Part shown: positions 1-38,020 of the stretch, in pieces | How positions within the stretch are numbered: position 1 is the stretch's first letter | Layout: every line of letters begins with the position of its first letter | Assembly (NCBI GenBank): GCA_015232645.1 | Contig: JADFZF010000009.1 | Location: forward strand, 1-38,020 | Origin: Magnetococcales bacterium | GTDB taxonomy: Bacteria > Pseudomonadota > Magnetococcia > Magnetococcales > UBA8363 | DNA length: 38,020 nt | Reading direction: 5' to 3' | Translations under genes and position numbers: made by a program | The notes under the pieces: generated by a model | Database searches by the model: none | Seen by the model: the letters and a program-made list of their open reading frames with translations, nothing else | What the model was told of the DNA's origin: nothing

Positions 1-258
1 GGACAGGACTTCGTTCTTCGCCGCCAGTTTGGCTTCAAGTTCGCGGATCCGTTTCTGGTCTTGGCCCCGATCCAAATCACGACCACCCTGCAATGCCATG
101 GCGGCATTCTCAAACAAAGCACGCTGCCAACGGTAAACCATGGTCGGGTGACATCCAGACTCATCACACAAATCCGAGAGCGCCTCCCGTTCTACCAAGT
201 GCCGTTTCAGAATGATAGCCTTCTCCTCGTAGCTGTACTTCCGTCTCTTCTTGCTCAT
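1..258 (-). CDS. IS3-family transposase OrfA, partial (runs off the left edge)
   Basis: The minus strand reads open from an ATG at 258 to the window edge (86 codons, C-terminus missing). It starts MSKKRRKYSYEEKAIILKRH and continues with a helix-turn-helix segment (DLCDESGCHPTMVYRWQRAL) and a charged leucine-zipper-like stretch (RIRELEAKLAAKNEVLS). This order is typical of the small OrfA protein of IS3-family elements, which binds the IS ends and, after frameshifting, forms the OrfAB transposase. A strong ribosome site (GGAGG, about 5 bases from the ATG) supports the start. It points away from the orfB fragment at 322-783, so the two are not one intact element. Sequence left of the window would show whether a complete orfB follows. 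Confidence 0.85.
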   Translation of the reverse strand, partial: MSKKRRKYSYEEKAIILKRHLVEREALSDLCDESGCHPTMVYRWQRALFENAAMALQGGRDLDRGQDQKRIRELEAKLAAKNEVLS

Positions 259-321
259 GTCTCACCTCCTGGTTGATCACGCTTGATACACTTATTTCAC
301 GATCAATTCCAGGTGGACTAA

Positions 322-783
322 AACAAAATCATCATTCAACGCGCCAAGGAACGGCATATTGGAATCCGTCCACGCATTATTTCGGACAACGGCCCCCAGT
401 TCATTGCAAAGGATTTCAAGGTCTTCATCCGGGAATCGGGAATGACTCATGTGCGAACGTCACCCTATTATCCCCAGAGTAACGGCAAGATCGAACGTTG
501 GCACAGAACCTTGAAGCAGGAGAGCATCCGGCCCAAGACCCCGTTGTCGCTGGATGACGCCCGGCGACTGGTATCCAATTATGTGACCCACTACAATGAA
601 GTTCGTCTCCACAGCGCCATCGGTTACGTCACCCCGATGGCCAAATTGGAAGGTCGGGAGGAACAGATTTTTAAAGAGCGGGACCGTAAACTCGAAGCGG
701 CAAGAGAGCGACGAAAGGCCAAACGAAGCCACCCTTTAATGGCCGCTTTTACGACCCCAGAAATAACCACTACCGCCCATTGA
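322..783 (+). pseudogene. IS3-family transposase OrfB, C-terminal fragment
   Basis: An open frame follows a stop codon at 319-321 and ends with TGA at 781-783. It encodes the second half of an rve/DDE integrase core: IIQRAKERHIGIRPRIISDN, then GPQFIAKDF, then SPYYPQSNGKIERWHRTLK and the tail LHSAIGYVTP. The second catalytic Asp (ISDNGPQF) and the final Glu (NGKIERWH) are both visible. The N-terminal DDE half, including the first Asp, is absent, and no proper start exists upstream in frame. The fragment is cut at its 5' side by the divergent OrfA element and at its 3' side abuts an IS1634-like remnant, so this is a decayed, nested IS region. A start at ATG 442 would miss part of the catalytic core. 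Confidence 0.85.
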
Positions 784-1041
784 TGGCAAGTGGCGTTTGA
801 TCAATTCCCGGTGAACCAGTACAACATGACCATGTGGCAAAGAGTGCTTGATGCTCATGGCGGACTCGGCGGGGATCATGCGTCCGCCCTTGAGCACAAC
901 GCGAATGGCCTCGATCACCTCGTCCGGCAGACCCGTCAGGTTGCCGAGAGTGCGTTTCTTGACCTTGCCGTCCTCACGGTAACACTCCCGCAACAGGACA
1001 GTAGGGTGAGACTTGCGATTGGGGACTCGTTCGATATGCAT
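784..1041 (-). pseudogene. IS1634-like transposase, N-terminal fragment
   Basis: The reading frame from ATG 1041 encodes MHIERVPNRKSHPTVLLREC, then a segment with KVKKRTLGNLTGLPDEVIEA and SLPHGHVVLV. This is the characteristic N-terminus of IS1634/IS4-superfamily transposases, which are normally about 550 residues. Similarity ends near 810, where the frame runs into the end of the oppositely oriented IS3 orfB fragment and stops at 736. Only about 77 native residues remain, so the gene is dead. Its upstream terminus must lie in the AT-rich stretch right of 1041, next to the yjbQ-like gene that lacks a start codon. Confidence 0.75.
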
Positions 1042-1170
1042 GGGTATGAATCATACGGCATACATATTTACAATGCAAGGAAAATTTTTAATTATACATG
1101 ACTACATTTTTTCACTCAAATCAAACCTATCTCGTTGATTTTTTTGGGCTGGAAAGTATTTCTCAAGTAG

Positions 1171-1578
1171 AAAGTCCGGATCAATATCGCTACACATCAA
1201 CCCGAAGAACTGGTCGATATTACCCACCAGGTTCAACATGTCGTCGATCAAAGTGGCATTCGTAATGGCTTGGTATCGGTTTATGCGCAGGGGGCTACAG
1301 CGGCAATCATGATCCAGGAAAATTGGGATGATTCAGTACAGAAAGATGTAATCAACATGTTGCGAAAGATCATACCCAAAGGGGTCTGGCTTCATGACAG
1401 ACAGGACGGCAATGGTGATGCCCATCTCAAGGCAGGTTTGGTTGGCCCGTCGCAATCCATACCTTTAATCGACGGTCGTCTGGGATTGTCGCAGTGGCAG
1501 AACATCTTTTTTTGCGAATTTGACGGCCCGCGCAGCCGCCGAACGATCATATGCACCGTTCTGCGGGACGACAAATGA
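1171..1578 (+). pseudogene. yjbQ: YjbQ/UPF0047 family protein without a visible start codon
   Basis: A frame open from just after a TAG (1168-1170) to TGA 1578 encodes about 135 residues, close to the usual 137-140 of the YjbQ family (called secondary thiamine-phosphate synthase in some annotations). Family signatures are visible: EELVDIT near the N-terminus, AQGATAAIMIQEN, GNGDAHLKAGLVGPSQSIPL, and the C-terminal WQNIFFCEFDGPRSRR. Similarity begins immediately after the TAG, but no ATG, GTG or TTG lies there; the first usable codon is TTG 1270, which would delete about 33 conserved residues. Either a rare start (for example ATC 1180) is used or the start was lost, perhaps through the adjacent IS insertion. 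The rest of the frame is intact, so any inactivation would be recent. Confidence 0.65.
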
Positions 1579-1767
1579 AGCATGACGGTTAGGGAAGTTC
1601 CATCATTTGGATCGGTGATCTTTATATGCCAGAAAGACCATCCCAGCAAATATGTTTCCCCCTCTCCAAGGGAGGACCTCCAGGGCACTACACAAAAAGC
1701 AGACCCTGAAAGATGATCGCGAACCCCTTGATGAATCAAAGAGGAGTCACCATTGCCGCCAAGGGGT
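1579..1767. other. Intergenic region between convergent yjbQ-like and small mam-linked gene
   Basis: The two flanking genes converge here. I see no convincing hairpin plus T-run and no open frame resembling a real gene; the open frames covering this stretch are antisense to the flanking genes. Confidence 0.5.
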
Positions 1768-2133
1768 CTACCTTGTCGAAGATTCATCCATGCTCTTGAC
1801 GGGTTCCATCTCTGGATCAGCAGTCGCCTCAACAGGAATGGGGGTGGGATCATCGCCCAGTGAGCGGCGGATATGCGTCGCCGATGGCCTCAAGGAGGGA
1901 TCCAGTGGCAGTTCATGACTCAATTCTTCCTCGGAAGAGTCCCCCTTGCTCAACTTTTCCTTGATTAATTCGACCCCCTCCCTGGCCCGACCGACGGCAA
2001 ATCGATTAAGTTCCACCAAACCAGCGATCATGTCGCCAAGAATATTGAAGACACCCGTCCCCATGTTCTCAACGCGAATCTCGACGATCTCCTCGCCACT
2101 GCTGGCCGTTTGTACAGTTTCATTGACCATCAT
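1768..2133 (-). CDS. Small MamK-linked protein sharing a motif with the MamJ-like protein
   Basis: This encodes 121 residues downstream of mamK in the same direction (82-base gap). I chose ATG 2133 (MMVNETVQ) because a GAGG ribosome site lies 7 bases upstream; a longer frame from GTG 2223 would overlap the end of mamK and has no such site. The protein has a conserved-looking core, VENMGTGVFNILGDMIAGLV, followed by a basic/acidic helix (REGVELIKEKLSKGDSSEEE) and a Pro/Asp-rich tail. The core resembles VEGLGSGIANLLGDAVGGVV near the C-terminus of the MamJ-like protein at 3362-6214. It has no signal peptide; the core could be a membrane-associating amphipathic or hydrophobic helix. I do not recognise a named family. 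Position after mamK corresponds to mamL in Magnetospirillum, but the sequence does not resemble MamL. Confidence 0.7.
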   Translation of the reverse strand: MMVNETVQTASSGEEIVEIRVENMGTGVFNILGDMIAGLVELNRFAVGRAREGVELIKEKLSKGDSSEEELSHELPLDPSLRPSATHIRRSLGDDPTPIPVEATADPEMEPVKSMDESSTR

Positions 2134-2215
2134 GTCACTACCTCGCAAATAGTTGGCCCTCATCCCCCTGCCCTGGCAAGACACGGGCCCGCTTTGACGA
2201 ATGGGCGCGACGGTG

Positions 2216-3256
2216 TCATCCACCGATCACATCACCAACCTGGTTCCAGTATTCCAATGGCAGTTCAGTGGCCATCTTCAAGGCCCCCAAGGAACCCGCA
2301 TAAATCGGATCATCCACCAGATGGACGCGGACGTCGCCATAATCACGCAGGCTGTCCGCAAGAACGCGATCCAACCCCCGCATCCGAGATCCGCCACCGG
2401 CCAGAATGATATTTCCAACCACCTCTTCCTGGTTTTCAGGATCAAATATGGTGATCAACTGCTGGACGTTTTCGATGATGTCCGGAACAATAGCCTCGCA
2501 GGCCATGCGAACTTCGCGAGTGATTTCATGGGGCTGGGGTTTTCCATTAGCACGAAGATTGACGATGATATCCTGTTCAGGTTGGCCGACAAACCCGAAT
2601 TGATCCTTGATCTTTTGCGCCAACAAGGTGGTGATCTGAACATTAGGATAAGACTCGGAAATCAGGCTTGTCAAAAAATTGTCTACATGATTACCGGCCT
2701 TCATCAAGGTCACCTGTTCTTCCGCCCCGGGAATGGTCCCACGCATGGCGCAAATATCGATGGTCCCGGCTCCGATGTCAATGATGATGGCATTGGTCAA
2801 CTTGTTGAGGCCATAGGCCACCATGAAAGGCTCGGATACCACCATGGAAAAATGCATCAGCTCGTTGGTGATCCGCAACAGTTGATTTTTATTGGAAATG
2901 GAAGCGCGCGCCGGAACTCCGAGGATACCGCATACCCGGTCTCCTGGTTGAGGATGGGCCAGGGAAATGGCATATTGAATCAACTCTTTGGCCGCCTGGG
3001 TATCTTTTTCACTCGCTTCTTTCAAAACCCCGTCTTCCAGGGGAAAATGAATATTCAAATAGGACCGACGGTCCAGGGCCTCCTCGCCAACGACGTTGGT
3101 TTGGTCCAAAAGCTTGACCCCGATGATATCCTTGGGGTAACCCACGACCGAACGGACCGCTTCCTTGGTCCCCCGGTTGGATACCACGGTTGTCCTTGAT
3201 GTGCCCAGGTCAATGCCCAGAAAAAGGTTTCTGCCCTGTTGCGAGGATGATTCCAT
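2216..3256 (-). CDS. mamK: MamK, actin-like magnetosome filament protein
   Basis: This encodes 346 residues, the usual MamK length. MamK polymerises into ATP-driven cytoplasmic filaments that align and segregate magnetosome chains. The actin-fold ATP-binding motifs are in order: phosphate-1 LFLGIDLGTSRTTVVSNRG (residues 11-29), phosphate-2 IIIDIGAGTIDICA (157-170) and adenosine motif NIILAGGGSRMRGL (282-295). Family hallmarks include SVVGYPKDIIG (36-46), VVSEPFMVAYGL (139-150; Glu142 corresponds to the Glu linked to ATPase activity in Magnetospirillum MamK) and the C-terminal YWNQVGDV. Overall similarity to Magnetospirillum MamK, as I remember it, is high from end to end, well above that to MreB or ParM. 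The start ATG 3256 has AGGGG 6-7 bases upstream. It follows the MamJ-like gene by 105 bases, the same order as mamJ-mamK in Magnetospirillum. Confidence 0.95.
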   Translation of the reverse strand: MESSSQQGRNLFLGIDLGTSRTTVVSNRGTKEAVRSVVGYPKDIIGVKLLDQTNVVGEEALDRRSYLNIHFPLEDGVLKEASEKDTQAAKELIQYAISLAHPQPGDRVCGILGVPARASISNKNQLLRITNELMHFSMVVSEPFMVAYGLNKLTNAIIIDIGAGTIDICAMRGTIPGAEEQVTLMKAGNHVDNFLTSLISESYPNVQITTLLAQKIKDQFGFVGQPEQDIIVNLRANGKPQPHEITREVRMACEAIVPDIIENVQQLITIFDPENQEEVVGNIILAGGGSRMRGLDRVLADSLRDYGDVRVHLVDDPIYAGSLGALKMATELPLEYWNQVGDVIGG

Positions 3257-3284
3257 GCTTTACCCCTGTCATCGGTTTGCAGAT

Positions 3285-3339
3285 GCCGGACTTCGACCCA
3301 TGTGGTTCCGGCGAATGATTCCTTAGTGGCCGCGCGGCC
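3285..3339 (-). other. Inverted repeats between the MamJ-like gene and mamK
   Basis: Two dyads lie in the 105-base gap. One is a 6-base-pair stem, GCCGGA (3285-3290) with TCCGGC (3307-3312). The other is a perfect 12-base palindrome, GGCCGCGCGGCC (3328-3339). Neither is followed by a T-run on the minus strand, so they are not classical terminators. They might stabilise the mRNA end or modulate the ratio of the two proteins; this role is inference. Confidence 0.35.
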
Positions 3340-3361
3340 TTGTTTTGGGTCTTCCTCTAAA

Positions 3362-6214
3362 CTAACTTTTTGACTTGGTACCTGTTCTCCCGATCGTATA
3401 GCCGATCAACCCCCCCAGAGTCCCTAACGATCCCAGAAGAATATCGATACCACCAGTCGTGATCTGGGCAGCGCCGCCCAAAATGCCACGGATTCCTCCG
3501 CCCACGCGACGTAAACCCGACTCGGATGCAGGCGTCGGGCGGTGCTGGGAGACCATTTTTGCACGCGATTTGAGATCGGACTGCCGCGCATCAACCTGGA
3601 TGGTGGCCGTTCTGGAAACCGTAAACAGGGAAACGACTCCTCCCACGGCATCACCCAGAAGGTTGGCAATTCCCGAACCCAATCCCTCGACCGGAACCTG
3701 CCCCAGGTCCGGGCCACGACCTGAGGGGACGAAATCTTCACTCCTGGCCAACCGCCGCGATACCGGTTGAAGCTGACCGACTGCCACGGTCCCCGAAACT
3801 GAACCGTTGGCGGTACGGGAGGTGGATTTGACCACTTTGTCAAGGACAGGGGCTCTGGTCCCGCCCGCAAGGCGATTCTCCTTGGCAGGAATGGTCACCA
3901 CGAAATGGGTGTTTTTTGTTGCCGTGGGTCGAGTCCGGGTCGAAGTGACATGCGGCGTTTCAGCCGCATTGGCAACAGCAGCCTGGCCCTTAAGGACCCC
4001 GGCGTTGATGTTGACCCGTCCCAACGGCGATTGAGTTGAGTTACCCATCGGTTCTGCGACAGGTGTTGCTGGTGCAAGGCGAACTTTTCCCTGAGGGGAT
4101 GGCGTGGGAATGGAGGGATTGGCAGCGGGTGTGTTCGCCTTCCTTGGCGGCAGTGGCACGGAGGATGGAGGGGCCGAGACCTCCTGGGCCCTGGAGGCTG
4201 AAACGTTGCCCGCCATCGACGATCGGGGAGGACGATGGTCATCACCCCGTTGAGAATCGGCAGTGACAACCTTGCTCTGCCCATCCTTGGGGGGGGCGGC
4301 CGCTGGGGGGGGCACGGTACCGGTGCCACCGCTTGGAGAAGGTGCCGGCTTGAAGGCGATCCCTTTGTTCACAGGGGCCCTTCTTGCCGACAGCTCATCT
4401 TCAGCTGGCCCTGAAAGCGATCTTGAACCGGAAGTTTGACTATTTTTCTGAACCATCCGGGTCGCCTCCTGGGGACGCGCCGCGGTCGCCTGCGCCTGAC
4501 TTTTTTGTACGACTACAGAGCCAGCCGGCCTGGATGCCATGGCTTCCGATGGGGCCAAGTCCGGTGAAGATGTCCCTGGGGCATGCTTGACTGCCGCTTG
4601 AGGTTTGAGACTGGACACCTCCCGTTGGCCACCGGACTTGGGGCCCGGTGTCACAGCCGTCCTCGGAAGGGGGGGGGCGGGAGCGGTTTTCGTGGAAGAA
4701 GAATCGTTCGCAAACCGTGGCCTCGGACCAGAGGGAGGGGGGACCACCACCGCCTTGACCGGAATTGGATGGGCGTTCACGGAGGCCGAGGAACGTGATT
4801 TTGCTTCCAGATTGGCCGATGGCACCGAAGTGGGTTTGACCTCCCTGGCGATCACATGCTTCTTTGTCTCGGGGTCCTGACGATTCGTCTGGGCCGCCAA
4901 TGGCACACCGCTGGTCGGGTAGGAGCGAAGGCCCGCGACAGGCACCTTAGCCTCCGAATCGAGATGGAAAGGATTGGTCTTGGATTTGGCTGCCGCCGCA
5001 GCCCGAGCGGGCAATGACTGTGTCGCCGACCCGGATGGAGGTTTTGTTGAAACAGCCGGAAGGCTTCGCGTATTTGAGGAGTCGGCGGGCATTGTCTTAG
5101 CCTCCCTTGCGGCAATCGGGGTATTGGCCAGGGCGCCATGCTTCTCTATCGTTAAGCCGGGACCCGCAATTTGTTCGTGAACGAAGGGGACCCCTTTAAA
5201 ATGGCCTGCACGTCGATAACGTAAGTTCGGCCGAGGCTGACCAGAGTCGGTCTCCGCCTCGCGGGGATTGGGACCGACATGGGCGCCACGGACTTGACGA
5301 GGTCGTTGACCCTGGCTGGAGATCACCTTGAGCCAATTAGATTTGTTTTCCACCCCCGCCAGGGTCTCAAAATCCGTGACCGACAAAGAAAGTGGCTCCG
5401 GCGGCGGGACGAATGCCTGCTCCACCGGTTGATGGCGTAAGCTTCCGGCAGCCTCGGTTGCCTTAAGGGCGGATGATTTGCGCGTTATGGACGCCTGTGT
5501 CACCGCAACCGATTCGGCCCCTTCAAGCACGGCCCGACGCGCCGGGATCAGATCCTCTGTTTTTTTCGGGGATGGCACCGCCCCTTGAGCGGCTGGTTCG
5601 CGATTCGAAGGCTGCTCCTTTTGCTTCTGCGAATTGGAAACCGATGGAGCGACACGACCCTCTGCCGCAATGGTCTCCGGGCTGTGGCGCAGCCCTCCGC
5701 TTGACAATTTTTCCTTGAGAAAACGATTCAATGGTGAGACCTCCCACCCTTCCGACCGGACCGGTTTGGGTCGGAGGGGAGGGGCTGCGTCCGCCCCATG
5801 TCCCGAATGAATCGGAGCCGTAAGCGGAGATTCGGCTGCCACACCGGCATCCCCCATTGATTCCGACGGTGAAGAACTCTGAGGTGCCAATCCTTCCTTT
5901 CCCTCGGTGATCACTCTAAGCTCGGCGGGATCAGGGATCTTTTTTATGTTGCCTCGGTGGGCCAAATTGATCCCTCCAACCTGAAAACCATTAAAATCAT
6001 CGGGACCATTGACCGATGCGGCCACGGGGGACAATGAGGTTGCGGATTCGGGCCCGTCCATCGTCAAGGGTCCCACGCTGACCCCTTCCGGTGGGGTGGG
6101 GGGGCGGCGATCCTCAGACACCGGTTGCCCACGCGCCAGCAGGGCTGTGGCCTGTTTAAGCGCGGCCAACCCCTTCATGGCATTGCCCCTGGATCCGATC
6201 ATATCCTGTTCCAT
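3362..6214 (-). CDS. Large low-complexity MamJ-like protein
   Basis: This encodes 950 residues. Residues from about 30 to 835 are rich in Pro, Ala, Ser, Lys and Arg and look disordered, with scattered short recurrent motifs but no recognisable domain. The last 110 residues are different: VPVEGLGSGIANLLGDAVGG, then a linker, then a Gly-rich hydrophobic stretch ending GGLIGYTIGRTGTKSKS. MamJ, which tethers magnetosomes to MamK filaments, is likewise a variable low-complexity protein ending in a Gly-rich hydrophobic domain that begins with a similar VPVEDL-type motif (from memory), and it too is encoded directly before mamK. I infer a MamJ-like adaptor role, although this protein is about twice as long and basic/Pro-rich rather than acidic. 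The start ATG 6214 has only a weak ribosome site; ATG 6202 or 6178 are alternatives. The gene carries G/C runs of 8-9 bases (4289-4296, 4305-4312, 4669-4677). Confidence 0.7.
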   Translation of the reverse strand: MEQDMIGSRGNAMKGLAALKQATALLARGQPVSEDRRPPTPPEGVSVGPLTMDGPESATSLSPVAASVNGPDDFNGFQVGGINLAHRGNIKKIPDPAELRVITEGKEGLAPQSSSPSESMGDAGVAAESPLTAPIHSGHGADAAPPLRPKPVRSEGWEVSPLNRFLKEKLSSGGLRHSPETIAAEGRVAPSVSNSQKQKEQPSNREPAAQGAVPSPKKTEDLIPARRAVLEGAESVAVTQASITRKSSALKATEAAGSLRHQPVEQAFVPPPEPLSLSVTDFETLAGVENKSNWLKVISSQGQRPRQVRGAHVGPNPREAETDSGQPRPNLRYRRAGHFKGVPFVHEQIAGPGLTIEKHGALANTPIAAREAKTMPADSSNTRSLPAVSTKPPSGSATQSLPARAAAAAKSKTNPFHLDSEAKVPVAGLRSYPTSGVPLAAQTNRQDPETKKHVIAREVKPTSVPSANLEAKSRSSASVNAHPIPVKAVVVPPPSGPRPRFANDSSSTKTAPAPPLPRTAVTPGPKSGGQREVSSLKPQAAVKHAPGTSSPDLAPSEAMASRPAGSVVVQKSQAQATAARPQEATRMVQKNSQTSGSRSLSGPAEDELSARRAPVNKGIAFKPAPSPSGGTGTVPPPAAAPPKDGQSKVVTADSQRGDDHRPPRSSMAGNVSASRAQEVSAPPSSVPLPPRKANTPAANPSIPTPSPQGKVRLAPATPVAEPMGNSTQSPLGRVNINAGVLKGQAAVANAAETPHVTSTRTRPTATKNTHFVVTIPAKENRLAGGTRAPVLDKVVKSTSRTANGSVSGTVAVGQLQPVSRRLARSEDFVPSGRGPDLGQVPVEGLGSGIANLLGDAVGGVVSLFTVSRTATIQVDARQSDLKSRAKMVSQHRPTPASESGLRRVGGGIRGILGGAAQITTGGIDILLGSLGTLGGLIGYTIGRTGTKSKS

Positions 6215-6313
6215 GACGGTTCTTTCATGTTCAGTCTGGACAGCCTGACTCTCCAGGCACCGATCGTCAGCTCACCATCATACCTTCGCCGCTCGTCGGA
6301 TGCCAGATCGCCT

Positions 6314-6338
6314 CTTTCGTTATCGGCAATTACGAAAG
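6314..6338. promoter_or_regulatory. Inverted repeat, possible operator before the mamJ-like/mamK unit
   Basis: Perfect 7-base arms, CTTTCGT (6314-6320) and ACGAAAG (6332-6338), are separated by 11 bases. The dyad lies just downstream of the candidate -10 at 6344-6349 on the minus strand, so it would cover the likely transcription start. That is a standard position for a repressor site. The regulator is unknown. Confidence 0.4.
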
Positions 6339-6343
6339 CAAAC

Positions 6344-6352
6344 ATCATACCA
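6344..6352 (-). promoter_or_regulatory. Candidate extended -10 promoter for the mamJ-like/mamK unit
   Basis: On the minus strand the bases TGGTATGAT form an extended -10 (TGn plus TATGAT), about 130 bases before the MamJ-like start and after the terminator at 6403-6429. No good -35 is visible, which is tolerated by extended -10 promoters. A second TATGAT occurs at 6277-6282 without the TG extension. Confidence 0.35.
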
Positions 6353-6402
6353 TGGAAACCATCCACCCGACTCCTCTGGTTACGACGGCCCGGCGCAATC
6401 AG

Positions 6403-6429
6403 AAAAAAAACGGGACAGTATGGCTGTCC
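6403..6429 (-). terminator. Rho-independent terminator after the 133-residue orphan
   Basis: On the minus strand a perfect GGACAG/CTGTCC stem with a 5-base loop (6413-6429) is followed by CG and eight T residues (6410-6403). It ends the TPR-SPOR transcription unit and makes the MamJ-like gene the start of a separate one. Confidence 0.85.
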
Positions 6430-6494
6430 AGAGCAACACCGGAGAAAACGTGGAAGGGTGTCTTCTCTTGCCGAATCATTATTTCAGAAAAAAA

Positions 6495-6896
6495 TTATTT
6501 GTAAATGGCCGCCTTTCTGGAACCGGCATCTGAAAAAGTTTTCAGCCAACTGTTCCGGAATCGTCCCAAAGTTCGGGATAACCGCCGACTATCCGCCGGG
6601 GTGATCAGACCGGCAGCCATGGCCTTGAGAATACGCCCCCACAGACGGTCCAGATCGCCCGGGGTGGCGGGCGGGTAAGCCTCCAAATATTGCGTCAATT
6701 CGTCAATCAGCGACACCGAAGACATAGCAGGCTGCGTCATGAGGGGCGACTCGGCGGTAGGCAAGGATTCCTTTTCGGCCAACAATTGCTCCGAAAGCTG
6801 GCGTTGCCGTTGACGGACCAGAAACGAACGGGCGGTCTCCGAGCTGATGCTTTGGATCCGACGGCGAATGGAACACGGTGGGGGTAAACCGGACAT
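6495..6896 (-). CDS. Hypothetical protein, 133 residues, after the TPR-SPOR gene
   Basis: I do not recognise this protein. From ATG 6896 (MSGLPPPCSIRRRIQS), with AAGAGG just upstream, it is 133 residues; starts at 6935 or 7016 in the same frame would overlap the SPOR gene. The N-terminal half is basic and helical (SFLVRQRQRQLSEQLLAEKE). The C-terminal half has a plausible folded helical domain (SLIDELTQYLEAYPP, then DLDRLWGRILKAMAAGLITP). There is no signal peptide or membrane segment, so it is probably cytoplasmic. Its start lies 14 bases past the SPOR gene stop, and a terminator follows 66 bases after its own stop, so it is the last gene of that unit. The frame could be real on position alone; function is unknown. 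Confidence 0.6.
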   Translation of the reverse strand: MSGLPPPCSIRRRIQSISSETARSFLVRQRQRQLSEQLLAEKESLPTAESPLMTQPAMSSVSLIDELTQYLEAYPPATPGDLDRLWGRILKAMAAGLITPADSRRLSRTLGRFRNSWLKTFSDAGSRKAAIYK

Positions 6897-6909
6897 ACGC
6901 CTCTTCAAT

Positions 6910-8094
6910 TCAATTGTAGGCTCGAATATAGGCATCCGTAATACCACCCCGGGTGGCAAGATCTTTTTTGGCTTCTTCTGCCTCTTCCAACCGGGAATAC
7001 GGCCCGCTGAAAACACAAATCATGGAGCTGTTGCTACGTTGCTTGGTATAGACCCGCAGACCCAGTTTGCGAACAGCGGCCATTTGTTCATCACTGTTGG
7101 AGCTTTCCGAGAAACAGCCCACGGATATGAACCATCCCGTTCGCTCTGCGGGGGGAGAATTGGCTTGGGTCGCTGCAGTCGATTCGGTACCGGTTCCAGC
7201 TGTGGCGCCTACGGCGGCGACCGAACTCCCCTGAACCTGAGTGTTCTGCACCTGAATGTTCTGCACCTGGGCAGCCCTGACCTGATTTTCGTGACGCTCG
7301 ACTGAAAGAGCGCCGTCCACGCTGGAGGCAAAGGGTGAATTTGCTGCCGGAGCCGGCTTTTCAGTCGAGGAGACCGCGGTTGTCGGAACTGCGGAGTGTT
7401 CCGCCGATACCGAAGAATGTTTCTCCACGGTTTTGGCCGGTTCATTGCCGGGTGCTTCCGGTGGTTTGGAAGCGGTTGCCGGAGTGACTGCCGGAGGAGG
7501 CTGATTCTGATTGGCGATGACCAGTTCGTAGGTTGGATCCTTCGTCCCCTGAGGCGACTGCGTCTGTTTCTTCCGGACCGCAGCTTGATTGCCGACCGAA
7601 CGCTCCTTTTGTCGGGCATCGGCCAGGCTGTCTAACAGTTTGAGAGTGATGGGGTTATTGTTGCCGTTGACCCGTCGGGAAATCTCCACGGCATCACTGT
7701 AAAACTGTTTCCCGGAAGAAAAGCGGTTATTCCGTATGTCGATCCATGCCAGCCGTTCAAGGATGGGGAGGAGCGATTTATGGTTATTGCCATTGACCCG
7801 CACAGTGATGTTGAGGGCCTGCTGCAACAATGGCTCCGCCTTGGGAAAATCGCCATCGACGATGTACAGCTCTGCCAGCGCCAACCTCGATGCGACGGTT
7901 TCGATGGCATTGGGACCATAACGGTCGACGGAGAGCCGCACCGCATCCTGGGCACTGACCAACGGCGCTTTGGCTCCGTCCTGGGCCTGCGCCGGAATCC
8001 AGCCGCCGAGCAACGTTCCCCAAAGAAAAAAAATCAAGGTTTGGAGGAGCGTTGCCGAACGGATTACCCTTCGATTTCCTGGTGCTGGTGTCAT
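6910..8094 (-). CDS. Secreted TPR-SPOR domain protein
   Basis: This encodes 394 residues from ATG 8094; the in-frame TTG at 8100 is less likely. A signal peptide (TLIFFLWGTLLGGWIPAQAQ) is followed by tetratricopeptide-like helices at about residues 45-145 containing two VNGNN repeats. A Pro/Ala/Ser linker follows (about 150-315), including a short QVQN repeat. The last 75 residues form a SPOR domain: GWFISVGCFSESSN, then RVYTKQRSNSSMICVFSGPY and a helix ending the protein. SPOR domains bind septal, denuded peptidoglycan, so the protein should sit in the periplasm with the TPR part holding a partner. It is the first gene after the terminator at 8241-8266, and the 133-residue orphan follows it directly. 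It may link the cell wall to division or to magnetosome positioning, but that is inference. Confidence 0.85.
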   Translation of the reverse strand: MTPAPGNRRVIRSATLLQTLIFFLWGTLLGGWIPAQAQDGAKAPLVSAQDAVRLSVDRYGPNAIETVASRLALAELYIVDGDFPKAEPLLQQALNITVRVNGNNHKSLLPILERLAWIDIRNNRFSSGKQFYSDAVEISRRVNGNNNPITLKLLDSLADARQKERSVGNQAAVRKKQTQSPQGTKDPTYELVIANQNQPPPAVTPATASKPPEAPGNEPAKTVEKHSSVSAEHSAVPTTAVSSTEKPAPAANSPFASSVDGALSVERHENQVRAAQVQNIQVQNTQVQGSSVAAVGATAGTGTESTAATQANSPPAERTGWFISVGCFSESSNSDEQMAAVRKLGLRVYTKQRSNSSMICVFSGPYSRLEEAEEAKKDLATRGGITDAYIRAYN

Positions 8095-8240
8095 GGTCAA
8101 ACATCCGGGTGGTTGGCTGGGTCGGGTGGTTGTCTGGCCACTTTCGGTTACCAGCGCTGTCAGGCCCCCACAAACACCAGGTTGAGATCCTTATTTGAAG
8201 AGCTGCGTGCAACCTGGCTGGTCACCGAATTTCCCCCTGG

Positions 8241-8266
8241 ATAAAAGGAGAGGATACGATCCTCTC
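8241..8266 (-). terminator. Rho-independent terminator after the ZorAB-like genes
   Basis: A perfect 8-base-pair stem (GAGAGGAT/ATCCTCTC, 8248-8266) with a 3-base loop is followed on the minus strand by CTTTTAT. It lies 10 bases past the stop of the ZorB-like gene and closes the 22127-8276 gene run. Confidence 0.85.
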
Positions 8267-8275
8267 TTGTGAAAA

Positions 8276-9397
8276 TCAGGGGTGGGGTTCGGTTTTTCCG
8301 GTTGCGGATGACACCGTCCCTCCATCCCCATTATCCGTTGTTTCAAAGAAAAAACGCAAGTCCGGTTGTAGGTTTCCCTGTTCCTTCCTGGAAGAAGCGA
8401 CATGCCCTTCAATTTGGAACAAACTTTGGCCACGACCATTTTTCATGATCAATAGCTCTGGAGCCGCGGTCACCAAGGTCTGGAGAACATGAAAGGCACG
8501 AGAGGTTGCAAGTTTCCAATTGAAATAATACCGTGGCTCACCAGGATGAGCAAAGGCAGCCAGCCCCCGAATATGTATAGCGTCGATACGCACTCTCCCC
8601 GAATGCTCATTGCACGAAAAAGCACCTGCGGGCGGATGGGCGACATGACAAGGGAGGATCCGAGCCAATCCCTGAGCCAGAGCTGAAAGGGCACGGCGCT
8701 GCCTGGGGCCGGGCACAGGCGAGCCACGATCAAAATCAAGATTAGAAGGCAGAAGAAGGGTGGCCTGTTCCGAATTGACATGAATTTTCAATTGCGCTCG
8801 CGTCAAAAAGGCTCGAAGTCGGGAAAAAAACTCCTCTGGGGATTGGACACCCGCGGGATCGGTCGGAGGAAGCGGTGGTTGTAGCGCTTGCGTGGCCAGA
8901 GGCGGAGGGGAGGGCAGCGGAGCTGGGCCACCAACCAACGTTTCCAATTTTTCAATGTGATCCTGAAGTCCCAGAAGGACATTGCGGTTCAGTGTCTGCT
9001 CCTCCGCCTCCCGGGCTCGGGTGGTGGCCATGGTTTCGGTGGCCTGAAGCATCTGCTGGCCCAGGCGGTTCAAGGCATCGACGAATTCCCGCGATGACGA
9101 CTGGGTTGCGATATTATCCATCCTGACGTTCATCCGCTCCAGAAGGGCCAGAAGTCGGTCTTCCCGATCACTGTGGGGGTCCCGCGGCTGGACCCGGGTA
9201 TTGAAAGGGGTTTCGGCAATGGCGATGGAGGAATGCCGAAGGGGAGGCGATATTTCGGCGATCAACCACAAGCGTCTTTGCGTCAAACCAGCCCCGAGCA
9301 GGAGCGTCATCACCAACAAGACGGTGGCGACCAACTCCAGCATCAAGGCAGATCCCGGGTTGAAATGCCTGCAGGAACTGTTGGTGACTCGCTTCAT
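8276..9397 (-). CDS. MotB/ZorB-like stator subunit with OmpA-like C-terminus
   Basis: This encodes 373 residues from ATG 9397 (MKRVTNSSCRHF); TTG 9430 is an alternative. One membrane segment near the N-terminus (ALMLELVATVLLVMTLLL, residues 17-34) is followed by a coiled-coil/Pro-rich linker. The C-terminal region from about residue 265 has the OmpA/MotB pattern: RIDAIHIRGLAAF, then NWKLATSRAFHVLQTLV and FQIEGHVASSRKE. This layout is that of MotB, TolR and ZorB proteins: a TM helix pairing with the channel subunit plus a peptidoglycan-binding periplasmic domain. The proton-carrying Asp expected in the TM helix appears to be Glu21. It follows the giant ZorA-like gene (137-base gap), as B follows A in motAB and zorAB. 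Assignment to the superfamily is fairly firm; the exact subfamily is not. Confidence 0.75.
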   Translation of the reverse strand: MKRVTNSSCRHFNPGSALMLELVATVLLVMTLLLGAGLTQRRLWLIAEISPPLRHSSIAIAETPFNTRVQPRDPHSDREDRLLALLERMNVRMDNIATQSSSREFVDALNRLGQQMLQATETMATTRAREAEEQTLNRNVLLGLQDHIEKLETLVGGPAPLPSPPPLATQALQPPLPPTDPAGVQSPEEFFSRLRAFLTRAQLKIHVNSEQATLLLPSNLDFDRGSPVPGPRQRRALSALAQGLARILPCHVAHPPAGAFSCNEHSGRVRIDAIHIRGLAAFAHPGEPRYYFNWKLATSRAFHVLQTLVTAAPELLIMKNGRGQSLFQIEGHVASSRKEQGNLQPDLRFFFETTDNGDGGTVSSATGKTEPHP

Positions 9398-9534
9398 GGC
9401 GCTCTTCGTGCGAGATTGCGGCGGGAACAAACCACGTTGATAACCTTCCCATCGACCTGCCGATACGATGGGGCTCGGATGGCTGGTCCCTCCCCGGGGC
9501 CATCGGCATGATTGCCTACGATGGCATTGAACAG

Positions 9535-12500
9535 TTACGTTTGGCCTGTCGTTTTCCCTTTACCACGCGCGTAATATTGGTGCAACAGAGAATCCAGTCG
9601 TTCAGGATACACTTGCCCCGGTTGGGAACCTTCCCGGACATGCCGCGATAACAACGGCGTGGCGGCAGCCAACACTTCGGCAGGAAACGGTGATTGCCTG
9701 GGAACGATGGGTTTGATGCCGCGCCGTTGCAGCGGTGCCGGAGTCGTCGCCGGTGAGGAATCGCTCCGAAAAGTTTCGTCGACCCCCTCCTGAATCAACC
9801 CGGCCAGCTCCAGGATATCTTCATCCAGATTGATCAACGGACTGTTGGCCATGGTCGGATCGGAAACCCAGAATTCCATGGTGGCAACAAGATTGGTCAA
9901 ATGGTTGGCGAATTGCGGATCGGACAGTCGCCTTCCCGAAGCCAAGAGATCGGACATGCGATTGAGAATCGGGGTGATGGCTTCATCACTCCCCTGTGTT
10001 CTTTCGTGAATGTTACGGGCCATCCTGTTGACCACGCCATTCATGGCGGCTTCACGCCGGCCCGCAAAATCCTGATGCTTCTGCCGATGGGGCACCCATG
10101 GCAAGCGCTGCTCACCCAGGGGAATAGCCGTCTCTGTGACAACGTGGATAAGACTGTCCGCGGAAGATTGTGGTTCGGCCCCAGGTTCGGTACCAACATC
10201 AGCCGCAAGCTTGACTGGCCCCTTCCAAACGGTTGGCGCCCCGTCGGGTTCCGAAACCGCAATCTCTTCCGGGCCCTGCGCAAAGGGCGACTTCCTCTTT
10301 CTGACCGGACCAACAAGTTCCGCCCAGGAGGCCGATGCCGTTCCTGCACTGGTTTGACCAGCGGTGGACCAAGGGATGGCTTCAACGGGCCCGGGTGAGG
10401 ACCCGGAGGCTCCCGTCCCTTTCGGCGGCTTGCCTTGAAGGGCCGAAATCACCTGCCAGGGAGTGACCGGCGCCGCCGCGGCATCAACCCCGGCGGCTGT
10501 CACGACCGGGGGCAGAGAACCAATCGGGAGCGGCTCTTCGGCAGGCTGCGGTGGCGACTCTTCCCCGCTGGAAAACTCGTCTGCGGGCTCGACCGGAGAC
10601 CGCCCCTCCTCATCGCCTGATAGGGGTTGACCACTCGTTTCGACCCGTCCCTGCTCCATGGCCTTTGGAACCTGGGTACCGTCTGCTTCCTTGGTTTCAG
10701 CAACGACGATCATCGGGACTATGGGACTGATTTCTCGATCTTCCCCAGAACGCGGCCTGGGTGGCCCAAGAGAACTCTTTCGCGACGAGAGCTGATCCCA
10801 CATGTTCTTCGACAATGGATGGATGCCCCCTTGTCCATCCAGACGCAATCCCGCTTCACGTTTGGCCGCCCTCTGAGAATAAACAAGATCTTCCAGTGTT
10901 TTTGTTTCCTCCCGTATGGTGATGAGCCATCTGCGTGACAGCTCTTCCTGGTCGGTGGCCTGCAACAGTTCCCGCTGCATCTGCGCCAATACTTCCTGCA
11001 GGCGGTCAAACAACTGCTCGCTCTCATCCTGGATGGCGATGACCAGATCGGTCTGTTTACGGGTCAACAGACCGTTCTGGTCCTTGAGCACCGCCAAGGC
11101 CTGCTGCAACTCATCGCGACGGACCAGCGCCTCCATGGCAGTCCGGACGATGCGGCGCATATCTTCCCGACGGGCTTCCGTCTCCTCGACTCGTTGCCGC
11201 CGGATCAATGTTTCCAACTCATTGATGCGATGTTTTTGCTGTTCGGCATGGTGATGAATCGCCTCCAGGGCAGGGTCCAGGGTAAAGACCGACTCCCGAC
11301 GTTCGATGCTGTCATGGATATTACCCCTGATCGCCTCAAGGTGATCCTTGTGCAGAGTGCGCGTCTCCTCCAACAACGCCTCGCGGATGCGATTCACCTG
11401 TTGCACGGTCAGATCCACTTGGCGAGCGAAGCCCTCTGCCTGCTCATGGAGAGACTGGCCGATGGATTGAGTCGCTGCCGCCAAGCCATCTCCCCCACGT
11501 TGCACAATGTGGGTTGCCTGTGATTCCACCACCGTCCGCAAGGACCGGCCCGCCTCCCGGATCTCGGTTCCGAGCCTCTCCACCACTTGCTCCGATTGCA
11601 TCCCAACCGCCTGCAGTACGGGCTGAACCGCGTCATGGAAGGAACTGTCAACATGCTGCATCCATTGTTCCGTCTGGCGGGCGATCATCTCGGTCAGCGG
11701 CTGACTGACATCCACCACCGTCTGCTCAAGCTGCCCCAACAACTCCCCGGCCCGCCCCTCCACCGCCTGAAGTATAGGTTGCACCGCCTTGAGAAAGGAT
11801 TCATCCGCATGTTGCATCAGACGATCCGTCTGCCGAACCAAAGCCTGCATCACCGGCTGAGTGGCATGATCCACATGCCGTGTCACCTGTTCCGTTTGCG
11901 CCTCCATGGCTTGCAACAACGACTGACTCGCCTTGGGAATCGCCTGGTGAACCGACTGCTCAAGCTGTCCCAACACTTCTCCTGCCCGCCCCTCCACCGC
12001 CTGAAGTATGGGTTGCACCGCCTTGAGGAAGGATTCATCCGCATGTTGCATCAGACGATCCGTCTGCCGAACCAAAGCCGGCATCACCGGCTGAGTGGCA
12101 TGATCCACATGGCGTGTCACCTGTTCCGTTTGCGCCTCCATGGCTTGCAGCAACGATTGGCTCGCCTTGGGAATCGCCAGGTGAATCTGCTCCACCACCT
12201 GTTTTCCTTGATTCTCCACCGCTTGTAAAACCGGTGGCACGGCACGATCGATGGATTGATCCAGATGGCGCTGCAGCTGCTCGGTATGGGCCACGACGGC
12301 CTGCGTGAGCGACTGAAGGACATGGCCGCTGGCGGCATCCACCTGGTGTTGCAAACGCTCGCTCCGGAGTTCGACCACTTGTACCACCGGTTGCGCGGCA
12401 TCATGAATGGAACGGCCCAGTTGTTCCACGATGCGTTCCGCCTGGGTTTGAACCGCCTGCAACAGGGGTTGCGCCACATCCTGGAGCGATTGATCCACAT

Positions 12501-15500
12501 GCCGCATCTCGCGCTCCCTCTCCGCGACCACCGCCTCGGTGACGATCCGGATGGCCTGATTGATGGAGCCTTCCAAACCTTGCGTCAAACGTTCCGATTG
12601 GGACGCCAACGCCTGCAATACCGGTTGCGCGACGCTGTGAATGGCTGGCCCAAGGTACTCCACGGTGCGCCCCACCTGGGCTTCCACCGCCTGCACCATG
12701 GGGGCGGTCACACCTTGAATGGATTCGTTAACGTGATTCCGCAGGCGCACTTCCTGGGATTCGATCGCCGTGACCACCGGCTGCGCCGCGTCATGAACCG
12801 TTTGTCGAAGTTGTTCGACCATTCGTTCCGAATGCGCCGCCATCGACTGCAATACCGGTTGATTGGCGCTTTGCGTGATCCGTTGCAACTGTTCGACAAT
12901 CCGCCCCGACTCGGTTTCCACCGCCTGCAGCACCGGTTGCGCGGCGGTCTGCAACGAGCGATACAAGTGCTCCACAACGCGTCCCGCCTGGGTTTCCACC
13001 GCCTGCAGCACCGGCTGCGAAAGACCTTGCACCGAGCGATACACATGTTCCACGATGCGTCCCGACTGGGTCTCCAGGGCGGTCATGACCGGCTGATGGC
13101 CGGTGCGACTGAGGTTCTCCACCTGTTCCAAGACCCGAACCATCTGCGATTCCAATGCCTGTCGCACCGGTTCATGGCCATTCTGCATCGCCTGGCCAAC
13201 CTGCTGGGCCAAGTGCTCCGACTCTCGCGCCACCACCTGTTGCATCGAGGTGGCCACCCCTTGCACGGCATGATCCACCCGGATGGTGGCATCAATGATC
13301 CGTGTCTCCACCGACTCCAACAACTGCAGGTTATGATCCTGAAGGAGATGATCAAATTTTTCCTCAAGATATCGGGAGTGAATTTCCACCGATTGCAGAA
13401 TCGGCATGGTCAGTTCGCGTGCCGAACGATTCCAGGACTCCTCGATCTGTTGAGTTTGGGTCTCTTGAGCCTGCAACAGGGCCTGCGTGATGCCATCAAA
13501 GCGTTGTTGATCCTGCCGTTGCACCTCGGTATGACGCTCCAAGGTTTCGCGTATCCCCTCCAGTTCCACGCTCCGATCGTTCCCTGCCCAAGTTTCCCGC
13601 ATCGCCGTGCCCAGGGCTTCCAGATGCCTGTCGGCGATGCTACGCACCTCTTCAACCGCCGCCTGCCGTAAACCGTCCAGGTAGGTCATAACCCGGGCGT
13701 GCTCGCTTTCCATGGCTTCCTTCATGGCGACCATCATCGCCGCCTCGTTGCCAGGATCGTGGCGATCCTGCCCCCAGAGACCCAACAATTGTTCATAACC
13801 GGTCAGGATCGTGTCACTTTGCTGGCGGATGATCTCCAGCATGTTCTCCATCTGCCGGGACAGGGAAGCCGTGGAATCTTCCAAGGCCACTTTCCACTCC
13901 GACGATGGGTTGGTGGCCAATACGGGTGGCGGTGGGGTGGAATGCCCGGCGGCCATCTCCAGCAGATACTGCCGGGCTGTACCCAATTGCTCGGTCTCCT
14001 GCCGCAAAAGCTCCATCATCGTTGCCATACGGTGATGGAGATCGCCGCTCATCTGATCGAGAGTGGCCTGCAACAATTCCGTGGAAAGCCCCGTTTCCGA
14101 ATGACCGGGAGTGGCATCCAATAATTGCACCAGCGTGGCGTGTTGCGCCGTGACGGCACGAGCCACCTCCTCCTGCAACCATCGATTCATGGCGTCCAAC
14201 TGCTCCATCAACTCCTGGTTTCCTTCCCCCAGAAGCGTCTGCAGGCCTGCCAAGGCCGGCATGGCCTCCCGGGTCAAACGGGCCACCTCCTCCACACGGA
14301 GCGAAAGATCGTTCACTCCCCGATCAATCCCCTGTTGAATCCCCTCCAAGGACGCCTGGGTTTGCGCCTGGGTTTCTCGAAGCTGCCGATTGACCTCCTC
14401 CATTCCCTGGGTAAGACGCTCGCTTCCATCACGCATCGCCCCCAGCAGTGGTTCCAACCTGTTGGTAGCCACCTGGTGACGCAGCTCCGCCAGGGCGGCC
14501 GTCACCCCCTGCTCTCCTTGGCCCAGGACCTGGTTCAAATCGTCGAAACGTTGGACCATCCCCTCCTGGCCGTTCTGGACCGCCTGCACCACCGCCGGCA
14601 ACAAACGTTGTTCCAACCGTTGCCCGAATGCCTCCACCACCGCTTCCAAAGAATGGCGTTGGCTTTCTCCACCGCGCTGGACCTCCAGACGCAACACCTC
14701 CTGAATACGATCCACTTCCTCCTGAATGATGGCGGCGTGCTGCCGCAGCGTCTGCAGCACGGGTTCCAGGTCCGGGTTCGCATTCGATGCGCCGGCAAGT
14801 TCCTGCAACCACTCCTGCAGGGCCAGACGACGATCGCCCGCCGCGCGGGTCAATTCATCCCGGATGACCATCATGGCCTCGTTCATGGATTGAGCTAGGC
14901 GGGCGGTTTCGGCTTGCCATTCCCGACGCAGGTCAGCAAAATCCTCGGCCATCCGATCCGCCTCAGGAATTCGCGTCTCCATGGCGGCCAGCCCGGAACG
15001 CCAATCTTCTTCCAGGGCCCCCAGCCGCCCCTTGAGTTCCTCATGCATCCCCTCCACCAACCGGCCAACATCGCTGTTACCCTGATGGAACGACTGCAGC
15101 ACCGAAGTCAGGCTGGCCTCGAAAGAGGCCAGGAGGGCCTGCGAATCATGAGACTGCGACGATGGAGTCGTCAGTACCTCCTGAATCTCTTCCAGAGTAT
15201 CCTTCAATCCCTGGGTATTCCGATCCTGCTCTCTCCGAATGGAGGCCGCCACCCCCTGGACATCCAGGGCCGCAGATAAATCCCGGCTCAGACCATCCAG
15301 CCCCTGATGCAAAATTTCCTGTAGCCATTGGGAGGTGGGACGTTGTTCCAAGGTCTGACGGATCTGTTGTCCCTGCTCGCGAATGGCTTCGAGAATGGAA
15401 TCGGGGGCGGGTGAGGTCTGGATATGTTGCTGAACGCTCTCCTGGATCCGCAGCAATTTGTCTCCCAATGCCGCCAAAATGCTTTCCAACCGGGAAGTTT

Positions 15501-17433
15501 CCAGCGCCGGCCCCCCTCCCTCGTCTGCAGCGGACACCGGCATAGGCAATGAAATACGCCACTTGAAGACTTCATCCATCACGGTCTGAATCTGGTGTTC
15601 CAGGGCCGCTACCCCGGCATCGGGACGAACGACAGCCTCTTCCAGACGTCGGATCGCCTCGTTCATCCCCTGCAGAACCTGGACATGGGGGGTGGCCTGC
15701 CGTTGTCCATCCCTCAAAACCTCTTCAAGGGCGGCTACCTCCTGACGTAACGCGGTCAGAGAGGTTCCCAGGTCCTGGACAGCAGCGGACGACTGCATCT
15801 TGACGGTGTCGCCGATGCGTCTGATCTCTTCATGGACCGAGCGGATAATGGGTTCGACGATGGTTGTTTCGTTGATCAGCCGTTGCAACTCTTCCAACAG
15901 CTGCGGACCCATGGACGACTCCGAATGGGGCGGCGAGACCTGGTGCGCGGCCAGGGGGGCCATGGTCTCCTGCCAGGTCTGGAGCAATCGTTGCGCTTCA
16001 GCGTGAATGAGCTGGGACAGATGCTCGACGAACATAGGTTGGGCCAAACTCTGTTTGAGATGGACGGCCAACTCCTTCAGTTCCGCCTGGGTGGCCTGGA
16101 CGCGATCATGATCCCCCTTGACCGCCGACAATACCGGCGCCAGCGCCTGAGAAAGGTCCCATTCCAGGGTGGCCTGTTCCACTTCTCGATGTATATGTTC
16201 CAAAACTGGCGCAAAAAATCCCGGGTTACGCAGTTGCGCCAGGGTATCCTGCATCATTTTCTTGAGGATACGCTCCGCCTCGGCCCCGTGCTGTCGCGAC
16301 AACGACTGCAACGATTCCACCACTATGGCCGACAGATCGGGACTACCGATCCGTTCCGCCAGTTCGGTGCCCTGACGGCTGATGGCCTGAAGAATTTCAT
16401 CCACAAAGGGTTGCAGGCCCACTGCGGGCTTTTCCCTGAGGCTGCCCGCCAGATGTTCCATCTGTTGTACCGAACGTTTGATGGCTTGGGTTTCGGAACC
16501 GGCCAGGTCGCGGACTTCGGCCAGGTCGCGCCGCATATCGTCGCGTAACTCTGCCAACAGGGATTCCTGGGTCTGCTGCTGACGGGCGTGTTCCCGCCTG
16601 GCCTCGTCATACCACTGCCTGGTGGTGTGACGAATCATCCCCCCCAGGCGCTCTTCCAATTCCACGGACAGTTGCGCCGTCATGGCAGCGGCCAAATCAG
16701 GAAACTGCTCGCGCAGTGTCTGGTCGGAACCGGTCTCGATGTTGGATCTGGCGAGATGTTCCAAAACCATGGTTTCGCGCGGCACCTCCTCCACCCACCG
16801 ACCGATCGTCCGGCCCAGCTCGATGGTATGCTGTTCCAACAGATGAAAATGTTTACGGATGACGGCCGCAAGCAACACCGAACTGATGATGCCGGCAATG
16901 GAAGTCAAAAATTTGAACGACGCCACTTGAAACAGGGTCTGAAGGGCCGACAGGGAGGGATTGTTTCCCTCTGGAAGAATGGTCGAGGCGGAAATGTGAA
17001 CCGCGATCAGGAGGCTGGCAAAGGTAAAGACCAACCCGGCATTGGCGAGATAGGAGGGTATGGCCTGGAATGATTTCAGTTCCGATAAAGGATACCCCAG
17101 ACTTTCGAGGGTAAAATGCTTTTCCGCAGTGGTGGAAGATCGCAACGTCTGTTTTTTTTCGGAAAAGAACAAGGTGGCGCGGTAACTGCGCCACGCCAGA
17201 GCCACGGTCGGATTGTGGCTGAGCAGGGCGTCGAGATTTTCCAGATGGCGTGCCAGGGCGACCGGGGAGGTGTAGGCCGCCACGGCCGCGGTGGCGTCCG
17301 TCACCCCTTGACGGCCTCGGGCCGCCAGAATCCGGAACCGAATCAGGGCCAACAACCCCCAAAAGACGATGAGTGCCGAGACGCCCCATGGCACCCCCGG
17401 GTGGTTGATCAGGTTGGCGGTCCATTCAAACAT
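9535..17433 (-). CDS. Giant MotA/TolQ/ZorA-like channel protein with repetitive coiled-coil tail
   Basis: This encodes 2632 residues; GGGGG lies 6 bases before ATG 17433. Three membrane segments sit in the first 195 residues: about 16-32 (ALIVFWGLLAL), 128-150 (LANAGLVFTFASLLIAVHIS) and 171-192 (SFKFLTSIAGIISSVLLAAV). The F-x-TS-x-x-G-x-x-x-S pattern of the third matches the MotA/TolQ/ExbB/ZorA proton-channel fold. From about 200 to 2150 the protein is almost continuous coiled coil. It includes a long block of 26-residue repeats (consensus near QPVLQAVETQAGRVVEQL) and an exact-phase 234-base tandem duplication at 11722-12189. A Pro/Glu-rich linker and a C-terminal helical domain (about 2490-2580) follow. 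ZorA proteins have cytoplasmic tails too, but those I know of total only about 700 residues. The ZorB-like partner follows; a receiver-ATPase and a large membrane protein precede it. Confidence 0.8.
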   Translation of the reverse strand: MFEWTANLINHPGVPWGVSALIVFWGLLALIRFRILAARGRQGVTDATAAVAAYTSPVALARHLENLDALLSHNPTVALAWRSYRATLFFSEKKQTLRSSTTAEKHFTLESLGYPLSELKSFQAIPSYLANAGLVFTFASLLIAVHISASTILPEGNNPSLSALQTLFQVASFKFLTSIAGIISSVLLAAVIRKHFHLLEQHTIELGRTIGRWVEEVPRETMVLEHLARSNIETGSDQTLREQFPDLAAAMTAQLSVELEERLGGMIRHTTRQWYDEARREHARQQQTQESLLAELRDDMRRDLAEVRDLAGSETQAIKRSVQQMEHLAGSLREKPAVGLQPFVDEILQAISRQGTELAERIGSPDLSAIVVESLQSLSRQHGAEAERILKKMMQDTLAQLRNPGFFAPVLEHIHREVEQATLEWDLSQALAPVLSAVKGDHDRVQATQAELKELAVHLKQSLAQPMFVEHLSQLIHAEAQRLLQTWQETMAPLAAHQVSPPHSESSMGPQLLEELQRLINETTIVEPIIRSVHEEIRRIGDTVKMQSSAAVQDLGTSLTALRQEVAALEEVLRDGQRQATPHVQVLQGMNEAIRRLEEAVVRPDAGVAALEHQIQTVMDEVFKWRISLPMPVSAADEGGGPALETSRLESILAALGDKLLRIQESVQQHIQTSPAPDSILEAIREQGQQIRQTLEQRPTSQWLQEILHQGLDGLSRDLSAALDVQGVAASIRREQDRNTQGLKDTLEEIQEVLTTPSSQSHDSQALLASFEASLTSVLQSFHQGNSDVGRLVEGMHEELKGRLGALEEDWRSGLAAMETRIPEADRMAEDFADLRREWQAETARLAQSMNEAMMVIRDELTRAAGDRRLALQEWLQELAGASNANPDLEPVLQTLRQHAAIIQEEVDRIQEVLRLEVQRGGESQRHSLEAVVEAFGQRLEQRLLPAVVQAVQNGQEGMVQRFDDLNQVLGQGEQGVTAALAELRHQVATNRLEPLLGAMRDGSERLTQGMEEVNRQLRETQAQTQASLEGIQQGIDRGVNDLSLRVEEVARLTREAMPALAGLQTLLGEGNQELMEQLDAMNRWLQEEVARAVTAQHATLVQLLDATPGHSETGLSTELLQATLDQMSGDLHHRMATMMELLRQETEQLGTARQYLLEMAAGHSTPPPPVLATNPSSEWKVALEDSTASLSRQMENMLEIIRQQSDTILTGYEQLLGLWGQDRHDPGNEAAMMVAMKEAMESEHARVMTYLDGLRQAAVEEVRSIADRHLEALGTAMRETWAGNDRSVELEGIRETLERHTEVQRQDQQRFDGITQALLQAQETQTQQIEESWNRSARELTMPILQSVEIHSRYLEEKFDHLLQDHNLQLLESVETRIIDATIRVDHAVQGVATSMQQVVARESEHLAQQVGQAMQNGHEPVRQALESQMVRVLEQVENLSRTGHQPVMTALETQSGRIVEHVYRSVQGLSQPVLQAVETQAGRVVEHLYRSLQTAAQPVLQAVETESGRIVEQLQRITQSANQPVLQSMAAHSERMVEQLRQTVHDAAQPVVTAIESQEVRLRNHVNESIQGVTAPMVQAVEAQVGRTVEYLGPAIHSVAQPVLQALASQSERLTQGLEGSINQAIRIVTEAVVAEREREMRHVDQSLQDVAQPLLQAVQTQAERIVEQLGRSIHDAAQPVVQVVELRSERLQHQVDAASGHVLQSLTQAVVAHTEQLQRHLDQSIDRAVPPVLQAVENQGKQVVEQIHLAIPKASQSLLQAMEAQTEQVTRHVDHATQPVMPALVRQTDRLMQHADESFLKAVQPILQAVEGRAGEVLGQLEQSVHQAIPKASQSLLQAMEAQTEQVTRHVDHATQPVMQALVRQTDRLMQHADESFLKAVQPILQAVEGRAGELLGQLEQTVVDVSQPLTEMIARQTEQWMQHVDSSFHDAVQPVLQAVGMQSEQVVERLGTEIREAGRSLRTVVESQATHIVQRGGDGLAAATQSIGQSLHEQAEGFARQVDLTVQQVNRIREALLEETRTLHKDHLEAIRGNIHDSIERRESVFTLDPALEAIHHHAEQQKHRINELETLIRRQRVEETEARREDMRRIVRTAMEALVRRDELQQALAVLKDQNGLLTRKQTDLVIAIQDESEQLFDRLQEVLAQMQRELLQATDQEELSRRWLITIREETKTLEDLVYSQRAAKREAGLRLDGQGGIHPLSKNMWDQLSSRKSSLGPPRPRSGEDREISPIVPMIVVAETKEADGTQVPKAMEQGRVETSGQPLSGDEEGRSPVEPADEFSSGEESPPQPAEEPLPIGSLPPVVTAAGVDAAAAPVTPWQVISALQGKPPKGTGASGSSPGPVEAIPWSTAGQTSAGTASASWAELVGPVRKRKSPFAQGPEEIAVSEPDGAPTVWKGPVKLAADVGTEPGAEPQSSADSLIHVVTETAIPLGEQRLPWVPHRQKHQDFAGRREAAMNGVVNRMARNIHERTQGSDEAITPILNRMSDLLASGRRLSDPQFANHLTNLVATMEFWVSDPTMANSPLINLDEDILELAGLIQEGVDETFRSDSSPATTPAPLQRRGIKPIVPRQSPFPAEVLAAATPLLSRHVREGSQPGQVYPERLDSLLHQYYARGKGKTTGQT
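11722..12189. repeat. 234-bp tandem duplication inside the giant coiled-coil gene
   Basis: Two head-to-tail copies, 11722-11955 and 11956-12189, match closely through at least 12178 with few substitutions, for example at 11734/11968. The period of 234 bases equals 78 residues, which is exactly three of the 26-residue units, so the frame and heptad-like phase are kept. The high identity compared with neighbouring degenerate units shows recent expansion or homogenisation. The repeat unit contains ATQPVMQALVRQTDRLMQHA and AVQPILQAVEGRAGE. Confidence 0.9.
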
Positions 17434-17490
17434 CCCTCATCCCCCACATTTCACCATCGCTGGATTGACCATTGAAGTTTCTCGAATTGT

Positions 17491-17517
17491 GTCCGGGCGG
17501 CGGCCATCTTCCCGGAC
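17491..17517 (-). other. Hairpin in the leader of the giant ZorA-like gene
   Basis: Perfect 7-base arms GTCCGGG (17491-17497) and CCCGGAC (17511-17517) enclose a 13-base loop, 58 bases before the start codon. No T-run follows, so it is not a terminator. A TTGACA lies upstream on the minus strand near 17535-17540, but no matching -10 is seen. The structure could influence translation or protect the transcript. Confidence 0.35.
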
Positions 17518-17617
17518 TGAACCCGACTTCCGCTTGTCAACTTACACCTGGAACAACGGACGCTGAATACCGATAAACAATCCGCATGCAAATATTAAAC
17601 CAAATCAGGCATGTCAC

Positions 17618-18526
17618 TCAATGCACAGCCTTGCCGATGGCTGCTGTCGCCACCACCGTATTGCCGGATCCGACGAACTCAACCTTGGAAAAGGCGATCC
17701 CTGCCGCCAAGGCAATGCCACGCCCATGGGTATCGAACATGCGGGCCGGATCAAACATCAAGTAGGGCTGCCAGTCGAATCCAGGCCCCTCATCCCGAAT
17801 GGTATACTGAATGCTCTGGCCAACACGCTCAAAGTCAACGTGTACCCTCTTGTGGGCATTCTCGGACAAAGACATGCGGCGATGGATCTCCTTTTCCCAA
17901 TCCACCGGGTCGGCAAGCCGGGATTTATCCTCATAGGTGATCCCCAGGTTGCCGTGTTCCACCGCGTTGAACAACAGCTCCCTCAGTCCGACCACCACAC
18001 TTTCACGTTCGCTGCAGGGACAGGAAAGCAACACGGAAAGATAATCGGCCTCTTCCAGGGATTGAAAGCTGAAATAACCTTTATCGAGGAGTCTCAGAGA
18101 ATTGGCTGCCGCCCGGGTCCGTTCCAGAAGGACACGATGGTCATAATAATGGTGAATGGCCGCCTGGGCGATGGCCAAAAGGGTCTCCCGATGAATCGGG
18201 CGGGTCAGATAATAGTAGGCCCCCAGTTCCAGACCTTGCGCCACGTCATAACTGGCGTCCTTGGAGGTGACGAATACCACGGGTATGTGGCGGGTATGGA
18301 CGTTTTTCTTGAGTTCCGTACACACTTCCAGACCCGTCATTCCCGGCATGACTATATCCAGGAGGATCAGATCGAAGGGGTGCTTGCGGGCCAACTCCAA
18401 CGCCTCCGGCCCATTGGTGGCAAAGGACAATTCATGCTCGTCGCCAAAAATCGACGAGAGAGTTTTGATGTTGGCAGCGATATCATCGACAATCAAAATC
18501 TGCCAAGGCATTTGCTGCTTGAGCAT
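17618..18526 (-). CDS. Response regulator fused to an RsbW-type ATPase domain
   Basis: This encodes 302 residues. Residues 8-125 form a receiver domain with the acidic pair Asp14/Asp15, phosphoacceptor Asp57 (LILLDIVMPGM) and Thr87. The usual invariant Lys of the TKP motif is Arg109 (YYYLTRPI). Residues about 165-300 form a GHKL ATPase domain: N-box LRELLFNAVEHGN, G1-box DEGPGF and G2-type MFDTHGRGIALA. There is no His-containing dimerisation domain, so this resembles the anti-sigma/serine kinase type (RsbW, SpoIIAB) joined to a receiver rather than a histidine kinase. It probably acts as a cytoplasmic phosphorylation-controlled switch whose partner is not encoded obviously nearby. It lies 49 bases after the 1183-residue membrane protein and 184 bases before the giant ZorA-like gene, suggesting it controls that machine. 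Confidence 0.85.
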   Translation of the reverse strand: MLKQQMPWQILIVDDIAANIKTLSSIFGDEHELSFATNGPEALELARKHPFDLILLDIVMPGMTGLEVCTELKKNVHTRHIPVVFVTSKDASYDVAQGLELGAYYYLTRPIHRETLLAIAQAAIHHYYDHRVLLERTRAAANSLRLLDKGYFSFQSLEEADYLSVLLSCPCSERESVVVGLRELLFNAVEHGNLGITYEDKSRLADPVDWEKEIHRRMSLSENAHKRVHVDFERVGQSIQYTIRDEGPGFDWQPYLMFDPARMFDTHGRGIALAAGIAFSKVEFVGSGNTVVATAAIGKAVH

Positions 18527-18575
18527 GGCTGGTTTGATCCTTGGTTGAGTTGACTAGCGAACGAATCCGGATGGT

Positions 18576-21500
18576 TCATTTGACTTTATTTTCTGACGGT
18601 CGACGCAAGGCTGTCGGACCAGTCCCTTTGGAAACCTGACGGCCCAGGAGCGGATTGGTCTCGGTGATATCGGGGTCGGGTGAATCCTGAGAACTCTCCC
18701 GGACCGGTTTATTTTCTTTGGGGCCAAGTATCCCTTTGAAATCTTGAAATGCAATCAAACGGTCCTGGATCTCCATGGCCTGAGTCTTGAGCTGATCCAG
18801 GGTATCCAGGTTGCGTTGGGTATAGGGACGATCCGATTGCAGGATGGTCTCCATGACATGAATGATGGCGTCGGCCTCCTTGGGGGCCTGATCAAGGATA
18901 GAGCGGTTCAGGTGATGGTTCAACATCACCGCTTGGGAAGGAAAGCCCCTTTTTCGATATTGAAGCTCACGCATTTTCATCCGTAGCACGGTCTGGCTAA
19001 TATCGTTGAAAATTTGCCTGAGTTCCATCAAACGTTGATCCATGGTGCTTGCCATGGCCTCCATTTCCCGCCGCAACCGTTCCTCTTCCAACCTTTTCTT
19101 TTGTTCCTCCGCCTCCTTGACCTTGGCGATGAGGCTATGGGCCTCTTCCAATAATTTTTGGCTCTCCTCTTCAAGGGCCAGACCGGTCACCACGTGATGA
19201 TCGGAATGGCGATCACGATTATCATCGATTACCTTCAATACTTCCAGGATCTGAGCCGTATTCAGGTTCATCCTCGATTCCATGCTGTTCAAGGTTTCGA
19301 GAAAATCGGCCTGGGAACCGGTTCCCGCCAGGGCGGGGATCATCCCCAGACTTTCCAACAGACTTTGTTCAAAATCCATGAGTTTTGTTTCGAAGGCGGA
19401 AAAGCGTTCATTCCAGGAGTGGGTCAAGTGGTGACCATACTTTTTTAATATTTCCACAGTTGGATAATAACTGTTTTCAAATATCGAAGGGATTGTAATA
19501 TCCAGAAGCGATTGTAATTCCGGCTGCAACCTGGCGATCAGATTTTTCAAGTTTGATGATCGTGCCAACGAATGAACAAAATCCCTGCGCCACTGGTAGT
19601 AGGAAATGGGGAACCATTCCGGTTGCGGACGGACCGATCGAAAAAAAATGATGGCAATGGTCCGAGAAACCAGCCCCAGGTGTTCCCTGAACCACAAGAT
19701 CGGGAAGCGAAATCGACGCAAAGCAGCACTGGACGCCCGATCCAGCCCTGTATCGACCAACTCGGTACTTTCGGCATCCAGCTGCCGGGAGTAGGCCTTG
19801 ACGATACGGTTGATCTGTTCCTTGGTCCGATTGGAGTTGTTACGCAAATGGATACATGTTTCGGTCAATACAGGACCATGGCTACCCGGCATTCGGCCCG
19901 GTTCAAGAAAAAACGTGGCAAACCACTGTCTGAGGGTATTCCTTCCGGGATGAACAAACCGATGCAACGCTGCCAGGCGAACGTTATAGGCTCGGGTCCA
20001 ATTGGGACGATTGAGGAGAAACATGCTGAAGAACCAAAGGATGAATCCTTCGACCGGATTGCGGTCGGCGGGGTGTTTGACTTCGGCGTCCAACCGATCC
20101 ACCTGCTGATGAAAACGCATTTCGACTTCATTTCTGGTGACCGGGGCGCGGTCACCAAGGACGGCCCGGGCATGCACCGAATCAAGAAGATCATTGCTGA
20201 TCTGGGTAAACTGCTTTTCCCATTGGGCCATTTCATCCAGGAGAACGTTCACCGATTCCAGGTCGCGTCGGCCATGGCGCGCCACCGAACGAGAAAATAA
20301 CAAGGGGTCGGCCAGATCCATACTGATGGAAAGAAACAGAATCGTGGCCAAAAACAACCCCCCGATCACCGTCCCATAGCGATCCACCAGAAAAAAACGT
20401 AACTCGGCAAAACTTTTATGCCGTGCTTCCGGAATCATGCCGGCACGTAGCCTTTCAATGGATTCCAACCTCGGAACGTTCATACTGGCGGTGATGACAT
20501 AATCTCCCGGCTGAATGTTGCCGGAAAGATCCACCTTCAACAATATGGTCAGATAGGACTTGGTCAACTCGTGCAAGTCTTCCACCACTTGTTGGTAAAT
20601 TTCCTTGGTATGTTCAAAATCAAGAATAATATCACCGACCATGGCATTGATCTGATAATGTTCGATGGCCAGGAGGCGTTTAATTTCCTCCAGGGAATAT
20701 CCTTTGACATTCATCATGCCATCCAGGGCGTTGAGGCGTCGGACGACATTGGTTTCGGTTTGTTCGATCTGCCTGGTGTAGGTGGCCCCTAGAAGATTGA
20801 TTTTTTGCCTGACCGAGGAAAAAAAATCGATGCCATAATTGGCCAGCATGATATCGATGGACTGGGCAAACGAGGTATTGTGAGACAGGCCGACGTCCGA
20901 AATCCCCGGTTCATACCCTCCGAAAATAATGAAATGTTTGGCCCAGTATCTCGGCCCCTTGCGCGCATCGCCACTGGAGGCCAACCCTTCCGCCTCATCG
21001 TTGGGGATGCTTTCCAACATGGGGACGAGAGTGGCGATGTTCTCGTCAAGCACCGCCTTGAGATCGAACAATGAGTTGGGATTTCTGGTCGACGGAAAAT
21101 ACCGGTTGCCCAGGGCTTCATGGATCCCCTTCTTGATCGTGGTGGCCTGGACCGCCAAATCCTCCTTCTTGGAAAAAATGGACACGATGCCGTCATAGTT
21201 GGTTTTGATGGATAACCCTGTCAGTATCAGGGCCAGGATCATCCATCGAGGTTTGAAAAAAAAAGCATCGCGAATTCCGGTGAAGACCCCTCCGCTGTCG
21301 GCGATGGCGGCAAAAAGTCGAGTCTTGAAGTCCAGAATGGCCGACGAGAGAGCAAATCCCACCAGCATCGATACCAGATATCGCCGGGATTCCCCCGCCG
21401 CCCCCTGAAAGATATCCTGGACCAGAAAAATCAATTCCTGCGATTGCAGCAGGTCGTTGACCCCTCGATAGGTGGTGTAGGAAGATCCAAGAAACAGTAG

Positions 21501-22127
21501 AATGGCCAGAGGGGGACGGGTCAGGATCACCCACTTGGAAACTGTTGCAAAAACTTTGGAAAAGAAACCACCGAACTCCTTGGGTCTTCTCCATATTTCT
21601 TTCAGCGTTGGTGAATAGCGGATGGCTGGCGGAAGCTTGGCGATCCGGGTGGTGGACTCCCGGGCAAAAAAAGCAAACAATCCATTCAGGGACGATTGGA
21701 ACAAAAGCCGGGTTAGTTGATGAAACGGGTTGTGCTCCAGACTGTTTTCCTGACCCAGGGCCAGTTGATCGCGAAACGCCTTCAGATGGCGCTCCGTCAT
21801 GCTTCGGTCCAGACTGTTGGCGTCGGTGGCTTCCGTTGGATCCAGACTCTTGCGATAGCCGACAATGATGCTGTTGATGCGGTTCAGATCATTGGGACTG
21901 AGCAGAGTCGGTAAAACTTTCCTGAGTTCGCTTTTGTTGCGCTCCAGGCGGTCGTAGGCTTCGACGGCAATGGGCGGCGCTTGCCCAGTCTGGCGGGAAT
22001 AGGGTTCGGACCTGGGGCTCGGTGCTGCCGAAATTTTTGCACAATCTTCCAGCCCCCCTTTGGCATCGGCACCAAACAGGTCTTCTACCAGGCTGCCGTA
22101 GAGCTTGAGAAGATCGTCATTGGCCAT
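18576..22127 (-). CDS. Large four-TM membrane protein of unknown family
   Basis: I do not recognise the family. From ATG 22127 (MANDDLLKLYGSLVEDLFGA) it is 1183 residues. The frame extends up to ATG 22328, but that start would leave no room for the promoter of the divergent gene at 22344, and residues before 22127 look non-coding. Membrane segments are visible at about 199-222 (VILTRPPLAILLFLGSSY), 249-266, 294-312 and 584-604 (TVIGGLFLATILFLSISMDL). The roughly 270 residues between TM3 and TM4 would form one domain on one side of the membrane. The C-terminal half is mostly helical, with a strong coiled coil near 1000-1060 (KVKEAEEQKKRLEEERLRRE), then a polar disordered tail. It heads the run with the receiver-ATPase and the ZorAB-like pair, so it may be their scaffold or sensor. 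Confidence 0.75.
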   Translation of the reverse strand: MANDDLLKLYGSLVEDLFGADAKGGLEDCAKISAAPSPRSEPYSRQTGQAPPIAVEAYDRLERNKSELRKVLPTLLSPNDLNRINSIIVGYRKSLDPTEATDANSLDRSMTERHLKAFRDQLALGQENSLEHNPFHQLTRLLFQSSLNGLFAFFARESTTRIAKLPPAIRYSPTLKEIWRRPKEFGGFFSKVFATVSKWVILTRPPLAILLFLGSSYTTYRGVNDLLQSQELIFLVQDIFQGAAGESRRYLVSMLVGFALSSAILDFKTRLFAAIADSGGVFTGIRDAFFFKPRWMILALILTGLSIKTNYDGIVSIFSKKEDLAVQATTIKKGIHEALGNRYFPSTRNPNSLFDLKAVLDENIATLVPMLESIPNDEAEGLASSGDARKGPRYWAKHFIIFGGYEPGISDVGLSHNTSFAQSIDIMLANYGIDFFSSVRQKINLLGATYTRQIEQTETNVVRRLNALDGMMNVKGYSLEEIKRLLAIEHYQINAMVGDIILDFEHTKEIYQQVVEDLHELTKSYLTILLKVDLSGNIQPGDYVITASMNVPRLESIERLRAGMIPEARHKSFAELRFFLVDRYGTVIGGLFLATILFLSISMDLADPLLFSRSVARHGRRDLESVNVLLDEMAQWEKQFTQISNDLLDSVHARAVLGDRAPVTRNEVEMRFHQQVDRLDAEVKHPADRNPVEGFILWFFSMFLLNRPNWTRAYNVRLAALHRFVHPGRNTLRQWFATFFLEPGRMPGSHGPVLTETCIHLRNNSNRTKEQINRIVKAYSRQLDAESTELVDTGLDRASSAALRRFRFPILWFREHLGLVSRTIAIIFFRSVRPQPEWFPISYYQWRRDFVHSLARSSNLKNLIARLQPELQSLLDITIPSIFENSYYPTVEILKKYGHHLTHSWNERFSAFETKLMDFEQSLLESLGMIPALAGTGSQADFLETLNSMESRMNLNTAQILEVLKVIDDNRDRHSDHHVVTGLALEEESQKLLEEAHSLIAKVKEAEEQKKRLEEERLRREMEAMASTMDQRLMELRQIFNDISQTVLRMKMRELQYRKRGFPSQAVMLNHHLNRSILDQAPKEADAIIHVMETILQSDRPYTQRNLDTLDQLKTQAMEIQDRLIAFQDFKGILGPKENKPVRESSQDSPDPDITETNPLLGRQVSKGTGPTALRRPSENKVK

Positions 22128-22343
22128 GGAAAATTCACGATTCCTTCCGCGTGGCGTTGCCAGCACAGATATGGTGACTCGCCTGACATGTCCCGCAGGG
22201 GTTTGCCGCTTACTTTCTACCATGAGGGCTCGGTTTTTATCCACGAAGAAAACCATCCAACCAGAAAACGATAGACTTCCCCCCCCCCGGCAGGCTACCC
22301 TTTCTCCCGGGCATCGAGGACCTTTCATGGACTTGGATGGGTC
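22128..22343. promoter_or_regulatory. Divergent intergenic region with a 10-base C tract
   Basis: This 216-base stretch separates the divergent 1183-residue membrane protein gene and the Sel1-repeat gene, and so must hold both promoters; I cannot assign -35/-10 elements with confidence. A run of ten C residues (22279-22288) stands out. Such tracts can change length by slippage and alter promoter spacing, or the reading frame if the longer start at 22328 were used. Confidence 0.4.
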
Positions 22344-23012
22344 ATGGATAGAAAGACGACAAATTTCAAAACCGCCTGGGTGAGATGGCTGGCCGTCTGG
22401 GCCATCGGTTTCGCTGGGATCGACTCAACGCCTCTGGCCTGGGGAGAACAGGCGTTTGTTTCATTGCTTCGTGGTGGCGCGGGGAGCGACGAACGTCTTC
22501 AGATGATCCTCGGACAGGCATTAATCGCTGTGGATGGTTGGAACCCGGACCAACATCCAGGTGGTTTGCAGGGCAATGTGGAAGGTTTGATTCGCGCGGC
22601 CAATCAAGGGGACGGACTGGCGGCTTTGAATCTGGTGGTGCTGTATCAATCCGGGGGGTGGGTCGCCAAAGATGGGCACCGGGCTTTTCACTGGTTGCAA
22701 AAAATCGTTTCGGGTTCCAATGTCTCCGGTTTGACTCCAGACCTCCTGACCTGGGTCCGACTCAAGGTAGGGTTGGCCTATCTCGAAGGAGAGGGGGTGG
22801 CTCAAGACCGGGCCATGGCCCGCCACTGGTTACAAATGGCTGCCGACTCCGGTTCGGCTTACGCCGAATTCACCTTGGGACAAATGGACCTGTCGGATGC
22901 GGGTGGCGATGCAGGCTCGGCCAGAAAACGGTTTCAACACGCCGCATCGTTGGGATTCATTCCAGCCCAGGAGGCCTTGAAACGGACCGCTCCCATGTCG
23001 TCCCACCGTTAA
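22344..23012 (+). CDS. Secreted Sel1-repeat protein
   Basis: This encodes 222 residues. The N-terminus has a basic start and a hydrophobic stretch (WLAVWAIGFAGIDSTPLAWG) typical of a signal peptide. At least three Sel1-like (TPR-related) units follow: ALNLVVLYQSGGWVAKDGHR with FHWLQKIV, then VGLAYLEGEGVAQDRAMARH with WLQMAADSG, and a last partial unit ending FQHAASLGFIPAQEAL. Sel1 repeats make solenoid scaffolds for protein binding; in envelope contexts they often help septal or cell-wall complexes. The start ATG 22344 has GGATGG a few bases upstream. It is the only plus-strand gene between the IS region and 36 kb, and it is divergent from the ZorAB-like run. Substrate or partner is unknown. 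Confidence 0.8.
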   Translation: MDRKTTNFKTAWVRWLAVWAIGFAGIDSTPLAWGEQAFVSLLRGGAGSDERLQMILGQALIAVDGWNPDQHPGGLQGNVEGLIRAANQGDGLAALNLVVLYQSGGWVAKDGHRAFHWLQKIVSGSNVSGLTPDLLTWVRLKVGLAYLEGEGVAQDRAMARHWLQMAADSGSAYAEFTLGQMDLSDAGGDAGSARKRFQHAASLGFIPAQEALKRTAPMSSHR

Positions 23013-23143
23013 CTGTTTTTCCATGGGGCCTTATTCCATTTTCGTTTCAATCAATCAGTCAGAAAATCGGCCATCCAAGGACAAAGAACACCTTGTTGTC
23101 CAGGTTAATACACTTTGGATGATGCCTTCTTTCCCGCAAGCAT

Positions 23144-23617
23144 TCAAAACCTCCACCCCAAAAACATCACCTGCTCACGCATACAAGGATACGCCAACCC
23201 ATCCTCTTGAGCCAGAATTCGATAATAAGACTGGTCGGCCCATTTCAGGTCGAGAAACTCCCGAGTCCGACAAACCGGATCGCCGTGCCATTGGCTGCTG
23301 GCGTACAATAGGCTGACATGGGGATGTTCCAGATGGAGCATGGGTTGGACCAGAATCCTTTCCCAGGAAAGCAATTGCATTCCGGTCTCTTCCCGTACCT
23401 CGCGGCACAAGGCCGCTTCCGGGTCCTCGCCCTGATCCATATATCCCCCGGGGAATGACCATTTTTTCCAACGGTGGTCGCGATAGGCCAACTGTCCCAA
23501 CAAGATACGCTCGTTACCCTTCTGACCGTCCTGCAGGTCCACAAGGATGACATGAGTTGATACCGTGGCCAGAAGCCGCTCCGTTTTCTTACGAGAGGCA
23601 TCATGACTTAGAGACAT
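23144..23617 (-). CDS. Nudix hydrolase
   Basis: This encodes 157 residues. A complete Nudix box occupies residues 58-80: G(x5)E(x7)REVREETGM, read as GYMDQGE, DPEAALC and REVREETGM, preceded by the KWSFPGG strand. These residues bind Mg2+ and cleave nucleoside diphosphates linked to another moiety. The N-terminus (TVSTHVILVDLQDGQ) starts the fold, and the C-terminal part (residues 90-157) should set substrate choice, which cannot be read from the sequence. It starts 8 bases after the stop of the L,D-transpeptidase gene, so it is the third gene of that operon. Its ribosome site is weak, consistent with translational coupling. A housecleaning role, or turnover of a nucleotide-sugar, is possible but unproven. 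Confidence 0.9.
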   Translation of the reverse strand: MSLSHDASRKKTERLLATVSTHVILVDLQDGQKGNERILLGQLAYRDHRWKKWSFPGGYMDQGEDPEAALCREVREETGMQLLSWERILVQPMLHLEHPHVSLLYASSQWHGDPVCRTREFLDLKWADQSYYRILAQEDGLAYPCMREQVMFLGWRF

Positions 23618-23625
23618 AAATAATA

Positions 23626-24789
23626 CTATCCATTGGGTTCAAAAATTATTTTCCAATCGGAACGATTCTCAAAACGCCAAAACTGTGTGATCGTAAAGCC
23701 CCTGCCCGCTGCTCCAGGGACTGGCTTACCCCCCCACAAAATGACCATCATCTTCTCTGCCCCAGGATAACTCAAAACAGCAGGGTCCATCAATTCCACT
23801 CCGCCCTCTTCCAGATGGTTCCAGAAAACGTCATCCAGATGCCCGGTCTTATAATCCTTGGAATAGTGACGCAATATATCCTCCCCCTGCAACCGGATCA
23901 GATCGGCACGCCACAATTCGATACGCTGGAGCAGGAGTTCACGCCGATGCCACCATTCATCGGGTGACAACCAGTCGATGTGTTCGGTAACGATGACCGG
24001 ATCATCCACGGTCATCGTGCGATCCAGGGTTTTGAAATCGGGATTGGTCAAGACGATGCAACCATCGCTGGCCCTGGGGGGGCGGCTGTAGGTATCCATG
24101 GGGGTACCATGCAACCAAATCCCTTTTCCGGTACGGTGGTTTAGCTGATCCCAAGGGTTGGGATAGTCCAGGGGCAAGGCTCCTGCACCATAAAATGGCG
24201 GCAAGGTTTTGCCACCCAGACGGCCGGTAATGTGGTACAAACCTATGGGAGTCTTTTTATCACCCTGTAGCTCCTTTCCCCCCCCCTCCTTGCCGATGGT
24301 GATGTAAAAATCGGCCAGTTTGTCGGGAACACTTTCCAGATTTTGAAACAGATAAAGGCGGGAACGCGACAGGTCCACAAGCAAGGCGTGGTGATAGCGG
24401 CTGGGAAGGCGCAGCAGTTCTCCCGGCAGATAATCCTGTTCCGGGGGATGTTCACGCGCCAGACGTGCCTTGGCCTCAGCCAGAAGGTCAGCCACCTCTT
24501 TGTCATTGTTGACAATCCCGGCGCCAAACCGGGTCAGGCTGCCGGCCTTGGCCGAGTACAGGTCACCCAGGACCGCTTGAGCCAATCGAAAATCGGGCTG
24601 TTGCGCCACCAGGGTACGAATTTCAATCTCCGCTTCCCGCAGCCGGTTCTGACCGATAAGATCCAGGCTTTGCACCAATAATCTTTCAATCTTATCGCTG
24701 CCACCCGTTTCCACGCCCAAGACCTCAAGGACTGGAGACAGGGCGAAAACGGCGAAAAAAACAGCCAAAACAACCCGTAACAGGGTCAT
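23626..24789 (-). CDS. Periplasmic L,D-transpeptidase of the Cds6/YafK type with NTF2-like tail
   Basis: This encodes 387 residues from ATG 24789 (MTLLRVVLAVFFAVFALSP, a signal peptide). The longer frame to 24837 would overlap the upstream gene and lacks a signal sequence at its start. After a short helical region, the YkuD catalytic domain spans about residues 130-265. It has HGTP (His227) and the active-site motif RPPRASDGCIVL with Cys244; the SDGC form is typical of this subfamily. The C-terminal region (about 270-387, with LRHYSKDY, WRFENRSDWKIIFEPNG) looks like the NTF2-like domain of Cds6 proteins. The enzyme should form or exchange 3-3 cross-links, or attach proteins to peptidoglycan. 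It starts 8 bases after the TPR gene, which carries a similar C-terminal domain. Confidence 0.88.
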   Translation of the reverse strand: MTLLRVVLAVFFAVFALSPVLEVLGVETGGSDKIERLLVQSLDLIGQNRLREAEIEIRTLVAQQPDFRLAQAVLGDLYSAKAGSLTRFGAGIVNNDKEVADLLAEAKARLAREHPPEQDYLPGELLRLPSRYHHALLVDLSRSRLYLFQNLESVPDKLADFYITIGKEGGGKELQGDKKTPIGLYHITGRLGGKTLPPFYGAGALPLDYPNPWDQLNHRTGKGIWLHGTPMDTYSRPPRASDGCIVLTNPDFKTLDRTMTVDDPVIVTEHIDWLSPDEWWHRRELLLQRIELWRADLIRLQGEDILRHYSKDYKTGHLDDVFWNHLEEGGVELMDPAVLSYPGAEKMMVILWGGKPVPGAAGRGFTITQFWRFENRSDWKIIFEPNG

Positions 24790-24796
24790 CCGGGTA

Positions 24797-25792
24797 TCAC
24801 TTGGTGGAACTTTCCCGCAATATTTTCCATCGGCCATCTTCGAGAACCATGGAAAGGGTTTTCCGGACTTTGTCCGAATACGTCGGCGACCAATAGTCCT
24901 GCTTGAATACCGCCTGGGCCCGCAACGGATTGAAAATCGTCACTCTCAGGCCGGACAGGTTGACACGAATGGAGGCCGTTTGTTCAACTGTCTGTTTGCG
25001 CGAAGCTTCCCAGGCGGCCCGGTTGGGAAACGGCGCCGGGGCCTTGAACCTGGAAGAATAGGCATCAAGATAGCCGCGAGCATTTTTGTCGGCCCAATCC
25101 TTGGCCCATTGGTTGATACTGCGTTCGATCTCATCCTTGACATCGCTGCCGGAACGGGGAGCCGAGGCGGGTTGCGACGGATGCACCGGCTCCACAGCCG
25201 CTACGTTGGGCTGGGTACTGGTCAGGGCCCCTTTCCCGGCACTGGTCCCACTGGCCGACGCCGTGGAAGCATCCCCACCTTGCAAGGCGAAAAGCTTACG
25301 GATCATATCCAGTTTGGTTTGCGCCCCGCGGTTTTGGGAATCCAGGGCCAGAGCCTTGCTGTAGGCCTGGGAAGCCATCTTGGAATAGATATCGCCGAGA
25401 TTCTCATGCGCCGTGGCATAACTGGGGTGGGTCTGAATCGCCTTCTTCAGGGATTCACTGGCCTCCTCATACAAACCCTTTTCAGCATACAAAACCGCCA
25501 GATTATTATAGGGCTCGGGGAGGCTGGGATGATCGACGCTTAGTGCTTTGAAAACGGCAATGGCCTCTTCGGGCCGTTTTTGCTCCGTCAGGATCAACCC
25601 CTTGAGAAACCGGCCCTGAGCATCCTTGGGATTCTTCTGTAAATAACCATCCAACCGGGTCATGGCCTCGGGAAACCGTTTTTGATCGGCAAGGGCATAG
25701 ATTTCGTCGATTTCCGTAGCGGCCCAGGCCAACGATGCCAGCCCCAACCATAACAAGAGACTCACTGAGATACAGGCCGTACGACGCATCAT
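24797..25792 (-). CDS. Secreted TPR protein with Cds6-like C-terminal domain
   Basis: This encodes 331 residues. A signal peptide (CISVSLLLWLGLASLAWA) is followed by about four tetratricopeptide repeats at residues 27-165, for example RFPEAMTRLDGYLQKNPKDA, PEPYNNLAVLYAEKGLYEEA and YATAHENLGDIYSK. A Ser/Ala/Pro linker follows. The last 105 residues (INQWAKDWADKNARGYLDAY, then VFKQDYWSPTYSDKVRKTL and DGRWKILRE) match the NTF2-like domain found at the end of Cds6 L,D-transpeptidases. The next gene is such a transpeptidase, so this protein is likely its periplasmic partner or scaffold. ATG 25792 is followed by a second ATG (25789); AGGA lies 9 bases upstream. It is the first gene of a three-gene operon with the transpeptidase and the Nudix hydrolase. 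Confidence 0.85.
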   Translation of the reverse strand: MMRRTACISVSLLLWLGLASLAWAATEIDEIYALADQKRFPEAMTRLDGYLQKNPKDAQGRFLKGLILTEQKRPEEAIAVFKALSVDHPSLPEPYNNLAVLYAEKGLYEEASESLKKAIQTHPSYATAHENLGDIYSKMASQAYSKALALDSQNRGAQTKLDMIRKLFALQGGDASTASASGTSAGKGALTSTQPNVAAVEPVHPSQPASAPRSGSDVKDEIERSINQWAKDWADKNARGYLDAYSSRFKAPAPFPNRAAWEASRKQTVEQTASIRVNLSGLRVTIFNPLRAQAVFKQDYWSPTYSDKVRKTLSMVLEDGRWKILRESSTK

Positions 25793-26019
25793 GAATGCTC
25801 ATCCTGTTGTGGAAGATTGACTACGTTGGGGCAAAAGGAATCTGCCCTCCAGACGGCTTCGCCCCGAACTCCATCCGTTGGTCGATACGCCTACAAAACC
25901 CAATCAACCTACGAAAATGCGCCTCGAAATTCCAGTTTTTTCTGTTATGCAATAACCGTACCGGCGTGCTGATGGCGGCCTCCGAGGTTGACGCTGCAAC
26001 CCTCCCAGTTCAATATGAA

Positions 26020-27030
26020 CTAATACTTCTTAGGCTGACCAAAAGCCCCTCCGGTGCGCCTGGACGGGGGTTTACGAACCGATTCGACAACAGGGATCTC
26101 GATCTCCTGGTCCCGGGTCGCGGTGGGAAGGTCCAGTTCGGGCCAAATCGCATCCAATCGTTCCAGCAACCTATCGATCTGATATTCTGGACTCTTCCTG
26201 GATATTTTGACCCCTCTCAGACCTGTAATCACAGCCACTTCCCCTTCGGTCAAACCCGCCTCCCGCATCTTGCCTATAGCTTCGGTACGCAAATCGTCAA
26301 AAACGATCCGCCGCAACCGGGCCGCGGACAGGACCTTTTTGAACACACGGTCCAGGGCATAGGGCTTGCGATCCCCGAAACGGCTCGGTTCACCATAAAA
26401 AAGCCATTCGGTATCCTCGGGCCGATCTTCCAAATGCATGGCGCGATCAAACAGCTTGACCGCCGTTTTGGTCAAGGGTACGCGCCGGGGATCATTCAAT
26501 TGAATCCTTGGCACGTGACACACCCTTTGGGACAGGTCCACATCCTGACATCTGAGCAACAAAATCTCGTTCTTGCGCAACCCGGTTTCGAGCACGATGC
26601 GTACCACCAAGCCCAGAATGGGGTTTCGATACTGGTCGCACGCCGCTACGAGTCGCAACCGCTCTCCGGGGGCCAACCCACCCGACCGCCCCATGGTCGA
26701 AACGTGTTCCACCAACGCATTGACGGGATTACCCAGAATAGGCAACTGCCAGATCGTCATGGCCACTCGAAAAAGGTCTCTGAGCAGCTCCAAATCCTTG
26801 CCGACCGTGATGGCACTGGCCTCCTTGAGGCGCAAGTCTCGATAACGCCCCACAACCAATGGAGTCATTTCCTCCAAAGTCCCCGGCTCCATGCGATCAA
26901 TGATGATCCGTGCCAAACGGACATCACGTTCGTAAGCCTGGGACGACTTCTTCCGGGAAAATTCCTCGATATAGCGGTTCAGTGCCTCTTCCAAGGTCAT
27001 CAATGTCGTCCCAGGGCGATCACTTTTCAT
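26020..27030 (-). CDS. Tyrosine recombinase/integrase with altered catalytic residues
   Basis: This encodes 336 residues from ATG 27030; ATG 27000 (MTLEEALNRY) is also plausible, with GGGA upstream. An N-terminal SAM-like core-binding domain (about residues 10-110) precedes a catalytic domain. The first catalytic Arg is Arg152 (ETGLRKNEILLLR), a Lys is at 188 (VPLTKTA), and the second Arg is Arg248. The usual HxLR box reads FDDLRTEAIGKM, so its His is Asp245, and the later GH motif reads TGLRG. Tyr283 (SPEYQIDR) is a candidate nucleophile. The protein belongs to the phage-integrase superfamily, but strand exchange may be weakened or it may belong to a divergent subfamily. No tRNA or obvious attachment site is seen beside it. 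Such genes are frequent in magnetosome islands. Confidence 0.85.
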   Translation of the reverse strand: MKSDRPGTTLMTLEEALNRYIEEFSRKKSSQAYERDVRLARIIIDRMEPGTLEEMTPLVVGRYRDLRLKEASAITVGKDLELLRDLFRVAMTIWQLPILGNPVNALVEHVSTMGRSGGLAPGERLRLVAACDQYRNPILGLVVRIVLETGLRKNEILLLRCQDVDLSQRVCHVPRIQLNDPRRVPLTKTAVKLFDRAMHLEDRPEDTEWLFYGEPSRFGDRKPYALDRVFKKVLSAARLRRIVFDDLRTEAIGKMREAGLTEGEVAVITGLRGVKISRKSPEYQIDRLLERLDAIWPELDLPTATRDQEIEIPVVESVRKPPSRRTGGAFGQPKKY

Positions 27031-27199
27031 GACCAAGCCGACAAAAATTTCGTCTACACGTCCGGGAATGGGTCCCTGATCCGTTCCGACAGCGCCAAAG
27101 TGCAGGAGAGATGAATAACTTCAACGCTTTGAATTAACGGTCACGTTTCTCGAATCCAATTGCCCCGATGATGAAAGCCATTCTTTCCACCGTATCCCC

Positions 27200-28405
27200 T
27201 CAAGCCACGGCCTCCGCGCCCGCCTCCACCAAAAATTTAACCGTGAAATAGAATCGGCTCCCCTTGCCCTCCTCGCTTTCCACGCCTATTTCCCCCCCCA
27301 TCAGAGGCACAAACCGCTTACAGATCGTCAATCCCAGTCCCAACCCCCCATGAGTTCGACGAAATGCCTGCTCCAGTTGAGTGAACTCCTGGAAAATAAG
27401 CTCTTGTTGTTCCTTGGGAATACCCACCCCCGTATCCTGAACCGCGAAAAGCACCTTTTCTTCGGTCCCTGTCCGGGATTGATGTTCCACCCGTACCACT
27501 ATCTCGCCTTGATTGGTAAAATTCACCGAATTTTTCAACAAATGGCGCAAAACCTGTTGCAATCTTCTGGCATCGCCCGTGACAACTTCCGCCAATCCCG
27601 GTTGAAAATCCATGCTCAGAGCCAACCCCTTCTGTTGCGCCAGGGGAAGAAAATCGTTGACCACATCGTCAACGAGCTGCTTCAGGTAGAAGGATTCCAG
27701 TTGCAATTGCACCTCACTCGCCTCGACCTTGGCCAACTCGATCATTTCATTGATCAAGTTCAACAACGACATGGATGCATGATTGATAATTTCAAGATAT
27801 TGTTCACGATCACTTTGAGGCAGGTCAGGCTCGCCGAGAAACGAAGAGAAACCGATGATGCTATTCAAGGGATTGCGTAATTCATCGCTGATGACCGCCA
27901 AAAATTCATTTTTTGCCCGAATCCCTTGTTCTGCTGCATCCTTGCGCGATTCGGCCACGTTCCTGGCCGCAATCAACTCCTGGGTCCTCTCCCTGACCAA
28001 TTCCTCCAACCGATCGCGATGGCGTTTCAATTCCAGATGCACCTCAATACGATGCTTGACGATGCTCGCATTGAAAGGTTTGGTGATGTAATCCACCGCC
28101 CCAAGCTTCAGCCCCTTGGTCTCATCGGCCACCTCCCGCTTGGCGGTCACGAAGATCACCGGTATATCCCGGGTCCCAGGATCCTCCTTAAGGGCGGCGC
28201 ACACCTCATAACCGTCCATTTCCGGCATCATGATGTCCAGAAGAATCAAATCGGGGGGCTTCTTGGAACGCGCCACTTTGAGGGCCTGGGGACCATTCAA
28301 GGCGATTGCACGTTCATAATCTTGTAATATATCCTTAAGAACATCGATGTTGGAACGTTGGTCATCGACGATGAGAATTCTTGCTGGAGTTTTATTCAGG
28401 GTCAT
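27200..28405 (-). CDS. Receiver-histidine-kinase-like protein lacking the phosphoacceptor His
   Basis: This encodes 401 residues. An N-terminal receiver domain (residues 8-122) has Asp14/Asp15, Asp57 (LILLDIMMPEMDG) and Lys109 (YITKPF), all intact. A coiled-coil linker joins it to a HisKA-type dimerisation helix at 160-220 and a GHKL ATPase domain at 265-395, with RHLLKNSVNFT, DTGVGIP and [13 protein letters not shown] intact. The H-box reads FLAVISDELRNPLNSIIGF: the expected His is Asp174 (codon GAT, one base from CAT). It therefore probably cannot autophosphorylate on His, and may act as a receiver-regulated ATP-binding partner, a phosphatase or a dimerisation partner of the upstream kinase. 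Its start overlaps the end of the 1157-residue kinase gene by 14 bases, so the two are translationally coupled. No membrane segment is present. Confidence 0.9.
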   Translation of the reverse strand: MTLNKTPARILIVDDQRSNIDVLKDILQDYERAIALNGPQALKVARSKKPPDLILLDIMMPEMDGYEVCAALKEDPGTRDIPVIFVTAKREVADETKGLKLGAVDYITKPFNASIVKHRIEVHLELKRHRDRLEELVRERTQELIAARNVAESRKDAAEQGIRAKNEFLAVISDELRNPLNSIIGFSSFLGEPDLPQSDREQYLEIINHASMSLLNLINEMIELAKVEASEVQLQLESFYLKQLVDDVVNDFLPLAQQKGLALSMDFQPGLAEVVTGDARRLQQVLRHLLKNSVNFTNQGEIVVRVEHQSRTGTEEKVLFAVQDTGVGIPKEQQELIFQEFTQLEQAFRRTHGGLGLGLTICKRFVPLMGGEIGVESEEGKGSRFYFTVKFLVEAGAEAVA

Positions 28406-31400
28406 GTCCGTGGCCTATTACGTCCCCAAGGTCGAGCTGTTGCACCAAAGATCGCAGAATGGTCATGGCCTTGTCAAAATTATAATCTTCAACTTCACCT
28501 TCAATGGATTTCAAATTTTTCCTGCACGGAGGGCTTGGCAGCAGCAAATGCAATTCTTGCAGACAATCGGACACCTCGATGCTGTTGGCATCCAGCAACT
28601 CCTCCAGGTTGCCCAAGGCCTCGGCAATCAACTTTTTATCACCCTGGGCCACACAGACTACTCCCGACTCCTCTTCCTGATCCTCTTCGGTGTCGTGGAG
28701 GACGATCGTTTCCAACCTTTTGATAGCCTCCAGAATCGGCTCCAATTCCCGCACCAGACGTTCCACCGGCTCGCTCCAATCCGTCACCTCCCCCGCCAGG
28801 CCGGACTCCAATTCCTGGGCCACCAATGACAGTCGATCCGCTCCGACATTTCCCGCCACCCCCACCATGGCATGGGCCAGCCGTGCCGCCTCCACCTTGT
28901 TGCCACTCTTCAAGGTCGTTCGCAGCTCTTCGGCCAAACGCAGATGTTCTTTGCGAAAACGCAACAAAATTCGGTAATACAGCTTGGTATTGCCGCCAAC
29001 TCTTTCCAGACCATCCTTGACGTTGATACCGGTAATTTCTGGCAGATCCACAGTCTCGCTCTTGAACCTGCTCGCCTCCGGCAACACCTTGAGCGGACCG
29101 ATCACCTTGGTAAGGACCCCATACATCCGCTCTGGACGTATCGGTTTGGCGATATGACCGTTCATCCCGATTTCCATACACCGCTTGCGTTCCGTCTCCA
29201 ACGCATGCGCCGTCATGGCGATGATCGGCAAATTTTTGAACCGATCATCATTGCGTAAAATGGTTGTGGCCTCAAAACCATCCATATCAGGCATCTGCAA
29301 ATCCATCAATACCGCGTCATAAGAAAAATGTTCGATCCGATCCAGGGCTTCACGGCCATTATTGGCAATTTCCACCGTTAACCCGACCCTCTCAAGCAAC
29401 TCACGCGCCACCTGTTGGTTGATGACATTGTCCTCCACCAACAGCACACGCGCGCCGCCAATGACATCGGCCGTTTCATAATCCTGAGCCAAAATCCGGG
29501 TGACACGTCGTTCATTCTTGGGCTGTTCCTTGCCAAACGCAATCGCAATGGCATGTACCAATCGACTGTTGGTGATGGGCTTGTCCAGACAGACATCAAT
29601 CCCCGCCTCCAGGCTCTCCTGTTTGACCTTGTCTTCGCCAAAAGAGGTCAGAAGAATAAATTTTGGCATTTTTGGCGGCGGCACCATCTGCCTTAGAGTT
29701 GCTAATATGTCTTTGACCACCGCGATGCCGTTCGATTCCTCTAGAGTCCAATCCACCAACAACAATTCGATGGGATCCTTGCCATAATTGGCATCACGCA
29801 ACAACGCCAACGTCTCGTCCACCGAACGAACTGCCTGCCCCTTGAGAGACAAACGTTCCAACATGGAAGGCAAAATTTCCAGAATCAGGCTGTTGTCGTC
29901 CAGAACCAAGACCCGCTTGCCAAACAAATCCCCAGCGACGGCCAATTTCTTACGTCGATTTTTTGCTGCAACCGAGGCCATAATATTGAAAGAAAACACA
30001 CTCCCTTGACCGGGGGTGCTAGTCACCCAAATGCGTCCGTCCATCCGCTCCACGAGACGTTTGCAGATCGTCAGGCCTAGGCCGGTACCACCATACTTGC
30101 GCGTCGTGGAACCATCCGCCTGAACGAAAGGACTGAACAGTTTCGACAATCGGTCCGGGTCGATCCCGATGCCGGTATCGCGAATCATGAAGGTGAGCTG
30201 AACTTTGTTATCCTCCTGCTCCTCAATGGCCGCATGGACTACAATCGTTCCAGAGTGGGTAAACTTGATGGCATTGCGAATCAGGTTGATCAACACCTGC
30301 TCGATGCGCAACACATCGCCAAACAATACCGAGTGATACTCCAGGGGCGGCAACAAAACCAATTCCAAACCCCGATCCGCCACTTGCTGGCTGAACAGAT
30401 CGGCCAACCGGTCAAACAGGTCGGATATGTCGAACCGAACAGGATCCAGATCCATCTGGCCCGCTTCAATCTTGGAGAAGTCAAGAATATCGTTGATGAT
30501 TCCCATCAAGGAATGCGAAGCGCTTCCCACCTTTTCCAGATAGTCGCGGATTTTTGGACTCAATTCATTCTTCAGGGCCAAATCAGTAAATCCCATGACC
30601 GCATTCATGGGCGTGCGAATCTCATGACTCATATTGGCGATGAATTCGCTTTTGGCCTTGTTGGCCGACTCGGCGGCCCGCAGTGTCTCTTCCAGCGAAC
30701 GCAGCAATTGCTTCCGATCGGTAATATCCTGCAAAAAGGCGGTAAACGTCAGGTCGTCCTTTTGTTGCACCGAGGTCAAGGCCACCTGCAGGTCGATGAT
30801 TTCACCATTGGAACGCTTGCCTGGAATTTCAAATCGCTTACGTAAACCAACACTCTGCCCATTGGAAATGGTTTCCACATGATCGGCCATCCCCCGCAGA
30901 TGTTTTTCCTTCAAATTATCGGGAACGATATAATTCGTCAGGTGCCCTCCAAAGACTTCCTTGAAGCTGTAGCCAAATAATTTTTCCGCCGCGGGATTGA
31001 AATCGAGAATATTGCCATTTTGATCGGTCGTGATGATGGCATCCAAGGCATTTTCCAAAAGCGACTGATGCCTTTTGACCATTTTCTCCAATTCCTGATG
31101 GCGTTCGATGATCTCTATGTTCTGGGTGACGCGGCAGAGCAATTCTTCATTTTCAAATGGCTTCACCAAAAAATCATTGGCTCCGGCCTTGATGAACTGG
31201 ACCGACAAATCCCCATCGGCCACCGACGACAAACCAATCACCGCCAACTCGTCGCGACCATGAAAGGCTCGAACCTTTTTCAATAATTGAATGCCATCCA
31301 GGCGTGGCATCTGATAATCGGTAATCACCAGATGTACCTGTTCCTTTTCCAATATTTCCAGAGCCTTCTGCCCATCCTCAGCCTGGAGCACCTGAAACCC

Positions 31401-31865
31401 GTAACGTCGAAGAAAATTGACCAGCATGAAGCGGACACTTCGGGAATCGTCCACCGCCAATACCCGAACCTGCTTGTTTTTGCGATAACGACGGATAAAA
31501 TAGATCACTGAATCGATGACACCGATGTTATCCTTGACAAAATAATCCAAAATTCCCTTGGCTAAAATACTGTCCTGCAGATCTTTTTTGTACATCCCGG
31601 TCAGTACGATGGCTGGAATCTCGCTCTTTTTGATCAGATCGACAATTTCACCATTGGGAGCGCCGGGAATGTATAAATCGAGAATGGCCAGCAGAAAGGG
31701 CTCTTTGGCCGCTTTGACAGCCTTGACGGCTTCGTCGTAACTTTTTGCAAGGATGACGGGGTGCGCCAGTTGTTGGCGAATGGTTCCCAAGAGCAGGGAG
31801 GCAAAGCTCCTGGAGTCTTCGACAACCAGCAGCGGTTCCAAGGATTCCTGGCTGAGATGAGGCAT
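28392..31865 (-). CDS. Multi-domain hybrid histidine kinase (REC-REC-PAS-HK-REC-REC-HPt)
   Basis: This encodes 1157 residues, apparently cytoplasmic. Domain order: receiver-like (residues 10-127, Asp63 in [10 protein letters not shown]), receiver (134-250, Asp183 in [11 protein letters not shown], Lys235), PAS (265-385, [20 protein letters not shown]), HisKA with intact His414 ([16 protein letters not shown]), ATPase ([25 protein letters not shown]), receiver (652-770, Asp705, Lys762), receiver (806-920, Asp855 in [13 protein letters not shown], Lys907) and HPt (about 945-1050, His998 in [11 protein letters not shown]). The HPt has Val where Lys usually follows the His by three residues. It should run an internal His-Asp-His phosphorelay with cytosolic input through the two N-terminal receivers. 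The next gene, a His-less REC-kinase, overlaps its end, which suggests a shared complex. No DNA-binding output is encoded here. Confidence 0.92.
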
Positions 31866-32201
31866 TATTGATTCCGAATGGCAACGACCGACGACCCAGT
31901 TTCGGGACCTTCCCCGCTACTGACCCTTGACACCCTACGCCAAAATACCTTTTTTTCCCAAAAGACACACTAAAAATAGCATGAACCGATTTCCAACGGC
32001 GCCTGTTCGATCATGACCGGTTGCCACTGCGCGCTCTACACGCTTCCCTAGACAAGGGGACTAGGCCGCAGGAGATTGACGGCTACACACCACCCCCCAT
32101 GGAATGGCTCCAACTGTCCTTCTCCCATCCGTCGCCTTGGCCACGGAGGAAACGAAGCTGCATGACAACTTGGTTGTAAAATTTCTGGGAAACCGGCTTA
32201 T
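31866..32201. other. Intergenic region before the hybrid kinase
   Basis: This 336-base stretch separates the hybrid kinase gene from the PEGA/SPOR gene upstream. It should hold the kinase promoter; a TGCTATTTT resembling an extended -10 lies on the minus strand near 31973-31981, without a clear -35. A small ACAAC/GTTGT dyad (32165-32177) follows the PEGA/SPOR stop codon but has no T-run. I see no open frame with coding character and no RNA gene. Confidence 0.4.
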
Positions 32202-33389
32202 TTATTTGCCAAACTTGCGCATAATGGCATCTTGAATGTTGAAATCATGTTGGATTGTTGACAAGGCGTTCGTCGCATCCTGTCGTTTGTCGAACAGTCC
32301 GGCACAGACACGCAACATGTTTTGCCCCTGGATCACGAACTGTTGCCGAAAGGTGGGAATGGATTTGGAACGCAACATGCCCTCCATTTCCGCCGCCTTG
32401 TCATCCGAAGAAAAGGTCCCCACATAAACCACATATCTCTCTTCATAAAGCTGCTTGACCCTTTGCACTTCGGGATGACTCGGAGCCAGTACCAGCAGTC
32501 GATCCAACAATATCTGAAGGTTGGCGGCATGACCTTTTTGCTGCGAAGGGGGGCTTTGAAGAAATGACAAAATTTGTTTAATCCCCGATTGGACCTCGTC
32601 CGGTACTGGTTCCGAAGGGGGAGAGGTCGCTGCCGAAGTGGCGTCAGCCGGTCCCGATTCGATGACATTAGGCTCCGCTTTTCCGGCGAGGGTCGGCTTG
32701 GTCGCGACTTCTTCCTTGGCCGGACCATCCGATTTGGCCACGATTTCGGATGAAGGCACCGCATCCAGCTTGGCCGTCAGCTCCGTCGGGGTCACCGTTT
32801 CCGGCTTGGCATCCGGTTTGCCCCCCCCCATCTTGACCGATCCAGCCTCGACCTGGTCACAACCGGTCTGTTTGGAGGCCTTTTTTATTTTCTGCGCCAA
32901 ATCTTTGGAATCTTTATTTAATTTTTTAACGGCCTCATTGAACTTGGCTTCGTCCCTTTCCAACCGTTTGCTTCTATCTTCCGCTTGCAAACGGTCCTCG
33001 CGCAACTGGTCCTGCTCCTGCCGCAATTTGGCCCATCCCTGTTCCAATGCTGCCGTGGCTTTGGTGCAATCGGCTTCGGGGGGGGTTGGTGTCAAACGCA
33101 CCAGACCGGACCAATCCTTGCCCTGGATGTCGATGGTCCCGTGCTCACCCTGAAAGCCGGCAGCCGTCACCGAAACATGATAACGCCCCTCCGGCAGTGT
33201 CAGGGGGGCGGGGTAAGGCTCAGTCAATTCATGAATCTTGACAGTTGCATGGACGGGATCGGTTACCAAGGTCATCCGGAATCGTGGTGGATCATTTTCT
33301 GCCGCCAAGACATTTCCAACCGCCAGGGGCAACACCAGGGAAAGCCATGCCAGCTTCACCTTTCCAGGGCTCATTCGACTCCAGTTCAT
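32202..33389 (-). CDS. Secreted PEGA-coiled coil-SPOR protein
   Basis: This encodes 395 residues from ATG 33389. ATG 33374 (MSPGKVKLAW) has the better ribosome site (GGAG, 4 bases away) and gives 390 residues; both keep the signal peptide (LAWLSLVLPLAVGNVLAAE). A PEGA-like beta domain follows (residues about 35-100: VTDPVHATVKIHE, PLTLPEGRYHVSVTAAGFQG). Next is a charged coiled coil (about 110-170) flanked by two Cys (DCTKA, TGCDQ), a Pro/Ala linker, and a C-terminal SPOR domain (last 75 residues: RYVVYVGTFSSDDKAAEMEG to AIMRKFGK). The SPOR part should target septal peptidoglycan in the periplasm. The linker gene segment holds a nine-C run (32821-32829) that could slip. It lies between the kinase operon and the glnK-amtB operon and seems transcribed alone. 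Confidence 0.85.
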   Translation of the reverse strand: MNWSRMSPGKVKLAWLSLVLPLAVGNVLAAENDPPRFRMTLVTDPVHATVKIHELTEPYPAPLTLPEGRYHVSVTAAGFQGEHGTIDIQGKDWSGLVRLTPTPPEADCTKATAALEQGWAKLRQEQDQLREDRLQAEDRSKRLERDEAKFNEAVKKLNKDSKDLAQKIKKASKQTGCDQVEAGSVKMGGGKPDAKPETVTPTELTAKLDAVPSSEIVAKSDGPAKEEVATKPTLAGKAEPNVIESGPADATSAATSPPSEPVPDEVQSGIKQILSFLQSPPSQQKGHAANLQILLDRLLVLAPSHPEVQRVKQLYEERYVVYVGTFSSDDKAAEMEGMLRSKSIPTFRQQFVIQGQNMLRVCAGLFDKRQDATNALSTIQHDFNIQDAIMRKFGK

Positions 33390-33582
33390 ATCCACGTTTC
33401 CCCATTGACCCGTTGGAATACCTCAAATCCCTCCTTGAGACGTCAGGTGTATTACTCTAAACCAATTCAGAATACAAATGAAACCGTTCCCCACTCCAGG
33501 TTCCCAATTTTTTCGAACGAAAACCATGGCAGCATGGGGCATTCCCTGGGTTGATGAAAACGTGGACCCGTCCCTTCCCCCC

Positions 33583-33609
33583 AAAAAAAAGCCGGGAAAA
33601 AATCCCGGC
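33583..33609 (-). terminator. Rho-independent terminator after amtB
   Basis: On the minus strand GCCGGGA/TCCCGGC pairs over 7 base pairs around a 5-base loop (33591-33609) and is followed by eight T residues (33590-33583). It lies 27 bases past the amtB stop codon. Confidence 0.92.
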
Positions 33610-33635
33610 CAACAAGCTGAAAGAGGAATTGATAA

Positions 33636-34952
33636 TTACAGGGTATATCCCCTTTCATCATGGAGAGAGATGTCGAGCCCCATGGTCTCCTCCTCCTCAT
33701 CCACTCGCAGCCCCATGATGACACCAATGACCTTGAGAATGATGAAGGTAGCCACGGCACAGTAGACCAGGGTAGCTCCAATGCCGATGAATTGCGTCGC
33801 GATTTGTTGTCCCATGGTGTCGATGCCCTTGGCGAAACCGACTCCACCGAGTTCCTTGGCTGAAAAGACCCCCGTCAGGATGGCGCCGATGATACCGCCG
33901 ACACCGTGGACACCGAACGCATCGAGGGAATCGTCATAACCGAAGCTGCGTTTCAATGTCGTGGCACCGAAGAAACAGACGACCCCCGCCGCGCCACCGA
34001 TAACCAAAGCCCCAACGGGACCGACGAAGCCTGAAGCCGGTGTGATGGCGACCAGACCCGCCACGGCGCCGGTAACGATACCCAACGCACTGGGCTTGCC
34101 ATGCCGCATCCATTCCATGGACATCCAGGCGATGGCCGCCATGGCCGTAGCAATTTGCGTGACCGCCATGGCCATGCCCGCGCCACCATCGGCAGCGAGC
34201 TGCGAGCCGGCATTGAAGCCAAACCAACCGACCCAGAGCATCCCTGCCCCGGTGACTGTCAATGGCAGATTGTGCGGCGCCATGTGGGTGGTCGGATACC
34301 CTTTACGCTTACCCATCACCAGGGCCGCCACCAGACCAGCGATACCAGCATTGATATGAACCACCGTTCCCCCGGCAAAATCCAGCACTCCCTTGGACTG
34401 CAACCAGCCATCACCCCACACCCAATGACAGACCGGCACATAGACAATGGCCAGCCACAAGGTGATGAATGCCAACAGCGAGGAAAATTTCATCCTTTCG
34501 GCAAACGCACCGATGATCAAGGCCGGGGTGATGATGGCAAACGTCATCTGAAAGATGACGAAGACCGTCATCGGAATGGTCCCCTTCAAGGTACCGACCT
34601 CGATCCCCTTCAGGAAGAGGTTATCCAAGCCTCCGATCCAATCATTGGCTGGGCCTGCGGAAAACGACAGCGAAAAGCCGAAGACCGTCCAGAGCACCGA
34701 GACCAATGCGGTGATGGCAAAACACTGCATCAATACCGACAGGACGTTCTTTGTACGCACCATGCCGCCATAAAAAAGTGACAACCCCGGGATGGTCATG
34801 AACAACACCAGTGCCGTGGCCGTGATCATCCAGGCCGTATCTCCCGAGTTCAATGTGGGAGGCGGTGTATCCGCCGCCATGGCCACACCAGGCACCAAAA
34901 GTACCGATAATCCTACCCACCCCATCATGGGACGATTCTTCAAACTGATCAT
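33636..34952 (-). CDS. amtB: Ammonium transporter AmtB
   Basis: This encodes 438 residues from ATG 34952 (MISLKNRPMMGW), chosen because GGGGAG lies 8 bases upstream; the longer frame to 34976 overlaps glnK. A signal peptide (VGLSVLLVPGVAMA) is followed by the 11-TM Amt fold. Family signatures include GLSLFYGGMVRTKNVLS, DFAGGTVVHINAGIAGLVAA (first pore His), GWFGFNAGSQLAADGG and the second pore His in FGVHGVGGIIGAILTGVF. The C-terminal cytoplasmic tail (GLRVDEEEETMGLDISLHDE) matches the segment that contacts PII proteins. The protein carries ammonium/ammonia into the cell under nitrogen limitation and is blocked by unmodified GlnK. It follows glnK by 20 bases and ends in a strong terminator. 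Confidence 0.96.
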   Translation of the reverse strand: MISLKNRPMMGWVGLSVLLVPGVAMAADTPPPTLNSGDTAWMITATALVLFMTIPGLSLFYGGMVRTKNVLSVLMQCFAITALVSVLWTVFGFSLSFSAGPANDWIGGLDNLFLKGIEVGTLKGTIPMTVFVIFQMTFAIITPALIIGAFAERMKFSSLLAFITLWLAIVYVPVCHWVWGDGWLQSKGVLDFAGGTVVHINAGIAGLVAALVMGKRKGYPTTHMAPHNLPLTVTGAGMLWVGWFGFNAGSQLAADGGAGMAMAVTQIATAMAAIAWMSMEWMRHGKPSALGIVTGAVAGLVAITPASGFVGPVGALVIGGAAGVVCFFGATTLKRSFGYDDSLDAFGVHGVGGIIGAILTGVFSAKELGGVGFAKGIDTMGQQIATQFIGIGATLVYCAVATFIILKVIGVIMGLRVDEEEETMGLDISLHDERGYTL

Positions 34953-34972
34953 GGAATAACTCCCCTTCGCTC

Positions 34973-35311
34973 TCACAGGACACCTGGGCCGGTTTCACCG
35001 GTACGCAAACGTACTGAATGGTCAATGTTCAGAACAAAAATTTTCCCGTCACCGATTTTCCCGGTGCCAGCCGAAGTACGAATCGCCTGAATCACCTGAT
35101 CCAACAGGTCATCGTTGACGGCCACCTCAACCTTGATCTTGGGCAAAAAATCAACCTGATATTCTGCCCCTCGATACAATTCCGTGTGCCCTTTCTGCCG
35201 CCCAAAACCGCGAACCTCCGATACGGTCATCCCCGTCACACCAACCGCCATGAGCGCTTCCCGGACATCGTCCTGCTTGAACGGTTTGATAATCGCGATT
35301 ACCCACTTCAT
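34973..35311 (-). CDS. glnK: PII nitrogen regulatory protein GlnK
   Basis: This encodes 112 residues, the standard PII length. The T-loop (RGFGRQKGHTELYRGAEYQV) carries Tyr51, the uridylylation site, and the B-loop TGKIGDGKIFV and C-terminal RLRTGETG, which bind ATP/ADP and 2-oxoglutarate, are intact. Linkage to amtB identifies it as the GlnK paralogue rather than GlnB. It senses nitrogen and carbon status and plugs AmtB. A GGAGAAGGA ribosome site precedes ATG 35311. A near-consensus sigma-54 promoter lies about 85-100 bases upstream, so expression should depend on NtrC-type activation under nitrogen limitation. Confidence 0.96.
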   Translation of the reverse strand: MKWVIAIIKPFKQDDVREALMAVGVTGMTVSEVRGFGRQKGHTELYRGAEYQVDFLPKIKVEVAVNDDLLDQVIQAIRTSAGTGKIGDGKIFVLNIDHSVRLRTGETGPGVL

Positions 35312-35665
35312 ATCCTTCTCCTCGTCACTTTGGTGTATTCTGAGACTCTAAAAGGTTTGTGGCGGTTGCCCCATCTCCTCTGAAAATTCCAACCGCAACT
35401 GACGTGCCATTAGAGCAAATAATTGATTAATATTATAAAATACACAAGGATTTCCCCCAGGCCGATTAATAATAAGGCAACCCTGCGACCCAACTGACCA
35501 ACTTTGAAGGACAAACAAGATCAAATAACAGGCAGTGAACCCAAACATGCCCTCAATTTAATCACTTCATCGCCGACCCAGCGAACGATGGACAACTTGA
35601 AGGTTTCCTGCCATCATGGACTGGGAACATGTCAGGACAGCTCTTGCTTACTGCCCGGCAGCCGC
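35312..35665. other. Intergenic region upstream of glnK
   Basis: This 354-base stretch contains the sigma-54 promoter for glnK-amtB and an AT-rich segment (35418-35445) suited to DNA bending between promoter and activator sites. I could not find a convincing NtrC palindrome. A short frame here starts MARQLRLEFSE, similar to the beginning of REP-associated transposases, but stops after 20 residues. Confidence 0.5.
35394..35409 (-). promoter_or_regulatory. Sigma-54 (RpoN) promoter of glnK-amtB
   Basis: The minus strand reads TGGCAC, five bases (GTCAG), then TTGCG, a near-perfect match to the -24/-12 consensus TGGCAC-N5-TTGCW. The predicted start near 35383 gives a leader of about 70 bases before glnK. 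This placement and the nitrogen operon downstream make RpoN/NtrC control very likely. Confidence 0.85.
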
Positions 35666-36166
35666 TTATTTTCCCGATCCAGGGCTTCGGTTCCGGGTCC
35701 CGGATGCGATGGACGTCGCCACTGGGGTGGTATCAGGAATCCTCAGGGGTTCGGCCAGGGTTTCAGAATCGGAAAAACCCACTGGAATTGATCCGATGAC
35801 GGCACCTTGGGGAGATATTCCTCTCGACCTGGCGGCTCGACCTGCCTGATCCCTATCCCGTGAACGCCGGCTTTTGAAATAGACGAACAGGCCGGCTACG
35901 GCATGGAAAATAACGATCCCGACATAAATGGTTGCCCACTTGTAGTCGTGATTATGCAGGCCCATACTGGCATTGCTCCGCAGGATCGGAGACATGAACA
36001 AGACATCAATGATGTTGACCCCGCTGATGACCGCGGCGAAAATAGTATGACGGCCTGGGAGAAACAAAGTCAGCAAACCAGGCACGACGGTCAAATACCC
36101 CCCCAGAATCGGTATGAAAATCGCAACCACGGTAAGTAACGCTATCAAGATGGAGAGGACGATCAT
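35666..36166 (-). CDS. Small three-TM inner membrane protein
   Basis: I do not recognise a named family. From ATG 36166 (MIVLSILIALLTVVAIFIPI) it is 166 residues; an in-frame TTG at 36217 would add 17. The first 80 or so residues hold two hydrophobic segments (residues 1-36, including GGYLTVVPGLLTLFLPG, and about 41-60, FAAVISGVNIIDVLFM). A third follows at about 75-95 (WATIYVGIVIFHAVAGLFVY), then a basic stretch (FKSRRSRDRDQAGRAARSRG), which suggests a cytoplasmic C-terminus, and a disordered tail. It is a single gene divergent from the GGDEF-EAL gene at 36355 and upstream of glnK, with no obvious functional link to either. Confidence 0.7.
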   Translation of the reverse strand: MIVLSILIALLTVVAIFIPILGGYLTVVPGLLTLFLPGRHTIFAAVISGVNIIDVLFMSPILRSNASMGLHNHDYKWATIYVGIVIFHAVAGLFVYFKSRRSRDRDQAGRAARSRGISPQGAVIGSIPVGFSDSETLAEPLRIPDTTPVATSIASGTRNRSPGSGK

Positions 36167-36354
36167 GGGCAGTTTCTTCAGTCGGACAGGGTTTGACTGC
36201 AGCCGGTTTATGGCCAAAAATAAGGCCTGATCTCTTGCGGCAGTCCCGACGCAACCGCCTGGCGAACATTATCGAGGAAAATATCCTCTCCTGGCAACAC
36301 TGACGAAGGGATTGATGCGTTTCACTCTTAATACTCAAGGAGGGCGACTAGGGA

Positions 36355-38020
36355 ATGTCATGTGATCGTGAGCCCAATCAAGCCGGGAATCCCGCTCATG
36401 GCAGCGCGTTCTGCCAGACGCTGCTCGATACCCTTCCCGAAGGTGTCCTCGTCCATGCGAACGGGTCCATCCTGTATGCCAACAATGTCGCCGCCGGAAC
36501 CATCGGTGCCGTTGAGCGTCAGGAATTGCTCCACCAACCCCTGTCTTCATTTTTCCCTCCCGATTCCTGGCAACGTATCAACGAATCCATCGCATCCGCT
36601 TTCGATTCTGGATCTCAGCAGGGGAGCGGTTGGCCGGCGGAAATGGAATTGATTCGCCTGGATAACCGCAAAATAACCATCGAGTCCCTGACCACCTACC
36701 TGACACTTCCCGAAGGCAACCTCCTCTGTACCCTCTTCAGAGATATCTCCAGACGCAAAGAATCCGAAGAACGAATACGTCATCAGGCCAACTATGATAA
36801 CCTGACCAAATTGCCCAACCGCACACTGTTCATGGATCGTCTGAATCGCGAATTGATCCGGGCCAAACGCGCCAAAAGCCGGGTCGCCCTCATGTTCATC
36901 GATTTGGACCGTTTCAAATGGGTCAACGATACCATGGGTCATGCCGCCGGGGATCAATTGCTCCAAGAGGTGGCCAAACGCCTGAAAAACTCGCTGCGGC
37001 AATCCGATACGGTAGCACGCATGGGCGGGGACGAGTTCACCGCCATCCTCCCCGACATGGCCAGGGGTCCACACGCCGAAAGAGTGGCCGCCGAAATCGT
37101 CCGACAACTGGCGGAACCCTTCATCCTTGAAGGTCAGGAAACCTTCATCTCCGGTTCCATTGGCATAAGCGTCTACCCCGACGATGCCGATGAACTGGAA
37201 TCACTGCTGAAAAATGCCGATACCGCCATGTACCGGGCCAAAACCTCCGGTCGCAATGCCTATCGGTTTTTTACTCCCGACATGCATGCCGAAGCCCTGG
37301 AGCGGATGGAGCTGGAAAAAGACCTGCACCGAGCCCTGGAACGCGGAGAACTGCAAATCCACTACCAGCCCATCATTAATCTCAACACCGGTCGAATCGT
37401 TGGCGCCGAAAGCTTTTTGCGCTGGATCCATCCCCGACGCGGCAATATTTCTCCCGCCGTCTTCGTTCCTCTGGCCGAGGAAATCGGCATGATCGCCTGC
37501 TTCACCGAATGGGCGATCCTCTCAGCCTGTACCCAGGCTCAGGCTTGGCGCGAACAATTTGGTCTGGATGATTTTTTTATTACAGTCAATCTCTCGTGTA
37601 CTCGTTGTCGTGAACTTTCCACCGACGACAAAATCCCGGAAATCCTTCAGCATTCCCGCCTCCCACCAACAGCACTGGTCCTGGAAATCACGGAAAACAT
37701 CCTCTCCGAGGATGAATCCCGTGCCATGGCCATGTTGAAACGGTTGGTCGATCTCGGTGTCCACCTGTGGCTGGACGACTTCGGAACCGGCTCCTCATCT
37801 CTGAGCGTACTGAAACGGCTTCCGGTCACTGGCATCAAAATCGATCGGGCATTCGTGGCCGACGATCACTCCGATCCCGAAACCGTGGTTCTGGTCGAAG
37901 CCATCATGTCCCTAGCCCGCAGTCTCAAACGCAAAGTCATCGGTGAAGGAGTCGAAAGCTACCAGCAAGCCAGTTTCCTCATCCACCGCGGCTGCCCCAT
38001 GGCCCAGGGTTACCTCTTTT
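36355..38020 (+). CDS. PAS-GGDEF-EAL cyclic-di-GMP protein, partial (runs off the right edge)
   Basis: The frame is open from ATG 36355 (MSCDREPNQAGN; AGGAGG lies upstream at a rather long spacing) to the window end, 555 codons. An N-terminal PAS-like domain (about residues 20-140: LLDTLPEGVLVHANGSILYA, then CTLFRDISRRKESEERI) precedes a diguanylate cyclase domain with ANYDNLTKLPNR, FIDLDRF and an intact ARMGGDEF motif. A product-inhibition site RQSD lies five residues before GGDEF. The EAL domain follows: GAESFLRW (EAL variant ESF, with the metal-binding Glu kept), LEITEN, DDFGTGSSSL, KIDRAFV and GEGVES. Both catalytic sets look complete, so it may make and degrade c-di-GMP. No membrane segment is seen, so it is probably cytosolic. 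Only the end of the EAL domain is missing. Confidence 0.95.
   Translation, partial: MSCDREPNQAGNPAHGSAFCQTLLDTLPEGVLVHANGSILYANNVAAGTIGAVERQELLHQPLSSFFPPDSWQRINESIASAFDSGSQQGSGWPAEMELIRLDNRKITIESLTTYLTLPEGNLLCTLFRDISRRKESEERIRHQANYDNLTKLPNRTLFMDRLNRELIRAKRAKSRVALMFIDLDRFKWVNDTMGHAAGDQLLQEVAKRLKNSLRQSDTVARMGGDEFTAILPDMARGPHAERVAAEIVRQLAEPFILEGQETFISGSIGISVYPDDADELESLLKNADTAMYRAKTSGRNAYRFFTPDMHAEALERMELEKDLHRALERGELQIHYQPIINLNTGRIVGAESFLRWIHPRRGNISPAVFVPLAEEIGMIACFTEWAILSACTQAQAWREQFGLDDFFITVNLSCTRCRELSTDDKIPEILQHSRLPPTALVLEITENILSEDESRAMAMLKRLVDLGVHLWLDDFGTGSSSLSVLKRLPVTGIKIDRAFVADDHSDPETVVLVEAIMSLARSLKRKVIGEGVESYQQASFLIHRGCPMAQGYLF

Follow-up and report, generated by a model that had tools for sequence, protein, structure and literature searches.

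In the Magnetospirillum strains MSR-1 and AMB-1, MamJ links magnetosomes to the actin-like MamK filament, and chains collapse when it is deleted. It is an acidic protein (about 430-470 aa, pI about 4.1) encoded directly upstream of mamK, between mamE and mamK in mamAB, and its middle is hypervariable and of low complexity; the acidic central repeat (CAR) domain is described in PMC10653835 and PMC3905215 as hypervariable and dispensable in MSR-1. Among the few conserved regions of MamJ are a C-terminal VPVExL and a glycine-rich membrane helix, after which comes another Gly-rich segment (KGG/TGG). The C-terminus of MSR-1 MamJ (334-426) accounts for magnetosome membrane targeting and binds MmsF and MmxF, the glycine-rich putative membrane helix occupies residues 359-379, and MamJ truncated into this helix, or losing the stretch just before it, gives no chain rescue; a hydropathy of 1.3-1.6 is reported for such domains (PMC11628618).

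Other proteins of this type have been described. In AMB-1, LimJ works with MamJ on MamK turnover and the MIS mamJ-like gene has no effect on chain maintenance (PMC9512821, PMC10653835). In Magnetovibrio blakemorei MV-1, Mg-1g50 (289 aa) is a diverged MamJ substitute encoded directly upstream of a mamK (mamK-II), and it has been shown to help MamK assemble chains (PMC10653835). Surveys have recorded MamJ as not found in the cocci, where the link between MamK and magnetosomes was called unclear (PMC6783814, 2019), and as missing outside magnetospirilla (PMC10653835, 2023). The former source describes maq1 of Ca. Magnetaquicoccaceae UR-1, a gene between mamE and mamK, as lacking homologues and suggests that it could be an analogue of MamJ (PMC6783814). 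In the open-licence literature we found no report of MamJ-like proteins in cocci.

A second mamK locus in a Magnetococcales bacterium

Our study concerns a stretch of 38,020 nucleotides from a Magnetococcales bacterium (GCA_015232645.1, contig JADFZF010000009.1), hereafter the window, in which a first-pass annotation had proposed a MamJ candidate within a mamK operon that keeps the mamJ gene order. The gene downstream of the candidate is certainly mamK: its 346-aa product, an actin-like MamK paralogue (mamK2, 2216..3256, minus strand), scores 511.4 bits against NCBIfam NF040964, whose cut-off is 400. The candidate gene, which we call J (3362..6214, minus strand), lies 106 bp upstream of mamK2 on the same strand, so that the J-mamK order stands. 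The operon, on the other hand, is not mamAB. The other MamK of the host genome (64% identical to MamK2) is encoded at the end of contig C383, where mamK is followed by a mamF-like gene and then by mamM and mamO, that is, in the magnetosome island, which makes the window a second mamK locus; mamH/mamE and mamM/mamO are absent from it and belong to the separate island. In congeners the island mamE directly adjoins mamK with no gene between, the corresponding junction of the host genome lying off the contig. MamK2 of the window groups in a supported clade (100/99) with its second-locus counterparts from four congeners and from another family (f9).

The window cluster is transcribed in the order ZorA-like, ZorB-like, TPR/SPOR, small protein, J, mamK2 and mini-J, all on the minus strand. 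The first gene (9535..17433) encodes a ZorA/MotA/ExbB-like protein of 2632 aa with a giant tail, which matches NCBIfam ZorA_1 (1.9e-22) and PADLOC ZorA1 (4.2e-22), and the next (8276..9430) a 384-aa ZorB/MotB-like protein (PADLOC ZorB1, 9e-20) with an OmpA-like C-terminal region; the OmpA match of its L037 homologue (1.8e-4) is below the cut-off, and an AlphaFold model of the ZorB-like protein alone reached a pLDDT of 37. Adjacent ZorA-like and ZorB-like genes are also the arrangement of ZorAB (Zorya), to which ZorC/D or ZorE belong as well, and of MotAB-type systems; unlike Zorya, the window ZorA-like protein falls under the curated ZorA cut-off (79 bits against 190), such genes are linked to mamK throughout the order, and no defence genes were seen in the window. 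Downstream follow a 396-aa protein with TPR and SPOR (peptidoglycan-binding) domains (6910..8100; Pfam TPR_12 1.3e-10, SPOR 2.8e-7), found at the same position in L033, L035, L037 and L039, and a small conserved cluster protein (6495..7016; 173 aa as called, start uncertain) with positional homologues in L033, L035 and L037. The second locus has the composition ZorA - ZorB - (TPR/SPOR) - J - mamK2 (- mini-J) in two families.

Downstream of mamK2 lies a small acidic protein, mini-J (1768..2223, minus strand; 151 aa as called, pI 4.6), whose true start is probably the ATG at 2133 or 2130, which would shorten it to about 121 aa. It carries a copy of the J motif described below (IRVENMGTGVFNILGDMIAGLVELNRF, 1999..2079, minus strand), detected by profile with E 1.5e-9 in the search of the loci and 1.2e-16 in that of whole genomes, and homologues occupy the same position in L033-L037 and L039.

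The J protein

The first-pass annotation had given the coordinates and the length of 950 residues correctly, and the frame belongs to the minus strand: the plus strand at the same coordinates contains 23 stops. The start codon is backed by congeners (MEQDMIGSRGNAMKGLAALK here, MEQETTGSRANAMRGLTALK in L035). The protein is basic (pI 10.4, net charge +41) and rich in Pro (11.3%), Ala (12.6%) and Ser (11.1%), as had been noted, although not in Lys (5.2%; Arg 6.8%). By composition only, 65% of its residues are disorder-promoting and 22% order-promoting, and searches of Pfam, NCBIfam and PADLOC gave nothing for it. Similarity among congeners is about 40% in the C-terminus and little in the middle; J is probably a disordered, low-complexity linker with conserved ends.

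At the N-terminal end there is a box at residues 11-30 (NAMKGLAALKQATALLARGQ, 6125..6184, minus strand), kept in 14 J proteins of the order as the pattern [KRQE]Gh-x-A-h-[KR] and found as h[KR]GhxAh[KR] in J proteins of many Magnetococcales families. A second short box at residues 158-170 (EVSPLNRFLKEKL, 5705..5743, minus strand) has counterparts, judged by eye, in L033 (WEHSPLNRFLKEKL), L037 (LWSPLENFIKDKA) and L039 (VLSPLERYVRDKV). The Gly-rich C-terminus that had been pointed out is real. It comprises the family-defining motif, a putative glycine-rich membrane helix at residues 839-864 (QVPVEGLGSGIANLLGDAVGGVVSLF, 3623..3700, minus strand) identified by HMM, hhalign and hydropathy, and a second Gly-rich hydrophobic segment at residues 905-938 (GGGIRGILGGAAQITTGGIDILLGSLGTLGGLIG, 3401..3502, minus strand), which alignment shows to be kept in most J proteins reaching beyond the motif. 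The most hydrophobic 21-residue windows of J are 846-866 and 918-938, and no such hydropathy window in the first 820 residues exceeds 0.57. An AlphaFold model of the C-terminus (19 sequences), of low confidence (mean pLDDT 53), contains two long helices; the motif is modelled as a helix there, which is consistent with the above but decides nothing.

A C-terminal motif across Magnetococcales

The J proteins encoded upstream of mamK have little in common apart from a C-terminal motif of about 30 residues, VPVExLGxGIxNxLGDxVGGVV, which is the signature of the family. A first profile of 37 positions, built from 14 Magnetococcales sequences, matches an ORF beside mamK at nearly every locus. With the whole-genome version, built from 20 sequences, the motif was found in 44 of 48 Magnetococcales genomes and in none of 13 other members of the phylum; of the four genomes without it, two are 75-78% complete and two (G035 and G042) also lack MamK. 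Among the 73 motif matches, 51 lie within 900 bp upstream of mamK (about 2e-4 per match being expected by chance), seven just downstream, as small acidic proteins (pI 4.1-4.6, mini-J included), and 15 elsewhere. An adjacent motif-mamK pair is present in 42 of the 46 mamK-bearing genomes, and 32 of the 81 mamK loci scanned (about 40%) have no motif gene upstream.

Related J genes in the order encode proteins of 282 to 1709 aa with pI 4.2-10.5. The length and basicity that had seemed unusual are so only against Magnetospirillum; a long, basic, Pro-rich J is ordinary in the order and carries no weight by itself. Acidity was also considered as a mark of the family and rejected, the charge flipping within it.

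The comparison of mamK neighbours that the first-pass annotation had recommended places J exactly between mamE and mamK in most other families of the order. The island order in many families is mamH - mamE - J - mamK - mamM - mamO, the same as in Magnetospirillum except that J stands where mamJ would be. The J of MC-1 (1254 aa; G018:C1:2895338-2899102) also follows mamE, and an 8-kb stretch of other ORFs lies between it and mamK. The gene maq1 of UR-1 carries the motif (L250:7191-9362, E 1.9e-17) and is thus a J protein, which differs from the J of the window in lying in the magnetosome island and in its length (723 aa); the nearest relatives of the UR-1 protein have an N-terminal box of another type. 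Family f9 has one J copy at the island mamK and another at the second mamK, as well as a third cluster, ZorB-SPOR-J-mini-J, without mamK. It had been suggested that a genuine mamJ at another place in the genome would count against J: the only motif-bearing proteins of the host genome, which is 74% complete, are J and mini-J, and each of the four congeners (95-99% complete) has exactly two motif matches, flanking mamK2.

Relationship to MamJ

The profile made exclusively from Magnetococcales also finds genes outside the order. At mamK loci of other lineages, its matches fall on 12 of the 114 ORFs that immediately precede mamK and on 4 of 5586 other ORFs (E<1; Fisher 4e-18). Among these matches are the mamJ genes of several Magnetospirillaceae (the best, in L185, at E 1.5e-5) and weak ones upstream of mamK in Nitrospinota, Nitrospirota, Gammaproteobacteria and Zetaproteobacteria, the single-sequence E-values outside Magnetococcales being mostly weak (0.002-1). 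In the whole AMB-1 genome, the profile gave four matches at E<=0.1, and three of these correspond to MamJ, LimJ and the islet MamJ-like gene, names that we assigned from the neighbouring genes and the islet gene list in PMC9512821; the one taken as LimJ lies after a mamE-like gene and before mamO/mamQ-like genes. The whole MSR-1 genome gave no profile match at E 0.1.

We also aligned C-termini of Magnetococcales and Magnetospirillum in sets picked by position only, and hhalign joined them over 34 columns with a probability of 94.2% (E 1.2e-7, score 52), the highest score among 150 column shuffles being 20.7. Residues 359-379 of MSR-1 MamJ, counted from the C-terminus, are LLGGIFGVAGSAVRGVFTIGG, which is the motif helix, and its 21-residue hydropathy is 1.41, compared with 1.32 for residues 846-866 of J. 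The core of the earlier proposal, a rapidly evolving and, judging by composition, probably disordered linker standing in for MamJ, is supported by this common C-terminal segment, the one that is both conserved and functionally mapped in MamJ (PMC11628618), and by the J genes found between mamE and mamK in most other families.

Like MamJ, J is encoded directly upstream of mamK and has a hypervariable low-complexity middle, the C-terminal VPVExL with the glycine-rich helix, and a further Gly-rich segment. Nevertheless, we do not file it as MamJ proper because the mamAB position, the N-terminal domain and the acidic repeats are all missing: it lies at a second mamK locus outside the mamAB island, with a mini-copy downstream of mamK (the place between mamE and mamK being taken by the island J genes of other families), J N-termini do not match the MamK-interaction region of MamJ (aa 23-81; hhalign probability 0.03%), and with a pI of 10.4 and a net charge of +41 it has no CAR domain. 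LimJ and the MIS mamJ-like protein, which carry VPVEDLFTGIFNVA and VPVESFYAGVFNL, resemble J as extra MamJ-type copies within a genome, but they are shorter and adjoin mamE-like genes. Mg-1g50, which we liken to J by position and description, is also much shorter. By every indirect sign, J belongs to a MamJ-type adaptor family of Magnetococcales with a common C-terminal anchor, its function being predicted from sequence.

Discussion

We consider it likely that J serves a second MamK filament system as its adaptor and is MamJ in kind, because of the position of its gene, the identity of its anchor motif with the mapped MamJ helix, its recurrence and its co-occurrence with mamK. Judging from homology and position, the glycine-rich helix (839-864) would insert into a membrane, probably assisted by the second Gly-rich segment (905-938), and the conserved N-terminal boxes would hold the MamK2 filament, while the roughly 650-residue middle would be a flexible spacer with little constraint on its sequence, length or charge. 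The target would most likely be the magnetosome membrane, with a MamF-like protein, such as that encoded after mamK in the host island, helping; more than one membrane is conceivable because the cluster encodes SPOR, ZorB/MotB-like and ZorA/ExbB-like envelope proteins. Mini-J, with the same anchor, might act as a competitor, a cap or a modulator of the large J, and our guess is that small acidic proteins of this type are probably regulators or competitors.

The same adaptor might instead serve a different membrane. A MamJ-derived protein could tie the MamK2 filament to the cell envelope (the cytoplasmic membrane, the ZorAB-like complex or the SPOR protein) and so position the chain or cluster, in a manner MamY-like rather than MamJ-like. 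This is a somewhat unlikely reading, to which the cluster order common to two families lends weight, as do family f9, which keeps J at both mamKs together with its mamK-free third cluster, and the ZorA-like genes, 41 of which (out of 105) lie within 30 kb of a mamK against an expectation of about 3. The anchor motif, however, is the same as that of the island J proteins and of the magnetosome-targeting MamJ helix, and the genus of the window would be left with no other motif-bearing protein to serve its magnetosomes. The distribution of the ZorA-like genes, described below, suggests that a MotAB/ZorAB-type complex and MamK filaments may be functionally linked, and one may go further and imagine MamK2 filament, MamJ-type adaptors and giant-tailed ZorAB/MotAB-like motor as a single magnetosome-positioning machine of the cocci, in which an ion-driven motor would act on an actin-like cytoskeleton and position or orient the magnetosomes relative to the envelope; we regard this as doubtful. 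The open-licence literature yielded nothing on Zorya with magnetotactic bacteria, or on TolQ with magnetosomes in Magnetococcales.

The likeness to MamJ itself could instead be convergent, if any glycine-rich, moderately hydrophobic helix recognised by MamF-like proteins came to look alike and the job of J were unrelated. The common stretch is just about 35 columns long and rich in G, V and L, the N-termini are unmatched, and MamD and Mms5 resemble MamJ in having GxxxG helices and in depending on MamF (PMC11628618). Such convergence is improbable, given that the two have in common the VPVE(D/G)L preceding the helix in addition to the composition, that shuffled columns of the same composition never approach the real score, and that the matches are found immediately before mamK rather than among glycine-rich proteins in general. 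Low complexity and the low overall similarity between congeners might also be taken to mean that J is a spurious or non-functional frame held open by high GC, but its start, N-terminal box, C-terminus and neighbours are kept in four congeners and another family, and this conservation already refutes the idea, whose probability we put close to nil.

If J is indeed a MamJ-type adaptor, the MamJ-type part of magnetic cocci may have been overlooked rather than absent. The adaptor would have been present in the cocci all along, hidden because just about 35 residues are conserved and the remaining length, charge and sequence drift freely. There would then be a named adaptor gene for each genome and a motif for tracing such genes through other magnetotactic lineages. 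A ready test bed also exists: the MamK of DCbin4, a congener of the host with two MamK copies, is functional in MSR-1 (PMC10653835).

The ZorA-like genes have a distribution of their own. They are present in 47 of the 48 Magnetococcales genomes and in none of the 13 outgroup genomes, and their proximity to mamK within 30 kb (41/105) has a P of 1e-36, a value that ignores shared ancestry. In family f7, the gene immediately after a non-island mamK is ZorA-like.

Gene neighbourhood of mamK

The window encodes a ZorA/MotA/ExbB-like protein with a giant tail and an adjoining ZorB/MotB-like protein (8276-17433), and such proteins are encoded near mamK genes across Magnetococcales, 41 of 105 ZorA-like genes lying at a distance of 30 kb or less. 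We found no publication in the open-licence literature describing this clustering with mamK. The pair is also seen at mamK loci L038-L042, L071, L226-L228, L232, and L255-L265. Upstream of the ZorA-like gene are a response regulator with a HATPase domain (17618-18526) and a 1250-aa protein without annotation (18576-22328), the latter found again in clusters of the Magnetococcales families f1 and f9. In f9 genomes (L218, L219, L220), relatives of this protein cluster with ZorB, a SPOR protein, J (a MamJ-type adaptor candidate), and mini-J, and mamK is absent from the cluster.

Mini-J, a small acidic protein with its own copy of the C-terminal anchor motif of J proteins, is encoded downstream of the second-locus mamK (1768-2223), as are its homologues (L033:7671-8030; L037:4746-5078; L039:10895-11227), and is confined to the second-locus clade. 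Its gene adjoins an IS481/IS3-type transposase fragment (442-783, +) of lower GC content (50% vs 57%).

MamK-like actins and J-type proteins elsewhere

Planctomycetota, Poseidoniales archaea, and Acidobacteriota are among the groups in which MamK-like actins with 35-44% identity occur (L090-L151), so these actins are not restricted to magnetotactic bacteria.

In L225 (2830-11339), which we take to be Magnetococcus marinus MC-1, the type strain, approximately 8 kb of unrelated ORFs separate J from mamK in the magnetosome island, a stretch that would mask their adjacency there. In an AMB-1 islet, a 776-aa protein (L247:2173-4503) is encoded directly upstream of a mamK-like gene; its C-terminal end, RSDVPVQGLTTGIADLVG, matches the anchor motif weakly (E 0.22), and it is possibly a further J-type protein next to a MamK-like one.
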